Notes under the pieces: model-generated
Told to the model about the DNA's origin: nothing
The model's input: the letters and a program-made list of their open reading frames with translations, nothing else
Databases searched by the model: none
Shown here: positions 1 through 64,000 of the stretch, one piece after another
Layout of the letters: every line of letters begins with the position of its first letter
Position numbering within the stretch: position 1 is the first letter of the stretch
Assembly: GCA_018662365.1 (NCBI GenBank)
Contig: JABJGH010000066.1
Coordinates: 1-64,000, forward strand
From: Chloroflexota bacterium
GTDB taxonomy: Bacteria > Chloroflexota > Anaerolineae > Anaerolineales > UBA11579
Length of the DNA stretch: 64,000 bases
Direction: 5' to 3'
Translations under genes and position numbers: made by a program

Positions 1-531
1 GAAGCTTCCTACCATGTGCAGCGATCTGTCGAAGCCTTTGTTCAAGGCGGCATATTTGGGGCAGGAATTGGCAATTCAATTACCAAACTAACCGGCTTAC
101 CTCTTCCAGCTACAGACAGTATTTTTTCTGTCATTGGGGAAGAAACCGGCATGCTCGGCACAACATTTTTAATTATTTTATTCAGTATTTTCGTTTGGCG
201 TGGTATCCATATTGCCCGCAGGGCACCTGATCTACTCGGATCACTTTTAGCAGCCGGAATCACGATCTGGATCGCCTTTGAAGCCTTTATCAATATGGCT
301 ATGATGATTAATTTAGTTCCTATTGCTGGTAACTCCCTGCCCTTCTTTAGTGCAGGCGGGTCCAACTTAGTGGCGACGATCGCCTCAGTAGGAATTTTGA
401 TAAATATTTCCCGGGTAAGCAAATTAGCCGGAAATGAAGTTAATGGGAGTGTCAATGCGACTGATGGTCTGCGCCGGGGCAAGCGGCGGCGGGGTGAATC
501 CCGCTCTCGCCGTGCTCCAAGCAATAGATAA
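1..531 (+). CDS. ftsW: FtsW, SEDS-family peptidoglycan polymerase (3' part)
   Basis: C-terminal end of a SEDS-family membrane protein; the reading frame is open from base 1, so the gene begins upstream. Visible are the conserved loop around residues DSIFSVIGEETG and the last hydrophobic segments ending in PIAGNSLPFFSAGGSN, both diagnostic of FtsW/RodA. FtsW polymerises glycan strands from lipid II at the septum with a class B PBP. Position directly before murG in a division cluster favours FtsW over RodA or SpoVE. The last ~30 residues are very rich in Arg and Lys and are encoded in DNA that also encodes the start of murG in another frame. Identity is secure; only the C-terminal third is seen. 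Confidence 0.93.
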   Translation, partial: EASYHVQRSVEAFVQGGIFGAGIGNSITKLTGLPLPATDSIFSVIGEETGMLGTTFLIILFSIFVWRGIHIARRAPDLLGSLLAAGITIWIAFEAFINMAMMINLVPIAGNSLPFFSAGGSNLVATIASVGILINISRVSKLAGNEVNGSVNATDGLRRGKRRRGESRSRRAPSNR

Positions 532-1552
532 GTCCAAACACCAGATTCTTTGGGTCGGCAGTGAAGGGGGTATAGAAGCCGATTTGGTCAAACGAGCTGA
601 TATTCCGTTTACGACGGTACCAGCTGGTGGCATCCATGGTTTGGGTCTACGTGCGATCTTGAATTCATTCAAGTTAATGCGCGGCTATTTTGCTGCACGC
701 AAACTGATTAAGGAATTTTCCCCCGATGTCTTATTTTTCACCGGGGGCTATGTAGCTATTCCCACTGGCCTCGCTGGAAGAAAAATTCCCACCCTGCTCT
801 GTTTACCAGACATTGAGCCCGGATTGGCGATTAAGGTTTTAGCTCGTTTTGCCGATCGTATCACTGTCCCCGCTCAGGAATCTATTCAATACTTCCCGGA
901 GGGAAAGACCATCACAGTTACTGGATATCCCATCCGGTCCTCCCTAAGTGATTGGGATCGTAATACTGCCCTCAAGGCATTCAAGCTATCTCCCGACCTA
1001 CCCACCCTAATGGTCACTGGCGGCAGTTTGGGTGCAAGATCGATCAATCAAGCTATTCTCAAAAATCTTCCAGAGCTTCTGGAAGAGATGCAGGTAATTC
1101 ATATCACTGGGAACACCACCTGGCCAGAGGTAGAAAAGGCCTATCTCGCTCTGCCAGAAAAATTATCCAAAAAATATCGAGCTTTTCCATACTTGCATGA
1201 TCGTATGGGAGCCGCCTTTGCAGCAGCGGACCTCGTAATCTCTCGTGCAGGTGCTTCAATATTGGGTGAACTTCCCAATTTTGCCCTCCCCGGGATATTG
1301 GTTCCTTATCCTCATGCTTGGCGTTATCAAAAGGTAAATGCAGATCATTTGGTACAAAAAAATGCCGCGATCATGATCAAAGATGAAGAACTCGATGAAA
1401 AATTATTAAACGCAATTCAAGATCTCATGCAAAATAAAACTAAGCTCAACCAAATGAAAGTGGCCATGCAGTCGCAGGCAAAACCAGATGCAGCAAAACA
1501 AATTGCTGAGCTTTTACTAAAAATTGGCTCAGAATCCAAAGGAAGTGCCTAA
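455..1552 (+). CDS. murG: MurG-like UDP-GlcNAc:lipid I GlcNAc transferase
   Basis: Adds GlcNAc to lipid I to give lipid II on the inner face of the membrane. About 365 residues, usual for MurG. The nucleotide-binding C-terminal half is typical: VTGGSLGARSIN and RAGASILGELPNFALPGILVPYPHA with a following NADHL. The N-terminal half is divergent: the usual GGTGGH loop reads GASGGG, without the His, and the HEQN acceptor motif is replaced by CLPDIEPGLA. I chose ATG 455 because GGAG at 445-448 sits six bases before it; ATG 434 lacks such a site. It overlaps ftsW by 77 bases out of frame. A different GT28 glycosyltransferase is possible, but the operon argues for MurG. Confidence 0.85.
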   Translation: MRLMVCAGASGGGVNPALAVLQAIDKSKHQILWVGSEGGIEADLVKRADIPFTTVPAGGIHGLGLRAILNSFKLMRGYFAARKLIKEFSPDVLFFTGGYVAIPTGLAGRKIPTLLCLPDIEPGLAIKVLARFADRITVPAQESIQYFPEGKTITVTGYPIRSSLSDWDRNTALKAFKLSPDLPTLMVTGGSLGARSINQAILKNLPELLEEMQVIHITGNTTWPEVEKAYLALPEKLSKKYRAFPYLHDRMGAAFAAADLVISRAGASILGELPNFALPGILVPYPHAWRYQKVNADHLVQKNAAIMIKDEELDEKLLNAIQDLMQNKTKLNQMKVAMQSQAKPDAAKQIAELLLKIGSESKGSA

Positions 1553-2085
1553 TGGTATCGATAACATTTGTCTTTTATATGCTCGTTTTCTTAGCAGCGA
1601 TCATCGGCTGGATGCGTGGCTGGGCCAAAGAGCTTTTGGTCGTCTTCAGTATTATTTTGGCAATTTTTATTATTCTGGTATTAGAGACCTATGTGGGTGT
1701 GGTGCAAAACTTCTACTTAAGTGGCGGACCCTCGGTCATATTTTGGACAAGAACCTTGATCATATTTTTATTAGCCTTTTTTGGCTACCAGACCCCCAAC
1801 ATTCCTCGTTTTATGGATGCTGCCCGCCGAGAAAAACTACAAGATTCCTTATTAGGCATGGTGTTAGGTGCCGCCAATGGTTGGCTAGTTTTTGGCTCAA
1901 TTTGGGCTTACCTACATGAATCCGGCTATTTCTTCAATTTCATCACCATGCCCACTCCCGGCACACCCCTCGGAGATTCTGCCCTAAGGTTGATCAATTC
2001 TATGCCCCCCATGTGGCTTGAAAGTCCTGTGATCTATTTTGCGGTGGCGATCTCTTTCACATTTGTTGTGATCGTCTATATTTAG
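1552..2085 (+). CDS. CvpA-like membrane protein
   Basis: 177 residues with four to five hydrophobic segments. The start resembles the CvpA (colicin V production protein) family: a first membrane helix, then GWMRGWAKELL, then further helices with a short cytoplasmic loop (AARREKLQDSLLGMVLGAANG). The family's biochemical role is not settled; it has been linked to envelope homeostasis. The ATG shares one base with the murG stop codon (TAATG), so it is translationally coupled and lies between murG and murC, which suggests an envelope function. The CvpA assignment is by pattern only. Confidence 0.6.
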   Translation: MVSITFVFYMLVFLAAIIGWMRGWAKELLVVFSIILAIFIILVLETYVGVVQNFYLSGGPSVIFWTRTLIIFLLAFFGYQTPNIPRFMDAARREKLQDSLLGMVLGAANGWLVFGSIWAYLHESGYFFNFITMPTPGTPLGDSALRLINSMPPMWLESPVIYFAVAISFTFVVIVYI

Positions 2086-2098
2086 GAGTAATTTTTTA

Positions 2099-3484
2099 AT
2101 GACGCATACCCACTTAATTGGCATCGGAGGCACCGGGCTTTCAGCCATCGCTCAAGTTCTTTTGGAACGCGGCGAGGTTGTCAGTGGTTCTGACCGCCAA
2201 TCATCTCCTCAGTCCGAAAGCGTTCAGGCTGCAGGAGCTAAAGTGACCATCGGCCATGCTGCAGAAAATGTGACAGGTGCAGATATGGTATTGCGTTCTT
2301 CTGCTGTGCCCGATGACAATGTGGAAGTCCAAGTTGCTTTGGCAGCAAATATCCCAGTCGTAAAAAGAATTGATTATTTTGGAGATTTTCTTTCCGACAA
2401 AAATACCATCGCCATCGCGGGCTCTCACGGAAAAACAACCACGTCAGCAATGGTGGCATGGATGCTCACCGATCTCGAAATCGCCCCTGGCTTTATTGTC
2501 GGTGGAGAAGTAGAGAATTTAGGCAAGAATGCCACCGCGGGCAATAGTAAATATTTTGTCATCGAAGCCGATGAATATGATTATATGTTTTGGGGTATAT
2601 CTCCCGAAATCGCAGTTGTGACCAATATTGAGCATGATCATCCCGACTGCTTCCCCACCAAAGAAATATACGCCACCGCTTTCGAGGGTTTTGCAGACCG
2701 AATTACAAAATCTGGTGTTTTGATCCTTTGCCTTGACGACCCAGGGGCTAGAGGTTTATCAGCCTATGCCAAGGAAAAAGGCATCATGGTGCTCAGTTAT
2801 AGCATTGAGAATGATCAGGCAGATTATTTCGCCAATAACTATTCCCCAGTTCCTCTTGCGGGTTATACCTTTGATGTAAACAAAGGAAATCAAAAATTAA
2901 CTACTGCTTCTCTGCAAGTTCCCGGAAAGCATAATGTGCTAAACGCATTGGCAGCCCTGATCATCGCGGACATAATCGGCCTCGATTTAATATCTGTCGC
3001 CGAATCTTTATCAAAATTTACTGGCGCCGGTCGCCGCTTTGACATATTAGGAGAAGCCTCTTCCATTCTCATCATCGACGATTATGGACATCACCCCACC
3101 GAGATCAAGGCAACGCTCTCTGCGACGAAAGTCCGATACCCAAACCGAAGAATTTGGGCAGTTTGGCAGCCGCATACTTTTTCACGCACCCTTGAACTTC
3201 TCGAGGCTTTCGGCAATTCTTTTGTGGATGCGGATCAAGTCGTGATCACCAAGGTGTATGCAGCAAGGGAAGAAGCTCCTGCCACCTATAGCCCCGAAAA
3301 ATTAATTTCTGCAATAGACCATGAAAACGTCTTTTATGCAGATACCCATCCCTTAGCAACAAATTATTTGACCCAAAATACGTCACCAGAGGACGTGGTA
3401 ATCGTATTTTCAGCTGGAGACGCCACTGAAATCAGTGCCCAGTTATTAGATAACTTGCAATTAGGAGAACAGATCAATGAATAA
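2099..3484 (+). CDS. murC: UDP-N-acetylmuramate--L-alanine ligase MurC
   Basis: ATP-dependent cytoplasmic ligase adding L-Ala to UDP-MurNAc, the first amino acid of the stem peptide. 461 residues, full length. N-terminal Rossmann segment HLIGIGGTGLSAIA, then the ATP loop GSHGKTTTSAM (about residue 107), the central motif VIEADEYDYMF, NIEHDHPD, and the C-terminal ligase motif DDYGHHPTEI. AGGAG at 2084-2088, overlapping the upstream stop codon, fixes ATG 2099. The gene overlaps murB by eight bases. Confidence 0.97.
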   Translation: MTHTHLIGIGGTGLSAIAQVLLERGEVVSGSDRQSSPQSESVQAAGAKVTIGHAAENVTGADMVLRSSAVPDDNVEVQVALAANIPVVKRIDYFGDFLSDKNTIAIAGSHGKTTTSAMVAWMLTDLEIAPGFIVGGEVENLGKNATAGNSKYFVIEADEYDYMFWGISPEIAVVTNIEHDHPDCFPTKEIYATAFEGFADRITKSGVLILCLDDPGARGLSAYAKEKGIMVLSYSIENDQADYFANNYSPVPLAGYTFDVNKGNQKLTTASLQVPGKHNVLNALAALIIADIIGLDLISVAESLSKFTGAGRRFDILGEASSILIIDDYGHHPTEIKATLSATKVRYPNRRIWAVWQPHTFSRTLELLEAFGNSFVDADQVVITKVYAAREEAPATYSPEKLISAIDHENVFYADTHPLATNYLTQNTSPEDVVIVFSAGDATEISAQLLDNLQLGEQINE

Positions 3485-4412
3485 TCTAATATCTGATCTC
3501 CAAAAAGAAAAACTTATAAATACTTTTGGTGAGTATTTAATTGAGAATGCCCCCCTCGCCAAGTTTAGCTCTGCAAGATTGGGTGGCTATGCAGATTTCA
3601 TGCTTACTGCACATTCTGCCTTTTATTTGGAAAAAATGGTGACTTTTTTATGGGAAGAAGAGATTCCCTTCCACATTTTAGGTGGTGGCTCGAATATCCT
3701 CATCAGCGATGCAGGTGTTCGCCAACTTGTCATTCTCAATAAGGCGAAAAAGCTTGCTTTCAATGAAGATGATCAGGAATTACCCACCGTTTGGGCTGAA
3801 TCAGGCACTAATTTTGGGTCACTGGCCCGTCAGGCTGCCCAAAAGGGATTTAGTGGTCTTGAATGGGCAGCAGGCATCCCAGGAACCCTCGGCGGAGCGA
3901 TTTTCGGGAACGCTGGGGCACATGGCAAGGACATGTCAAACAATTTAAAGTTGGCAGAAGTCTTGCAACTAGAAGAGGGAAGGAAATTATGGTCAGTGAA
4001 CCAGATGGGTTTCACTTACCGAAATAGCACTTTAAAAACTGAATCTGGTAAATATATCGTTCTTTCTGCAACTTTAAATTTAGAACCTGGAAAACCAGAA
4101 GAAATCCAAGAAAAAATGGAAGAATACCTCCAATTTAGAAGAAGAACACAACCACCCGGCGCAAGTATGGGCTCGATGTTCAAGAACCCCGCTGGCGATC
4201 ATGCAGGTCGCTTGATTGAGGTAGCAGGATTGAAGGGTTCCCGTATAGGAGATGCCCAAATAAGCGAGTTACATGCCAACTTCTTCATCAACCATGGTGA
4301 AGCAAAGGCCCAAGATGTCTATCAATTGATCCAATTAGCCCAGGAAAAGGTAAAAGATCAATTTGATGTGCTTTTGGAACTGGAAATTCAACTCTTTGGA
4401 GACTGGAAATAA
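3477..4412 (+). CDS. murB: UDP-N-acetylenolpyruvoylglucosamine reductase MurB
   Basis: FAD enzyme that uses NADPH to reduce UDP-GlcNAc-enolpyruvate to UDP-MurNAc. 311 residues, the shorter type II size. FAD-binding HILGGGSNILIS (near residue 63), PGTLGGAIFGNAGAHG, the active-site FTYRNS arginine region, GSMFKNP carrying the proton-donor Ser, and the C-terminal LELEIQLFG with the conserved Glu. The ATG lies inside the end of murC (eight-base overlap) with AGGAG at 3463-3467, so it is coupled to murC. Confidence 0.97.
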   Translation: MNNLISDLQKEKLINTFGEYLIENAPLAKFSSARLGGYADFMLTAHSAFYLEKMVTFLWEEEIPFHILGGGSNILISDAGVRQLVILNKAKKLAFNEDDQELPTVWAESGTNFGSLARQAAQKGFSGLEWAAGIPGTLGGAIFGNAGAHGKDMSNNLKLAEVLQLEEGRKLWSVNQMGFTYRNSTLKTESGKYIVLSATLNLEPGKPEEIQEKMEEYLQFRRRTQPPGASMGSMFKNPAGDHAGRLIEVAGLKGSRIGDAQISELHANFFINHGEAKAQDVYQLIQLAQEKVKDQFDVLLELEIQLFGDWK

Positions 4413-4417
4413 TCCCT

Positions 4418-5533
4418 ATGTCGAAACTAAAAATAAGAATTCTTGTGCTTTTTGGTGGTCGTTCGGGAGAACATGCTGTTTCACTCATGTCAGCTAAATT
4501 TGTACTCGGACAGCTAGACCCAGAAAGATACGAAGTCACCAAAATAGGAATTACTCGACACGGTGATTGGTTTGTTGGAGATCATGTTCTGGATGATTTG
4601 ATCGAGGAAGAATTTAGCAAATTGTCTGCAGTTACGATATTCCCAAATCCATCTCGCCCTGGTCTACATCAAATTGATGACGATCACCGACTAAATTTCG
4701 TGACAGATTTTGATGTGGTTTTCCCAGTGCTTCATGGCACCTTTGGGGAAGATGGCACCCTTCAAGGATTGCTTGAAATGGCCGATGTGGCTTATGTTGG
4801 CCCAGGTGTCGTCGGTTCTGCGGTCGGCATGGATAAGGCCATCTTTGCAGATGTGATGACAGCAAATGACATCCCGATCGTGAAGACTGTCCTCGTTCTA
4901 CGATCTGAGATCGAGAGCGATCCAGTTAATGTTGTAAAGAGAATGGAAGAAGCTTTAGGAGAATATCCTTATTTCGTCAAACCTGCCAATTTAGGATCAT
5001 CGGTGGGGATCAGCAAGTCGAAAAATTCTTCAGACCTGATTGAAGGCCTGATGGATGCCGCCCAATATGATCGACGCATTGTCGTTCAAAAAGGACACGA
5101 AGTAAGAGAGATCGAAGTAAGCATAATGGGAAATGATCAGCCATTGGCTTCAGTATGTGGAGAAGTTCTCCCTGCTGAAGAGTTTTACAGCTACGAAGCA
5201 AAATATCATGATGACAGTTCTCGTACTGTTATTCCTGCTGATATATCTGAGGAATTAAGTGATCGAATTAGAGTATTAGCGATCAAAGCCTATAAGGCCT
5301 GTGATCTTGCCGGATTGACCAGAGTAGATTTCTTTATTGATAAAGACAATGATGAAATTTACATCAATGAATTAAATACCATCCCTGGTTTTACCCAGAT
5401 CAGCATGTACCCCCTGCTTTGGGAAGCCAGTGGTGTAGGTAACGAAGAATTAGTAGACCGATTGGTGATGTTTGCCCTCGAGCGAAAAGCCGAGAGAGAT
5501 GCCACCAAACGAACATTTAGGAGAAATGAATAA
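4418..5533 (+). CDS. ddl: D-alanine--D-alanine ligase
   Basis: ATP-grasp ligase forming D-Ala-D-Ala for the end of the peptidoglycan stem. 371 residues. N-terminal FGGRSGEHAVSLMSA, the MDKAIF segment, the ATP-grasp loop GSSVGISKS, the substrate loop EEFYSYEAKY whose Tyr is typical of D-Ala rather than D-lactate specificity, and the metal-binding end RVDFFID...INELNTIPGFT. The first substrate motif reads EHAVS instead of the commoner EHEVS. Five bases after murB; overlaps ftsQ. Confidence 0.96.
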   Translation: MSKLKIRILVLFGGRSGEHAVSLMSAKFVLGQLDPERYEVTKIGITRHGDWFVGDHVLDDLIEEEFSKLSAVTIFPNPSRPGLHQIDDDHRLNFVTDFDVVFPVLHGTFGEDGTLQGLLEMADVAYVGPGVVGSAVGMDKAIFADVMTANDIPIVKTVLVLRSEIESDPVNVVKRMEEALGEYPYFVKPANLGSSVGISKSKNSSDLIEGLMDAAQYDRRIVVQKGHEVREIEVSIMGNDQPLASVCGEVLPAEEFYSYEAKYHDDSSRTVIPADISEELSDRIRVLAIKAYKACDLAGLTRVDFFIDKDNDEIYINELNTIPGFTQISMYPLLWEASGVGNEELVDRLVMFALERKAERDATKRTFRRNE

Positions 5534-6503
5534 CCGCATGACTGCCACAGAACGCCGCTCGGACGATGTTCGAGCCAAGCGAAATCGGCGAAAACAACAA
5601 TCAGAGCCGAAACGAAAAAATAAAAAGCGATCATCCCGAAGCAATCGGTCGATGCCGCCAACTATTACGCGTAATAAAAGCATGGCACATGCACCACAAG
5701 GAAAAACGAGCCGAAAATTAGCTCGAAAAAAATATAACGTCGCCCTTAAACAACCAGGTGCAGAAGTTCGCCTACCCGCCCTTCCCCAGATCCAAAGCGG
5801 ATGGCGTTTGATATCCGCGGTTTTTGCTGTTGCGATGCTATGGGCGATCAATATGGTTTGGACCTCCAATAATTTCAAAGTGAAAGAATTAGAAATTATT
5901 GGATTAGAACGCTTAGAAAGTAGCGAGATCAGTCAATTCCTGGGCTTGCGCAACCAATCCGTATTTAGTTTGGATCCCGCACAGATTACAAACTCGCTAG
6001 AACAGAACTTTAAATCATTAAAAAATATTCAGGTAACTTTAGGCTTGCCAAGCCTTGTGAGTATAGAACTGGAAGAAAGAATTCCTCAACTTTCCTGGAC
6101 ACAAGCTGGCATCACAGTCTGGGTAGATGAGCAGGGGATTGCATTTGAACCTTCCGGTGAACTCGAAAGCATCGTAAATGTAGAAGCCAACCAGGCGCCA
6201 TTATCAAACGAGGAAACTGAAGAAGGACAGGTTCAACTGTTAACGCAGGAAATGGTACAAGCAATTTTGAGTTTATCCGCCCTAGCTCCTGAAGACACAA
6301 CGATTGTCTATGACCCCGAGCACGGCTTGGGCTGGTCAGATTCTCGTGGTTGGATCGCCTATTTTGGTCCAGATAGTTCAGATATGGATCTAAGAATATC
6401 TATGTATCAAGATACTGTGGATTATTTGACCGATAAAGGGACGCTACCAGCAATCATTAGCTTGGAATATATCCACCAACCTTATTATCGCTTGCAACCT
6501 TAA
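5526..6503 (+). CDS. ftsQ: Cell division protein FtsQ/DivIB
   Basis: Bitopic membrane protein that links early and late divisome parts. From ATG 5526 it has about 325 residues: an Arg/Lys-rich cytoplasmic tail of ~85 residues, one membrane segment (LISAVFAVAMLWAINMVW), a POTRA domain (VKELEIIGLERLESSEISQFL...) and a beta domain (ELEERIPQLSWTQAGITVWVDEQGIAF). The AGGAG at 5519-5523 is only two bases before ATG 5526; ATG 5538 and an upstream ATG 5472 are alternatives. ATG 5526 overlaps the ddl stop in the same way murB overlaps murC. The family call is firm, the exact start is not. Confidence 0.9.
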   Translation: MNNRMTATERRSDDVRAKRNRRKQQSEPKRKNKKRSSRSNRSMPPTITRNKSMAHAPQGKTSRKLARKKYNVALKQPGAEVRLPALPQIQSGWRLISAVFAVAMLWAINMVWTSNNFKVKELEIIGLERLESSEISQFLGLRNQSVFSLDPAQITNSLEQNFKSLKNIQVTLGLPSLVSIELEERIPQLSWTQAGITVWVDEQGIAFEPSGELESIVNVEANQAPLSNEETEEGQVQLLTQEMVQAILSLSALAPEDTTIVYDPEHGLGWSDSRGWIAYFGPDSSDMDLRISMYQDTVDYLTDKGTLPAIISLEYIHQPYYRLQP

Positions 6504-6543
6504 TAAGCAAAAATCTGAAAAATTTATTTTTTAGGAATTATAA

Positions 6544-7779
6544 ATGAGTGAAACGATCGTAGTCGGCATTGATATAGGCACCACCAAGGTTTGTACTTTG
6601 GTTGCCCGGATGGAAAGTAAAGGCCAAATGAGGATTTTGGGTGTGGGGATCGAACCCGCCCAAGGTATCCGCAAGGGTACTGTTGTCGACTTGGCCGCTG
6701 CTGGAAAGGCAATCGCCTTATCGATCGATAAAGCAGAAAGAAGTTCTGGTTTAGAGATCACTTCCGCCCTAGTCAGTTTAGCTGGCTCGCATGTTTCTTC
6801 GATCAATAGTCGCGGTGTGGCAAGTGTCTCCCGCCAGGTGGTCGATGAAAACGATATTAACCGAGCGATGGATGCCGCACGAGCTGTAGCCATTCCTCAT
6901 AATCGCGAAGTAATCCATGTCATTCAGCGTGGGTTTACCTTGGATGGTCAAGACGGCATTCGGGTTCCAAATGGCATGCATGGCTATCGCATGGAAGTCG
7001 AAGCCCATATCATCACTGCCGCTGCTTCCACCGTGGACAACATCCGCCAAGTTGTTGGCAGCTCAGGTGTAGATGCCCATCAATTTGTACTCAACCCATT
7101 GGCCTCTGCTGAAGTTGTCCTTACGGATACGGAGCGGGAAATGGGCGTAGTGGTTTGTGATATTGGCGGCGGCACCTCTGACATGGCCCTCTTCATCGAA
7201 GGGGATGTTTGGCATACGATGGTATTAGCGGTTGGCGGGAACCATATCACTTCAGATATTGCTCACGGTTTACGATTGCCATTCTCAAAGGCAGAGGAAA
7301 TTAAGATCAATCATGGGCATGCGCTAACAAGTGAGATCGGGGCAGATGAAACTTTCCCTGTCAAAGCTTTTGGCGAAGAACAACCGGTCAATATTAGCAG
7401 ACGAGAATTGACCCATATTATTGAAGCCAGAGTTGAAGAAATTTTCAGCTTGATGATGCAAGAGATCAAACGATCAGGCTACGACGGCTTATTGCCCGCA
7501 GGTTTAGTGCTTACCGGCGGCACAAGTCAATTGCCGGGAATTAGAAAATTAGCTAGTGAAGTAATGGGTTTGCCAGTGCGCTTGGCCCGCCCCGAAAACC
7601 TTATAGGAATGGTGGACAAGTTACACTCCCCTGCCTATTCAACCAGTATTGGTTTGGTCCATTGGGCCTTGCTGATGAATGAAATCGATCCCTTTGCAAT
7701 TAGTGAATTGGGAGCATCCCAAAATAGTGTTAAAAATTGGGACTGGTTTAGAGATGTACTAAAACGGTTTCTACCGTAA
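6544..7779 (+). CDS. ftsA: Cell division protein FtsA
   Basis: Actin-fold ATPase that tethers FtsZ to the membrane. 411 residues. Phosphate 1 motif GIDIGTTKVCTLVA near the N-terminus, phosphate 2 VVCDIGGGTSDMALF (about residue 200), and the adenosine motif GLVLTGGTSQLPGI. The SHS2/1C insertion follows the first motif (RILGVGIEPAQGIRKG...). The C-terminus NWDWFRDVLKRFL is an amphipathic helix of the membrane-targeting type. It lies 40 bases after ftsQ and 85 before ftsZ. Confidence 0.97.
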   Translation: MSETIVVGIDIGTTKVCTLVARMESKGQMRILGVGIEPAQGIRKGTVVDLAAAGKAIALSIDKAERSSGLEITSALVSLAGSHVSSINSRGVASVSRQVVDENDINRAMDAARAVAIPHNREVIHVIQRGFTLDGQDGIRVPNGMHGYRMEVEAHIITAAASTVDNIRQVVGSSGVDAHQFVLNPLASAEVVLTDTEREMGVVVCDIGGGTSDMALFIEGDVWHTMVLAVGGNHITSDIAHGLRLPFSKAEEIKINHGHALTSEIGADETFPVKAFGEEQPVNISRRELTHIIEARVEEIFSLMMQEIKRSGYDGLLPAGLVLTGGTSQLPGIRKLASEVMGLPVRLARPENLIGMVDKLHSPAYSTSIGLVHWALLMNEIDPFAISELGASQNSVKNWDWFRDVLKRFLP

Positions 7780-7864
7780 AATTACTTTGATTATTTGCAG
7801 TTTTTTGTGCAGTATATCAAATGATTGTGATTAATCTTGTAAAGTTGGTCAAATGGAGGACCAA

Positions 7865-8983
7865 ATGAAAACTATGAACAACGCAGAATCTTATGCCCGC
7901 ATCAAAGTAGTAGGTGTTGGCGGTGGTGGATGCAACGCAGTGGAAAGAATGATCGAAGAAGGTCTCACTGGTGTTGAGTTCGTTGCCGTAAACACAGATG
8001 CACAAGCCCTAATGAATTCCAATGCGAATGTACGCGTAAGCATTGGCGGGAAGTTGACCCGCGGCCTCGGCGCAGGAGGTAATCCTGACAATGGCCGAAA
8101 AGCTGCTGAGGAATCAGCAGAAGATCTTTATAACGTGCTCAAAGGCGCAGACATGGTCTTTGTTACTGCCGGAATTGGTGGTGGCACAGGCACAGGCGCT
8201 GCACCAGTCGTTGCACAGATCTCTCGCGAGGTTGGCGCATTGACCATTGGTGTGGTCACCCGCCCCTTCACCTTTGAAGGTGGACGAAGAGCACAGACCG
8301 CTGAAGGCGGTATAGCTAAATTAAAAGAACAAGTCGATACCTTAATCGTGATTCCTAATGATCGCTTATTGCAGATCGTGGATAAACGCTCGAGCCTAAC
8401 CGATGCTTTCTCCGTTGCGGATGACGTTCTCCGACAAGGCATCCAAGGTATTTCCGAATTGATCACCATTCCTGGTTTGATCAATCTTGACTTTGCAGAT
8501 GTACGCACGATCATGTCCGAAGGTGGCGCAGCATTGATGGCTGTCGGAACTGCTAACGGCGAAGACCGTGCTCGAATGGCTGCTGAACAAGCCATCACCA
8601 GTGACCTGCTTGACATCACTATTGACGGTGCCCGCGGCATTCTCTTCAATGTGACCGGCGGCTCCGATCTCTCACTCTTTGAGGTCAATCAGGCTGCTGC
8701 AATCATCAAGGAAACCGCACATCCAGATGTGAACTTGATCTTTGGTGCAGTGATTGATCCTACAATGGGCGAAGATATTCGCATTACGGTGATTGCCACT
8801 GGATTTGATAAGGCTGGCATGCCACGCAGAATGTTGCGAACAAAGCAGCGCCCTGCAAATACCAATCAGAATGTAAATGCTGGTGAACAAGCAAGTGACC
8901 AGCGTGAGTTAGAACCAGCAACCTTTAACCCTGAAGACCTGGATATTCCAACTTTCTTGCGAAAAAGAGTTGGGAAAAATTAG
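7865..8983 (+). CDS. ftsZ: Cell division GTPase FtsZ
   Basis: Tubulin-like GTPase that forms the division ring. 372 residues from ATG 7865. N-terminal [14 protein letters not shown], the tubulin signature [11 protein letters not shown]7-loop region [11 protein letters not shown], and the C-terminal conserved peptide [11 protein letters not shown] that binds FtsA and other partners. An in-frame ATG at 7853 overlaps the strong GGAGG at 7855-7859, which sits five bases before ATG 7865, so 7865 is the start. The gene ends the division cluster and is followed by hairpins. Confidence 0.98.
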
Positions 8984-9013
8984 AAAATAATTTTAGGGTG
9001 ATAGGCCCTAATA

Positions 9014-9085
9014 AATCTGGCCCTCCACCAGATTGACCGACCCACATTTTCCAGACCGCCTAGTTCCCCCTCTTAGGCGGTCTGG
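9014..9085 (+). terminator. Two hairpins after ftsZ, probable end of the division operon
   Basis: A 7-bp stem (9014-9020 with 9028-9034) is followed by a perfect 12-bp stem (9051-9062 with 9074-9085, loop of 11). The second is GC-rich and strong, but it is followed by TCATTTAATT rather than a pure T run, so termination is likely yet not textbook. The 8984-9335 gap otherwise holds AT-rich sequence and the NrdR boxes near its end. Confidence 0.6.
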
Positions 9086-9259
9086 TCATTTAATTCATAA
9101 CTACATTTTTTTCGTTCTAAATACCCATAGAAAAATCTTATAAACTCTGTAAATCGTACTAAGTTTATCCTAATTTTTTTGATGCCCAACCTTAAATTAA
9201 TAATTAAAAGTCCTTTTCGCTTGCCCTGCTTTCTCATCTATGTTAAAATCCTTAAATAC

Positions 9260-9306
9260 TCGATAAATATATGGGGTATAGAGCTTTTACCCCCCATATC
9301 TAGGGG
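9260..9306 (+). promoter_or_regulatory. Candidate NrdR box pair upstream of nrdR
   Basis: The 16-mer 9291-9306 reads CCCCCATATCTAGGGG and fits the NrdR box core pattern C-x-A-x-A-T-x-T-x-G. A weaker match lies at 9260-9275, with centres 31 bp apart, the usual three-turn spacing of NrdR box pairs. It lies 30 bp before the nrdR start, which suggests autoregulation. The downstream box is convincing, the upstream one is partial. Confidence 0.55.
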
Positions 9307-9335
9307 GATAAATTTTTATAGAGAAAAGGAATTAA

Positions 9336-9794
9336 ATGCGCTGTCCGCACTGCCACGACGAAAGAAAAGGCACGAAAGTTATCGATACAACTCATGATAA
9401 TCGTGGGGGAATTCGGCGGCGTAGAGAGTGTAAAAAATGTGGGAAAAGGTTTAGCACATACGAAAGATCTATCTTAGCTACACCATTGGTTATCAAAGAA
9501 GACGGCAGCCGTGAAGAGTTTGATCGGGAAAAAATGATGCGCGGTTTACGTTTGGCTTGTGTGAAACGCCCCGTTTCGGCATCTGAACTAGACCGTTTGG
9601 CTGGGGAAATTGAATCGTCCTTACAACGGATCGGCAAGAGTGAGGTTCCCTCCCGGATGATCGGTGATTTGATAATCTCGGGTCTGAAAGAATTAGACCA
9701 TATTGCTTATATTCGTTTTGCATTGGTTTATCTTGGACTGGACGATCTGCAATCGATTAGATCTGAACTTGACCGCCTAATGGTAAGCGCATAA
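9336..9794 (+). CDS. nrdR: Transcriptional repressor NrdR
   Basis: ATP/dATP-sensing repressor of ribonucleotide reductase genes. 152 residues, full length. N-terminal zinc ribbon with CPHC (residues 3-6) and CKKCGKRFSTYER, followed by an ATP-cone (VIKEDGSREEFDREKMMRGL... to ...YIRFALVYLGL). AAAGGA at 9325-9330 precedes ATG 9336. It sits next to nrdJ, its natural target, and has a candidate NrdR box in its own promoter. Confidence 0.97.
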   Translation: MRCPHCHDERKGTKVIDTTHDNRGGIRRRRECKKCGKRFSTYERSILATPLVIKEDGSREEFDREKMMRGLRLACVKRPVSASELDRLAGEIESSLQRIGKSEVPSRMIGDLIISGLKELDHIAYIRFALVYLGLDDLQSIRSELDRLMVSA

Positions 9795-9824
9795 TATAAA
9801 CGACCTCTTCGTTGGACTAGCAAA

Positions 9825-9935
9825 TTGTCAAAGCTAAGCTCCATAACTTGAAGAGTTGAACGATTTGGAAAACATTGAAAGAAAGGCTTTGACAAATAAT
9901 TTGTTCTTCTCAGCAACTATTCACCTCTGAGTTGC
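9825..9935. repeat. Inverted repeats between nrdR and nrdJ
   Basis: A 10-bp inverted repeat (9825-9834 with 9886-9895) flanks 51 bases, and a second 6-bp stem follows (9913-9918 with 9930-9935). The right arm of the first contains TTGACA at 9889-9894, usable as a -35 element, although no good -10 is visible 16-18 bp further on. I looked for a cobalamin riboswitch here because nrdJ needs B12 and did not find the B12 box. Function unknown. Confidence 0.4.
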
Positions 9936-10073
9936 AAGAGTAAAAGTCCGACGGTTTTATTTTTAAGAAAGCTTTATCAACTTTTGGCAACCGCACTCAC
10001 ACCACAGCAAACATAGAAAAAGATCACCTAATTTTGCGAAATTCACGTATTACATTCTAGGAGAAGTGAGCAA

Positions 10074-12647
10074 ATGTTAGACAATCCAGCCACCGAAAAA
10101 CAAAAATCGGGTTTATTCCCCACCCCCCCACGTCCGAAGAATTTGCGTGATGTAGAACTTACTGAAAATGCGGAAAGTATATTCCTTAAACGATATGCCC
10201 GGCGGGGAGCGGACGGCACCGCGATCGAAACCGTTGAGGATACATTTTGGCGGGTGGCTTACCACGTGGCGAAGGTTGAGGATGAATGGGGCGAAGATGT
10301 GATGGAATCCACTCGACACTTCTATGATCTGTTGAGTGAAAAGAGATTTTTCCCGAACTCCCCCACTTTTACCGGGGCGGGGACACCCTTGGGTCAATTG
10401 GCGGCGTGCTTTGTGTTGCCGATCAGCGACGACATGGGCAAACATGGTTCAGGGATATTTGAAAGTTTAAGAGATGCGGCATTGATCCAACAGACAGGCG
10501 GTGGGAATGGCTTCTCCTTCTCTCGATTGCGCCCAAGACATTCACCGGTTAAGCGGTCTGCGGGGCAGGCAACTGGCCCGGTAGGATTTATGCGCGTGTA
10601 TGACCAGGCATTTGGCGAGATCGCGCAGGGTGGCACAAGACGCGGGGCTAACATGGCAGTGTTGCGGATCGATCATCCGGATATCGAAGATTTTATTGCG
10701 TGCAAGACCGACGAGTTTGCAGTGACAAATTTTAATATTTCTGTGGGGATCACCGATGCATTCATGCAAGCGGTGCAAGCAGATGGGGATTGGGACCTGC
10801 GTTTCCACGATCTGACCGACCCACGCTATAAGGGCTTTGATGGGACGATGGAGGAAGCGGAGGCATTGGGCCTGCCGATCAGAATCCATAAGACAGTGAA
10901 AGCGCGCGAATTATTTCAATCGATCGTGGACCAGGCACACCATAATGGGGAACCGGGATTGCTGTTCTTGGATGCGGCAAACCGCCAAAATCCAGTGCCT
11001 CATCTATATGATCTAGAAGCAACCAACCCATGCGGTGAACAATGGTTAGGCCCCTACGAGAATTGCTGTTTGGGTTCGATCAATTTGGCACAACATTTGG
11101 GCGCAGATAAAACCGTTGATTGGGAAAAATTAGAAGAGAGCATTGTGTTGTCCACCCGATTTTTGGATGATGTGGTGGAAGGCAACGCGTATGTGCCATC
11201 GGTACCAAAATTAAAAGTGGCAGCAATGAATGCGCGACGGATCGGATTGGGGATCATGGGTCTTGCAGACTTGCTCTATCATGTGGGGATCCGGTATGGG
11301 TCTACCGCAGGGCAGGAGTTTGTGGGACAAGTGATGGAGTTCGTACGATTCCATTCGATGAAGACGAGCGTGCAGTTGGCAAAAGAACGGCAACCTTTCT
11401 CGGCAATTGAGGGGAGTATTTATGACCCTGAAAATTTGGCATGGACGGCACCAAAACCTTTACGACCTTTTACACGAGATTATGCGCGACCCGCGTTGGA
11501 TTGGACAGAGATCGTAGATGGAATCAAGGAAAATGGGATTCGTAATGCTGCTCAGACGACAGTTGCCCCGACGGGCACAATTGCGACGGTTTCGGGATGT
11601 GAGGGATATGGATGTGAACCGGTGTTTGCGTTGGCGTACATCCGGCATGTGGATGATAACGGGGAAGACCTTGAATTAACGTATACCAGCCCCCTCTTCG
11701 AGCAAGCTTTGGAAGAGAGCGGGTTGAATAAAAAGAAACGAAAAAAGATCATTGATGAAGTGATTTCAAAAGGTTCTTTGCGGGACGTAGAGGGGCTACC
11801 GAAAGAGATCGTGAAAACTTTTGTGGTATCGAGCGATATTACTGCTGAGGAGCATGTGCGGATGCAGGCTTCCTTGCAGGCATTTGTGGATAACAGTTTG
11901 TCGAAGACGGTGAACTTTCCGGCTGATGCGACCGCTGAAGATGTGGCCCGCACGTACCAACTGGCATGGGAACTGAACTGTAAGGGGATCACGGTCTATG
12001 TGACGGGATCACGTGAGAAGGTGGTTTTGGAAACGCATGCAACTGCAAAGGAAAAGGCTCCTGCTCCAATGCAAGAGTTGGCTCCGATGTGGGATCAGAC
12101 AAAGGAACCACGCCCACGCGATCTGAGTGGGAATACGTTGAGCGTGAACACGCCTGTGGGGAAGGCTTTTGTGACGATCAATCAGACAGTTGAGAACCAA
12201 CCTTTTGAGGTGTTCTTGAATACGGCTAAGGCGGGTTCGGAGACTGCAGCGATATCCGAGGCGATCGGCAGGTTGATCTCGTACGTGCTGCGAATTGCAT
12301 CACCAGTTTCTCCGAGACAACGGCTGCGAGAGGTGTATCGACAGTTGAAGGGGATCGGGGGGAGCCGGAGTTATGGCTTTGGACCGAACCGGGTGAGCTC
12401 ATTGCCGGATGGGGTGGCGCAGGTGTTGGGGGATTATCTGGATGCGACTTTGAAGGATTCTGAGACCTTGATCCGGAAGAAAGAGAAGAACGGGAATGGA
12501 CACGGGAAGGATTCGGCAAATGAGCCGGACCATCCGGTGATGGATGTCCAGATGATCGGGGATATTTGCCCGGAATGTGGGCACGCGTCGGTGATCAATG
12601 AAGAGGGGTGTAGGAAGTGTTATAGCTGCTCGTACTCCGAGTGCTGA
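10074..12647 (+). CDS. nrdJ: Adenosylcobalamin-dependent class II ribonucleotide reductase NrdJ
   Basis: Reduces ribonucleotides to deoxyribonucleotides with a B12-generated thiyl radical; works with or without oxygen. 857 residues. First redox Cys in [16 protein letters not shown] (about residue 105), the glycine-rich [15 protein letters not shown], the radical site NPCGE (near residue 320) followed by [11 protein letters not shown], and [27 protein letters not shown] domain (about 695-775) follows, and the C-terminus carries CPECG...[12 protein letters not shown], a zinc-ribbon-like redox tail. AGGAG precedes ATG 10074. The 3' third is richer in GGG and GTG codons than the division cluster. 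Confidence 0.96.
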
Positions 12648-12648
12648 G

Positions 12649-12686
12649 GTTAAGTTTTCTTCAAGTGCACTTGAAGAAAACTTAAC
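12649..12686. repeat. Perfect 38-bp palindrome after nrdJ
   Basis: Each arm is 19 bases (12649-12667 and 12668-12686) with no mismatch and no spacer. It begins two bases after the nrdJ stop. It could form a cruciform in DNA or a long hairpin in RNA; there is no T run directly after it, so it is not a plain terminator. Confidence 0.9.
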
Positions 12687-12690
12687 TCTT

Positions 12691-12715
12691 AGAGAATTGG
12701 CTACACCAATTCTCT
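12691..12715 (+). repeat. Perfect 10-bp hairpin, second of the array
   Basis: Arms 12691-12700 and 12706-12715 with a five-base loop. It starts AGAGAA, as does the hairpin at 12818. A loose T-rich run (TTTTTTATTTTTG) begins about 10 bases downstream. Confidence 0.85.
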
Positions 12716-12747
12716 ACTGATTAGCTTTTTTATTTTTGTAACATATG

Positions 12748-12776
12748 AAGAACGCCCTATTGGGTGTTCTTTTTTG
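12748..12776 (+). terminator. Intrinsic terminator of the nrdJ transcript
   Basis: Stem 12748-12757 with 12762-12771 (one G-T pair), loop TATT, followed directly by a run of T. This is a standard rho-independent terminator for nrdJ. Confidence 0.85.
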
Positions 12777-12788
12777 TTAATGTTCACT

Positions 12789-12924
12789 GCTAATGTGAAA
12801 AAAACTCACATTAGCTTAGAGAAATTACCAATGGTAATTTCTCTGCAAAATTGGGGATTAAGTAAACGCATGAACCGGGCCCGGTTCAATGCTCGTTTGA
12901 CAAGCGCTATGCCAGCGTGGCTTG
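12789..12924. repeat. Cluster of four further inverted repeats
   Basis: In order: a perfect 10-bp stem (12789-12798 with 12806-12815, A-rich loop), a perfect 12-bp stem with a three-base loop (12818-12829 with 12833-12844), a perfect 18-bp palindrome (12871-12888, TGAACCGGG and its complement), and a weaker hairpin (12901-12905 with 12920-12924 plus an inner GCT/AGC pair). None is coding. With the elements at 12649-12776 they make seven inverted repeats in 276 bases between convergent genes. Confidence 0.8.
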
Positions 12925-13002
12925 GTTTATTCTTTTGTTTTGCTGTTTGCCTTTTTACGTAAATTGCAAAGGCCCCCAAAGTTATTAGGACTTAATTGTA
13001 CC

Positions 13003-13071
13003 ATAAATAGAACATATGTCAGTGTTTGGTTAGAGGCGAAATTTTACAAAATTATAAACAGAATATATGTC
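13003..13071. repeat. 18-bp direct repeat, two copies
   Basis: Copies at 13003-13020 and 13054-13071 match at 16 of 18 positions (ATAAAYAGAAYATATGTC), 51 bp apart start to start. They lie in the 12648-13279 gap downstream of both neighbouring genes. The rest of the gap, 13072-13279, shows no feature I can name. Confidence 0.6.
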
Positions 13072-13279
13072 TTCGGAAATGGGAGGAGATTGTAAAATAA
13101 GGATTGTCAACATTTGAATATGAAGAAAGGCATAAACAAAGAATGCACCATTTTTGGTAAGGGTAATTATCCAAAACAACAAGTAAAAACGTGAAAAATA
13201 GATTTATTGAATGACCCCTCATTGGGAATGGGAGAGCAACCTTAAAATTATTCTATCTCCCCACTAAATATTAGCTCCA

Positions 13280-16200
13280 TTAGAAAAGCCCTTCGTCTCT
13301 TGACCTTTGAACTGCTTCCTCTAAAGTGAGTGCTTTTCCATTTTCTCTGGCTGCAGAATAAACAACCTTTGAAACTGCTACCTTAAGCCTAGCTTTCAAT
13401 TTGATTGTAATCGGTAGACGAGACATCCATGCGCTGGTTGAACGGTTGGATAAAGCTACATAAAGAAGTTCAGTGGCTTTTACTGGGTGACCGTCATGAT
13501 CAAAAATTAGAGCAAGATTTAATAATAACATTGCATGGGACCATAACCCACTTAGTTTTTCACCCTTTCTGGGGAGATAATCCCTTGCTCTTTCCATATT
13601 TCCCACTCCGGCTTCGGCCAAAAAATGATGACGACGAATACCTGAAAGAAAATCTTGACGAGTTGTAGGTAATGCTTCTAATTTTCTGAGGGTAGATTTC
13701 AAACCTTCGTAATCCTCATCAAAGGCGTCATAAATCATTTTGACATAATAAACCCATCCACTGGTATTAATAATATTAATATCTTCGATGATTCCAAGGG
13801 CTTCATTGAGATATTTTTGGCCCTTTTCACGATGCCCAACAGCTATTAGATGTATTGCAAGACTTACATTGCTCCAGGCAACCCCCTGTTTATCCCCCAA
13901 TTTCCGGCTAAGCAAATTATTTTCTTTCAAGTAAGCAAGACTTTCTTCATATTTCCCTCTCTCCTCCAAATTGGAAGATATATTATTGTTGGTCAAAATA
14001 ATTCCATATAAATCCCCAAGCTGTTGACTTATTTCTAGACAGCGTAAATTATAGTTAAGGGACTTATCATGCTCGCCAAGGATAGAATAAGCATATCCAA
14101 TCCCAAATAAATTAGGTGCCTGATTATATAAATCTTCTAAATCAATAAAAATCCCCAATGATTCTTTGAAAACAGAAAGGGCTTCTTCAATTTCCGAAGT
14201 ATCTAATAAAGCATAGCCCAAGGTTAATTTTGCTAATCCAACTCCTTGAAAATCGCCAGCATTTTCTAAAGTCTTCATTACAGTTTTGATGTCATCTATT
14301 GCCTTGGGACGTTTTTCCATAGATCTAATAATTCTTTCATAAAAAGTTACTGCCCGGGCTTGGAGGATGGGGGCTGTGTGGTCATGCTCCAATATGTTTG
14401 CAAAAAGCTCGACCGCAGTAAAGGTTTGATCTCGAATAAAACAATAAATATAAGCACTTTGCAACCCATTGAGCAATAGATCTGTTAGGCCTCGTTCAAT
14501 TGCCCAAGACCAAGCGGCACGTACATTTTCAAAATCCTCTTCAATATCATTTAGGGCATTAATCTGGTCCTTACCCTTTAGATCATTTTCGCGTTCTGCA
14601 AATGCATTCAAATAGTATCTTGCATGATTATCGTGGATTTCTTCCACGTCATCGAGATTTGTAAGGATTTCTTCAGAAAACTGCCGAATTAACTCATGTA
14701 TCTCGAATCGCCCTGATTTTTGATCTCGATGGAGTAGTGATTTGTTTACTAGCCCATTTAACAATCGGATGGAAATATTACTTATCGATTGGGCTGCATT
14801 ACGCGTGCAGCCTCCATGAAAGACGCTCATGCGGGCTAGGCCGTCTCGTTCCTCATCGTTTAGTAAACGCCAGGAATAATCAAACACAGCGCGCATACTG
14901 CGTTGTCGTTCAGGGAGATCACGGCGTTCGGATTCGAGGAAATCCATACTCGCTTGAATTTCTTCGGCAATTTCTTTGACAGTTAGGGTAGCTACCCAGG
15001 CTGCAGCCAACAAAATACCCAGTGGAACGCCTTGAACGAGGTGACAGACGCGGGCGACATAGCTGAGATTTTCTTCGGTGATCTCAAAGGCCACTCGGGT
15101 CCGAGTTGCAGATTGCATAAATAGTTGTACCGCAGAATATCGGAGAGCGTCTTGGGGGGTCTCCCATTTTGGAAGTTCCATGCCATCAATGACTAGCAAG
15201 TTTTCTCCATCAATATTTAGTTTTTCGCGCGAGGTGACAAGGACGGTCAATTGTGGGGCGGCATGAATGATCTCAGCAAGAATATTGGCACCGGCGATGA
15301 TATGTTCGTAATTATCCATGATGAGGAACAGATTTTTATTAGTAAGGTAGGACACTATCTGTGCCCTGTAATCCCCATCGGAATGGAATTTATAGGTGGC
15401 GGCTTCTGCAATTGCTTCGGGAATTTTTTCTGGATCGCCATATTTATCGAGACCGACGAAGAGGACACCATCTTCAAAATTTTTGGCTTGAAAAAACCCA
15501 GTTTCGATTGCGAGGCGAGTTTTACCCATTCCACCAGGGGCCATAAGGGTGATTAAGCGGATTGTTGGATCACTGATCATTCGTGTTAACTCATTCATTT
15601 CCTCTTCACGGCCAACAAAAGGGGTTGATTGAGCTAGCAGGTTGTTTCGGGAACCTGGGGTTGTGCGTTGGGGGGGAGAAAAAACTGAATGTAGTTCAAA
15701 CTCTGTTGGGTCTTCCTGCTCTATTGATTTAGGCTTTGGGGGTTGAGACGAGATGTCGATGTTCTTGATCATGGCTTCGATCTCGGCACCGACAAGACGG
15801 ATGGAGGGGATGCGGGCATCATGGTTTTTTTCTAACATGCGGTAGACGAGGTCATTGAGGTTATCGGGGATATCCGGCCGAATCTCTTGGAGGTCGGGTG
15901 TGGAATCATGGAGGATGGCAGTAATGACCTGAACAATACTGTCACCCGTGAAGGGGTTTTGACCGGTGAGTAATTCGAAGATCAGGACACCAAAGGACCA
16001 GATGTCAGACCGGGCATCGACTCTCTTGCCGAGGCAGGCTTCAGGGCTGAGATAGCCGTAGGTGCCGAGTAGGACGCCTTCTTGCGTGAGGTCAGAATCT
16101 CCAATAATGTGGGCAACACCAAAATCTGTAAGGCGTGGGGTATCGTTTTGATCAATGAGGACATTGGCAGGTTTTATGTCGCGATGGATGATGTCTAGAA

Positions 16201-16576
16201 AGTGGGAGCGGGTGAGGGCATCAGCGAGTTGAATGGCAATTTGCAATACCTGATCTAGGGGAAGGCCGGAAGGAGACTTTGAAAGGAGGTCTTTTAAATC
16301 TCCCCCATCGACGTATTCCAAAATTAGGTAGTGATTGCTATCCTGTTCGATGACGTCAATTAGAGTGACGATGTTGGGGTGGTTGAGTTCTCGCAGTACT
16401 TGTCCTTCTCGCCTAAATCTATCGAGGAAATCTAGGGTGGGATCGAGCAAACCGGGTTTAAGATGTTTGACAGCAACAGTTTCTCCGGATTGGGAGTCGG
16501 TGGCTCTATATACATCACCCATGGCCCCAGTACCTATCGATTCTCCTAGCTCGTATCGGTTTGAGAGTACTTTCAT
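13280..16576 (-). CDS. Ser/Thr kinase fused to a STAND (NB-ARC-like) ATPase with TPR repeats
   Basis: 1098-residue signalling protein. Residues ~8-270 form a Hanks-type kinase: GTGAMGDVY, the catalytic Lys in VAVKHLK, HRDIKPANV, DFG and SPEA. After a Pro-rich linker, residues ~315-640 form a STAND module: FVGREEE, Walker A APGGMGKTR (~344), a Walker B-like LFLIMDNYEHI, VTSREKL, then a winged-helix part. The C-terminal ~400 residues are helical TPR-like repeats, as expected for ligand or partner sensing. No membrane segment is seen. Such fusions are common in Chloroflexota and Actinobacteria as regulators; STAND proteins also act in phage defence. It stands alone, so the target is unknown. Confidence 0.9.
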   Translation of the reverse strand: MKVLSNRYELGESIGTGAMGDVYRATDSQSGETVAVKHLKPGLLDPTLDFLDRFRREGQVLRELNHPNIVTLIDVIEQDSNHYLILEYVDGGDLKDLLSKSPSGLPLDQVLQIAIQLADALTRSHFLDIIHRDIKPANVLIDQNDTPRLTDFGVAHIIGDSDLTQEGVLLGTYGYLSPEACLGKRVDARSDIWSFGVLIFELLTGQNPFTGDSIVQVITAILHDSTPDLQEIRPDIPDNLNDLVYRMLEKNHDARIPSIRLVGAEIEAMIKNIDISSQPPKPKSIEQEDPTEFELHSVFSPPQRTTPGSRNNLLAQSTPFVGREEEMNELTRMISDPTIRLITLMAPGGMGKTRLAIETGFFQAKNFEDGVLFVGLDKYGDPEKIPEAIAEAATYKFHSDGDYRAQIVSYLTNKNLFLIMDNYEHIIAGANILAEIIHAAPQLTVLVTSREKLNIDGENLLVIDGMELPKWETPQDALRYSAVQLFMQSATRTRVAFEITEENLSYVARVCHLVQGVPLGILLAAAWVATLTVKEIAEEIQASMDFLESERRDLPERQRSMRAVFDYSWRLLNDEERDGLARMSVFHGGCTRNAAQSISNISIRLLNGLVNKSLLHRDQKSGRFEIHELIRQFSEEILTNLDDVEEIHDNHARYYLNAFAERENDLKGKDQINALNDIEEDFENVRAAWSWAIERGLTDLLLNGLQSAYIYCFIRDQTFTAVELFANILEHDHTAPILQARAVTFYERIIRSMEKRPKAIDDIKTVMKTLENAGDFQGVGLAKLTLGYALLDTSEIEEALSVFKESLGIFIDLEDLYNQAPNLFGIGYAYSILGEHDKSLNYNLRCLEISQQLGDLYGIILTNNNISSNLEERGKYEESLAYLKENNLLSRKLGDKQGVAWSNVSLAIHLIAVGHREKGQKYLNEALGIIEDINIINTSGWVYYVKMIYDAFDEDYEGLKSTLRKLEALPTTRQDFLSGIRRHHFLAEAGVGNMERARDYLPRKGEKLSGLWSHAMLLLNLALIFDHDGHPVKATELLYVALSNRSTSAWMSRLPITIKLKARLKVAVSKVVYSAARENGKALTLEEAVQRSRDEGLF

Positions 16577-16791
16577 GAAATTCCTATGATTTTATAGATG
16601 ATCTTAGAAAGAGATCGGATCATTGTATGCGGTTTTTCGGAAATTTGGATGGTCGTTGTTGGATTTTTCTGATTTATTATACTCTGCTGCTGAGATAATA
16701 TTGATAAAAAAATCTCATGAAACGTAGGAAGAGAGGGATTCACTCTGAGGAATAATACAAGGATTGGTCTCCATGCAAACGATTTAATGTT

Positions 16792-16797
16792 TATAAT
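16792..16797 (+). promoter_or_regulatory. -10 element of the broken hydrolase copy
   Basis: A perfect TATAAT lies 29 bp before the ATG of the pseudogene; the intact copy has one at 20193-20198. No convincing -35 is present. It may now drive the unknown gene at 16945. Confidence 0.5.
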
Positions 16798-16825
16798 ATT
16801 TTGAGATGGAAATATGGAGGAAAAT

Positions 16826-16932
16826 ATGACCGAAGAAAAAACTTTTAGAGATTTGGTGAATACGTTTTTTGAAACTCACGGGAAGCCAGAGCAGTAGCAG
16901 GCGGCTTATGATGCGTTGGGGGGCGGGGAGGC
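16826..16932 (+). pseudogene. 5' fragment of an alpha/beta hydrolase gene, duplicate of 20253-21224
   Basis: ATG 16826 with GGAGG upstream opens a frame whose first 22 residues (MTEEKTFRDLVNTFFETHGKPE) match the intact gene at 20253. At codon 24 a TAG replaces a Gln codon; similarity continues to about codon 36 (AAYDAL..GGEA) and then stops, running into unrelated sequence before the gene at 16945. Most differences are third-position changes, so the copy diverged under selection before it was broken or came from a relative. No full domain remains. Confidence 0.85.
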
Positions 16933-16944
16933 AAAATAATAATT

Positions 16945-17694
16945 ATGGAAGAAAATAAGATTTCGGGTAATGATTTTATCGCAATGGGACATTTTTTAAT
17001 GCGTCCCCGAAGACCAGAAAAAAACAGAATATATAGAGATCCGGGCATATATTCATTGGCTGAATGTCATACTGAAAAAATTCCTTCCCTCTATCATCTT
17101 GGTCTTTGGTGGGAGGATCCTAAATCAGACAATAAACACCCCAAACCCAATAATAAATATATACAAGACTTAAAATCGGAACTGGGTTTTTCTGAAAAAG
17201 AATTTTTAGCTTTTGAAAAAGATTTAGCGAATGAAAGGTTTGTAAAAAAGACCATTCATATACATGACAATTTTTTGAATATATCAGCCGCCCAAGAATT
17301 TTCGGCAAAATATATGGATCTTGAAATTTTCGAGGACGTTAAATTAATTGGCGCTGGAATTTCCATAGAAGACCACAAAACCTTCATCGATAGTGAGCCG
17401 TATAATAACAGTGGCGTTGATGTCCGCGCAAAATCAGCTGTTAAATTGTCACAGAAGGGAGTATTTAGAGGTTTTGAAATTACTGATTACCTTGATCTTT
17501 TCCATTCTTTCTACTGTTATCCTCAAGCTGAATTAGAAATTGAAGAACAAAAAATTCAACTTAATGAAAATGGGATGTTTGAAACCTATAATCAGGCAAA
17601 GGAATTTTTACTTCACATGAATAAGGCTACTATTGGGCCATATTGGGAAGGAAATTTATATATCATTGCTCAATTTGAATACCCCAGAAAATAA
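16945..17694 (+). CDS. Protein of unknown function, 249 residues
   Basis: I do not recognise this protein. It is hydrophilic, AT-rich in codon use compared with the hydrolase genes on either side, without signal peptide or membrane segment. Visible features are an aromatic-rich start (LYHLGLWWEDPKS), a mixed alpha/beta body, and the end MNKATIGPYWEGNLYIIAQFEYPRK. It begins 12 bases after the hydrolase fragment ends and has only weak ribosome-binding sequence (GGGAGGC near 16926), so it may be translated from the fragment's expression signals. The composition suggests transfer from elsewhere. Confidence 0.6.
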   Translation: MEENKISGNDFIAMGHFLMRPRRPEKNRIYRDPGIYSLAECHTEKIPSLYHLGLWWEDPKSDNKHPKPNNKYIQDLKSELGFSEKEFLAFEKDLANERFVKKTIHIHDNFLNISAAQEFSAKYMDLEIFEDVKLIGAGISIEDHKTFIDSEPYNNSGVDVRAKSAVKLSQKGVFRGFEITDYLDLFHSFYCYPQAELEIEEQKIQLNENGMFETYNQAKEFLLHMNKATIGPYWEGNLYIIAQFEYPRK

Positions 17695-17843
17695 AAAATC
17701 GTACCCTGGGATTATTCTTAATCTATTTCGTAATTTTTTGAAATTGCTGAGTTTGGAGATGTGAACCCTGGATGGTGGAAAAGTGAGGGAGATGGTAGCG
17801 GAGGTAGCCCAGTAATAGCCTTTGTGAAAAGAAAATTACACAA

Positions 17844-18036
17844 TATAATACCTATTAATCAGTAAAGAAAAGGAAGGGATGAAAATATGAGCGAACGAAA
17901 GAAGAAACCTACAGAAAGAAAAGCTCCCTCGGTTGGATTACACCAAACCGATATGGGCGGCAAAGAAATTGTAAAAATCAATAAGAAAAATATAGACACC
18001 AAACGCAAAATTACCCCAAAGAAGAAACGACCATAG
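17844..18036 (+). CDS. Small basic protein, 49 residues, with its -10 element
   Basis: The coding part is 17887-18036. It opens with ATG after AAGGAAGGG, a good ribosome-binding site, and TATAAT at 17844-17849 gives a plausible -10. The product (MSERKKKPTERKAPSVGLHQ to ...ITPKKKRP) is about one third Lys/Arg with a conserved-looking centre QTDMGGKEIVKINKK. It could bind nucleic acid or be a ribosome-associated peptide; I cannot assign a family. It is short, so the call rests on the ribosome-binding site and promoter. Confidence 0.5.
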
Positions 18037-18420
18037 GATAAATTGGTTCAATTTCTGAAAAAATTGGTTGCAAGAGAAAGACGATCACCTGGGGCATGGT
18101 CTTAATTCGGCACGGGGAATGGTCACAATTCCAGCGGTCGTCGACTAGAGGGGGTAAAATTAAATATACCTCCAAATTGGTTAATATAAATTTGTCAAAT
18201 TAATAGATAAACGGGAGAGTGGGATGAGTTAAGGGGGTGAGAGATTTAGGTGTTTTGGTTGGGGGAAATCTAGCAGAAATTAAAACAGTAGAACTGTCTA
18301 TGGAATGATGAGGGAGATTGTATAATAGTGTTATCGATAAAGGGATCGTTGGTCAGGAAATCACTAAAAATATAACCTATTTGACAATAGTAACTATTTC
18401 AAGAAGTAGTAAGAATTTTT
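18037..18420. other. Gene-free stretch before the sulfatase-like gene
   Basis: No ORF of note. It contains TATAAT at 18321-18326 without a clear -35, and TTGACA at 18381-18386 without a clear -10. Two T-rich, purine-rich segments look like decayed intergenic DNA. Confidence 0.4.
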
Positions 18421-18537
18421 ATGAAAAATACTCATGATAAATATTCTGTTTCCAACCCTTTAGGTGAATTCAAATTGATAGATGAAGATGGAAAGGCGAT
18501 GAAATCGAATATTGCAAGGGATGGGTCTGCTAAGTGA
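18421..18537 (+). CDS. 38-residue ORF coupled to the sulfatase-like gene
   Basis: ATG 18421 opens a short hydrophilic peptide (MKNTHDKYSVSNPLGEFKLI to ...ARDGSAK) whose TGA stop overlaps the GTG start of the next gene by three bases (GTGA). The next gene has no ribosome-binding site of its own, so reading this ORF may be needed to translate it. No homologue recognised; it may be a leader or a true small protein. Confidence 0.4.
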   Translation: MKNTHDKYSVSNPLGEFKLIDEDGKAMKSNIARDGSAK

Positions 18538-20075
18538 AAAAATCTTGGATAGCCTACCCTTATATATTTGCATTAGCCTCTCTCCTTTTTCTGTATACCG
18601 TAACATCAGATATTGTATCTCCTCTTCAATTGCTCCGGCCCCTGGTAGTATTTTGGGCACTTCTTGTGCTGCTACATATTTTGATGAAATCGGTTGGGAT
18701 CGATAAGAATTGGTCGGCGCTGATGTTAGGCGTCTTTGTATTGGGTATTTTCTCAACACGTCTGTTTTTCGTTATCGCGGGATCAATTTCGATTGTTAGC
18801 TGTTTACTGTGGTGGCTAATCTTAAAAATTCGCAAACTAAGCGTGAAGGTGAATCAGATTGCCTTTATACTGAACGCAATATCTGTTTTTCTTGTGATCG
18901 TATTTAGTTTTTGGAATTATTTATTATTGAGGAAAGTGCCCTGGGGGGATTACCGACAGGCAGTAGAGCAATCGAGAAACGATTTGATAGCCAAGCCGAC
19001 TACTCCTGAAAATTTGCCTGATATTTACTACATCATATTGGATGGGTATGGGCGTGCTGACATATTGGATGAAATTTTTGAATACGACAACTCTGACTTC
19101 ATTGACTCTTTGAAGAGCAGAAGTTTCATTGTTCCTGAAGAAAGTCACTCGAATTATCCTAGAACGGTGTTGTCCGTGGCGTCAACACTTAACATGGATT
19201 ATATTTCGACACTAATACCGGGTCTTGAAGATAGTATTTTTTGGTGGTTGATGTCCCCCCTAATTGATCATAGTCAAACACGATTGATGTTGGAGAGCGT
19301 AGGATATCAAATGGTGTCGGTTGCTACAGATTGGAGCATTACAGATAACACATCTACAGACTTCTATTTTAAACCCAATCCAGTTAGCCTGAGCGACTTC
19401 GAAAACCATCTGGTTACTACGACCCCATTAGGGTTTCTTCTTTCCCCCGTAATAAGAAGTTTTTCTTCTCTTCCATCCTTTGATGGACACCGCGAATCGA
19501 TAGATTATAGTTTTAAGACTTTGTCCGATATCCCTGAAATGCCGGGGGCTAAATTTACTTTTTCGCATATTGTTACCCCCCACCCTCCGTTCGTATTCAA
19601 TGAGAATGGAAACTCCATTGATCCTGATTATAAATTTTGGTTTGCTGATGGAATTAGCTTTCCGGGAGGAAAAGAGGAATATCGAGATGGCTATGTGAAT
19701 CAATTGGTGTATACAAATACTCGAATATTGGAGGTTGTGGATGACATTATTGCAAGATCTAAAACGCCTCCGATAATCATCATACAGGCAGATCATGGAC
19801 CTGGATTATCTACAGATTTCAGTTCCTCAGATAACACGTGCCTGAAAGAACGATTCTCTGTGTTTGCAGCCTACTATCTACCCGGTGTGGACGCAGGAGA
19901 AGTACCTAATGATCTATCGGGAGTAAATATATTCAGGCTTATTCAAAATTTATACTTTGGGACAGATTTGCCGCTCTTGGAAAATAAATATTTGTATACT
20001 AAAGATGCATTGTTTATTTATCAGGCAGAGGACGTAACGTTTCGGGTAGAAGAGCCCTGTGAAATCTTTGAATGA
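18534..20075 (+). CDS. Membrane-bound sulfatase/phosphotransferase-like protein (alkaline phosphatase superfamily)
   Basis: 513 residues. Four N-terminal membrane segments (about 8-125) are followed by a large domain of the sulfatase/LTA synthase type. Metal-site motifs are DIYYIILDGYGR (~165), NYPRTVLSVASTLNMDYIS around the likely nucleophile Ser/Thr, HIVTPHPPF, and IIIIQADHGPG (~430). The topology resembles enzymes that move phospho-head-groups or cleave sulfate or phosphate esters on surface glycans or lipids. The substrate cannot be read from sequence. Start is GTG 18534, coupled to the preceding small ORF. Confidence 0.75.
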   Translation: MKKSWIAYPYIFALASLLFLYTVTSDIVSPLQLLRPLVVFWALLVLLHILMKSVGIDKNWSALMLGVFVLGIFSTRLFFVIAGSISIVSCLLWWLILKIRKLSVKVNQIAFILNAISVFLVIVFSFWNYLLLRKVPWGDYRQAVEQSRNDLIAKPTTPENLPDIYYIILDGYGRADILDEIFEYDNSDFIDSLKSRSFIVPEESHSNYPRTVLSVASTLNMDYISTLIPGLEDSIFWWLMSPLIDHSQTRLMLESVGYQMVSVATDWSITDNTSTDFYFKPNPVSLSDFENHLVTTTPLGFLLSPVIRSFSSLPSFDGHRESIDYSFKTLSDIPEMPGAKFTFSHIVTPHPPFVFNENGNSIDPDYKFWFADGISFPGGKEEYRDGYVNQLVYTNTRILEVVDDIIARSKTPPIIIIQADHGPGLSTDFSSSDNTCLKERFSVFAAYYLPGVDAGEVPNDLSGVNIFRLIQNLYFGTDLPLLENKYLYTKDALFIYQAEDVTFRVEEPCEIFE

Positions 20076-20252
20076 TGGTACCCGAGCATTTATGGGGAAA
20101 TATATTGGTTCCCTATTAAGAGTTTAGTGAATTGGAAGCTAGTTCTACTCTTCGGTAAAAGGGCGTAATGTGCTAGTAAACCCCCATATTGTTATAATGT
20201 TAAAGATTAAATTGAAATTTAACACGGCAGGTTTATGGTTGGAGGAATAATA

Positions 20253-21224
20253 ATGACCGAGGAAAAGACTTTTAGAGATTTAGTAAATACGTTTTTTGAA
20301 ACGCATGGGAAGCCAGAGCATCAGCAAGCGGCGTATGATGCACTGGAAGGAGGGGAAGCGCTGTATCCCGAATATGCCAGTCTGATCAATAGCTGGCGAT
20401 TTTGTGCCGCGGGATTGCTGAATAAGCCAGACCTGGCGATAGGGATCATGAAAGAGGGGTTAGATGCGGGGTATTGGTGGCATAAGGAGTTTTTGAAGAC
20501 GGACGAGGATCTAAAAAGCCTGCAAGAGCTGCCGGAATTCAACCGGATCGTAGAGATTGCCGACAAGAGGTATCAGGAGGCGATGGCGGCGGCAAAGGCA
20601 GTTGCATTGCCTCTGCGCCTACCTACCCCATCAAAGGAAGGATTCTCGCTCTTGTTGCCCCTTCATGGGAATAATGGGAATGCGAAAAAGTCGGTGGGAT
20701 TTTGGGAGAGCGCGGTGGATGAGGGCTGGATGACCGTTTTATTGCAGTCTTCAGAAATATTTTTTGACGCGGATTCATTTGTGTGGAACGATATGGAGAA
20801 GGCAGGGAAGGAAATCAAGGTACAGGTTGAGGAGTTTAAAGCGGTATATTCGATCAATGGGGAGCGGACGGTGATGGGCGGATTCTCGAAGGGGGCAGAG
20901 ATGGCTGTGTGGTTTACCTTGATGGAAATTCTGCCGATGAGGGGATTTATCGCGGTGAACCCGGGTGGACCGTATATTCAGGACATCACACTCTGGGAAC
21001 CGATCTTGGAGAATTGCGAACGGTTGAGCGAGATGCGGGGGGTATTCGTGGCGGGGGAGCATGACCCGAGTGTGGAACAGATCAGGGAATTGCATGGGCT
21101 GCTGGTGAGCAAGGGGATGGATTGTCAATTGGTGATCGCGCCGGAGATCGATCATGAATTTCCGGAGAATTTTGGAGAGATTTTGGCGGAGGGGTTGAAG
21201 TTTATAGGCAAAAACGATTCATAG
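20253..21224 (+). CDS. Alpha/beta hydrolase (esterase-like) with N-terminal helical domain
   Basis: 323 residues. Residues ~1-115 are helical and resemble a TPR-like region (EALYPEYASLINSWRFCAAGLLNKPD...). Residues ~130-323 are an alpha/beta hydrolase: LLPLHGNNGN as oxyanion region, GGFSKGAEMA (G-x-S-x-G, nucleophile Ser), VFVAGEHDPS (acid), and EIDHEFP (His). GGAGG at 20241-20245 fixes ATG 20253 rather than ATG 20235; TATAAT is at 20193-20198. Nothing marks it for export. The 5' end is duplicated at 16826. The substrate is unknown. Confidence 0.8.
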   Translation: MTEEKTFRDLVNTFFETHGKPEHQQAAYDALEGGEALYPEYASLINSWRFCAAGLLNKPDLAIGIMKEGLDAGYWWHKEFLKTDEDLKSLQELPEFNRIVEIADKRYQEAMAAAKAVALPLRLPTPSKEGFSLLLPLHGNNGNAKKSVGFWESAVDEGWMTVLLQSSEIFFDADSFVWNDMEKAGKEIKVQVEEFKAVYSINGERTVMGGFSKGAEMAVWFTLMEILPMRGFIAVNPGGPYIQDITLWEPILENCERLSEMRGVFVAGEHDPSVEQIRELHGLLVSKGMDCQLVIAPEIDHEFPENFGEILAEGLKFIGKNDS

Positions 21225-21234
21225 AAACTAAATA

Positions 21235-21717
21235 TTATTTATCTTTGAATTCATTTGCTAACCATTCCCAATTTTCCGCGTATCCGTCCCAATTCCCATT
21301 ACTTCGATGCTGACGAGCTACCTTTTCAAATCTATTCCACCATATGGACACGACCCTTCCGAATTGGTCATTTGCCAATCCTTTATCTAAGGCCTTTCTT
21401 TTTACCAATACTCCTAATAATTCAAAAAAAGTCATGGTCTCCATCCAAGCTTTCTTAGAAGTTTTCGAGTTATGTACGCGGGCAAAGGCCTCTTCATCAC
21501 TCAAAGTATTCCAATCCTCTTGGCTGGATAGCTCCTTTAATGCTAAGAGGCCATCGCTGTTGGATAAATCAAGATTCGTCAATTCTAGTAAACCCTCCAT
21601 TTGGGATGCCAACCTGGTCTCATTTAGTTGTTTTACTACTAACCAAATGCCTATTATTGTAACTAATAGCCCTATAATTTCGACTAGGCTTATCGACAGG
21701 AAATCATTGTTGAACAT
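21235..21717 (-). CDS. Small membrane-anchored protein, DUF4760-like
   Basis: 160 residues: one N-terminal membrane helix (VEIIGLLVTIIGIWLVVKQL) then a cytoplasmic helical domain with the pattern TFFELLGVLVKRKALDKGLAND...WWNRFEKVARQHR. This layout resembles the DUF4760 family of unknown function; the match is by eye. A clear GGAGG precedes the start. It is convergent with the hydrolase gene, only ten bases apart, with no obvious shared terminator. Confidence 0.55.
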   Translation of the reverse strand: MFNNDFLSISLVEIIGLLVTIIGIWLVVKQLNETRLASQMEGLLELTNLDLSNSDGLLALKELSSQEDWNTLSDEEAFARVHNSKTSKKAWMETMTFFELLGVLVKRKALDKGLANDQFGRVVSIWWNRFEKVARQHRSNGNWDGYAENWEWLANEFKDK

Positions 21718-21873
21718 GGTAGCCTCCTATGGTGGTAAAACTTAATAATAAATTCTATTTATGGACTTATCATAAGGAAAATAAGGGTATAAGAAAAATA
21801 TTGATTAGGTTTGATTATATACTGAGTTTTACAAATATTTTATTTATGACCTAAATTTATAACTTAATAAATA

Positions 21874-21907
21874 AAAAGCTCCAGTCTTGGATAGACCGGA
21901 GCTTTTT
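21874..21907. terminator. Bidirectional intrinsic terminator
   Basis: A stem of about 13 bp with one mismatch, A-rich on the left and T-rich on the right, so it works on both strands. On the minus strand it ends the DoxX-like gene. Confidence 0.85.
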
Positions 21908-21924
21908 TATTTAATCTCGTTTTG

Positions 21925-22485
21925 CTAAGCTTGGGTTTCTTTTTCTTTCCAGGGGGTACCGATCCAGCGAAGGAGGAATCTGTCTGCACCGATGTATCCG
22001 GCCACTTTCCAAGCGAGGATGAGGCCGAGGGCGACAACGAAGAGCATCGGATTGGTGCTCGCTGAGCCAGCCATCATGAAGTTCCAGTTCATGAATGCGC
22101 CGAAGAAGGCGGCGAATCCGGTGAAGGCACCGATGACAAGGGCGATACCGATCACCATTTCACCATAGGCAACGAGGGGACCAAACCAGCTGTAGGCTTC
22201 TGCGTCGAGTAAAGTTTCGATGAAATTGCGATACCAGTCAAATGAGATGGCTGGGCGTCCCTCTTCGGGGATGACAACGATGCTGGACCAGAAGCCCTTC
22301 AATGCATCGCCAGTTTTAACCCAAGCGGGATTTTCGATCTTGTGGAGGGATGCGTCGATCCATTTGTATCCTAACCAGATGCGGAGGACCAACCAGATCC
22401 ATGCGGTACGAGTGTCACCAAAAAGTTTTTGAATAAATAGTGGATCTTGGATTTGCTGCCCCTTGAGTGTGATCACGTTTGCCAT
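21925..22485 (-). CDS. DoxX-family membrane protein
   Basis: 186 residues with four membrane segments. The first helix WLVLRIWLGYKWIDASLHKI, the GPLVAYGEMVIGIALVIGAFTGFAAFFGAFMNWNFMMAGSAS segment and the end LGLILAWKVAGYIGADRFLL match the DoxX/DoxD family (small subunit of thiosulfate:quinone oxidoreductase and relatives). No partner subunit is adjacent, so the role may be general redox or stress related. AAGGAG precedes the start; a CRP-like palindrome lies ~120 bp upstream. Confidence 0.75.
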   Translation of the reverse strand: MANVITLKGQQIQDPLFIQKLFGDTRTAWIWLVLRIWLGYKWIDASLHKIENPAWVKTGDALKGFWSSIVVIPEEGRPAISFDWYRNFIETLLDAEAYSWFGPLVAYGEMVIGIALVIGAFTGFAAFFGAFMNWNFMMAGSASTNPMLFVVALGLILAWKVAGYIGADRFLLRWIGTPWKEKETQA

Positions 22486-22605
22486 TTCTGAAGCTCCTTA
22501 GTAAGTTAGAAAAATAGTTTTTTAATATGACTTATTGTATAAAGTTTCACAGAAAGAAAACAGTGACAAATAGCCCTATTTAGACAACTTTTGTCCTAAT
22601 TAATC

Positions 22606-22621
22606 TGTGACATTTGTCACA
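22606..22621. promoter_or_regulatory. CRP/FNR-type operator upstream of the DoxX-like gene
   Basis: Perfect TGTGA-N6-TCACA (in fact TGTGACA and its complement around TT), the CRP consensus geometry. A second imperfect dyad GACAA-CTT-TTGTC lies at 22583-22595. On the minus strand TATACAAT near 22525-22532 gives a -10 for the DoxX-like gene. A similar site precedes the cytochrome-rdh operon. Confidence 0.6.
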
Positions 22622-22711
22622 AAACTATGGATACTTATAAAAGCTACAAAATATGCTGGGGAAAGGGAGTTTTGAAATAAAGCTAAGCCCCCTGCTTAGC
22701 TTAGGAGTTGT

Positions 22712-23299
22712 CTATTTCACGAATTTGATGCTGAAGGGATAACGGATCTCTTGGTCGTTGAGGGAGCGGATGGTATTGGCGATGCCCTGGTAGAAGGTAT
22801 AGATACCAAGGGGAAATAATGGGACGGTGAAGCAGATGAGGAAAATTTCCATCATGCCAATTGGAAGTCCGAGGTCTATCTCTGGGTTAGCATAAAGCAA
22901 TAGTATCGGGGCGATCATCACGCAAAAGCCAAGCGCAAATAACCCAAGCAATATTGTAAATTGAAAGTTGAGGGCTGCTTTTCCCTGCTTATCCACTTTA
23001 TAACTGTGTTTCTTTTTAATTGCCCAAACTCCGAGGGAGACTGGCAAGAAACAAAGGATACTGCTTAGGTGCATGGCTGCCAGCCAAATCCCTTCATTGT
23101 CGAGGTCATTGATCCCAAATTCAAAATCTAGGGTTTTGCTCAAACTGTTAATCGTGAATGATCTTGGGTCCACCTCCCCACTCTCTATCCGTTGGATGGT
23201 GCGGGGGCTTACCTCGCAGGTTTCAGCTAACTGTTCTTGGGTAAGTCCTTTGATCTGGCGAAGTTCTGCGACCTTTAGGCCAAGTTCTGGTTGTTTCAT
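22712..23299 (-). CDS. XRE-family HTH regulator fused to a DUF4870-like membrane domain
   Basis: 195 residues. Residues ~5-60 are a Cro/CI-type helix-turn-helix (VAELRQIKGLTQEQLAETCEVSPRTIQRIESGE). Residues ~70-195 hold three to four membrane segments in the DUF4870 pattern (MHLSSILCFLPVSLGVWAIKKK...VDKQGKAALNFQFT). This makes a membrane-tethered DNA-binding protein. AAGGAG precedes the start. The repeat at 23360-23387 is a likely binding site. The signal sensed is unknown. Confidence 0.85.
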   Translation of the reverse strand: MKQPELGLKVAELRQIKGLTQEQLAETCEVSPRTIQRIESGEVDPRSFTINSLSKTLDFEFGINDLDNEGIWLAAMHLSSILCFLPVSLGVWAIKKKHSYKVDKQGKAALNFQFTILLGLFALGFCVMIAPILLLYANPEIDLGLPIGMMEIFLICFTVPLFPLGIYTFYQGIANTIRSLNDQEIRYPFSIKFVK

Positions 23300-23359
23300 T
23301 TGTAAACTCCTTATGATTTATTTTACACTCAGTATAGGCGGATGCGCCAGAATAACCAT

Positions 23360-23387
23360 GTCGTAAGGACGACACTGTGACGACACT
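23360..23387. promoter_or_regulatory. Repeated GTCGT/ACGAC elements, likely operator
   Basis: GTCGT at 23360-23364 is followed by ACGAC in inverted orientation, and GACGACACT occurs twice (23368-23376 and 23379-23387) with an 11-bp period, one helical turn. It lies between the divergent regulator and lipoprotein genes, with TATAAT at 23420-23425 on the plus strand. Confidence 0.5.
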
Positions 23388-23520
23388 TCAAATTTGAAAA
23401 TTCGAATAATCAATTATGATATAATCGCTCAAATTAATCCCATTTCAGCACACAAGCAAATATTATTAGCTCAAATCTCTATATGATTACCCATTTTATC
23501 CAGCGATCAAAGGAGAACAA

Positions 23521-24075
23521 ATGATTATTAGATTGAGAATTTTAAAAGCAAGGAATTTTCGGTACCTGAAGACATTTTTTTTCCTGCTGATGTTTACATT
23601 GACAATGATCGCCTGTGGTTCGGGCAACCCGAACGGGGGGAATAACGAGGTTAGTTCAGGATCTGGTGACGGAGAGGTCGTAGAACAAAGTGAGACCCTG
23701 GAGGAATTTTCGATAATTCTGGGGTTTCGATTTGGGTTGGTAGACTCGGAAGGGGATAATTTATTCAATCTAATGACTGGTTATGATATGCAGCCAGAAT
23801 ATATCCGAGTATGGGGTACTTATTCCCGACCTAACGGGGAGAGCGCTCCGGGGTTTGCAGATGTAACTTTTTCTGTAGAAAATGGAGAATTGGTTACCAA
23901 GATCATTGAGACGGATATGGAGGGAGTAGATGTTGATGACCCCAGAGTGCTTCAGTTCAATGAGGATATCGCAAATTCATTTAAAGATAGGCTGATGGAA
24001 ACAGCTGTTGGATTTGTTAGTGTTGAATTGGTGAATAACACTATGGAAATCGTATATTTGGCAGAGGTAGAATAA
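23521..24075 (+). CDS. Lipoprotein of unknown function
   Basis: 184 residues. A basic start, a hydrophobic stretch (TFFFLLMFTLTM) and IAC make a lipoprotein signal with Cys at about residue 32, then a Gly/Ser/Asn-rich linker. The mature part (FSIILGFRFGLVDSEGDNLF...) is a small mixed domain I do not recognise. AAAGGAG precedes ATG 23521 and an intrinsic terminator follows, so it is a single-gene unit divergent from the XRE regulator. Confidence 0.7.
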   Translation: MIIRLRILKARNFRYLKTFFFLLMFTLTMIACGSGNPNGGNNEVSSGSGDGEVVEQSETLEEFSIILGFRFGLVDSEGDNLFNLMTGYDMQPEYIRVWGTYSRPNGESAPGFADVTFSVENGELVTKIIETDMEGVDVDDPRVLQFNEDIANSFKDRLMETAVGFVSVELVNNTMEIVYLAEVE

Positions 24076-24100
24076 TCGTAGGGACATAGAAAAACATTAA

Positions 24101-24128
24101 AAACTGGACGAATTGTCCAGTTTTTTTT
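24101..24128 (+). terminator. Intrinsic terminator after the lipoprotein gene
   Basis: 8-bp stem AACTGGAC with its complement, five-base loop, followed by a run of T. Confidence 0.9.
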
Positions 24129-24168
24129 ATATAAATAGCGATGGTACAATATCCGAGTTAATCAAAAA

Positions 24169-25509
24169 ATGACAAAATCAAATCCATCCCCCCACCCTTT
24201 TAAATCCAAACCGCATAGAACTCTTTTAGCACTATCGATTCCTGTATTAATCTCGATGACGGCTGAACCGTTATTGGCATTGGTGGATACAGGATTTATT
24301 TCTTCTTTGGGGGTAGAACCCTTGGCTGCCCTGGGTGTGGGGACAACAGCTCTTTCTGGATTATTTTGGATCTTTAACTTTTTATCAATCGGCACGCAAA
24401 CTGAAGTAGCGCAAGTCCAGGGAAAAGGACTTCCCCAAGAAACTAGAAAAATCGTTAGTTTGGGGTTGATCTTGGCGTTTTCTTTTGGGATCTTATTAAT
24501 ATTTTTAATTTCTCCTGCTGCAGGGTGGCTGGGTGAATTATTAGGGGCATCGGGTGTAGTGCTCAGTTATGCAAAAGAATATATGCAGATTCGACTATTT
24601 GGTGCCCCAGCAGTATTGATGATGTTGGTTACCTTTGGGGCAATGCGCGGTTTACAAGATATGCGGACACCCTTATGGATCGCGTTGGGGGTCAATGCGC
24701 TAAACCTAGTGTTGGATTGGATTCTAATTTTTGGGATTGGACCGATCACGGCGATGGGTGTGGCGGGGTTAGCATTGGCGAGCACGATCAGTCAGTGGAT
24801 AGGGGCGATCGCTGGGTTGATAATCCTTTCTAAGACGATTGGATTAACCATTGCTCTAAAATTCAAGGATGCAAAAAAACTACTTCAAGTGGGGGGAGAC
24901 TTATTTATTCGAACTGCTTTAATAAATTTGTTCCTTGGATATATCACCAGGGTGGCAAATGGTTTTAGTGCGGATGCAGGGGCAGCACATCAGGTGATTC
25001 GGCAAGTGTATCTATTCACCTCTCTTGCATTAGATGCCTACGCCTCAACGGTTCAATCTTTGGTGGGTTATTTTATTGGACAGGATTCGGTTAAATGGGC
25101 AAAACAGGTGGTGAAGGTCGGGGCTCAATGGGCATTGGGGACGGGAATCGTTTTGGGGGCTGGGATGTGGTTAGGACGAGATCTCATTACAGCTTTACTG
25201 GTGCCAGCCAGCGCTGTAGCCGTTTTCCTGCCTGCATGGGGGATCTCGGCAATGAGCCAACCGCTAAGTGGGTTAGCCTTCCTGACGGACGGCACACATT
25301 GGGGAACGGGGGATTATGCTTATTTACGGAATGCAATGATCGTTGCATTTGTGATCGGAGCGACAGGCATCTTTTTTGTTAGCAATGCTGAGTTTGATGG
25401 ATTAAGTTGGATCTGGGCGGTTACAGGTGTATGGATATTCATCCGGGCCTTATTTGGCATGCTAAGAATTTGGCCGGGGATCGGCAATTCTATATTTAAA
25501 AATTCTTAG
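24169..25509 (+). CDS. MATE-family efflux transporter (DinF-like)
   Basis: 446 residues with twelve predicted membrane segments in two repeats. The start LALSIPVLISMTAEPLLALVDTGFISSLG with the P-x-x-x-x-x-x-x-E/L-x-x-x-V-D-T pattern, and ALGVGTTALSGLFWIFNFLSIGTQTEVAQVQGKG are typical of the DinF subgroup of MATE exporters (cation-coupled drug or organic-cation export). TACAAT at 24145-24150 puts the transcript start near 24157, so the leader is very short and no ribosome-binding site is visible. Confidence 0.9.
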   Translation: MTKSNPSPHPFKSKPHRTLLALSIPVLISMTAEPLLALVDTGFISSLGVEPLAALGVGTTALSGLFWIFNFLSIGTQTEVAQVQGKGLPQETRKIVSLGLILAFSFGILLIFLISPAAGWLGELLGASGVVLSYAKEYMQIRLFGAPAVLMMLVTFGAMRGLQDMRTPLWIALGVNALNLVLDWILIFGIGPITAMGVAGLALASTISQWIGAIAGLIILSKTIGLTIALKFKDAKKLLQVGGDLFIRTALINLFLGYITRVANGFSADAGAAHQVIRQVYLFTSLALDAYASTVQSLVGYFIGQDSVKWAKQVVKVGAQWALGTGIVLGAGMWLGRDLITALLVPASAVAVFLPAWGISAMSQPLSGLAFLTDGTHWGTGDYAYLRNAMIVAFVIGATGIFFVSNAEFDGLSWIWAVTGVWIFIRALFGMLRIWPGIGNSIFKNS

Positions 25510-25518
25510 TCCAAATAA

Positions 25519-25944
25519 TTACTTCACCATGGATTGACATCTAACCAATATGTTTCTTTTGTGACTCCTTACGCGGTGTTCAAATAAATATATTCCCTGC
25601 CATGTGCCTAGAGAAAGTGTGCCATTATCAATCGGGATAGATAAGCTGGTATTCGTTAAAATGGCACGCATATGAGATGGGGAATCATCCGAACCTTCCA
25701 TGGTGTGTTGAAACCAGGATTGATTTTCGGGAACCAGTCGATCCATGAAGCCTTCTAAGTCTTTTCTTGCCGATGGGTCATAGCTTTCACTAATCACTAA
25801 AGAGGCGCTGGTGTGTTGAACAAAAAGATGGCAGATCCCTTCTTGGATACCCCATTTCTCAATTTGTGAGTGCAATTGGGGGGTCAGATCGTATAGACCC
25901 TTGCCATTGGTGGAGGTTTCAAGCGTTGTTTTATGCCAGGTCAT
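25519..25944 (-). CDS. YjbQ family protein (UPF0047)
   Basis: 141 residues, full length. Family motifs: HLFVQHTSASLVISESYDPSARKDLEGFMDRLVP, HTMEGSDDSPSHMRA, IPIDNGTLSLGTWQGIYLFEHR. The conserved His, Glu and Asp form a metal site. Family members can supply a thiamine phosphate synthase-like side activity, but the physiological reaction is not established. Convergent with the MATE gene, nine bases apart. Confidence 0.92.
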   Translation of the reverse strand: MTWHKTTLETSTNGKGLYDLTPQLHSQIEKWGIQEGICHLFVQHTSASLVISESYDPSARKDLEGFMDRLVPENQSWFQHTMEGSDDSPSHMRAILTNTSLSIPIDNGTLSLGTWQGIYLFEHRVRSHKRNILVRCQSMVK

Positions 25945-25966
25945 TTAATTCTCTTTTCAATTATTT

Positions 25967-26287
25967 CTATTTTTTAAAACTATCGACGTATGTCATCGCT
26001 TTCTCAGAATACATGATCCATTTATCAGATTCATTTACGGGGATTTGCACCCATTCTTTGAATGGATTCCCTTTTCCACGGGGATCGAATAATTTCGCAC
26101 CGGGGATATCTAGGGCTTCTGCCAAATCTTCTGGGGTCAGCTTGAAGGCTACATCCTCTCCAAAAAGAACTGCAAAGGCTTTGCCATTGATGCTCATGCA
26201 TCTTTTGCCAAACCATTTGGCTTCTGCGACAGTATCGTTACCCGCAAAATGATTTGCTAATTCTTCAAAACTTATTTGTTCACTCAT
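25967..26287 (-). CDS. TfoX N-terminal domain-like protein
   Basis: 106 residues: the segment AKWFGKRCMSINGKAFAVLFGEDVAFKLTPEDLAEALDIPGAKLFDPRGKGNPFKEWVQIP resembles TfoX/Sxy N-terminal domain proteins found singly in many bacteria. The competence role of Sxy needs other parts and should not be assumed. GGAGA precedes the start; it lies 22 bases from the YjbQ gene and 30 from the DinB-like gene, same strand, so likely an operon. Confidence 0.75.
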   Translation of the reverse strand: MSEQISFEELANHFAGNDTVAEAKWFGKRCMSINGKAFAVLFGEDVAFKLTPEDLAEALDIPGAKLFDPRGKGNPFKEWVQIPVNESDKWIMYSEKAMTYVDSFKK

Positions 26288-26317
26288 TTTTTCTCCAGAA
26301 TAGAAGATTTCTTTGAA

Positions 26318-27178
26318 TTATCTGTTATTTAATAATTCTTGAATTTCACTTTTTAGGCTATCAATGTAATTAGTTGTTGCAGTTATTAGATCGTTGTTGC
26401 TTAAATTATATCCAAACTGAGTTCCTTCCACTTCAGCGAGGGCGTTAAATATGCGACGACAAAGGAGGCGAGCTTCAGAGAAATCATGGCCGGCAGCTAG
26501 CAAGATCTTTTCAGCTTGAATGCTGTGCTGCCTAAGATGAGCGTCGAACCGATGAAGACGAAATTGAATTGGCAATAATTCTTCTTCCCAAAAAATAACC
26601 TTATGCTCCAATTCATCGTTTTTTATATCTGAAAATATTTCTCCGATCTCATTATGGATTCTTTCAAATAATGAGAGTATATCTTTTAGGGGTTTTTCAA
26701 AATAGGCATCGGAAAAGCCACCCCGCACTTCAAAATGTTGAGTCCAATCTTCACGTGTGAATTTTACCTGTTCTTCATTATTTCGAAATCGGTTTAAACC
26801 AGTTTCAATGGACATCAAAAAAGACCATTCTCCTTCGATAGAATGTTGGAGGGTGTTCCTTAAGGACCATTCGTCTTCATTTTTTTTGAAATCGATATTG
26901 GCTTCATCTACCCCCACTATTAAGGCTTGTAAATCAAAATAAGCCTGATGGTGCTGAGCGAGAATGTCTTGGGTGATCGAAATAGGATTTCCCAGTTTAA
27001 TTCTTTCAGCCCTTAATTTTACGGCGAGTTTTCGTAATTCTTCATAGACCCTAAAGTTCGCGAAACGAATTCCTTCGTTATATCCTTTCCATTTCCAAGT
27101 TGTCTCGAGTTCAACCTCCGAAAGGGGTTGAATAATATTTACAAATTCATAAACTGTTGAACGGAGTTCCTTATGCAT
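26318..27178 (-). CDS. DinB-like four-helix protein
   Basis: 286 residues. The DinB superfamily pattern is seen in the centre: EWSLRNTLQHSIEGEWSF (first metal His) and a late HRFDAHLRQHSIQAEKIL (later His). DinB-like proteins are metal-binding four-helix bundles, often thiol-dependent transferases. The N-terminal ~75 residues are an extra helical part. Start ATG 27178 follows AGAGGT. Function beyond the fold is not clear. Confidence 0.6.
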   Translation of the reverse strand: MHKELRSTVYEFVNIIQPLSEVELETTWKWKGYNEGIRFANFRVYEELRKLAVKLRAERIKLGNPISITQDILAQHHQAYFDLQALIVGVDEANIDFKKNEDEWSLRNTLQHSIEGEWSFLMSIETGLNRFRNNEEQVKFTREDWTQHFEVRGGFSDAYFEKPLKDILSLFERIHNEIGEIFSDIKNDELEHKVIFWEEELLPIQFRLHRFDAHLRQHSIQAEKILLAAGHDFSEARLLCRRIFNALAEVEGTQFGYNLSNNDLITATTNYIDSLKSEIQELLNNR

Positions 27179-27355
27179 GCATATACCTCTGATAATTTAG
27201 TAACAATTTAATGGATATCGATGATGTTTGTGGTCAAAAAAGTTATATCATGATTTTACTGATGAAACGGGTAACCCGACCCTTGCATATTGATGGAAGG
27301 GAATTAAAGGAATACAATACTTCTAAGGAAAAATGAAAATTTGAGGAGGATCGTA

Positions 27356-28210
27356 ATGAGCTCACAAAAAATTGCTATCGTTACAGACAGTTCCGCATAT
27401 ATTCCTAAAGAAGTAATGGCAGGTTTGAATATTCACGTCATCCCCCTGTGGATGATCTGGGATGATGAAAAGTTTCGAGATGGGGTGGATATTGACCCGG
27501 AGAGTTTTTATAAACGGTTATCCAACTCAAAAACAATCCCTACCAGTTCACAGCCCTCTGCCGGGGAGTTTATTGAGTTCTTTAAAAAGGTGGCAGAAAA
27601 TAATGATGCCATTGTGGCGGTGTTGGTATCTTCAAAGCTAAGCGGCACGATTGCAAGCGCATTGGCAGCCCAAAAAGATTTACCAGAAATCCCGATAGAA
27701 ATTGTGGATACCTATAATGTTTCAATGGGGTTGGGATTCCCCGTTTTGGCTGCTGCAAAGGCAGTTGAGGCTGGGAAAACGGTGGAGGAAATAGTTTCTA
27801 TCGCTGAAGGGGTGAGCAAGGAGATGAGTTTTCTCTTTGCAGTGGACACTCTGGAGTTTTTACGGAAAGGTGGACGAATTGGAGGGGCAAAGGCTTTGTT
27901 GGGAACTGCTTTGAGAATCAAACCAATTTTACATTTTGAGGATGGGAGGATCGAACCCTTGATGCAGATTCGCACAAAGAAAAAAGCGCTGAAAGGATTG
28001 CTGGATATTGCAGAAAGCCGCTTAGATGGACGAAAGATGGCAGAAGTAGCGGTGATCGACATTGATGCGGATAAAGAAGGTGGTCAAGTTGCAAAAATGG
28101 TCGAGAAACGATTTGGAATGAGCAAGGTGATTAGAGCTGGAGTAAGCCCAGTGGTTGGGACACACGCGGGACCGGGGGCGGTTGGGCTGATTTTTTATCC
28201 AGAAGAATAA
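27356..28210 (+). CDS. DegV family protein (fatty acid-binding)
   Basis: 284 residues. Family motifs: VTDSSAYIPKEV at the start, TIPTSSQPSAGEF, VLVSSKLSGTIASALAA, FLRKGGRIGGAKALLGTALRIKPIL, and THAGPGAVGLIFY. DegV/FakB proteins bind a fatty acid and present it to a kinase for phosphorylation; FakA is not in this window. The start is ATG 27356, with GAGGAGG at 27343-27349; a TTG further up overlaps that site and is rejected. Confidence 0.95.
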   Translation: MSSQKIAIVTDSSAYIPKEVMAGLNIHVIPLWMIWDDEKFRDGVDIDPESFYKRLSNSKTIPTSSQPSAGEFIEFFKKVAENNDAIVAVLVSSKLSGTIASALAAQKDLPEIPIEIVDTYNVSMGLGFPVLAAAKAVEAGKTVEEIVSIAEGVSKEMSFLFAVDTLEFLRKGGRIGGAKALLGTALRIKPILHFEDGRIEPLMQIRTKKKALKGLLDIAESRLDGRKMAEVAVIDIDADKEGGQVAKMVEKRFGMSKVIRAGVSPVVGTHAGPGAVGLIFYPEE

Positions 28211-28244
28211 TCGGTCGATAATTTAAGACAGAATGAATTAAAAA

Positions 28245-28273
28245 AAAGAGACGAGTAATCCTCGTCTCTTTGA
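28245..28273 (+). terminator. Intrinsic terminator after degV-like gene
   Basis: 11-bp perfect stem (28245-28255 with 28261-28271), A run before and short T run after. Confidence 0.85.
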
Positions 28274-28367
28274 TGATTAAGATCGATTTTTAATAGAAAG
28301 GAGATTCCATCTTAAAAATCATTTACCTAGAGATAAACTTTAGGTATTTTATTTTAATCAGTCAATA

Positions 28368-28631
28368 TTAAGCTTGTAGTCTCCTTGAAGATAAGAACCA
28401 AGCTAAACCTAAGAAGATCAGTGCAGGTACACCTAAGAATAGCAATAGGTATCCAGCCGCTCGGGGTTCTACTTCAAGAATTGAGGCGCTATAATTTTGG
28501 GCTGCCACATAGGCCAAAAACCAACCAATTATGCCCAAGAGCCATTCGTACCATTTGAGGTTTACTTTCTTAACGATCAACATGGTTACAACGACTACAC
28601 CAATAATTAACAATAAAGTTGGAAATAACAT
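28368..28631 (-). CDS. rdhB: Reductive dehalogenase membrane anchor RdhB
   Basis: 87 residues with three membrane helices: MLFPTLLLIIGVVVVTMLIV, EWLLGIIGWFLAYVAAQ and GYLLLFLGVPALIFLGLAWFL. Size, the WYEWLLG segment and position 13 bases after rdhA match the RdhB/PceB anchors that hold the exported catalytic subunit at the outer face of the membrane. It ends the minus-strand operon. Confidence 0.85.
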   Translation of the reverse strand: MLFPTLLLIIGVVVVTMLIVKKVNLKWYEWLLGIIGWFLAYVAAQNYSASILEVEPRAAGYLLLFLGVPALIFLGLAWFLSSRRLQA

Positions 28632-28644
28632 TTTTATCGGCTCC

Positions 28645-30036
28645 TTAACCTAGATCGCCGTGAATTTTGCCACGGGTTGTGTCAATGCCGTATTCTGGCA
28701 TATCCAGTTTGTACCAATCTTCTGGATCTTTCATTGGTTGACCCAATGTTTCCCAATTTGGTGTGTAGAGGAAGTCATCCAAAGTTCGTAATGTGGAATT
28801 GAGGACAGGTAAATTACCTGCAGCCCAACCTTGCAACTTGTGTAATCCAGCTAAGTTTTTCTCACTGAATGGGCAATATGCAAAACAGATTCCACAACCA
28901 GTTCCGACTTCGTACCAGTATGAGCGGCATTTCACGCCATCATCGTACCAAGCCTTGATTCCAGGATTGTTCCATTCACCAGTGGTTTCCCAGCTTGGTT
29001 CTTCATCCATGGAAAGAGCTTTACTTGGGCACATTTCCGCACATTTCTTACAGGTTCGGCAGAAATTCATGAGGCCAGCATCGATCGGTTTTGTTGGGGC
29101 GATATCCAAATTCGTAAGAAGTTTGAATACGCGGACAACAGGTCCATACTCTGGAGTGATGAGGCGGTTGTAGCGAGCCATTTCACCCAAACCAGCCATG
29201 ACAGCCATACCAGGAGCGGTTCCCAAAGCATTGCGGCGATATTCGCCAGGTGCTTGGTAGCCAAGGGTCTTGAGGAACATTTGGGTTCGAGCCTGGACTA
29301 ATCCACCAATCTCATAACCCATGCTGGAAACCGATCCACCCAATTCTGTGGGAGCGCGGCGCCAAAGCTCACGGCTCATTTGAACTGTGAATACAATCGC
29401 AGTTCGGCAGTCTTGAGGAAGATAGCGATGAGTTTCTGTTTCTGTTGGTTCCGAATGAGCGCTAGAGTATTCAATGATCTTGCGGTCGCCATCATTGGCA
29501 TAAAGCAATTTTTCTGTTGTACCAGGTTCAAGCTTTACAAAGCCTACAGAGGAAGCACCATAATAACGCATTGCAGCTGTTACAAGTTCTGCAGCTTCTT
29601 CGGGGGTTCCTTTCCATTTGGAAACGCCACGATCTTCTGGATTGAAACGGCCCTCGGGGCCGATGAACTGTGATTCTGCTAAAGAAAGATTAGCAAATCC
29701 ATGTCCCCAACCAGCAGCAACCGCGTGAGCTTTGAGATCCCAACCTGGGGTTCCTTTTTCCAATCTGCTTTGCTCATTAGTTTTGTCAATTTCTTTTAGT
29801 TTGTCTAATTTGTCGCCATAGAATTTTGGATTAAAACCAGTGATTGAAGCATCATGACGTTTCATTACCTCCCAGTCAATTTCGACTGTGGGTTTATCAA
29901 TTTCTTTAATCCAACCAGGGCGTTTATTGGAGGGCAGTTTTTCATCAGCCCCCAACAAAAATGGGCCAGTAGCTGCGGCGGTGCCGAGTACACCCATTTC
30001 TTTAAAAAATTCTCGTCGTGTTAAGTTCTCAGGCAT
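28645..30036 (-). CDS. rdhA: Reductive dehalogenase catalytic subunit RdhA
   Basis: 463 residues, the size of respiratory RdhA enzymes, which remove halogens from organohalides using a corrinoid and two 4Fe-4S clusters. A Tat signal TRREFFKEMGVLGTAAATG is at the N-terminus. TPEEAAELVTAAMRYYGASSVGFVKL is the conserved nitroreductase-like corrinoid-domain region. Clusters: CRTCKKCAEMCP (about 325) and CRSYW...GCGICFAYCPF (about 375-390). AGGAGG precedes ATG 30036. The gene follows a pentahaem lipoprotein gene and precedes rdhB. No regulator of the usual MarR, CprK or two-component type is adjacent. The substrate cannot be told from sequence; marine and sediment relatives have unknown substrates. 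Confidence 0.95.
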   Translation of the reverse strand: MPENLTRREFFKEMGVLGTAAATGPFLLGADEKLPSNKRPGWIKEIDKPTVEIDWEVMKRHDASITGFNPKFYGDKLDKLKEIDKTNEQSRLEKGTPGWDLKAHAVAAGWGHGFANLSLAESQFIGPEGRFNPEDRGVSKWKGTPEEAAELVTAAMRYYGASSVGFVKLEPGTTEKLLYANDGDRKIIEYSSAHSEPTETETHRYLPQDCRTAIVFTVQMSRELWRRAPTELGGSVSSMGYEIGGLVQARTQMFLKTLGYQAPGEYRRNALGTAPGMAVMAGLGEMARYNRLITPEYGPVVRVFKLLTNLDIAPTKPIDAGLMNFCRTCKKCAEMCPSKALSMDEEPSWETTGEWNNPGIKAWYDDGVKCRSYWYEVGTGCGICFAYCPFSEKNLAGLHKLQGWAAGNLPVLNSTLRTLDDFLYTPNWETLGQPMKDPEDWYKLDMPEYGIDTTRGKIHGDLG

Positions 30037-30136
30037 AGGATTTCCTCCTAAAGAAATCTTTCATTCTGAATAATGGTAAAACGGTTATCTTTCTGTTCCA
30101 AACAATCTTTGTTCAATATATTTCTCCTTTAATCGA

Positions 30137-30736
30137 TTAGTTCTTGGTCAATTCATAATCCTCATGGCATAACTCGCAACCTCCATCGAAGGTTTCATGC
30201 ATGGGATGACATACGATACAACGCACATCTGTTGTGTAATGGTAATCATGTGGATTGACAGGTTTGTAATTTCTAGTTAAGTCCGAAACAGCTCCGTATG
30301 AACCTCCATGACAATTTAAGCAAATTTGATCGGGTGGTGAAGTGAAATCCCTATTTGGGGGAAGGTTATGACAGCCGTGGCAATTTGGCAGAGGCACATC
30401 CTTATTCACTTCGTCTTCTTCTGTATGACAGTCGGCACAACTGGTGAGGACATGTTGATGCAAGCTATCTAAGCTGGTGGATGTATCCCAATTTGCTTCA
30501 ACTTCTTCCTCAGCTTTTGGGGTGAGAATATTTGTAAAAATTTCTCCGATATCCACTGGTTCACCATCGATATCCGTTTCTTCTTCAATATCGGAGACCG
30601 AAAGGAGACCGTTATCCTCTTCTTCTATGTTCTCTTCTACAGGTGTCGGTTCGGGTGGCTCTTCTCCACAGGCAACAATCAGAAGGCAACAAAGAAGGAG
30701 GGTAAAACAATTTCTCAGGGTTAATTTATTGATCAT
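30137..30736 (-). CDS. Pentahaem c-type cytochrome lipoprotein
   Basis: 199 residues. N-terminal signal with lipobox LIVAC (Cys ~23), then a very acidic Glu-rich linker of ~60 residues, then five CXXCH haem sites: CADCH, CHGCH, CLNCH, CIVCH and CELCH, plus extra His residues that can be distal ligands (HQHVLTS, NPHDYHYT). This is a surface-exposed electron carrier. It is the first gene of the unit with rdhA and rdhB, which makes it a candidate electron donor for the dehalogenase. This pairing is inferred from position only. Confidence 0.88.
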   Translation of the reverse strand: MINKLTLRNCFTLLLCCLLIVACGEEPPEPTPVEENIEEEDNGLLSVSDIEEETDIDGEPVDIGEIFTNILTPKAEEEVEANWDTSTSLDSLHQHVLTSCADCHTEEDEVNKDVPLPNCHGCHNLPPNRDFTSPPDQICLNCHGGSYGAVSDLTRNYKPVNPHDYHYTTDVRCIVCHPMHETFDGGCELCHEDYELTKN

Positions 30737-30788
30737 TTTTTCTGTGAACTCTCATTAGCGATTTGTATGTTGTTAAATAGCCAAAATG

Positions 30789-30826
30789 GCACTAATTTGG
30801 TGCAATTACTCGTGAATTTTTTCACA
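30789..30826. promoter_or_regulatory. CRP/FNR-like site and second dyad in front of the cytochrome-rdh operon
   Basis: CGTGA-N6-TCACA at 30811-30826 differs by one base from the TGTGA-N6-TCACA site at 22606. A second imperfect palindrome, GCAC-N7-GTGC, lies at 30789-30803. Both are 50-90 bp upstream of the cytochrome start, where an activator or repressor would bind. No -10/-35 could be set with confidence. Confidence 0.55.
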
Positions 30827-30909
30827 GCAACATAATAATGATACCAAAAATAACTTATATTAATGACAGGAAAAACACCCGCTAAACGCATCTATTTCCC
30901 ATTTATTTA

Positions 30910-30948
30910 ATGGGTAAATATCCCATTAGCTATGGGATATTTACCCAT
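30910..30948. repeat. Perfect 17-bp inverted repeat, five-base loop
   Basis: Arms 30910-30926 (ATGGGTAAATATCCCAT) and 30932-30948. No T run follows on either strand. It lies between the divergent-facing end of the ABC operon and the cytochrome promoter. Could be an operator or an RNA hairpin; ATGGGTAAATATCCCAT is itself nearly self-complementary (ATGGG...CCCAT), so four ATGGG half-sites occur. Confidence 0.85.
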
Positions 30949-30993
30949 GGTTCGAGAGGTTGCTTTATAAGAATATTCCCCCCTTAAACAAAA

Positions 30994-31023
30994 GATCCTC
31001 GGCGAATTTAGTCGCCGAGGATC
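30994..31023 (-). terminator. Terminator of the ABC exporter operon
   Basis: Perfect 12-bp stem with a six-base loop; on the minus strand it is followed by TTTTGTTT, 35 bases after the second ABC gene ends. Confidence 0.85.
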
Positions 31024-31057
31024 GATATTTTGAAAAAATCTGGATTTATTTAATTCA

Positions 31058-32980
31058 CTAATCAATCTCACGTCTAAATTGGCTCATATAGAGATCATAG
31101 TAAAAACCTTTAGCAGCCAATAAGGTCTCATGGTCACCACGTTCAACAATCTTTCCATCGTCTATGACTATCACTTGGTCGGCACTGCGAATCGTGCTTA
31201 AGCGATGGGCGATCACAAAACTGGTTCGACCAGCTAAAAGTTGTTCAAGCGCAGCCTGGATCAACCGCTCTGTGCGAGTATCCACTGAGGAGGTTGCTTC
31301 GTCTAAGATCAAAATTTGTGGCTCTGCGAGGGCTGCGCGGGCGATGGCAAGTAATTGTCGCTGCCCTGCACTTAACCCTGAACCCCTTTCTCCGAGCTCA
31401 GTCTGATAGCCATCGGGTAAGTTATCGACAAAACTGTCGGCATGGGCGAGCTTTGCTGCAGCGATTACTTCTTCGTCGGTGGCATCTGGTCGACCAAAGC
31501 GGATATTTTCCATGACGGTATCGGAAAACAGGAAACTATCTTGTAGAACGACAGCGATTTGGCTGCGGATGCTGGCGGCAGTTACATCGCGTACATCATG
31601 ACCATCAATTTTTAGTGATCCGCCGGTGATATCATAAAACCGAGGAATTAGGTTTGCGATGGTTGTTTTACCCGCGCCAGTGGGACCGACAATCGCCACG
31701 GTTTGACCGGGTTTGGCGGTGAGGTTTATCCCTTTGAGAACGGGTTCCCCCTCCACATATTCTGCCCAGACATCTTCAAGTTCAACGAGGCCTTCGATTT
31801 TTGGAAGGACCGTTGCATCTTCCTTGTCTTGAACATCAGGGACTTCGTCCAATAAGCTGAAAATCCGTTCGCCACCGGCGATAGCAGATTGAATTTGGGT
31901 CCAGAGGACGGATATTTGCTGCACGGGGCGATTGAATTGCTGGACGTAGGCGATAAAGGTGATCATGAGACCAAATGAAATTGTTGTTCCAAACAGTTCA
32001 CCACCATTTAATAATGCCCAGCCCCCTGCCACGGTGACCAGCATGAGACCGACATAGCCTAAAGCCTCTAGGGTTGGTGCAAGAGCTGAGGTGTAAGCAA
32101 CAGCCTTGATATTGGCATCTCGATTAGCAGCGTTGGTCTCCATGAAGGAGGAGATATTTTCATCTTCTCGACTAAAAGCTTGGGATTCACGCACGCCAGC
32201 GATACTTTCTTGAAGTTCTGCGTTTACCGAACCCATTTCAAGACGGGTTTGTCGGTATGCCTTTCGAGCTTGGTTGGAGAACCAAAGTGTAGCAACAGCC
32301 ATCAAAGGCACCATGGCGATGGAGATGAGGGAGTAAGCCACACTGCTTAGGAGCATGTTGTAGACCACCCAGATCATGAGGATGGCCCCACTTAAGACCT
32401 GCACTAATGCAAATGTCATTCCTTGTTGGATGGTGTCAGCGTCATTGGTTACCCGGCTCATCGTATCTCCGGCTTCACTTTCAACATGGAAACCAATGGA
32501 GAGGCGATTGATATGTTCAAATACTTTTACGCGGATGGTTCGAAGGACGTGTTGTCCTGACCAAGTCATGAAGAAGAACATTAGACCTGTGGTTACTGCC
32601 CCCACCACCATTAATATGATGATCTCAACGACAACCGCTCCCAAACCAGCACGATAGTCATCTACCGTCCAATCGGCTTGGGGGGAATCGATCGTACAAC
32701 CTTCTGTTTGACCTTCATCACCTGCGAAGAGGTCTGCAAAGGGGGAATTTTCTCCACCGATGATCTGGGAGCCAGCAGGGGTGATGTAACAGTCAACTGC
32801 CTGACCAAATAGTTCGGGTGTTCTCACTTGCGCCCAAGTCCCTATGATCATCATTATTGCGACGATCAGATATTGGAACCAATACGGTTTAAAGTATTTT
32901 ACAAATCTCTTTAGTGTTTCCGAAACCTTGACTGGTTTTGAAGTTTCTTGATTAAACATTCTATCGCTATGACCAATCAT
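31058..32980 (-). CDS. ABC exporter half-transporter with canonical ATP site
   Basis: 640 residues: six membrane segments in the N-terminal ~370 residues and a nucleotide-binding domain after that. Walker A GPTGAGKTT (about 420), Q-loop VVLQDSFLFSDTV, signature LSAGQ (degenerate from LSGGQ), Walker B ILILDEATSSVD with the catalytic Glu, and the switch His in IAHRLST. A ~50-residue extracellular loop with DCYITP...EGCTID lies between helices 1 and 2. One base separates it from the upstream partner gene, so they form a heterodimer. Confidence 0.93.
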   Translation of the reverse strand: MIGHSDRMFNQETSKPVKVSETLKRFVKYFKPYWFQYLIVAIMMIIGTWAQVRTPELFGQAVDCYITPAGSQIIGGENSPFADLFAGDEGQTEGCTIDSPQADWTVDDYRAGLGAVVVEIIILMVVGAVTTGLMFFFMTWSGQHVLRTIRVKVFEHINRLSIGFHVESEAGDTMSRVTNDADTIQQGMTFALVQVLSGAILMIWVVYNMLLSSVAYSLISIAMVPLMAVATLWFSNQARKAYRQTRLEMGSVNAELQESIAGVRESQAFSREDENISSFMETNAANRDANIKAVAYTSALAPTLEALGYVGLMLVTVAGGWALLNGGELFGTTISFGLMITFIAYVQQFNRPVQQISVLWTQIQSAIAGGERIFSLLDEVPDVQDKEDATVLPKIEGLVELEDVWAEYVEGEPVLKGINLTAKPGQTVAIVGPTGAGKTTIANLIPRFYDITGGSLKIDGHDVRDVTAASIRSQIAVVLQDSFLFSDTVMENIRFGRPDATDEEVIAAAKLAHADSFVDNLPDGYQTELGERGSGLSAGQRQLLAIARAALAEPQILILDEATSSVDTRTERLIQAALEQLLAGRTSFVIAHRLSTIRSADQVIVIDDGKIVERGDHETLLAAKGFYYDLYMSQFRREID

Positions 32981-32981
32981 A

Positions 32982-34901
32982 TTAGGCCTCCTCTCCGTTT
33001 ATTTTTACGTCGTCATCTAACTGAGAATGGTAAATCTCAGAATAGATCTCGCTGTTTTCAAGCAGCTCTTCGTGAGTGCCGGAGGCAGCTATTTTTCCTG
33101 CATCGAGAACCAAGATCTGATCGGCGTTCAAAACTGTACTAATGCGCTGGGCGATCACAAAACTTGTGCGCCCGACCATCAACCGATCTAAGGCTTGTTG
33201 AATTTCATATTCTGTTTGGAGATCGACACTTGAAGTTGAATCATCCAAAATAAGAATCTTTGGATTTAACAATAATGCCCTAGCAATAGCGACACGTTGT
33301 TTTTGTCCACCGGACAAGGTTGAGCCTCGCTCACCTACATCGGTCTCATAGCCATCTGGAAACTCTAGGATAAAGTCATGGGCAGCAGCGGCTTTCGCGG
33401 CTTCGATGACTTCTTCTCTACTGGCGTCTGGTCGACCATAGGCAATATTTTCATGGATCGTGCCAGTGAACAAGGTGGTTTCTTGAAGGACGATGCCGAT
33501 TTGTTCGCGCATCGATTCAATTTGCACTTTGCTGATATCCTGTCCATCGATAAGGACTTTGCCTTCGGTGGGATCATAAAATCTTGGGATGAGGTTGATA
33601 AAGGTTGATTTACCTGAACCGGTCATTCCCAAAAGTGCGACCGTCTCACCTGATTTGGCATCAAAACTAATCTCATCCAACACAGGTGTTTCCCCACCAA
33701 AATAGCGGAAGGTGACATTATCAAATGAGACATCTCCTTTCACTTCTGCGAGGGGTTTGGCATCTGGTGCATCTTCTACATCGGATTGGGCATCTAAGAT
33801 CTCAAAAACCCTGGTAGCCGAAGCAGCGGCCTGAGACATCAAGGTGATGATGAAACCCAATTGACCGACGGGGATGAAAACAAAGATGAGGTAAAGGCTG
33901 AATTTTTGGTATTCGCCAAGGGTTAAAGTGCCATCGATGATCTGTCCTCCACCGTAGTAAATGATGGCGGCTTGGCCAAGATTTGCCAACAAAAAGATAG
34001 TTGGCATCAGAAAAGTCATCAGCTTCATGACCTTAATGTTTTGGTCCATGAAGATATTGGCAGCTGACTCGAATTTTTTGACCTGTTGTTTTTCTCGGTT
34101 GAAGGCTTTAACTACTTTAATTCCTGCTAATCCTTCTTGCAAGATCGAGTTCATTGCAGAAAGTTTTTTCTGAACCCTTTCGAACATCGGGCGGGCAACG
34201 CCACCAAAGACCATGAACATTAAAAATGCCAGTGGCAAAATCGGAAGAATGACCATGGTTAGTTTTGCATTCGTTGCGAATAACAAAGCCAGGGTGCCAG
34301 TAAGGAGGATCAATGATTGAGCAGACATTAATAAGCCTTGCCCAATAAAGGTACGCACCTTTTCTACGTCATCCGTTGCTCGAATCATCAATTGACCCGT
34401 GCGGTGTTTGTCGTGGTAGCTAAAAGAAAGACGCTGAATTTTTGCAAATAATTCGTTACGAAATTCAAATGAGACCGATTGAGAGACTCGTTCTCCCATA
34501 TAGGCCTGGGTAAATGCAAATAAGCCACGGATGATGGCGAAAACCAGGATCAATGCGCCAGCCCAAATGATGGCATCGAAAGCACCATCATAATTGGCGG
34601 TTACTTCTTCAAGGGATAATCCCAATTGATCCAAAGCGAGAGATTGAAATGCTGCTGGAACCTCTAATATTTTTGAAGCGATGAAACCATCGGTTATTGA
34701 ATCAATGATATTTTGCAATAGTTCTGGCACCGCTAATTGTGCAAGGGTAGCAACTACCAAGGCCCCATAGGCCCAAAAAGCCTCTTTTTTATAGCGGCCT
34801 AAATAGCGGATCGCACGGCCAAGGCTTCCCATGGAAGACCCACCTTTGCGCTTTTCACGACGACCGCTTCCACGCAGCCTTTGTGTTCTAGCTTTCATCA
34901 T
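32982..34901 (-). CDS. ABC exporter half-transporter with degenerate ATP site
   Basis: 639 residues, same fold as its neighbour: membrane domain then nucleotide-binding domain with Walker A GMTGSGKST, signature LSGGQ and switch segment IAQRIST, where the usual His is Gln. Walker B reads ILILDDSTSSVD, so the catalytic Glu is Asp. Together these mark the non-catalytic site partner seen in heterodimeric multidrug exporters such as BmrCD. A basic N-terminus (RTQRLRGSGRREKRKGG) precedes the first helix. It overlaps the marR-like gene by 14 bases. Confidence 0.93.
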   Translation of the reverse strand: MMKARTQRLRGSGRREKRKGGSSMGSLGRAIRYLGRYKKEAFWAYGALVVATLAQLAVPELLQNIIDSITDGFIASKILEVPAAFQSLALDQLGLSLEEVTANYDGAFDAIIWAGALILVFAIIRGLFAFTQAYMGERVSQSVSFEFRNELFAKIQRLSFSYHDKHRTGQLMIRATDDVEKVRTFIGQGLLMSAQSLILLTGTLALLFATNAKLTMVILPILPLAFLMFMVFGGVARPMFERVQKKLSAMNSILQEGLAGIKVVKAFNREKQQVKKFESAANIFMDQNIKVMKLMTFLMPTIFLLANLGQAAIIYYGGGQIIDGTLTLGEYQKFSLYLIFVFIPVGQLGFIITLMSQAAASATRVFEILDAQSDVEDAPDAKPLAEVKGDVSFDNVTFRYFGGETPVLDEISFDAKSGETVALLGMTGSGKSTFINLIPRFYDPTEGKVLIDGQDISKVQIESMREQIGIVLQETTLFTGTIHENIAYGRPDASREEVIEAAKAAAAHDFILEFPDGYETDVGERGSTLSGGQKQRVAIARALLLNPKILILDDSTSSVDLQTEYEIQQALDRLMVGRTSFVIAQRISTVLNADQILVLDAGKIAASGTHEELLENSEIYSEIYHSQLDDDVKINGEEA

Positions 34902-35409
34902 TTTCTAACTCCTGATCTGTTTGTATTTTCCATACGACAATCTTTTCGTCTGAGTTTTTGGTTGATTTTTTGTCGATCTTCTCCGAAGCTTTAATCATGC
35001 TTCTAAAGCCATTGGTGATGTCTTCCAGTTCATTTTCGGGAATGTATTCGATTAATTCATCGACCCAGCCCATACGCGCTTTAAATCCTTCTTGGATCAA
35101 TTGACGTCCTTTCTTTCTTAATGCCAATTTTTTATTTCGGCGATCTTCTTTGTCTTCTCGCCGCTCGACCATGTCTAGCTGAACCAAACGGTCCACTAAC
35201 TGACTTGCAGCGGGGGTAGAAATACCTAAGTCCTCGCCGATCATGGTCACTTGGCAATTTTTTCGGTGATTTATCATCATCAGCGCTCCAACCTGTGAAC
35301 GAGAGAGATCATTTTCGCCCATCCACTCGGTAAAGCTGTGCATTGAATGGCGCATGAATATTTGGATCCATTCTTTTAGCGCGAGATGAAATTGTTCAAT
35401 TTTTGACAT
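34888..35409 (-). CDS. MarR-family transcriptional regulator
   Basis: 173 residues with the winged helix (LSRSQVGALMMINHRKNCQVTMIGEDLGISTPAASQLVDRLVQLDMVERREDKEDRRNKKLALRKKG) typical of MarR. First gene of the minus-strand exporter operon, so it probably represses its own transcription and that of the exporter until a ligand binds. The operator candidate is at 35426-35445. The C-terminal ~30 residues are hydrophilic and extra to the family. Confidence 0.93.
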   Translation of the reverse strand: MSKIEQFHLALKEWIQIFMRHSMHSFTEWMGENDLSRSQVGALMMINHRKNCQVTMIGEDLGISTPAASQLVDRLVQLDMVERREDKEDRRNKKLALRKKGRQLIQEGFKARMGWVDELIEYIPENELEDITNGFRSMIKASEKIDKKSTKNSDEKIVVWKIQTDQELENDES

Positions 35410-35425
35410 ACTTAATGCCCTTTAA

Positions 35426-35445
35426 TAGTTAATTGGCGTTAACTA
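35426..35445. promoter_or_regulatory. Palindromic operator before marR-like gene
   Basis: TAGTTAA-N6-TTAACTA, perfect 7-bp arms, 17 bp before the start codon. Size and place fit a MarR dimer site. Confidence 0.7.
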
Positions 35446-35549
35446 TAAGCCAATATAAAGTTTTCGGGTAGAGGTTAATTGTTAGAGAAATGTTAGAAAT
35501 TTTTCATGTATAATTTCAGTAAGGAAAAAATGTTTGAGGAGCTTGCAAA

Positions 35550-36623
35550 ATGGATGCTTTTAAAGAATTGGCCACGCGATTAGACGCGATGCCGCAGGGT
35601 TACCCTGCAACCGATGATGGGGTGGAATTAGAATTACTTGCCTACCTTTTTGAAGAAAATGAAGCAAAATTGGCTTCCCAACTACGGCTAACCAAAGAAA
35701 GTCCGCGAGAAATTTCCGAACGATTAGACTTAGATTATAAAGAAACACGTTCCTTGCTAAAGGGAATGTTGTCAAAGGGTCTAATTTCGGCGGGAGCGGT
35801 GGAGGGTGGGATAGGATTTGGTTTGTTACCTTTTGTGGTGGGGATCTACGAATTTCAGGGGAAACGGATCGATGAGAAAATGGCTGCCCTTTTTGAGAGT
35901 TATTACCAACAATCATTTGGACAGATGTTAATTCAACAGCCTCAGGTGCACCGGGTGATTCCGATAAATGAGTCGATCCAAAATGATATGGAAGTACAGC
36001 CATATGAGAATGCGGTTCAGATCTTGGAACAGATGCAATCTTGGGGGGTTTTGGATTGCATTTGCCGAAAGCAAAAAGCGATGATCGGAGACCCTTGTGA
36101 GCATCCGGTGGAAATTTGTATGACTTTTAATGAGCGTCCAGGGATGTTTGATCATAGTTCTACCGTGCGTGCGCTGAACAAAGAAGAGGCATTAGAGAAA
36201 CTTCAGGAAGCGGCCGAGGCGGGACTGGTGCATTCGGTGAGCAATAACCAGGAAGGACTTTGGTATATCTGTAATTGCTGTACTTGTTCTTGCGGGATAT
36301 TACGGGGAATGGCTGATCTGGGAATCGCGAATGTGGTGGCAAAGTCTGCGTTTGTGAATGTGGTCGATAATGACCTGTGCACCGGTTGCGAGATCTGTAA
36401 TGAGTATTGTCAGTTTGGGGCCTTGGAGATGGACGGCTTGGACTTAGTGATCCACGACAGCAAATGTGTAGGCTGTGGGATCTGTGTTCCGGAATGTGGG
36501 ACGGAAGCGATCACATTGGTGCGTCGACCTGAGGCAGAGGTTCTGTCTGTACCTGTGACGGAGCATGAGTGGATGCAGGAACGGGCGATCTCAAGGAAGC
36601 AGGATTTGAGTGAGGTTTTGTAA
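35550..36623 (+). CDS. Winged-helix and dicluster 4Fe-4S ferredoxin-like protein
   Basis: 357 residues. The first ~95 residues resemble a helix-turn-helix (ISERLDLDYKETRSLLKGMLSKGLIS). The middle contains Cys-rich segments: CICRKQ, CEHPVEIC and CNCCTCSCG. The end has two bacterial ferredoxin clusters: CTGCEICNEYCQFGAL and CVGCGICVPECGTEAI. Family members occur in many anaerobes near redox enzymes; the precise reaction is unknown. No membrane segment. GAGGAG precedes the start. It stands alone and is convergent with the cold shock gene. Confidence 0.8.
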   Translation: MDAFKELATRLDAMPQGYPATDDGVELELLAYLFEENEAKLASQLRLTKESPREISERLDLDYKETRSLLKGMLSKGLISAGAVEGGIGFGLLPFVVGIYEFQGKRIDEKMAALFESYYQQSFGQMLIQQPQVHRVIPINESIQNDMEVQPYENAVQILEQMQSWGVLDCICRKQKAMIGDPCEHPVEICMTFNERPGMFDHSSTVRALNKEEALEKLQEAAEAGLVHSVSNNQEGLWYICNCCTCSCGILRGMADLGIANVVAKSAFVNVVDNDLCTGCEICNEYCQFGALEMDGLDLVIHDSKCVGCGICVPECGTEAITLVRRPEAEVLSVPVTEHEWMQERAISRKQDLSEVL

Positions 36624-36645
36624 GGGATTTCAAAACTTAAACAAA

Positions 36646-36678
36646 AAAACGGACGATCATAAGATCGTCCGTTTTATT
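36646..36678. terminator. Bidirectional terminator
   Basis: Stem of 13 bp (36646-36658 with 36663-36675), loop ATAA, A run on the left and T run on the right; serves the ferredoxin-like gene and the cold shock gene. Confidence 0.9.
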
Positions 36679-36701
36679 TTTGCAGTTTTTAGAAAACTGG
36701 C

Positions 36702-36911
36702 TTAGAGGGCAACTACGTCAGCAGCTTGCGGGCCTTTTTCGCCCTGCACAACGCTAAACTCTACGCGCTGGCCTTCTTCGAGATTGCGATAACCTTCACC
36801 AACGATTGCGTTGAAATGAACGAATACGTCGTCGCCGTCTTCTCGTTCAATGAAACCGTAGCCTTTGCTACCATTGAACCATTTTACTGTGCCTTGAATT
36901 TTGTCAGACAT
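36702..36911 (-). CDS. Cold shock protein (CspA family)
   Basis: 69 residues, one cold shock domain: [16 protein letters not shown] carries RNP1 and VFVHFNAI carries RNP2. Single-stranded RNA/DNA-binding chaperone in the cytoplasm. AAAGGAG precedes the start. The 5' leader on the minus strand (about 36912-36960) is not obviously structured. Confidence 0.97.
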
Positions 36912-37160
36912 GTTTTGGAACTCCTTTATAGTAAGATATTGCTGTCAATCAGGGGGTTCCAAATCAAAAAATTTCTCTTTCTATTAGAACTTCTGTTAAT
37001 CAAGCAACCGGATTATACCCCGTTAATTCGATAAATGTATTAACATTTTGAAAGAATAGATCGAGGGGTATTTGTAATCGATCTACTTCCTCGGATATTC
37101 TAATACGAAATCCAGTTATAATCAACAAGCTAAAAAACGAATTTTCCAAGGAGAAGGGCC

Positions 37161-38807
37161 ATAATTTCCGTACATCTTGACCGAGTGAGTGTTAAATATG
37201 CCACTGACCCAATATTTGAGGAGCTCTCTTGGGAGATCCATAATGACAGATGTGTGGGATTGGTGGGAATTAACGGCAGTGGAAAAAGCACGTTATTACA
37301 TTTAATTGACGGCAGCTTGAAGTCAGAAACAGGATTTATTAATTTGGCGAGTGGGCTAAAAGTGGGCGTACTTCAGCAAGAACCCCAACTTACTCCTGGG
37401 AATAGCGTGATTCAAGAAGCACTATCCGCCTCCCCCGAGTTGAAAGAAGTAGAAAAAGCGCTGGCAAAGGTTGAAAACCGACTGGGGTTGGAAGAAGTAT
37501 ATGGCGACGAGAAAACACTAACTCGTGCGATAGCAGAACAGGAAAAGTACCTCAAAAAATTTGAGGCTTTGGGGGGGAATAATTATGAAAGCCGAGTGCG
37601 GTCGACCCTGTTGGGGATGGGGATCAAAGAAGAAGAATTTGAGTTGGATGTGGATAGCCTGAGCGGCGGACAGAAGAAACTAGTGGGATTGGCAAAGTTG
37701 CTGGTAACGCAACCCGACCTTTTATTATTAGACGAGCCTGATAATCATTTGGACCTGGCTGGGAAAACGTTCCTGGAAAAATTTATCCGAAATTTCAAAG
37801 GCGGTGTGGTGATCATATCGCATGACCGCTATTTGTTGGATGTGGTGGCGGATGAGATCGCCGAACTTGAAAATGGCAAGATCACAGTATATAAAGGAAA
37901 TTACTCAGAATATAGTTTTGAGAAAGAAGTGAGACTTATTCGACAGCAAGAGGTTTTCCAGGCACAACAAAAAGAAATTACGCGCCTGGAAACTTCAGCG
38001 AAACGGTTGCTCACCTGGGGGCATATCCATGATAATGAGAAATTTGTTAAACGGGGAAAGAATATTCTTAAACGGATCGATCGCATCGAACGGATTGATA
38101 AGCCAATCACTGATCGGCGTAAAATGGACCTGTCTATTGCGGGGTGGCGGGGCAGTAATAAGGTTTTAGAATTTGAGAAGATTAGCAAATCCTTTGAGAT
38201 GCAAAATGGGGAGAACAGGAAAATTTTGGATGGTATCGATTTTGATCTTTGGCATGGGGAACGGGTCGGTTTGGTGGGGCCAAACGGTGCAGGAAAGTCG
38301 GTATTGTTTCAATTGATATTGGGAAAATTATTGGCGGAGGGGGGCGAGATCAAGATCGGGCCGAGCATTAAGACCGGATATTATGCACAGGAGCATGAGA
38401 CGCTGGATTATTCGAGCACATTGATAGAAACGATTCGACAGGCAGCCCCCCTCACTGAGGAGAAAGCAGTAAGTTTTCTGGGGAAATTCTTGTTTAGTTA
38501 TGAGCAGGACAGGGGACCGGTATCTAATTTGTCGGGAGGAGAACGAAGCCGATTGCAGATGGCCTTATTGATGTTAACGGGTGTGAATTTCCTTTTATTG
38601 GATGAACCGACAAATAACCTGGATATTGCCTCGGCAGAGGTATTAGAAGAAGCCTTAGAAGAATTTGAGGGGAGCGTATTGGTCATATCCCATGATCGGT
38701 ATTTCTTGGACCGGGTGGTTGGTAGGATCATTGAGTTGGATCAGGGGAAAGTAAAGAATTATTTGGGGGGATTCTCGGATTATTTGGAAGAAAAGAATCG
38801 GAAGTGA
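37161..38807 (+). CDS. ABC-F family ATPase with a non-canonical start codon
   Basis: Two ABC domains without membrane parts: Walker A GINGSGKST, signature LSGGQKK, Walker B LLLDEPDNHLDL; a linker rich in Arg/Lys; then GPNGAGKSV, LSGGERS, LLDEPTNNLDI. ABC-F proteins act on the ribosome, as factors or antibiotic protectors. Homology to the family's first strand (ISVHLDRVSVKYA) begins at 37161-37164, where the codons are ATA ATT. AGGAG at 37149-37153 is seven bases before ATA 37161. The only usual start, GTG 37185, would delete the first strand, and a stop at 37131 excludes an upstream ATG. Confidence 0.85.
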   Translation: MISVHLDRVSVKYATDPIFEELSWEIHNDRCVGLVGINGSGKSTLLHLIDGSLKSETGFINLASGLKVGVLQQEPQLTPGNSVIQEALSASPELKEVEKALAKVENRLGLEEVYGDEKTLTRAIAEQEKYLKKFEALGGNNYESRVRSTLLGMGIKEEEFELDVDSLSGGQKKLVGLAKLLVTQPDLLLLDEPDNHLDLAGKTFLEKFIRNFKGGVVIISHDRYLLDVVADEIAELENGKITVYKGNYSEYSFEKEVRLIRQQEVFQAQQKEITRLETSAKRLLTWGHIHDNEKFVKRGKNILKRIDRIERIDKPITDRRKMDLSIAGWRGSNKVLEFEKISKSFEMQNGENRKILDGIDFDLWHGERVGLVGPNGAGKSVLFQLILGKLLAEGGEIKIGPSIKTGYYAQEHETLDYSSTLIETIRQAAPLTEEKAVSFLGKFLFSYEQDRGPVSNLSGGERSRLQMALLMLTGVNFLLLDEPTNNLDIASAEVLEEALEEFEGSVLVISHDRYFLDRVVGRIIELDQGKVKNYLGGFSDYLEEKNRK

Positions 38808-38856
38808 TGAGAGTATTGTAAAATATGGGGACGAAAATACTATCTATGGAGGATTG

Positions 38857-39990
38857 ATGAAAAAGATTACGGTATTGGGGGCTGGCTTAGTTGGAAGTGC
38901 AATCATTAAAGATCTGGCTGAAGAATATTCGATTACGGCGGTAGACCTTAACCAAAAGCTATTAGATAAATTGGTGGGAGTACCCAATGTGATTTCAGTC
39001 CAAGCCAATTTGAGAGAGCCGGGGAAGGTTGAGGAATTGGTGGCGGATAGCGATCTGGTCGTATCTGCTGTGCCTGGATTTATGGGATTTGAAACCTTAA
39101 AACGAATTATTGAAAGCGAAAAGGATGTGGTTGATATCGCTTTCTTTCCGGAAGAAGCGCTCGAATTAGATGCCCTGGCTAAAGAAAAAGGGGTAACGGT
39201 GATCGTGGATGCGGGAGTCGCACCGGGACTTTGCAATATTATGGCGGGATACCTAGATTTACAATTGGATCAGGTCAATGAATACCTTTGTTTTGTGGGG
39301 GGCTTGCCCAAAACCAGGGAATGGCCCTATGAGTATAAGGCGGTATTCTCCCCTGCGGATGTGTTGGAGGAATACACTCGTCCCGCTCGATATGTGGCTT
39401 ATGGTGAAGAGGTTATCCGGCCTGCGCTGTCTGAAGTAGAACTAATTGATTTTCCAGGGGTGGGCACCTTGGAGGCATTTAACACGGATGGGATCCGATC
39501 TTTAATTCGGACGCTAGACGCCCCATTTATGAAAGAGAAAACCCTGCGCTATCCTGGGCACACTAACCTGATGCGAATTTTTCGGGAAAGTGGATTTTTC
39601 AGTCAGAAAGCAATTGAGGTGGATGGACAAAAAGTGGTTCCCCTTTCACTCACTTCAAAATTAATGTTCAAGGATTGGGAATTAAAAGAAGGGGAAGCTG
39701 ATTTCACAGTGATGCAAGTGGATATCTCTGGTTCAAAGGGTGGGAAGAAGGAAAAACATTCCTTCTATTTATTGGATGAATATGACAATGAAAAACAGGT
39801 CACATCTATGGCACGAACAACTGGGTATACCTGTTCGATCTTGGCTCGACAAGTGCTCAAAGGCTTATTTAGTCAAAAAGGGATTTGTCCCCCTGAGTTT
39901 GTTGGGCGAACCGAAGGATGCTACGAGGACTTGATCAGTGAATATGAAAAGCGCAATATACTTATTACTGAAACAATCACAAAAGAATAA
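38857..39990 (+). CDS. Saccharopine dehydrogenase family protein
   Basis: 377 residues. N-terminal NAD(P)-binding VLGAGLVGSAIIKDLAEE, then DSDLVVSAVPGFMG and VDIAFFPEEALELDALAKEKGVTVIVDAGVAPGLCNIMAG, typical of lysine/saccharopine dehydrogenases. The C-terminal substrate domain follows (YPGHTNLMRIFRESGFF...). It may act in lysine breakdown or on a related amino acid; the substrate is not determined. GGAGG at 38848-38852 points to ATG 38857 rather than TTG 38854. Single-gene unit ended by a terminator. Confidence 0.85.
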   Translation: MKKITVLGAGLVGSAIIKDLAEEYSITAVDLNQKLLDKLVGVPNVISVQANLREPGKVEELVADSDLVVSAVPGFMGFETLKRIIESEKDVVDIAFFPEEALELDALAKEKGVTVIVDAGVAPGLCNIMAGYLDLQLDQVNEYLCFVGGLPKTREWPYEYKAVFSPADVLEEYTRPARYVAYGEEVIRPALSEVELIDFPGVGTLEAFNTDGIRSLIRTLDAPFMKEKTLRYPGHTNLMRIFRESGFFSQKAIEVDGQKVVPLSLTSKLMFKDWELKEGEADFTVMQVDISGSKGGKKEKHSFYLLDEYDNEKQVTSMARTTGYTCSILARQVLKGLFSQKGICPPEFVGRTEGCYEDLISEYEKRNILITETITKE

Positions 39991-39997
39991 GGTTATT

Positions 39998-40030
39998 AAA
40001 AAAGAGGAGCATTTCTGCTCCTCTTTTTAT
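39998..40030. terminator. Bidirectional terminator between convergent genes
   Basis: About 14-bp stem (39998-40011 with 40016-40029), loop TTTC, flanked by A and T runs; serves the saccharopine dehydrogenase-like gene and glnA. Confidence 0.9.
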
Positions 40031-40044
40031 TTAAATTTCATTGG

Positions 40045-41388
40045 TTAAGCAGTTTCTAAATAACGCTCAACTTCCCAATCTGTGACACGGGTAATATAAT
40101 CTTCCCATTCTGCCCATTTTGCTCGGGTAAAGGTATTAAAGATGATAGGACCTAGGGCATCTTTGATCACATCATCTTGTTCCATGAGCTGTAAAGCTTC
40201 AGCCAATGATCCGGGGAGTTCTGTGACACCCATTTCATCGCGCTGGGCTTTATCAAGTTCATAGACATTAATATCATTCAAGGGATTCGGGCAATCAATT
40301 TTGTTTTCAATACCATCTAAAGCGGTTGCCAACATAACTGCAAAGGCCAAATATGGATTGGCACTTGGATCTGGACAGCGAAGTTCTGCACGAACCGATT
40401 TGCTACGTGATTTTGAAGACGAAGGCAGTCGAATTAATGCGGATCGATTGACTTGTGCCCACCCTACATAAACAGGTGCTTCATAACCAGGGACCAAGCG
40501 TTTATAAGAATTGACAGTGGGTGACAAGATTGCTGACATTGCACGGGCATGTTTGAGTTGTCCGCCAATATAGTAACGTCCTAAGTCAGAGAGGAAGTAT
40601 TCCGCATCAGCATCAAAGAATAGGTTGTTACCATCTTGATCAAAAAGTGATTGATGCGCATGCATGCCAGAGCCGTTCACCCCAAAGATCGGTTTTGGCA
40701 TAAAGGAAGCTACTAATCCTCGAGAAGCAGCAATAGCTTTTACTGTGTATTTGAGGGTGACCACATTATCAGCCGCTAATAGTGCATCAGTGTATTGGAA
40801 ATCGATTTCGTGTTGACCAATAGCTACTTCATGGTGTCCCATTTCGACTTCCAGCCCCATGCTCGAAACAGCGTCCATGATCTCTGTGCGTACCCGAACT
40901 GCTTCGTCTACTGCAGAGAAATCAAAATAACCACCCACATCATGCGGGACCGGATGAATACTATCTGCATTTTCACCCGTTCTTTTAAATAAGAAGAATT
41001 CAGGTTCTGCACCAACGTTAAAGGTCCATCCCTTTTCTTCAATTTCTTTCAATAATCGTTTTAATGTACCGCGCGGGTCACCAGGAAATGGTTGTCCATC
41101 TGGCAGGAAAATGTCACAGAAAAATCTTGCTCGACGACGATCGGCAGGACTCCAGGGAAGAACGGCATAAGTATTTTGATCGATCACCAGATGCATATCG
41201 CTTTCTTGAATTCTAGCGAATCCTGCTACGGATGAGCCGTCAAACCAAATGCCATCTTCTAAGGCTTTTTGGGTTCTGCTACTGGGGATATCAACGCTTT
41301 TTACAGCCCCAGTTACATCGGTAAATTGCAAAGAAATGAACTTTACATCATCGGCTGCAATTTTTTCGAGTATTTCTTTCTGAGTCAT
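40045..41388 (-). CDS. glnA: Glutamine synthetase type I
   Basis: 447 residues from ATG 41388. Makes glutamine from glutamate, ammonia and ATP; dodecamer in the cytoplasm. Motifs: FDGSSVAGFARIQESDMHL, the metal ligands in GAEPEFFLF and MGHHEVAIGQHEIDF, NGSGMHAHQSLF, PGYEAPVYVGWAQVNRSALIRLP, and the end near RELRCPDPSANPYL. The length without the ~25-residue insertion fits the I-alpha group. An upstream in-frame ATG 41400 overlaps GGAGG and is rejected. Confidence 0.95.
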   Translation of the reverse strand: MTQKEILEKIAADDVKFISLQFTDVTGAVKSVDIPSSRTQKALEDGIWFDGSSVAGFARIQESDMHLVIDQNTYAVLPWSPADRRRARFFCDIFLPDGQPFPGDPRGTLKRLLKEIEEKGWTFNVGAEPEFFLFKRTGENADSIHPVPHDVGGYFDFSAVDEAVRVRTEIMDAVSSMGLEVEMGHHEVAIGQHEIDFQYTDALLAADNVVTLKYTVKAIAASRGLVASFMPKPIFGVNGSGMHAHQSLFDQDGNNLFFDADAEYFLSDLGRYYIGGQLKHARAMSAILSPTVNSYKRLVPGYEAPVYVGWAQVNRSALIRLPSSSKSRSKSVRAELRCPDPSANPYLAFAVMLATALDGIENKIDCPNPLNDINVYELDKAQRDEMGVTELPGSLAEALQLMEQDDVIKDALGPIIFNTFTRAKWAEWEDYITRVTDWEVERYLETA

Positions 41389-41602
41389 TTTATCCTCCAA
41401 ATTTAAGTTGCCCTATTAAACCACTATTGAAAATTAAGTCAAGCAATAAGCATTGTCTGAACAATTATTGCTTAAGAAGATAAACAAATTCGTCAAATGA
41501 TGCCTTGATTTCTCCCAATTCAATTGGTTTTATTCCGAAATGAGGCCAAATATGAGAAAATATTAGTGATTGAAAAGTTCTGAAGGCTAATGAGGAATAA
41601 TA

Positions 41603-42244
41603 ATGAAAAAACGATTGATATTAGTGGCAGGAAATATTGGTGCAGGAAAGACATCAATCACCGAAAAACTTGGGGAACGATTGGGATGGAAAACAGGTTT
41701 TGAGAGCGTGGCAGATAACCCCTATTTGCCAGATTTTTACGCCAGTATGGCGGATTGGTCTTTTCATTTACAGGTGTTCTTTTTAGGGCACCGGGCAGAA
41801 CAACATATTGTTGCTTCTGAGAGTGATGGATCGGCCATATTGGACCGAAGCATTTTTGAGGATTTTTATATTTTTGCCAGAGCATTAAGGCAGTTAGGGA
41901 ATATGAATGAAAGAGATTACAACGCTTATCGAGCCGTTTTCAATTTGGTGATCAAGAGTCTTCCAAAACCCGACCTTTTGATCTATTTGTCTGCACCTGT
42001 GGAAGTGTTGAAAAACAGGATCAATCAACGAGGGAGAGAAATTGAGACCGGTATTTCAGAAGATTATTTGAAATTATTAGAGTCTTTTTACCAAGAGTGG
42101 TTAAGGAATTTTGATATCTGCCCAGTTCTAACGATAAAAAGTAATGATTTGAACTTTGTGGACAATTCTGAGGATTTGGATATCGTGGTTGAGAGAATCA
42201 ATAAAACGCTGGCAGGAAGGGACGAATTGATTTTGGGAGATTAA
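41603..42244 (+). CDS. Deoxynucleoside kinase
   Basis: 213 residues. P-loop GNIGAGKTS, substrate motif ESVADNPYLPDFY, DRSIFEDFYIFA and the lid RINQRGREIETGIS match the dCK/dGK family that phosphorylates deoxyadenosine, deoxycytidine or deoxyguanosine in salvage. GAGGA precedes ATG 41603. Which nucleoside is used cannot be read with certainty. Confidence 0.92.
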   Translation: MKKRLILVAGNIGAGKTSITEKLGERLGWKTGFESVADNPYLPDFYASMADWSFHLQVFFLGHRAEQHIVASESDGSAILDRSIFEDFYIFARALRQLGNMNERDYNAYRAVFNLVIKSLPKPDLLIYLSAPVEVLKNRINQRGREIETGISEDYLKLLESFYQEWLRNFDICPVLTIKSNDLNFVDNSEDLDIVVERINKTLAGRDELILGD

Positions 42245-42383
42245 TCTATTATTTCGAAATAGAAATGATTAGAATCGCCTAAGTTTTGAGAAAATCTTTT
42301 TACAGCATGTTTACACCAGGTTGATAATGAGTTTGCGTTCGTTAGATATGCTTAGACCAATAAACCTAATGGAGGTACAACTC

Positions 42384-43232
42384 ATGTTTAAAAAATCTTT
42401 ACTAGCATTTACGACAGCAATATTATTTGCTACTTTGTTTGTTGGATTTGCATCCGCAGATGAAGGGATTGGTCCACAAACCAAAGAAAAACGAGCGGTC
42501 AGATCCTTGATCGGTCAAGTGGTCGAAATTGGGGATCGAGAGTTCACCATTGAAACCAGAAAAGGTGAAGTCACTCTAATGGTCACCGAAGAGACGGTCT
42601 TCAAGAACAGAGAAGGTGATGCGCTTTCATTTTCGGACCTTGAGCTTCGACAATACGTAACCGGTCGGTTTGGAAAAGATGACGAGGGAAATTTAATCGC
42701 CAGAGTGGTGATTATTCTGCCCGATGATTTCGATCCACAGCAAGTCGATATTGTACGATTACAAGGAAAGGTAGAAAAGATTAATTTTGGTCAGGGTACT
42801 TTTGATCTTCTTACCCAATCGGGAGATCTATTGACCATCCATGTCAATGAACGTACAAAATTCATGGGAAGTGTTGAAAATCTCAAGGATTTAGAAAAAG
42901 GGATGCGGGTTACTGTGGCTGCTATTCGGGGGGAAGAGGGAAATATTCTCGCAAAAGTGGTTGTTGCTGGCCGACAGGCAGGACGCCCAAAAATTGGCAA
43001 GGCGATTGGTGAAGTGACTTTAATTAACGACACTGAAATGAGTATCGTTAATCGTGATGGAAAACCAATTACTTTTATAATAAATGAACAGACCAAATTT
43101 GTGAGTGAGGATGGGAGTTTAACTCAGGCTTCAGATATTGAAAATGGTCAAAAACTCTTGGTTGTTTTCGTCCATACTGATGATGGTAGTAATATCGCCA
43201 AAGCTATTGGTGGTGGGAAAGGACCTGAATAA
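42384..43232 (+). CDS. Exported protein with three DUF5666-like repeats
   Basis: 282 residues. Signal peptide MFKKSLLAFTTAILFATLFV to ASA, cleaved near residue 25. The mature part has three homologous ~75-residue beta-rich units (SLIGQVVEIGDREFTIETRKG, RLQGKVEKINFGQGTFDLLT, KAIGEVTLINDTEMSIVNRDG), each with a T-x-F segment and a following NILAKVV-like strand. This is the DUF5666 pattern, likely an OB-type fold of unknown function. GGAGG at 42371-42375 is eight bases before ATG 42384; an upstream ATG would break the signal peptide. Confidence 0.8.
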   Translation: MFKKSLLAFTTAILFATLFVGFASADEGIGPQTKEKRAVRSLIGQVVEIGDREFTIETRKGEVTLMVTEETVFKNREGDALSFSDLELRQYVTGRFGKDDEGNLIARVVIILPDDFDPQQVDIVRLQGKVEKINFGQGTFDLLTQSGDLLTIHVNERTKFMGSVENLKDLEKGMRVTVAAIRGEEGNILAKVVVAGRQAGRPKIGKAIGEVTLINDTEMSIVNRDGKPITFIINEQTKFVSEDGSLTQASDIENGQKLLVVFVHTDDGSNIAKAIGGGKGPE

Positions 43233-43264
43233 TTCTTAATGCACCATTCATATTCTTGAAATTA

Positions 43265-43304
43265 AAAGAACCCACTGAGAACTCCTAGTGGGTTCTTTTT
43301 TTAT
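43265..43304 (+). terminator. Intrinsic terminator after the DUF5666-like gene
   Basis: 12-bp stem (43265-43276 with 43287-43298), ten-base loop, then a T run. Confidence 0.9.
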
Positions 43305-43461
43305 ATCCAATCCGGTTTCTTGTTAACGGATTACAAATATTTTGTTTATTTAGCATTTACTTTTTGTTTATTCTGCTCTAATGCTTGAACGGTAAGATAC
43401 GAATATCAAATATTATCTAATTTCTGTAAATCAGAATTAAACCTTTGGAGGTAAAAAGAAA

Positions 43462-43860
43462 ATGACTTACTATGTATCCCCCCGACACCGAATGGCCCAA
43501 CGGATGGCCCAATTAGAGAACAATCAACGTTCTGCAGTTCATATTCCTGTAAACGTTTTTGCAGTGGAAGATGATTATTTATTGAGCGCTTATGTGCCAG
43601 GTGTTGACGCGAAGGATGTAAAAATTGAGGTGTTGGAAGATCGGATCACCATTAGTGGTGAATTCCCAATTTTTGATAATGAAGATGGAAAATCTTTGTT
43701 AGAAGAAATCCCAAGTGGCTCTTTCAGCCGAACTTTGCGAATGCCCACCGAGCTAGATGCCAGCAAAGCTGAGGCAGAAGTAGTCAACGGTGTATTGAAC
43801 TTGAGAGTATCTAAAGCCGAAGTGGCAAAAGCTCACCAGATCAAAGTAAAAATTAAGTAA
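43462..43860 (+). CDS. Hsp20 family small heat shock protein
   Basis: 132 residues. Alpha-crystallin domain from ~34 to 130 (PVNVFAVEDDYLLSAYVPGVDAKDVKIEVLEDRITISGE ... FSRTLRMPTELDASKAEAEVVNGVLNLRVSKAE). The C-terminal IxI-type end reads HQIKVKIK. ATP-independent chaperone. GGAGG precedes the start. I saw no CIRCE element upstream. Confidence 0.95.
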   Translation: MTYYVSPRHRMAQRMAQLENNQRSAVHIPVNVFAVEDDYLLSAYVPGVDAKDVKIEVLEDRITISGEFPIFDNEDGKSLLEEIPSGSFSRTLRMPTELDASKAEAEVVNGVLNLRVSKAEVAKAHQIKVKIK

Positions 43861-43879
43861 TAAATTAATTTTACAAAAA

Positions 43880-43908
43880 AAAGGTAGAGAAATTCTCTAC
43901 CTTTTTTT
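43880..43908. terminator. Bidirectional terminator after hsp20
   Basis: 11-bp perfect stem (43880-43890 with 43894-43904), loop AAT, flanked by A and T runs; also faces the convergent methyltransferase gene. Confidence 0.9.
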
Positions 43909-43926
43909 CTCTTTAATCTTTATGAA

Positions 43927-44649
43927 TTATTTTTCTGCAACAATAATTAAGTATTCTGAATCTGGGGAATAGGTCGTTTGGTCAAAGTCCCCATAAGTAT
44001 TTATTTTAAATCCATACTCTTCAAGTTCATCAAAATATTTAGATGGCGCTATTAATTGATGTTCTGTTTCAGCTGTAAAACGCTTTACATTCCCTTCAGG
44101 GAGCATTTGATCGTAATGCCATAAGACTTTTATTATATTTCCATCATTTGTCCAAGCACTACTTACTTGAACTGCGTTCCCTGATTTTGGATATACAAAT
44201 ATTTCTTCTAGCTCAGGTTCCCCTTCGGAGGGAAGGTCCACCATCCAGGCGGGATTGGGCATGCTAAATGCAAAAGTCCCTTTTTCTTCGAGCTGATTTT
44301 CCACGATTTCTAGAACAGATTTACGATCCTCATCTTTTAGCGTACTGTAGGTGTTACAAGGCATGATGATCAATGGGAATTGTTTGGGGAGTGAAAGGGA
44401 TGTGAAATCTTGTTCTGTATATTCAAATTTATCATTGGATTCAAGTTCGTTTTTTAAGATGCCCAACATTTCAGAATCACGATCTACTCCAGTGACTTTA
44501 AACCCCTGGTGAAGGAGGGGAAGGCTTACCCGGCCGGTACCACAGCCCAATTCCAGGATTGGATCACCATATTTTTCGGCGAGATCTAACCAAAAAGGGA
44601 TATCCTCAAGATGAGTCTGATGATGGAGATGATATAGTTCTGCTAACAT
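43927..44649 (-). CDS. Class I SAM-dependent methyltransferase
   Basis: 240 residues. SAM-binding motif I ILELGCGTGRVSLPL (about residue 31) and GVDRDSEMLGIL define the Rossmann-type methyltransferase; the acidic-loop counterpart is PLIIMPCNTYSTLKD. The substrate is unknown. GAGGT precedes the start. It stands alone, so genomic context does not help. Confidence 0.9.
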   Translation of the reverse strand: MLAELYHLHHQTHLEDIPFWLDLAEKYGDPILELGCGTGRVSLPLLHQGFKVTGVDRDSEMLGILKNELESNDKFEYTEQDFTSLSLPKQFPLIIMPCNTYSTLKDEDRKSVLEIVENQLEEKGTFAFSMPNPAWMVDLPSEGEPELEEIFVYPKSGNAVQVSSAWTNDGNIIKVLWHYDQMLPEGNVKRFTAETEHQLIAPSKYFDELEEYGFKINTYGDFDQTTYSPDSEYLIIVAEK

Positions 44650-44728
44650 ATTTTTACCTCGATCTGCTTTATTATAGTCTCCCCTTGCTTTATTGCCTAC
44701 TTAGGTTTATACTCGCCTGTGCATTTTT

Positions 44729-44802
44729 CGGGGCGTAGCGCAGTCCGGCAGCGCACTGCGTTTGGGACGCAGGGGTCGAAGGTTCAAATCCTTTCGCCCC
44801 GA
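44729..44802 (+). tRNA. tRNA-Pro (anticodon TGG)
   Basis: Complete cloverleaf: acceptor CGGGGCG paired with CGCCCCG, anticodon stem CTGCG/CGCAG with loop TTTGGGA (anticodon 44763-44765, G37), T arm with GGTTCAAATC. The discriminator is A; the CCA end is not encoded. Confidence 0.97.
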
Positions 44803-44813
44803 CTAGATGAAGA

Positions 44814-44841
44814 AAAACGAAGGCGAAAGCCCTCGTTTTTT
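44814..44841 (+). terminator. Terminator after tRNA-Pro
   Basis: 8-bp stem with one mismatch, GAAA loop and a T run. Confidence 0.75.
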
Positions 44842-44989
44842 GTTTAAATACCAAGTTTCAATTTATAAGATTTTCTCTTAATTCTTCCATAAAAAATATT
44901 GGCCAGAAAATCCCTAAGAATATTTTCCGTGATAAAATTCAAGAAAATCTGGAGAAAAAAGAGGAATTTATATATTTCTCAACCCAATT

Positions 44990-45331
44990 ATGAAAAAATC
45001 ACGGTTATTTAGAACTTGGTTTCGGCAGGATTTTGACGGTGTTGTAGAAGCTGTTCATTATAAAAAAACCGGGCGGATCGACTGGGTAAGAATCTATGAA
45101 CGAAGGGGACCGACCTGGTCTGACCATTTCATTATTGATCGGAAAACTTTGCTGAGTCGATTGAATGAAGGAAAAAAATATTTTTCTGGGAAACGAATAA
45201 TTTATAATGCTAGTGAATTTGAATTGGGGAAAAAAATATGTGTGGATGATAATGGGAAAGGGGAAGTGATCATTACTGAAGACACCCATCAAAACTTGAT
45301 CGACCACCTGGAGGATGTTGAAATTCTGTAA
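44990..45331 (+). CDS. Small protein of unknown function, 113 residues
   Basis: I do not recognise it. It is basic and soluble with an aromatic start (KKSRLFRTWFRQDFDGVVEAVHYKKTGRIDWVRIYERRG) and a mixed alpha/beta look; no signal or membrane segment. There is no good ribosome-binding site close to ATG 44990, yet the frame is open and codon use fits the neighbours. Followed at once by the promoter at 45356. Confidence 0.6.
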   Translation: MKKSRLFRTWFRQDFDGVVEAVHYKKTGRIDWVRIYERRGPTWSDHFIIDRKTLLSRLNEGKKYFSGKRIIYNASEFELGKKICVDDNGKGEVIITEDTHQNLIDHLEDVEIL

Positions 45332-45355
45332 TTTCTTGTGAATTTATGCACAAGG

Positions 45356-45384
45356 TTGACTCATTTTCATTCTGGCGCTATACT
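45356..45384 (+). promoter_or_regulatory. Strong sigma-70-type promoter
   Basis: TTGACT (45356-45361), a 17-bp spacer and TATACT (45379-45384), five of six consensus bases in each box. Transcription would start near 45391, so the RNA begins at or just before AGGAGG 45395-45400. Confidence 0.75.
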
Positions 45385-45410
45385 AGAATTACTCAGGAGG
45401 TAGCCCGATT

Positions 45411-45458
45411 ATGCGAGTGCTAAGAAAATTACCAAATACTTCCTTCACTTATAACTAA
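45411..45458 (+). CDS. 15-residue leader ORF
   Basis: ATG 45411 opens MRVLRKLPNTSFTYN and stops with TAA one base before a terminator hairpin. AGGAGG at 45395-45400 is ten bases upstream. With the promoter before and terminator after, this looks like a leader peptide whose translation could decide termination, upstream of the SWIM-protein gene. It is only 48 bases and could be fortuitous; a small RNA is the alternative. Confidence 0.5.
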   Translation: MRVLRKLPNTSFTYN

Positions 45459-45490
45459 GGACACGCGTGGAATGCGCGTGTCTTTTTATT
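45459..45490 (+). terminator. Terminator/attenuator before the SWIM-protein gene
   Basis: GACACGCG and CGCGTGTC form an 8-bp stem with a short loop, followed by TTTTTATTTTATT. It lies between the leader ORF and the gene at 45516, which has its own AAGGAG but no promoter in the 25-base gap. Confidence 0.8.
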
Positions 45491-45515
45491 TTATTAAAAA
45501 GGAGATTGAAAAAAA

Positions 45516-45758
45516 ATGGATAATGGAATGATCCGTAAATATGAAAAAGCCAAACTTTACGCAGAAGAACGCGAAAGAATATCAATTCAATCAATGGCAG
45601 TAAGTTTTGATGGAAAGAATAATCCCCATACAGTTGAATTTACAAATGATGGATGGAAATGTGATTGTCACTTTTTTGAAACGAGAAACCGCTGTAGTCA
45701 CACGATGGCTTTGGAAATTATCCTTGATCAAATGATTCCAGAGAAAGTAGCTCAGTAA
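45516..45758 (+). CDS. Small SWIM zinc-finger protein
   Basis: 80 residues. The SWIM motif CxCx7-8CxH is seen as CDCHFFETRNRCSHT near residues 52-66, preceded by a beta hairpin (ISIQSMAVSFDGKNNPHTVEFTNDGWKC). SWIM domains bind DNA or proteins; a free-standing one is often in DNA-linked contexts, but no partner is adjacent. AAGGAG precedes ATG 45516. Expression probably depends on reading through the terminator at 45459. Confidence 0.85.
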   Translation: MDNGMIRKYEKAKLYAEERERISIQSMAVSFDGKNNPHTVEFTNDGWKCDCHFFETRNRCSHTMALEIILDQMIPEKVAQ

Positions 45759-45770
45759 ATACAAAAACAT

Positions 45771-45806
45771 AAAAAACCAGAGCTAAATTTAGCTCTGGTT
45801 TTTTTA
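45771..45806. terminator. Bidirectional terminator after the SWIM gene
   Basis: Near-perfect palindrome built on AACCAGAGCTAAA and its complement with A and T runs; serves the SWIM gene and the convergent methyltransferase gene. Confidence 0.9.
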
Positions 45807-45842
45807 ATTTAAAAATCTCTTGAAAAATTTTTCGAATTTTTG

Positions 45843-46544
45843 TTAGATTACTCCTCCCCCACCATATAAGAAATATTTACCACTTTTTAATACATTGACA
45901 TTCCAACCTAAGTTTTTTAAATCTTTTTGTAATTGATCGGGGTCATAAAAAACCTTTACAATCTCAAATTCTGTTCCGTCGTTCAATACCCGGCTGACAA
46001 TGGTATCTTTTTTTCCTCTTAGCTTTTGGTTGAAGGCTGTCGATTCTTGGGTATAAAGAGAATCAATGAAAAAGACCTGCCCATTAGGAGTAAGAGATTC
46101 CTTAACCATTTGCCAAAAGTCATTAAACTTTTCTGGTGGTACGTGAGAAAGCCAGAAACTAAAGAAGATAAGATCATATTTTTTCTGAGCTTGCCATTCA
46201 AAGAGGTTTGCCTGCACAAAATTGACCTTATCCCTGCCAGGTTTGCTTTTATTGATAGTGATCATTTCTGCTGATCCATCTACTGCGGTAAGACTGCTAG
46301 AAATTTTTAGGAGTTCTTCCGTCCATAAACCCGTTCCACAGGCCAATTCCAACACCTCAGTTACAGGGCCTAGGGCAGCTAATTCAGTTCTTACAGAGGC
46401 AACTTCCTTAAGCCATCTGGCATTTACAAGCTCCCCTTTATCATAGCGTTCTTGTCTAAGAAACCATTGGTCGTATTCGCTCGCTCTCCCAGAATAATAT
46501 TCCATCTGCTCTTTGATAAGTTTTTGATGTTTATCGTTGGTCAT
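45843..46544 (-). CDS. Class I SAM-dependent methyltransferase
   Basis: 233 residues. Motif I VLELACGTGLWTEELL, motif II SLTAVDGSAEMITIN, then DLIFFSFWLSHVPPEKFNDFW and PNGQVFFIDSLY as post-motifs. Similar to UbiE/MenG or Tam-type small-molecule methyltransferases, with unknown substrate. AGGAA precedes the start. Confidence 0.88.
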   Translation of the reverse strand: MTNDKHQKLIKEQMEYYSGRASEYDQWFLRQERYDKGELVNARWLKEVASVRTELAALGPVTEVLELACGTGLWTEELLKISSSLTAVDGSAEMITINKSKPGRDKVNFVQANLFEWQAQKKYDLIFFSFWLSHVPPEKFNDFWQMVKESLTPNGQVFFIDSLYTQESTAFNQKLRGKKDTIVSRVLNDGTEFEIVKVFYDPDQLQKDLKNLGWNVNVLKSGKYFLYGGGGVI

Positions 46545-46607
46545 GTGTATTCCTATTAGAAAATTTTGTTTTCTTATTAATAATTATATAGGATTGTCCC
46601 AATAAAT

Positions 46608-46630
46608 CAAAAAATCCCCTGGCGGGGATC
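46608..46630 (-). terminator. Terminator of tRNA-Ser
   Basis: On the minus strand: ATCCCC, loop GCCA, GGGGAT and a T run, directly after the tRNA. Confidence 0.8.
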
Positions 46631-46636
46631 TTTCAG

Positions 46637-46723
46637 CGGAGAGGGAGGGATTCGAACCCTCGGTGACCCAAAGGCCACAACGGTTTTCGAGACCGCCCCA
46701 TTCGTCCGCTCTGGCACCTCTCC
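46637..46723 (-). tRNA. tRNA-Ser (anticodon CGA)
   Basis: Acceptor GGAGAGG/CCTCTCC, anticodon loop CTCGAAA (anticodon at 46687-46689), long variable arm typical of tRNA-Ser, T arm GGTTCGAATCC. Discriminator G; CCA not encoded. Confidence 0.96.
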
Positions 46724-46871
46724 AATGCGAGGAATATTATAACCGTTTTACCTAATGGCTTGAAGTTAATGCATTCATTGAAAAAGGATATATATAACCA
46801 CTCCTGCTTGCTAAATTAAAAATTAATGGACTGCGAAAAATTGCAGCCCATTAAAATAATTTGAATTTTAT

Positions 46872-48278
46872 TTAAACTTCGTAGGTCGTACCACGTGATG
46901 GAAAATGTAATCCATCCATACCATGATTGCGGTTCAATGCCTCTCTGAAACCATTTGCACCACGTTGCTCGCCGTGAACTAAAAAGACTTCCTTTGCAGT
47001 ATCTTTTACGGTCATTGCATATTCTTGGAGCAAATTTTGCCCTGCATGGGCTGAAAAACCTTTCACCCGGGCTACTTTGATTTTTCGCTTATACGGTTTT
47101 CCAAATATTTTAATCTCGTCTAAGCCTTCAACTAACCTGCGCCCTAAAGTATGAGGAGCCTGCCATGAAACGATCAAGACAGTACTTTTTGGATCATGTA
47201 TATTATTTTTTAAATGATGCAAAATACGACCGGCTTCCATCATCCCCGAGGTGGAGATGATGATCATAGGCTCATCCCGTTCATTTAAGGCTTTGGATTC
47301 TTCAACATCTCGAATATAGGTCAAGCTGTCGAAACCAAGTGCTGCACGATGCTTATCATTTGTGATCATATCCAGTGCTTCCTTATCAAAACAATCAGGA
47401 TGCGCTTTAAAAACATCGGTCACATTTACTGCTAGTGGGCTGTCAACAAATACCGGAACAGTTGGGATATCCCCAGAGTCCATAAGGCGATGGATGGAAT
47501 AAACCAATTCTTGGGTTCGGCCGACTGCAAAAGCCGGAATTAGAACCTTGCCACCAGCCTCGATCGTCTTCTTGATCACATCTTTTAATCCCTTATGTGC
47601 TTCATCAGGGGATTTATGTGGTCGATCTCCATAAGTACATTCCATCAAGAGATAATCAATATTTTGATCGTAGGGAATTACTGGATCTCGTAAAATAGGC
47701 AAATTTGATCTACCAATATCTCCTGAGAACCATAAGCGGGTTTTCTTTCCCTTTTCATCAATGTCTAATCGAATCGCTGCTGAGCCTAAGATATGGCCCG
47801 CTTCAAAATATTTGGCAATTACACCGGGGGCTACTTCAAATTCTTCATCATAAGATTTTTTATTAAACAATTGAATTGCTTTTTCAGCATCATTTTGGGT
47901 GTAAAGAGGTTCGACTGGTTCTTTCCCCTTTCTCAATCTCCATTTATTTACAAATCTTGCATCGGATTCCTGAATATGTCCCGAATCTCTTAGCATATAA
48001 TCTGCTAAATGTGCCGTTGCGGATTGAGCATAAATCGGTCCATCGAAACCATGTTTTACTAAATTTGGTAAATTTCCCGAATGATCAATATGGGCGTGAG
48101 AAAGCACGACTGCATCAATTTCTTCAGGAGGAAATTTAAATTCCGTATTTATTCGATAGGTGTCTTTTCGTCGACCCTGGAATAAACCACAATCAAGAAG
48201 AATTTTCTTTCCATTCACCTCTATATAATGAGCGGACCCGGTAACTGTTTGGGCAGCTCCCCAAAAATGTATCTTCAT
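46872..48278 (-). CDS. Metallo-beta-lactamase/beta-CASP ribonuclease (CPSF-like)
   Basis: 468 residues. Zinc ligands in LSHAHIDHSG (about 62-68), the later His in FEAGHILGSA, the Asp in WFSGDIGRS; the beta-CASP insertion spans ~180-390 with FVDSPLAVNVTDV, and motifs IISTSGMMEAGRILHHL and VKGFSAHAG close the fold. Relatives are archaeal and bacterial CPSF-like endo/exoribonucleases acting in RNA processing and decay. AGGAG precedes the start. An RNase D-like gene lies next to it on the same strand. Confidence 0.93.
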   Translation of the reverse strand: MKIHFWGAAQTVTGSAHYIEVNGKKILLDCGLFQGRRKDTYRINTEFKFPPEEIDAVVLSHAHIDHSGNLPNLVKHGFDGPIYAQSATAHLADYMLRDSGHIQESDARFVNKWRLRKGKEPVEPLYTQNDAEKAIQLFNKKSYDEEFEVAPGVIAKYFEAGHILGSAAIRLDIDEKGKKTRLWFSGDIGRSNLPILRDPVIPYDQNIDYLLMECTYGDRPHKSPDEAHKGLKDVIKKTIEAGGKVLIPAFAVGRTQELVYSIHRLMDSGDIPTVPVFVDSPLAVNVTDVFKAHPDCFDKEALDMITNDKHRAALGFDSLTYIRDVEESKALNERDEPMIIISTSGMMEAGRILHHLKNNIHDPKSTVLIVSWQAPHTLGRRLVEGLDEIKIFGKPYKRKIKVARVKGFSAHAGQNLLQEYAMTVKDTAKEVFLVHGEQRGANGFREALNRNHGMDGLHFPSRGTTYEV

Positions 48279-48323
48279 TTATACTCCTGCTAAACTGACT
48301 GAATTTTAATATTAAGATTGAGC

Positions 48324-49463
48324 TTACGTACTTAATTTTTTAAAAATTTCCCCGGAATACTGTTCAAAACGCCAAGGCAATTCTTGCATTAATTCCTGCA
48401 ATTCTTCCATATTGTTTGGCGGGTTTAATGAAATTTCAAGCATAATATTCTTAGGTAATATCACATCGGATTCAACATCAATTTTCTTTGCTCTATTTTT
48501 TCGCCAATTTCGTAAAATTTCATAGCGGTCGGCCTGATCCTCGCTCATACGGGGGCGACGTGGAGGGTAAAGTGGTGGGTCTTCCAATCCCGTTCGAAAA
48601 GCATTGAATAGCCCTTTTGCATGCCATCTCATTAATTTGGGCGTCATTCCTTGGATCATACTGAGATCTTCTTTTCTATTTGGGAAGGAACCAGCAATTG
48701 CTAATAATGTTTTGTCGCCAATCACTTTAAACAGGGGACGATCTAATTGCTCCGCTTTATTTTGTCGATATTCCGCTAAGCGTTGTAAAACGGCACATTC
48801 TTCAGGGTTAAGATCTTTTACGCCATTAATTCGCCATATGTTGACGCCAATAGGTTCTGGAGCTGAGCCATTCAAATTACATAATCTTAAGAAATCTTCA
48901 TCGGCAATTGGCAATCGATCTTTATTAATCAATTGGTCGAGCAATTTTTTTCGGAGTTCTAAGAGGTAGTGAGTGTCTAGACGAGCATAGGATTGCATAT
49001 CTTTCGATATAGGGCGTTTACCCCAATCTGCTCGTTGAAATTTCTTTTCAATTGCGATCCCGAATTCCTCCAAAACCAAACTTCCGTAGCCAACTTTCTT
49101 TCGACCGACGATGCGAGCAGCCAACATCGTATCGAAAATATTAGAAAAAGCAAATGAAAAATCTCGTCGCATGGTCAAGATATCATATTCCGCAGCGTGG
49201 AAGATCTTAATAATCTCAGGATTTGAGAATATTTTATTTAGGGGGGATAAATCTTCAATTTCAAGAGGGTCAACGAGAAAATCTTCGCCAGGAAATGAAA
49301 ATTGGATCAAACAAACCCTTTCTCGATAGGCGAATAAACTATTCGATTCGGTATCGACACCAATAATGGGTTGTTGATCTAGTTTGAGTACCAAAGCGGA
49401 AAGTTGCTCAGCGGTTTTGATATAGGTTGGGTCGGGTAATTTTTCCATAATAATAGAAGTCAT
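48324..49463 (-). CDS. rnd: RNase D-like 3'-5' exonuclease with HRDC domain
   Basis: 379 residues. DEDDy motifs: IGVDTES (Asp and Glu of Exo I), HAAEYDILTMRR (Exo II) and SYARLDTHYLLELRKKL (Exo III Tyr/Asp). An HRDC domain follows (LQRLAEYRQNKAEQLDRPLFKVIGDKTLLAIA...). RNase D trims tRNA 3' ends. The first ATG lies inside a TATAAT-like sequence on the minus strand, so an ATG five codons later (49448) may be the true start. Confidence 0.9.
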   Translation of the reverse strand: MTSIIMEKLPDPTYIKTAEQLSALVLKLDQQPIIGVDTESNSLFAYRERVCLIQFSFPGEDFLVDPLEIEDLSPLNKIFSNPEIIKIFHAAEYDILTMRRDFSFAFSNIFDTMLAARIVGRKKVGYGSLVLEEFGIAIEKKFQRADWGKRPISKDMQSYARLDTHYLLELRKKLLDQLINKDRLPIADEDFLRLCNLNGSAPEPIGVNIWRINGVKDLNPEECAVLQRLAEYRQNKAEQLDRPLFKVIGDKTLLAIAGSFPNRKEDLSMIQGMTPKLMRWHAKGLFNAFRTGLEDPPLYPPRRPRMSEDQADRYEILRNWRKNRAKKIDVESDVILPKNIMLEISLNPPNNMEELQELMQELPWRFEQYSGEIFKKLST

Positions 49464-49538
49464 TATAGTACAGCTTAATAATTTATTCGAAAAATTATTT
49501 CCAAATTGCGCAACTTATATTTTTGTTGGAAACAAAAA

Positions 49539-49567
49539 GGAGAAATCTATTGATAATAGATTTCTCC
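49539..49567 (-). terminator. Terminator of the feo operon
   Basis: Perfect 13-bp stem (49539-49551 with 49555-49567), loop GAT; on the minus strand followed by TTTTTGTTT. Confidence 0.9.
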
Positions 49568-49594
49568 TTTTTTATTTGTTGATATTTCAAGGAA

Positions 49595-51031
49595 TTACAG
49601 TAACTCTACAAGTCTCCATATTTGAGCTACAAAAAACGTGATGACAAAACCCATGATCAGGGGCAAAAAGCTCGAGATCAAAGTCCATTTCATACTACCT
49701 GTTTCTTTGTAGATCGTGTAGATCGTTGTGCTACAGGGATTATGGATCAAACTAAAGAGCATAAGATTGACTGCGGTGAGAAGCGTCCAACCGCCCGCCG
49801 TAAAAATATTGAGAGTGGCTGATAGGGAATCCAGTTCAAACATGACTCCGGCCCCCCCACCCACGCCAGATATGCCGGATCCTAATACCGTCAACATCAA
49901 AATAGTAGGAATGACGATTTCGTTGGCGGGAATTGCCACAATATAAGCTAACAAAATTACACCATTAAGTCCTAAGACCAAACCGACCGGGTTCAACCAG
50001 TTCATCACCCATTCTGCAATACTTAAGCCAGAGATCTGAATATTTGAAGTGATCCAGATAAATGCGCCAGCGGGTAAGGCAAATACGATCGCTCGCCAAA
50101 GTACATATATCGTTCGGTCGATGATCGAAGTATAAATTGTCTGCCATACTCGGGGAGGCCGATAAGGAGGGAGTTCCAAACTAAATGTGGAAACCTCGCC
50201 GCGCAATACTGTTTTAGATAAAGCCCAACTCACTGCAAAGGTAAAGAGCACTCCTAAGACTGCAATCGCCACTACGCTCAAAGCGGACACGAGACCTGCA
50301 ATTTGAGCGGGGACTAAGGCCCCAATAAAGACAGTTGCAATTAAGATCTGGGTTGGCCAACGTCCATTACAAAGCGAAAAGTTATTGGTAATAATAGCAA
50401 TTAATCTTTCCCGGGGGCTATCAATGATGCGGGTGGCGACCACCCCTGCTGCATTACAACCAAAGCCCATCATCATGCTCAGGGATTGTTTGCCATGGGC
50501 GCCAGCTTTTCTGAATACATTGTCGAGGTTAAATGCGACTCTCGGTAAATAACCAAAATCTTCAAGCAAGGTGAACAGAGGGAAAAAGATCATCATCGGT
50601 GGAAGCATCACGCTGATCACCCAGGCGGTGGCCATATACATACCGTCAAGAAGGAGACCATCGATCCACCATGGAATGCTCATCGCAGCGAAAACACCTT
50701 TTAGCCAAGGATAGAGGTTGTCCAGTAAAAGAGTTGCCAGCATTTGCGATGGGACATTTGCCCCAGAGATGGTCAGCCAAAATACTATCGTGAATAGCAA
50801 GATCATCAAGGGGAACCCAAAGATTCGGCTGGTTACGATCTTGTCAATGGTTCGGTCGAGATCAAAGCGAGGTTTAGAATCTGGTCGAATTACGGCACGA
50901 TCGGCGATTCGAGTTGCATCCGTGTAGATCGCTTCCACTAAGCTTTGATGGAACTCGCCGCCCACTTGCTCTCGGAGATTCTGTGCTGTGGCAAGAATAT
51001 CATTTGGAGAAATTTTGCTTTCTTTACTCAA
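49595..51031 (-). CDS. feoB: FeoB permease part (split FeoB, C-terminal)
   Basis: 478 residues. Membrane domain of the ferrous iron transporter: two Gate-type regions ([52 protein letters not shown] with [24 protein letters not shown]). It starts with TTG 51031, overlapping the stop of the GTPase gene (TTGA), and has its own GGAGG seven bases upstream, so the split is used, not a frameshift. The first ~80 residues hold the linker that normally joins the G domain to the permease. Confidence 0.92.
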
Positions 51032-51873
51032 TTGGTTACCTCCAAAAACTCGATACGTTTATCTTCTTCTACACCAGCTTGAACAAGGCCATTAATCTCG
51101 CCATTTTGAACTGCAGAAATGATTTCCTGATCGCCATCTAATAAGCGTAAGGCAACCCAGCGGGGGTTTGGAAGATCGGGGTAAATGCTGGTGATTTGTT
51201 TGACTAATTCGTTTACTGCGAATTTAATTTCAGTTGGTTCACTCTCTATTTGATAAGGTTTATTTTTGATCTGTTCGGTTGCCACCTCATGCACTGCGGC
51301 CAATAAATCTTCCATTCCGATACCAAAGCGAGCAGAAGTGGGAACCACTGGCACACCAAGGTCACGGGATAATCGTCGATCATCGACGGTTAAACCATGT
51401 CTTTCAGCCTCATCGATCAGGTTCAAACATACGACCACTCGATCGGTTATTTCTAAAATTTGTAATACCAAATTGAGGTTTCTTTCTAAGCGACTTGCAT
51501 CGACAACTACAATCGTCACATCGGGCTGACCAAAAAGGATGAAGTTTCGAGCCACCTCTTCATCTAAGCTGGTGGCTAATAGGGAATAAGTTCCGGGAAG
51601 GTCTACGATCTTATAATTTTTCTCTGCGTATTCATATGCGCCTTCTGCGCGGGTGACTGTTTTTCCAGGCCAATTGCCAGTATGCTGTTTTAGGCCGGTC
51701 AATGCATTAAATACGGTGCTTTTTCCAACATTGGGATTGCCTGCCAGGGCAACGACATAATCAGTATTTTCTAGATTTAGACCTAATTTTTTAAGATTAG
51801 CCGCATTATGAACCGGACAAGTGGCACAATTTTCATTTGTCACGGGGAGAGTTTCTATTGATTTTTCTGTCAT
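51028..51873 (-). CDS. feoB: FeoB GTPase part (split FeoB, N-terminal)
   Basis: 281 residues. G1 [17 protein letters not shown]2 region [13 protein letters not shown]3 DLPGTYSL, G4 NLIDEAE, then the helical GDI-like domain to ~250. The N-terminus has [16 protein letters not shown], a short Cys-containing lead. It overlaps the upstream gene by ATGA. It would control the separate permease encoded next. Confidence 0.93.
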
Positions 51874-52904
51874 GAAGCTTGCTCCATTATTAAGGGTTTA
51901 ATTCGAATCCAATCTGCTTGGTCATTGCGTAAAGCGATCAGGGAATCTCGAATACGATAGGCTGTGGGTTGACCCCCGGGGCTAATAAATTCTGCGGCAA
52001 CAACCGTCCCAGGTAAAATCCCGAGATCTAATAGTCGCCGTCTTTCTGCTCCCCGACATCGTGGGGAAAGGGAAACGACTTCCCCCTCCTCTCCAATCTT
52101 TAATAAGGCAAGAGATTCGCCTTGAATTATCTCGACCGGGACTTCTTTTACCTCAGATACAATAATGTTGGTCGCCACTACCGGGGCTAGGACATGTTCT
52201 TCCCCTCCGATCAAAAATCTCACTCGGGTTGGGCTTGATTCTAAGACACGCACCACCATCCCAGGGACGATCACCTCTGCACGAATTTGTGCGGCAACTG
52301 CTTCTGGTTCATCAGGAATGTGAATAATTCGACCATTTTGATTTATTGGGAACATCGTTAGGGACTGACCTTCTCGCAAGCGCACCTTTCCATCTGAAGA
52401 AGGAATAGGGTCCCCATGAGGATCATGGCTTGGGTTTCCTAAAGTTCTCGCGAGAGATTCAATTTCTTGTAAGGTTAGGGAATGCTCTAGTTTTTCCGCC
52501 CTTTGATGCCATTCTTCTTCGGAGAAACCTGTTTTTTCTGCTAAAAATCTTTCCAGCAGTCGATGTGCCCGAAGGACTTGGAGAGCGACAGTTTCCCCAG
52601 CCTGAGTCAAATGCCATTTTCCATTGACCACGGAAATCAATTCTTGGACTTCTAAGGATGAAAGAATGATGGCTGCTTGATCTGCGGAGACCTCAAGAGC
52701 CCCGGCGATACTTTGGATACTTGGATATTTGTTTTGCAAGGCAAGCTTTTGGATGTGTTTTAGGGCATCTTCATGGAAAACTCGTTCTGACATTTTTCGA
52801 AAAGATTTATAACGTGGAAAGACACCACGCTCAGGCCAAAAGAGAAATGCAGTTAGACCAAGAAACAATATCCCTATACTTAATAAGATTACTGGATCGT
52901 TCAT
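51870..52904 (-). CDS. Membrane-anchored DtxR-type regulator fused to FeoA domains
   Basis: 344 residues. A hydrophobic helix ([19 protein letters not shown], residues ~5-23) leads into a DtxR/MntR winged helix and dimer domain (~40-160: [32 protein letters not shown]...[30 protein letters not shown] with the metal-site E and H). Two SH3-like FeoA domains follow: [15 protein letters not shown]...  and [37 protein letters not shown]. It is first in the operon with split FeoB. The combination of membrane anchor, DNA-binding part and FeoA is the odd point. Confidence 0.88.
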
Positions 52905-52962
52905 AAAATCATACCTCCAGGAAAAAGGTTTTGTGACAATAATTACTAATGATTAATTTTTT

Positions 52963-52980
52963 ATTTAGTCTTGCCTAAAT
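52963..52980. promoter_or_regulatory. DtxR-type operator of the feo operon
   Basis: ATTTAG-N6-CTAAAT, perfect arms; the core TTTAGTCTTGCCTAAA differs by one base from the TTTAGGCTTGCCTAAA type known for DtxR-family metalloregulators. It is 59 bp before the start of the DtxR-FeoA gene and likely mediates iron-dependent autorepression. Confidence 0.7.
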
Positions 52981-53079
52981 GTCAATTATTCTATCATATT
53001 GAAAGATTAATTGCAATAATACATTGAGGGAATAAAACTCTCTGATAAAATACAACTATCTTGGGAAAAAGGATTAATT

Positions 53080-53604
53080 ATGACTACAGCAGATGAAATT
53101 ATTCAATTCTTGAATCTTGAAACCCTGCCTGAAGAAGGTGGTTGGTTTAAAAGAAATTATCTTGCTTCAGAAGAAATCCCCCAATCGGGACTCCCCTCTC
53201 GATATAAAAGTGATAAGGAATTTAGCAGCGCGATCTATTATTTATTGACCGATGAGTATGATTGTTTTTCTGCGCTGCATAAACTTTTGACCGATGAAGT
53301 CTTTCATTTCTACTTGGGTGACCCAATAAAAATGCTGCTTTTACATCCGAATGGTGAAAGTGAAACTATAATCCTCGGGCAGGATCTATTTGAGGGGCAA
53401 AAGATTCAATTTGTTGTGCCACGCGGAGTATGGCAGGGATCTTATTTACTTCCGGGGGGGAAATATGGGTTGATGGGTACTACCATGGCTCCCGCTTATC
53501 ATCAGGATGATTTCCTCTTAGGTGACCAAGATTCACTTCTTAAGGAATATCCGCATGAAAAAAAACTGATTCAACAATTAACTAGAACTTATCCCCCCAA
53601 ATAA
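53080..53604 (+). CDS. Cupin-fold protein of the DUF985 type
   Basis: 174 residues. The N-terminal LPEEGGWFKRNYLA and the sequence SSAIYYLLTDEYDCFSALHKLLTDEVFHFYLGDPIKMLLLHPNG...VPRGVWQGSYLLPGGKYGLMGTTMAPAYHQDDF fit the DUF985 (cupin_5) family of single-domain cupins. AAGGA precedes ATG 53080. Function unknown; it overlaps or abuts the SDR gene, so they may act on the same substrate. Confidence 0.88.
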   Translation: MTTADEIIQFLNLETLPEEGGWFKRNYLASEEIPQSGLPSRYKSDKEFSSAIYYLLTDEYDCFSALHKLLTDEVFHFYLGDPIKMLLLHPNGESETIILGQDLFEGQKIQFVVPRGVWQGSYLLPGGKYGLMGTTMAPAYHQDDFLLGDQDSLLKEYPHEKKLIQQLTRTYPPK

Positions 53605-53621
53605 TGAGCATGGAGAAAGAA

Positions 53622-54407
53622 ATGAGAATCCCACCAATTAAAGATCTGCTTAATTACACAGACCAAGTTGTTTTAGTCACTGGGGGTGGTAGCGGCTTGG
53701 GCAGCGGGATCGTGAGGCGTTTTGCGGAGGCAGGCGCTAAAGTTGTTGTGAATTTTCATTCCAGTGAAGAAAAAGCTAGCGCATTAGAAAGGGAGATCAA
53801 TTCTATGGGAGGTGAGGCACTTGGGGTTCAAGCTGATGTGAGTAAAAAAACGGATGTCGAAAACCTGTTTAAAAAGGTTGTGGATATTTTTGGACAGATT
53901 AACGTATTGGTAAATAATGCTGGCATTTACCCATTAAATAAGATTATTGATATGGATGAAGCTGAGTGGGATGCTGTGATCAATGCAAATTTAAGAAGTG
54001 CTTTTCTCTGTACCCAAGCCGCAGCAAAAATAATGATCGAACAAAAAACCGGGGGAGCGATTATAAATATTTCATCTATTGAAGGAAAAAATCCTGCCCC
54101 GATGCACAGCCACTATAATGCGGCCAAAGGCGGCATAAACATGTTGACAACATCTTCGGCAAATGAATTGGGGAAATATGGGATACGGGTAAACGCTGTA
54201 TCACCAGGATTAATTGGAAGAGAAGGATTAAAGAATGATTGGCCTGATGGAGTTTCTCGTTATTTGGCTGCCGCACCTCTTGGGCGACTTGGTGAGCCAG
54301 CCGACGTAGCGGATGCCTGCCTTTTCTTAGCCTCTCCTGGGGCAAGGTGGATCACGGGGGCGAATTTAAAAGTGGATGGCGGCGTGATGACAAATCAGAT
54401 TTTTTGA
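53622..54407 (+). CDS. Short-chain dehydrogenase/reductase
   Basis: 261 residues. Cofactor motif VTGGGSGLGSGIVRR, NNAGIYP, the active-site Ser in NISSIEG and Tyr-x-x-x-Lys in HYNAAKGG, plus the end GANLKVDGGVM of classical SDRs. I chose ATG 53622 because GGAG at 53612-53615 is six bases upstream; the ATG at 53604 overlaps the cupin stop codon. Substrate unknown. Confidence 0.93.
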   Translation: MRIPPIKDLLNYTDQVVLVTGGGSGLGSGIVRRFAEAGAKVVVNFHSSEEKASALEREINSMGGEALGVQADVSKKTDVENLFKKVVDIFGQINVLVNNAGIYPLNKIIDMDEAEWDAVINANLRSAFLCTQAAAKIMIEQKTGGAIINISSIEGKNPAPMHSHYNAAKGGINMLTTSSANELGKYGIRVNAVSPGLIGREGLKNDWPDGVSRYLAAAPLGRLGEPADVADACLFLASPGARWITGANLKVDGGVMTNQIF

Positions 54408-54645
54408 GATAAGCTGATATCCATAAAAAAGATGGTTCATCCATAAAAGTATTTAATAAAAATCCTTATTGCTTTTTCACAAATTGACTTTTATCTTCAA
54501 TTCCTGTAACATTTATTATAGGTTTTTATATATTTAGTTAGTCTTTATATAGATTCATTAGGGTAAATTTTGTCGCGATAAGGTCGAAATTTTTATAAAA
54601 ATGTAAAGGCTTTTTTTCATTAACCCAAACGATTGGAGGAAGGGA

Positions 54646-54738
54646 ATGTTGACCGAAATATCTAAAAATAAGCTTATTACCAGTTTATTTTTAATTTTAC
54701 TGTTGATGATTCTTTCTGCATGCGGGGGAAATCCCTGA
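54646..54738 (+). pseudogene. Truncated lipoprotein gene
   Basis: ATG 54646 after GGAGGAAGGG opens a 30-residue frame that is a complete lipoprotein signal (NKLITSLFLILLLMILSAC) ending GGNP and then TGA. Codon-like similarity to a mature lipoprotein seems to continue in broken frames (IIDNEGQPGEGVWGYF) to about 54860. The gene looks like a decayed lipoprotein; a functional 30-residue secreted peptide is less likely. Confidence 0.55.
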
Positions 54739-54925
54739 ATAGACAAATGACTCTTCGAAACAAGGATTATTTAAACGATTATCGATAATGAAGGGCAACC
54801 AGGAGAGGGCGTTTGGGGCTATTTTACTTTTTTATGCAGTTTGGATGACTTTGCCAATTATTACATAATAATCTGTTTGGCTATGATGCTTGTGATATAC
54901 AAAAATTTACTATAAACTTTTACAT

Positions 54926-56500
54926 ATGAATAAAAACATCAAAATAATAATCATACTAATAATATTATTTTGTTTTGTAGCTGTAGAACTCCTTCATATA
55001 TCCCCCATTTTTCAGCCTTTGCCCAATCGTGATTCGGGGGTATTTCTTTACGTTTCCGAGCGGATATTGGAAGGAGAAATTCCCTATAAAGATATATGGG
55101 ATCATAAAGCCCCATTAATATATTATTTTGATGCTTTGGGATTGTCGGTGAAGGGAGGGTCACTTTGGGGAGTTTGGCTAATTGAAGTAATATCCTTATA
55201 TATTGCATCAATCCTCAGTTTTTTTGGAATGAAAAAAATTTGGGGGTCTGTTTCTGCATGGGCAGGAACAATTATTTGGCTCCAAACATTACCCTTTTTC
55301 TTAATTAGCGGAAATTTTGTAGAAGAATATACCCTTCCCTTCATTTTTGGGATATTTTGGTTGTTGGCCAGGATGGATTTTGAAACCAAATCGAAAACTT
55401 ATTTCTGGGTGGGTATATTATCTGGAATTGTATTTTGGATCCGCCCAAATGGAATTAGCATTCCCCTTGCGATTGGAATTTTATTATTAACCAATACCTT
55501 AAATCCTTTTAAGCGCAAGCATGCCATAAAAGGTATTTTAAGTTTTTTTGTTGGTGTACTTTCTGTGTTCATTTTAATATCGGGGTATTTTTTGTTTGCT
55601 GATTCACTAAAAGAAATGGTTGATCAGGTATTTAAATTTAACTTCCTTTATTTGGATTCTGGGGCAACATTCATTTCTCGGTTCCTCCAATATTTAGAAA
55701 ATTTTTTAATTCTCCCAGTTCTATTAACTTTTGTAGGATCAGCTTGGCTAACTGGTGTTGTTTTTATTTTTAGAAATCTAGAAATGAATAAAACCCATCG
55801 AAAAATATTATCTCTAATAATAATTGCTCTGCCCCTGGAGTTATTTCTTTCAAATTTGTCTGGTTTTGGTTACAGACATTATTTCATTACTTGGGTGCCA
55901 ATCATTGGGTTGGTAACAGGGTGGTTCGCCTTTTTCGTGCTTCAAAAAAGCAATTTTGATAAGATTACCTTTAAAGGAACAGCAATTTCATTAAAGATCG
56001 TAATTGTTTTCATACTTTTTGTATCCATTTCCCCAACCAATCCTTCAATTTTCGTTAATCTATCCAAAATTTTTTCTTCCCTAATTGAAAGAGGTCAAAT
56101 ACCTTATTTTGGTTATTCTGATGAAGAAAAAAATATCATCGACTACATAAACTCAAATACTGAACGATCAGACTATTTATTGTTGTGGGGGAATGAGGTT
56201 AAATATAATTTTATTACCAGCCGTTTGGCACCTTCAAAATATGCATATGCTTATATGCTGGAAAATTCAAAATATGTAAGACAAGAAATGATCACAGAAT
56301 TTATTGATGCTCTCGCAAAAAACAAACCCTTAATTATTGACACAGGTAAAACAAATCAAAAAGTGGAACCAATTGTGTGTAATCCCTGTGAGGATATATA
56401 TGATGAACAAATTTCTACTTTTGTTTCAGAAAATTATTTGAAAATCGATTCTATAGGTGGAAATAATTGGCCTGTTTACCAATATATCGGTGGAAATTAA
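54926..56500 (+). CDS. GT-C family membrane glycosyltransferase (GT39/ArnT-like)
   Basis: 524 residues with about ten to eleven membrane segments. After the first helix the catalytic loop RDSGVFLYVSERILEGEIPYKDIWDHKAP matches the GT-C pattern of dolichyl/undecaprenyl-phosphate-sugar glycosyltransferases with the conserved Asp. It would transfer a sugar from a lipid carrier to a lipid or protein outside. TATAAA at 54911-54916 lies nine bases from ATG, and no ribosome-binding site is visible, so the message may be leaderless. AT-rich relative to neighbours. Confidence 0.8.
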   Translation: MNKNIKIIIILIILFCFVAVELLHISPIFQPLPNRDSGVFLYVSERILEGEIPYKDIWDHKAPLIYYFDALGLSVKGGSLWGVWLIEVISLYIASILSFFGMKKIWGSVSAWAGTIIWLQTLPFFLISGNFVEEYTLPFIFGIFWLLARMDFETKSKTYFWVGILSGIVFWIRPNGISIPLAIGILLLTNTLNPFKRKHAIKGILSFFVGVLSVFILISGYFLFADSLKEMVDQVFKFNFLYLDSGATFISRFLQYLENFLILPVLLTFVGSAWLTGVVFIFRNLEMNKTHRKILSLIIIALPLELFLSNLSGFGYRHYFITWVPIIGLVTGWFAFFVLQKSNFDKITFKGTAISLKIVIVFILFVSISPTNPSIFVNLSKIFSSLIERGQIPYFGYSDEEKNIIDYINSNTERSDYLLLWGNEVKYNFITSRLAPSKYAYAYMLENSKYVRQEMITEFIDALAKNKPLIIDTGKTNQKVEPIVCNPCEDIYDEQISTFVSENYLKIDSIGGNNWPVYQYIGGN

Positions 56501-56696
56501 TTTAATTGGGATCGTCATTCTTGAACCTCCCCAACTGAACTATTTTGGCGTTGAACCTGTTTTTCATACTCCACTAACACATCTCAAATATTTCTCTAAT
56601 ATAAATCCAATAAGATAGCGGTATCCTTGACATATCAACAAAATGAAACAAAAATATTCTTTTTTGTAATAATTTAAAAAAGAAGGAGCATTCATA

Positions 56697-58655
56697 ATGT
56701 CAAAAATTATCGGAATTGATTTAGGGACCACAAATAGCGTTGTGGCCGTGATCGAAGGTGGTGAACCAACCGTGATCACAACTGCAGAAGGATCGCGGTT
56801 GGTCCCGTCCGTGGTTGGTTTTAGCAAAAATAATGAGCGTCTGGTCGGGCAAACCGCCAAGCGCCAAGCAGTGATTAACCCTGAGAATACTGTTTACTCT
56901 ATCAAACGATTTATGGGACGCAGATTTGATGAGGTCTCTGAAGAACGCAAGATCATCTCATATGATGTGATCGCAGGACCCAATGGGGATGCCCGAGTGA
57001 CTATCCCTCAAAATGGCAAAGAATATAGCCCTCAAGAAATATCAGCAATGGTGCTGGCAAAGATCAAGCAGGATGCGGAAGCCTATTTAGGTGAACCCGT
57101 AACCCAAGCGGTGATCACGGTGCCGGCATATTTCAATGACAGCCAACGTCAGGCAACAAAAGACGCTGGGAAAATCGCAGGTCTTGAAGTGATGCGAATC
57201 ATTAATGAGCCCACAGCAGCTGCATTGGCTTATGGTTTAGACAAAAAAGCAAATGAGACCATCTTAGTATTTGACTTGGGTGGCGGAACATTTGATGTGT
57301 CTGTATTGGAAGTTGGTGATGGCATCATCGAAGTCAAGTCTACTAATGGTGACACCCACCTTGGTGGGGATGATTGGGATGAGCGTATCGTAAATTGGAT
57401 GGCGGATGAATTCAAGGCCTCAAATGGCATTGACCTAAGAAAGGACCGCCAAGCTTTACAACGTTTACGTGAAGCTGCTGAAAAAGCCAAGATTGAACTT
57501 TCCTCAATGATGGAAACTGAGATCAGTTTGCCTTACGTTACTGCTGATGCAGACGGCCCAAAACATTTACAAAACAAACTTAGCCGCGCAAAATTTGAAA
57601 AATTAACGGAAGACTTGCTTGCTCGATGTAAAACACCATTTGAGTCTGCATTGAAAGATGCTGGCATCAAAGCTGCCGACCTAAACGAAGTAGTTTTGGT
57701 TGGTGGATCCACTCGGATGCCGATGGTGTCCGAATTGGTTGAAAAACTCTCAGGTAAATCTCCGCATAAGGGTGTAAATCCTGACGAGGTTGTTGCTTTA
57801 GGTGCCGCCATTCAAGGTGGTGTGCTGGCTGGAGACGTCAAAGATGTGCTCTTGCTGGATGTGACCCCCCTTTCACTAGGAATCGAGACCCTTGGTGGTG
57901 TTACAACAATGATGATTGACCGCAACACGACCATTCCGGTCAAGAAAACCGAAGTGTATTCGACTGCTGCAGATAATCAAACCTCAGTAGATATTCATAT
58001 CTTGCAGGGTGAACGCAGTATGGCGAAGGACAATATGAGTCTGGGAAATTTCAGACTTGACGGTTTGCCCCCTGCAGGACGCGGCATTCCGCAAATTGAA
58101 GTGACATTTGATATTGATGCAAATGGCATTATCAATGTTTCTGCTAAAGATAAAGCTACAGCAAAAGAACAAAAAATTACGATCACCGCTACAACCAATT
58201 TAGAAGAAAGTGATATTGAGCGAATGGTTCAACAGGCCAAAGAAAATGAAGCTGAAGATAAAAAGAATCGTGAGTTGATCGAAAATAAAAATAATGCGGA
58301 CAGCTTGGCCTATCAAACAGAGAAAGCTCTAGTAGATTTAGGCGACAAAGTTGAAGCCGGCGAAAAAGAAAATATTGAAAAATTGATCGAAGAAGTTCGT
58401 ACTGCCAGCCAAGGCAATGACCTAAGTCAGATCAAAGAGAAAACGGATGGTTTGCAAAACGCTTTTAATGCTCTGAGCCAACAGTTGTATGCTCAAGAGG
58501 GTGGAGAGCCCGGAGCAGCCCCCGGCGGGATGCCTGGCGAAGGTTTCCCAAATTATGGTGGAAACGGTGCAGGCGATAACAGCAACGGTAGTGGCGCATC
58601 AGATGGACCAGATGATGAAGGTGAAGTAGTAGAAGGCGAATTCCGGGAAGCATGA
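56697..58655 (+). CDS. dnaK: Chaperone DnaK (Hsp70)
   Basis: 652 residues. Motifs [85 protein letters not shown] for the ATPase, [15 protein letters not shown] at the linker and the substrate domain after. The C-terminal tail is Gly-rich and acidic ([11 protein letters not shown]). AGAAGGAG precedes ATG. TTGACA at 56627-56632 is a -35 candidate with no clear -10. dnaJ and grpE are not in this window and no CIRCE site was seen. Confidence 0.98.
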
Positions 58656-58688
58656 TCAATAATTCGGTAAAACCGAATATTGATCTTA

Positions 58689-58713
58689 GGAGAATTCCTT
58701 TTAGGAATTCTCC
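58689..58713 (+). repeat. Perfect 10-bp hairpin after dnaK
   Basis: Stem 58689-58698 with 58704-58713, loop TTTTA. No T run follows, so it is probably an RNA-stabilising or partial terminator element. Confidence 0.7.
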
Positions 58714-58777
58714 AGAAAAATATATATGTTGAGAGTTTTTATAAACTCTACAGTCATAAGATTCCTCCTAACCTTAA

Positions 58778-58815
58778 AGGAAAAGAGCAGCCGGCAAGCT
58801 GCTTTTTTCCTTTTT
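58778..58815. terminator. Terminator after dnaK and the convergent PH-like gene
   Basis: AAAGGAAAA/TTTTCCTTT arms around GCAGC/GCTGC with a CGGCAA-type loop; A and T runs on both sides. Confidence 0.85.
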
Positions 58816-58831
58816 GTTTAATAATGGGGAA

Positions 58832-59284
58832 CTACTTTTTCTTCAATCCCCTCTTTTCTTCTATCCTTATCCCAAATCGATCCGCAAAATGGTGCAAGGC
58901 CTCTATCACTAGTTTAATCTCTTCTTTGGGAATGATTTGAAAATTTACTAATCTGGAGTTTTCTCCGGACTTTAAATATATTTGTTCCTGATCCAACTCA
59001 ACAATGATGATCTGAAGATCCTTCCAAGCAATTTGTTCCCTGCGTTGGTAACTGCCAGAAAGAATTCCATTTTCGTTGATCTCATATAGCCAATTACCCC
59101 GCCAAGTGAGATAAAAAATAAATACGCTCATAAAAAGTGAAAATACTAGAAATGTTCCAAAACCCTGTAAAAAATAGAGGAGAAGTAATGTTAAAACTAG
59201 AAATAATGTTGTTCGCAGATATTTCCTGAAAATACCTTGAAAAATATTATGATTAACCCGTATATTAAATTTCTTTTCGTCCAT
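58832..59284 (-). CDS. PH-like (YcxB-type) membrane protein
   Basis: 150 residues: two close membrane helices (YLRTTLFLVLTLLLLYFLQG; TFLVFSLFMSVFIFYLTW) followed by a beta-rich ~80-residue part (YEINENGILSGSYQRREQIAWKDLQIIIVELDQEQIYLKSGENSRLVNFQIIPKEE). This is the layout of the YcxB-like bacterial PH family of unknown function. Single gene, convergent with dnaK. Confidence 0.65.
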   Translation of the reverse strand: MDEKKFNIRVNHNIFQGIFRKYLRTTLFLVLTLLLLYFLQGFGTFLVFSLFMSVFIFYLTWRGNWLYEINENGILSGSYQRREQIAWKDLQIIIVELDQEQIYLKSGENSRLVNFQIIPKEEIKLVIEALHHFADRFGIRIEEKRGLKKK

Positions 59285-59388
59285 TAATTTTTCCTAGGCG
59301 TAATTGTAACTTATTGAATATTCATCCTCGATAAAAACTATTAATATTTCAGAAAAAATTCTGTTTAGATTATTTAGGAATTACCAAC

Positions 59389-60309
59389 TTAGATTCTGTC
59401 AAATGCAGAGAGGGTTCGTAGATTTTTTACAATATGGCTGCCTTTCCAGTCTTTTTCAGCTTGCACCCAAAGGTCAGCATCAACCTCATGCCAGGTCCAA
59501 CCTAAATTCCAACTACCATCTGAGAGTTGGGTATCGATCAGCCAATCTAGATTGGCATTTAATAAGCCTTCAGGGATGGCGGGAGCTAAGCGAGAATCAG
59601 GAGAATCGATTAGAAATAATGGCGTTATTTGATGGGCTTCAATTTGATCGATAGTTTTTACCATGCTGAGGGGCAGACTCTTGATCATTCGAGATAATAA
59701 TCGCTGACTAAACTCTTCGGGTAAGTGATTAGATTCCAATAATATTGCGCAGCTTAGCAAATCATACATGCCGAGTTCATCGGGGAGGATTTCGATGTAT
59801 TTGAGCAGCGACGAGGTGATTTCATCTAAAAAGCCGGCGGGAACCAAATGATTTTGGGACCATAAGTTTCCGACCACGCGAGCACGTGGGTTTATTAGGA
59901 AGCCCCCAAAATTTTCTTCCAATTTATCATAGGTCCACCACCAGGGATGCGGGGTGTCGGTGACTTCTTTTGGGATCATTTCCCAGACTTCTTTATTGTG
60001 ATCGAATTGATCTAGCATATAGGTGATCGCTTTTTGCGTAATCTCTAAATTGGCGCTATCTTCGTGCTGCGCGAGGATCTCTAGAGCATGGGAGGTGGCA
60101 ATTACGGATGAATGGGGGCTGCGAAGATCTGCTTCTAAGCCATGACCAAAACCTCCATCGGAATTTTGGAAATTGCGCAATTCGGTAACGACTTCTTTAA
60201 ACACCCCCACCTCGAAATGAAATTTGAAAAGAGCTTGATCTAATTTTCGACCCTTTTTGAATAAATAATTCTTGGCTTTTTCGAATGCATTTTTAATTAA
60301 TTTAATCAT
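59389..60309 (-). CDS. Alpha/alpha-barrel protein of the prenyltransferase/terpene cyclase repeat type
   Basis: 306 residues from ATG 60309. Repeat units of the (alpha/alpha)6 barrel are seen: LRNFQNSDGGFGHGLEADLRSPHSSVIATSHALEIL and LIDTQLSDGSWNLGWTW with QNSDGGFG and QLSDGSW as QW-like motifs. The catalytic DXDD of squalene cyclases is absent, so it is likely not a cyclase; such proteins are often of unknown function. GGAGG sits upstream of ATG 60309. Confidence 0.65.
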   Translation of the reverse strand: MIKLIKNAFEKAKNYLFKKGRKLDQALFKFHFEVGVFKEVVTELRNFQNSDGGFGHGLEADLRSPHSSVIATSHALEILAQHEDSANLEITQKAITYMLDQFDHNKEVWEMIPKEVTDTPHPWWWTYDKLEENFGGFLINPRARVVGNLWSQNHLVPAGFLDEITSSLLKYIEILPDELGMYDLLSCAILLESNHLPEEFSQRLLSRMIKSLPLSMVKTIDQIEAHQITPLFLIDSPDSRLAPAIPEGLLNANLDWLIDTQLSDGSWNLGWTWHEVDADLWVQAEKDWKGSHIVKNLRTLSAFDRI

Positions 60310-60411
60310 TGTTCCTCCCAATGCCCCAATTATAGCTCACTTGTTCTAATTAAGCAAGTGATTCCTGAAAGAAGTTTTGAAGAAATTTTTTTATTTTGGG
60401 ATAGAATCGAC

Positions 60412-60963
60412 TTATTCCGCGACCCGTGTAACAATTTGATCTTCAAAATGAATATAAAGCATTTTTTTCTTGGCTAATTGATAGACCCATTGGGAATTCT
60501 CTATGATTAAAGAACCATCTGGATATATAATCTCCATGGGTTCCCCCTTGGAGAGTTTTACCATTTCTTCAGTCATCCCAATCTGGATATTTTCTTCGAG
60601 GAGTTTTTTGATCCTTTCTTCCCCCCATTCTTTTGTTTTGGCTAATATTTGATTTATGCGTAGGTCGAAAATATCAATTTTGTTGATAATTAGCCATTGG
60701 CTAAATTCTTTTCCCCAGAAATTTTCTTCTTCAACGATACTTCTGACCCGTTTTTGTTCTTCTTGGTTATTTTTATCAAATTTTGCTTTTAAGAAAAAGA
60801 CCAGCACCCCTAATGAGGTTCCCCCAAGGATATATAAAAGCCAGGTTAGTCTTGTATCTTGCAAAAAATCTAAAATTTGGCTGAATACTGAAAAAAACAA
60901 GGTTCCCGCACCTAAAATTCCAAAAACTATTTTTGCGATTCCGGTATCTTTCTTTTCTGCCAA
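60412..60963 (-). CDS. Two-TM protein with C-terminal BamE/SmpA-like domain (full copy)
   Basis: 183 residues from TTG 60963. Two membrane helices (IAKIVFGILGAGTLFFSVFSQIL; LTWLLYILGGTSLGVLVFFLK), a charged helical middle (EEENFWGKEFSQWLIINKIDIF), then IQIGMTEEMVKLSKGEPMEII...WVYQLAKKKMLYIHFEDQIVTRVAE, which resembles the SmpA/BamE fold (I-x-x-G-M-x...V...G-P...W-x-Y...F). The TTG start is chosen because GGAG plus five bases precedes it in both this copy and 62806-63321. A second copy of the gene flanks the TIR gene on the other side. Confidence 0.6.
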   Translation of the reverse strand: MAEKKDTGIAKIVFGILGAGTLFFSVFSQILDFLQDTRLTWLLYILGGTSLGVLVFFLKAKFDKNNQEEQKRVRSIVEEENFWGKEFSQWLIINKIDIFDLRINQILAKTKEWGEERIKKLLEENIQIGMTEEMVKLSKGEPMEIIYPDGSLIIENSQWVYQLAKKKMLYIHFEDQIVTRVAE

Positions 60964-61172
60964 GGGGTCTCCTGTTTGTATTGCTTTTTTGACAAGATAA
61001 ACCTTCAATTTCTTTCGATAACCCTAATAACCAAAGAAATAAAAATCTATTATTAAACATCAGAAGATTTTTCAATATTTTAATTAGGTTAATTCCAATT
61101 TATAAAAAGTAAAATCATTAATTTTGAATATTAATTACTCTCGCAGAATCAAATATAGAAACCAAAATTTAT

Positions 61173-62651
61173 TTATAACTTACCAATCTGACCTAAATAA
61201 GCCCTGCCACCAGGTGTTATTGAAAACACAGGATACTTCGGCTTGCTCATCCATTTATTTAATTTAACAAATTTGTATTCTTTTAGTATAGAAAAAGATA
61301 TATTGATTCTTGCCTTAGAATAATTCTGATAAGCAGGAAGATCCAGAAATTTCTCGCTTTTCCCCTCAAATTTTTGAAGATCCATTAATATCTTTAAGGT
61401 TAAATCATCTAATATATTTGTTTCATCTTTGATTTTAGATGATTTGGCGTAATTAGTTTTCTCAGATTTAATTACCTCTATATTTTCAATTTCAAAATTA
61501 CCAACTGAATGCCATTGAGTTCCTTGTAGATCAATTTCGCATCCAGCAGTTAACAAACGCTGGGCAAATTCTTGCCTACTTCCGATTGAATTGGTCAATC
61601 TTATTACATGCCTACCAGCAATATCACTAAAATGTTTCGGATTCCCAATTTCAATCAAAATAGTTCTGTTTTCATCTCTACCCATTGCCATACCTGCTTC
61701 AAACAAAACATTTGGTCTGGCTTGTAATCTGGGCTCTCTTTCAGAAATATCATCATCCTTTTTTATATACTTTTGATGTAAGTAAACAACATCTTCAGGA
61801 TCCATTATAATTATGATTGCCTGTGCTTCCCTAAACGCAACGTCTAAAACTTGCCCAATATAAGGGTTAGTCTTGTTTGTTCTAATTCGGGCTTCACTCC
61901 ATTCCAATGGTTGTAATTTAATTGATCCTAAAAAGCTAAAAACCGAATCTCTTATTTCGGCATTTCTGCCGTGAACAACAAATATATTTTTAGGATTTGG
62001 TTTAATGGATTCCATTTCATCTCCAGTTTGCGATTTAAATTTTGGGTTTTTAATATCCTGGATAATTTCAACAACTAAATTTAATATTACTTGTAATTTT
62101 TTTTGATCTGATTTTTTAAGATTAGGCTCCAATTCTTTTATTAGTTTTTGAATATCTGAATGATAAATATTATTTGCATAAAAAATAAATCTTGAGGAAA
62201 GCTCAAAAAATTTATAGGCTTCTTCTTCCATAATATAAAGTTCGTCAACATCTGGATTATCTGATTCCCAATAGAAATTGGTGATCTGATTACCAATTTC
62301 TAATATTTTTTTCTTTTGGGCAATATTTGGATTCCCCTGGATTTCAGTTAAAATTATTTCAGGATTTCCTGAAATTTCCCGTATATCGTCTATAAGATTT
62401 AATAAATCCGAATGTAGGTCATATACTTCGTAAATTGTTTCTATTTCTGGTTGAATTGAAAATAAATCTCTCAAATCTGCGAGAATTTCAATCTTTTTTG
62501 ATTTATGCAAAAATTTTTTTACTAAATTTTTAAACCCATATATTACTGCAGTTTGCAGATCTGGATCATCTGAAGGACTACATAATTTGAAAGATGATAT
62601 TTCATCACCCAACTTTAATATTTCTTCCATTTTTGAATTGGTTAACTTCAT
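61173..62651 (-). CDS. TIR-domain protein (CAP12/Pycsar-type TIR family)
   Basis: 492 residues. Residues ~1-215 are helical and unassigned. Residues ~222-375 match the TIR-like nucleotide-binding family: IFVVHGRNAEIRDSVFSFLGSI, LEWSEARIRTNKT, AQAIIIIMDPEDVV, then RPNVLFEAGMAMGRDENRTILIEI with the likely catalytic Glu (~315) and FSDIAGRHVIRLTNS. The C-terminal ~70 residues look like a winged helix (ARINISFSILKEYKFVKLNKWMSKPKYPVFSITPGGRAYLG). Such TIR domains cleave NAD+ in phage-defence systems. AT-rich. It sits between duplicated membrane genes, all on the minus strand. Confidence 0.85.
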   Translation of the reverse strand: MKLTNSKMEEILKLGDEISSFKLCSPSDDPDLQTAVIYGFKNLVKKFLHKSKKIEILADLRDLFSIQPEIETIYEVYDLHSDLLNLIDDIREISGNPEIILTEIQGNPNIAQKKKILEIGNQITNFYWESDNPDVDELYIMEEEAYKFFELSSRFIFYANNIYHSDIQKLIKELEPNLKKSDQKKLQVILNLVVEIIQDIKNPKFKSQTGDEMESIKPNPKNIFVVHGRNAEIRDSVFSFLGSIKLQPLEWSEARIRTNKTNPYIGQVLDVAFREAQAIIIIMDPEDVVYLHQKYIKKDDDISEREPRLQARPNVLFEAGMAMGRDENRTILIEIGNPKHFSDIAGRHVIRLTNSIGSRQEFAQRLLTAGCEIDLQGTQWHSVGNFEIENIEVIKSEKTNYAKSSKIKDETNILDDLTLKILMDLQKFEGKSEKFLDLPAYQNYSKARINISFSILKEYKFVKLNKWMSKPKYPVFSITPGGRAYLGQIGKL

Positions 62652-62805
62652 TAATTTCCCAGCTTAATAAATCTTATATGTTTAGATAATTTAGTGATTA
62701 TATTTGAATCATTGAGTTGAACCAACACTAAAATTTTCTTTTTAGTATTTTTATTTATATTGTTTATTCAATTATAAGGTGTTTCTAATGACAAAATATA
62801 TCAAA

Positions 62806-63321
62806 TTATAAAATTACTAGTCCTACCATATCATAAGGTGAATCAACTAAAACCTGATCCATGGTTGATGCACTTTCTGCAACTTTAATCTCCATGGGTT
62901 CACCCTTGGAGAATTTTACCATTTCTTCGGTCATCCCAATCTGGATATTTTCTTCGAGGAGTTCCTTGATCCTTTCTTCCCCCCACTCTTTTGATTTTCC
63001 CAATATTTTGTGGTTTCGACGATCAAAAATATCAATTTTGTTCTCGATCATCCATTGGCTGAATTCTTTCCCCCAGAATGTCTCTTCTTCAAGGATACTT
63101 TTTTTGCGGTCTCGATCATTTTTTGTCGTTTCGCCAATTTTGGATGTTAGGAAATATGCCAAAACGCCGATAATTGTGCCCCCAATAACAAATAATAACC
63201 ATGTCATATTTGTATCTTTTAGGAAATCCCATATTTGTTGGAAAACTGAGAAGAACAGGGTGCCAGCACCTAATATTCCAAATAATATTTTTGCAAATCC
63301 GGTATCTTTTTTCTGGGTCAA
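62806..63321 (-). CDS. Two-TM protein, truncated copy
   Basis: 171 residues from TTG 63321 (GGAG five bases upstream; ATG 63345 is the alternative). It matches 60412-60963 from the start through EENIQIGMTEEMVKFSKGEPMEI, with strong nucleotide identity (for example 60531-60650 against 62888-63007). Similarity ends sharply there; the last ~25 residues (KVAESASTMDQVLVDSPYDM...) are unrelated, so the C-terminal BamE-like part is lost. It is upstream of the TIR gene on the same strand. Confidence 0.6.
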   Translation of the reverse strand: MTQKKDTGFAKILFGILGAGTLFFSVFQQIWDFLKDTNMTWLLFVIGGTIIGVLAYFLTSKIGETTKNDRDRKKSILEEETFWGKEFSQWMIENKIDIFDRRNHKILGKSKEWGEERIKELLEENIQIGMTEEMVKFSKGEPMEIKVAESASTMDQVLVDSPYDMVGLVIL

Positions 63322-63453
63322 GGAATCTCCTATGAATATCAACATTCTGGCAGACTAAAGTCCAGAATTCTTTCGATAATTTATAAGTATAACCAACAAT
63401 ATGGAATAAAAATCACAACCTTAGTCAAATTCTTCAAATAACCCTAAAAATGT

Positions 63454-63459
63454 TATAAT
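63454..63459 (+). promoter_or_regulatory. -10 element of the C39-like gene
   Basis: TATAAT only eight bases before ATG 63468; with initiation 6-8 bases downstream the message would be leaderless. No good -35 (TCTTCA at 63431-63436, 17-bp spacer). Confidence 0.6.
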
Positions 63460-63467
63460 CTGCTCCT

Positions 63468-64000
63468 ATGGAAGAACCCCTTGAAATTCCACAGAAAAGA
63501 CGAAAAATCAATTTTTCAGCAATTTTTACTAAAAAAAATCTGTTGATCGGATTTATCGTATTGGTAATATTCTATGGAATTTATCGCATTCCTGCGGTTT
63601 ATAACCGCGTAAATAGTAGGTGGGCAGATCTAAGTTCACGCGTCATCTATTATTTTAATCCTCCAGATGAGGTGGTCTTTCTTCCACAGGAAGAATTTCA
63701 AATTGCGCTTGTTGTGCAGGCGACATTGTCTGCATTAACCCAGGTGGTGGAGCCTAGTCCGACAGCAACAATGGTTCCTGATCAGGAATCTATTGTCCCC
63801 ACGATTACACCCACCCCACTTCCTGAAAAAGCGATTATTGAAGATATCGTTTATGTGCATCAACAAAATCGCTGGAATTATTGTGGGCCTGCCAATCTAA
63901 CAATGTCTCTGAAATATTGGGGATGGGACGGGGATCGAGATGATGTGGCAAGTGTGATCAAACCGGGGGAAAATGACCCCGATTTAGACTTCATTCAACG
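63468..64000 (+). CDS. Membrane-anchored C39-like peptidase domain protein (partial)
   Basis: The frame is open to the window end, 177 codons seen. A basic N-terminus, one membrane helix (NLLIGFIVLVIFYGIYRIPAV), a ~60-residue spacer rich in Pro and Thr (VEPSPTATMVP...TITPTPLPEK) and then QQNRWNYCGPANLTMSLKYWG, which has the Q-x5-C-G-P-A pattern of the C39-like peptidase family. The catalytic His and Asp would lie past the window. Extracellular orientation is expected. Partners unknown. Confidence 0.75.
   Translation, partial: MEEPLEIPQKRRKINFSAIFTKKNLLIGFIVLVIFYGIYRIPAVYNRVNSRWADLSSRVIYYFNPPDEVVFLPQEEFQIALVVQATLSALTQVVEPSPTATMVPDQESIVPTITPTPLPEKAIIEDIVYVHQQNRWNYCGPANLTMSLKYWGWDGDRDDVASVIKPGENDPDLDFIQ

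Follow-up and report, generated by a model that had tools for sequence, protein, structure and literature searches.

The window, meaning the whole stretch of 64,000 nucleotides that was analysed, contains a gene for an alpha/beta hydrolase (20253-21224) whose 5' end is found a second time upstream, with several other reading frames lying between the two copies. The features of this locus are as follows:

16815-16932, + strand: probable 5' relic of a hydrolase gene, comprising a ribosome-binding site followed by 36 codons, of which codon 24 is a TAG (16895-16897)
16932-16944, + strand: junction; similarity to the hydrolase stops at 16932 and the start codon of the orphan gene lies at 16945
16945-17694, + strand: orphan gene of 249 aa, recognised by the length of its ORF, with no relative found in the searches described below
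17887-18036, + strand: basic ORF of 49 aa with no relative in 60 other genomes, which may or may not be a gene
18421-18537, + strand: ORF of 38 aa with no relative in 60 other genomes, its stop overlapping the GTG at which the sulfatase-like gene starts
18534-20075, + strand: membrane sulfatase-like protein of 513 aa, with relatives encoded at four further sites of its own genome
20240-20359, + strand: 5' end of the intact hydrolase that matches the relic, as delimited by the repeat alignment
20253-21224, + strand: intact alpha/beta hydrolase of 323 aa with a PF22316 N-terminal domain, a relative of PDB 5f2h

For comparisons of codon usage, 51 ORFs were chosen from the ORF lists of the window and are referred to as the window genes. 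Among the other features of the window, the product of 13280-16576 (1098 aa) combines a serine/threonine kinase with tetratricopeptide repeats and an NB-ARC/AAA-like part. Many PADLOC kinase models are hit by the kinase domain, a match that is not specific. A reductive-dehalogenase-like domain with iron-sulfur clusters (PF13486, E 1.9e-23) is encoded at 28645-30036, adjoined by a multihaem cytochrome c3-like gene (30137-30736). At 60412-63345, two paralogous genes of a family that was not recognised (75% DNA identity over 476 columns) flank an AT-rich gene (61173-62651) with a CAP12/Pycsar-type TIR domain (PF10137, E 7e-26) and a match to the PADLOC candidate PDC-S35 (E 5e-18). From its domain content, this region is a possible anti-phage defence locus.

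The repeat and the truncated upstream copy

Positions 16826-16932 and 20253-20359 form a direct repeat of 107 nt with 85% identity, which was extended by blastn of the window against itself to 16815-16932 and 20240-20359 (85.0% over 120 columns, E 4.8e-30). The repeat holds a ribosome-binding site, TGGAGGAA, and 36 codons, and no third copy was found in a search of the whole genome (2.79 Mb in 66 contigs). The initial annotation had described the 5' part of the hydrolase gene as copied upstream together with its TATAAT; the repeat bears this out for the coding sequence and the ribosome-binding site, whereas the TATAAT lies outside it. The two hexamers are found at different distances from the ATG (16792-16797, 28 nt 5' of it; 20193-20198, 54 nt 5' of it) and the copies show no in-register alignment upstream of TGGAGGAA. 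The pair carries little meaning, since the DNA is AT-rich and 12 promoter-like sites were found in the region against 13.8 expected. An identical core common to both copies of the repeat is absent: identity is 85% overall, and near the 3' edge the longest stretch of exact identity measures 5 nt. The search for a shared motif pattern at the edges gave nothing above chance (10 found, 6.3 expected).

The upstream copy retains 36 of the 323 hydrolase codons. Its translation reads MTEEKTFRDLVNTFFETHGKPEQ up to the TAG, which is in frame at codon 24 and breaks this copy as had been claimed, and QAAYDALGGGEAK from there to a TAA after codon 37. When the copy was compared in frame with the intact gene over the 36 codons, 14 synonymous and three non-synonymous differences were found (pS 0.64, pN 0.035, dN/dS 0.025), with a bootstrap interval for pN/pS of 0-0.14; codon 37 was excluded from the calculation, as similarity ends there. 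The ratio of 14:3, set against only 3:13 and 2:14 in the two wrong reading frames, is that of a sequence which once was coding. Under neutrality, so few non-synonymous changes would have a probability of 8e-8 if the fragment had been neutral for the whole divergence, 0.048 for half of it and 0.55 for a quarter. Neutrality for the entire divergence is rejected and neutrality for half of it nearly so; the fragment therefore remained a coding sequence during the greater part of the divergence, though not necessarily throughout.

Conservation before the TAG (six synonymous differences to one non-synonymous) is matched by that of codons 25-36 behind it (8:1), which places the TAG and the decay late. 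Had the gene died so recently, the remaining 287 codons (37-323) should still be recognisable. No trace of them was detected downstream of the fragment by protein search, and the best local alignment for a 3' remnant scored 31, a value equalled by 9-22% of shuffles. This part of the gene was therefore removed by rearrangement and not eroded. The edge of the rearrangement lies at 16932/16933, 12 nt 5' of the orphan ATG, and some recombination must have produced this junction between codons 36 and 37.

With its homology to the intact gene, its in-frame stop and the loss of most of the gene, the fragment qualifies as a pseudogene; its 37 residues gave no match to PF22316. According to one published account, in-frame stops in bacterial genes need not equal the death of a gene (PMC7918605). 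Here, death is supported by the missing bulk of the gene besides the stop. Whatever the route by which it arose, 16815-16932 is probably the relic of some second hydrolase copy.

Genes between the copies and their occurrence in other genomes

The orphan is a real gene by the length of its ORF, which has a chance of 1.7e-9 at its own composition. Its GC content (0.339) is the fourth lowest of the 51 window genes and its codon usage fits the window. No relative was found in 60 other relatives or in 399 other genomes of the phylum; within the order, the best hit in 399 other genomes is a 41-residue match at E 0.0047 that contains internal stops and is not credible. There was no match in Pfam, NCBIfam or PADLOC and none in phage, viral and genome contig collections; the best values were E 0.19 with PHROGs, E 0.076 with PDB and E 0.7 for a single match with plasmids. 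Structure prediction from the single sequence gave a mean pLDDT of 33.4. The ATG of the orphan lies 47 nt beyond the TAG of the relic, and the gene may now be using the relic's upstream signals. It should also be noted that the orphan and the 49-aa ORF start in a context resembling that of the relic (ranked 7th and 2nd among 1326 pairs), a likeness that was set aside as one of ordinary purine-rich starts. Without relatives, the orphan is the part of the locus most worth a biochemist's time.

Further downstream, the 38-codon ORF and the sulfatase-like gene are possibly translationally coupled, as their overlap suggests. The protein of the latter is called only sulfatase-like because PF00884 (Sulfatase) scores 17.3 bits against a curated cut-off of 25. 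Of 61 genomes, 15 contain members of its family, and its own genome has five matches. All three features of the initial annotation are present between the copies, namely the unrecognised gene (16945-17694), the basic ORF of 49 residues (17887-18036) and the sulfatase-like gene (18534-20075), but that they are foreign was not demonstrated: the sulfatase-like protein has relatives elsewhere in the same genome, and the codon usage of the cargo is ordinary for the window. The most deviant codon usage of the 51 window genes is that of the intact hydrolase. Foreignness is therefore unreadable from composition, which marks the hydrolase if anything.

The first codons of the intact hydrolase gene also show the largest drop in GC3 (-0.234) among 50 of the 51 window genes, the 49-aa ORF being excluded as too short. 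G or C ends 15 of its first 36 codons, against a fraction of 0.634 in the rest (P 0.006). In the relic the figure is 19 of 36, which is no different from the remainder of the intact gene (P 0.13). When the position of the break was left free, the best was at codon 51 and was not significant (p 0.076).

PF22316 was found in the intact hydrolase with 57.4 bits (curated cut-off 27), and the match to the uncharacterised PDB 5f2h is nearly whole-length (E 3.5e-37). The hydrolase is present in 14 of 61 relatives and in 59 of 400 genomes of the order, its own genome counted; the sets drawn from the order and from the phylum, 400 genomes each, share members with one another and also with the 61 relatives. 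Some other genomes contain two or three genes of this family, and a second full-length member is encoded on contig 13 of the same genome. The one other genome searched from the same genus, 73% complete, lacks the hydrolase. The closest relatives are found in genomes G005 (52% identity) and G379 (46%). Their neighbourhoods have nothing in common with the window besides the hydrolase, except that G379 weakly matches ABC transporter genes situated far away from the hydrolase in the window. A match confined to the 5' part of the hydrolase was found in none of the other genomes (60 relatives, 399 order genomes), and the genome contig collection held no relative of the hydrolase. The gene in G005 (L004:1495-2454, minus strand) contains two in-frame TAA codons and seems to be decaying as well.

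The layout of the locus was found in no relative. Seven other genomes hold relatives of both the hydrolase and the sulfatase-like protein, never adjacent: they are on separate contigs in six and approximately 300 kb apart in G006. The flanking DoxX-like and ribonucleotide reductase genes, 9 kb apart in the window, are unlinked in 17 other family members with both; in three of these they share a contig, at a distance of at least 860 kb. No donor, empty site or intermediate was found in the genomes searched (61 relatives, order and phylum sets), where the unlinked flanking genes left no corresponding site to set beside that of the window.

Possible origins of the arrangement

No recombinase was found among the ORFs between the copies, and no integrase or transposase in the 45 of the 51 window genes that were scanned with Pfam (those outside the scan being 1552-2085, 3477-4412, 5472-6503, 6544-7779, 25519-25944 and 27341-28210). 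A second copy of the repeat end or of the 5' cargo was absent elsewhere in the genome. An integron-like reading, based on GTTRRRY motifs (nine in L001 against 5.4 expected), was dropped. The copies were also considered as the target-site duplication of a recent insertion, which was rejected: approximately 64% of synonymous and 3% of non-synonymous sites differ, so the copies diverged long ago as coding sequences. Of the insertion by recombination that had been proposed initially, the recombination stands, as it is needed for the codon 36/37 junction; the insertion is left with no recombinase, no identical core and no recent target-site duplication.

The reading that is tentatively preferred, although it is held to be somewhat short of probable, is an import together with a diverged allele, in which the orphan, the sulfatase-like gene and the intact hydrolase replaced the 3' part of the relic gene. 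The relic would then be what is left of a once full-length hydrolase (allele A), the diverged sister of the intact gene 20253-21224 (allele B), and the two alleles would have separated while both were functional, most likely in different lineages. A dN/dS as low as that found here is seen more often between orthologues than between duplicates, which would favour a separate-lineage origin of A and B. The imported stretch (orphan, sulfatase-like gene and allele B) may have substituted the 3' part of A in a single event, with its homologous side in the hydrolase and its illegitimate side at codon 36/37. The TAG would have arisen afterwards in a useless remnant, if truncation came before it as is suspected. 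The drop in GC3 in the first codons of B, with A resembling the rest of B, was counted for import; against it, a freely placed GC3 break is not significant, no donor was found, only 36 codons carry signal, and both the sulfatase-like family and the codon usage of the cargo are native-like.

The same picture would be given by an old in-place duplication followed by deletion, a serious candidate that is nevertheless rather doubtful. Here the hydrolase would have been duplicated long ago in the lineage with both copies in use, and a late deletion of upstream codons 37-323 would have put the upstream 5' end before the orphan; the intervening genes would already have been there and nothing would have been imported. 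This requires no donor and agrees with the native-like sulfatase-like family (five matches in the genome) and the unremarkable codon usage of the cargo. It is also consistent with the two or three hydrolase members of some genomes, with the second full-length one on contig 13 here, and with the presence in the window of another paralogous pair around a gene (60412-61008 and 62806-63345). On the other hand, near-saturated synonymous change with three non-synonymous differences in 36 codons implies long and strong selection on both duplicates, and two near-identical proteins seem a luxury in a family that is not universal (59/400 genomes). Import was ranked slightly above duplication with deletion, and an island targeting the 5' end well below.

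Such an island, now decayed, which targeted the 5' end of the hydrolase and restored the gene, is unlikely. Known 5'-end islands target widely conserved genes, whereas the hydrolase is sporadic (59/400 genomes). The lack of an integrase between the copies or in the 45 of 51 window genes scanned, the exact run of at most 5 nt near the 3' edge and the failure to find the end or the 5' cargo again at any other site of the genome also argue against it. The dip in GC3 over the first 36 codons of the intact gene would fit an element-borne 5' end, and there is a precedent of about 35 residues, beside the 36 duplicated codons with conserved protein found here: the published dusA island supplies a new promoter and N-terminus, its 5' coding sequence showing 61% identity across 35 residues (PMC8409611). 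A small island without a recombinase, which would restore an accessory hydrolase with an element-borne N-terminus (the protein of the host, not its codons) and leave the native 5' end as the relic, is a little less likely again.

It is very unlikely that the relic is still useful and under selection, as a 23-residue leader peptide or a regulatory region ahead of the orphan. The codons up to the TAG are strongly conserved (six synonymous, one non-synonymous) and the orphan ATG follows 47 nt past it, but the codons after the TAG are equally conserved (8:1), which a 23-residue leader does not explain, and the relic is present in no relative. Least likely of all is an assembly artefact in which hydrolase alleles of two strains were joined in one contig, since contig C12 runs for 90 kb, the junction lies outside any long exact repeat and the relic carries a stop, even though the genome is a draft of 66 contigs (93.95% complete, 1.74% contamination) and a divergence of 15% could be that between strains or species.

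Comparison with known systems

Homology-facilitated illegitimate recombination combines one homologous side with one illegitimate junction, and would yield exactly such a partial duplication; it differs here in that it was never observed as an event and that no donor is known. If the import with a sister allele is true, the locus would be a small fossil of illegitimate recombination whose age the codon changes bracket. The hydrolase itself is alike to the PDB 5f2h / PF22316 alpha/beta hydrolase family over near full length.

Islands that insert at the 5' end of dusA or prfC and rebuild the gene (PMC8409611) are alike in a displaced native 5' end at one side, an intact gene with an alternative 5' end at the other and a length of about 35-36 codons. 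The present locus differs from them in having no integrase, no identical core and a sporadic target gene.

Overall the locus looks ordinary, like the leftover of a broken hydrolase allele. In annotation, the fragment is best labelled a relic instead of a short gene or the end of a mobile element. With bacterial truncated gene relics beside an intact homologue it shares the truncation, the nonsense codon and the nearby intact copy, and there is no essential difference from these; the removed part here borders an orphan gene.
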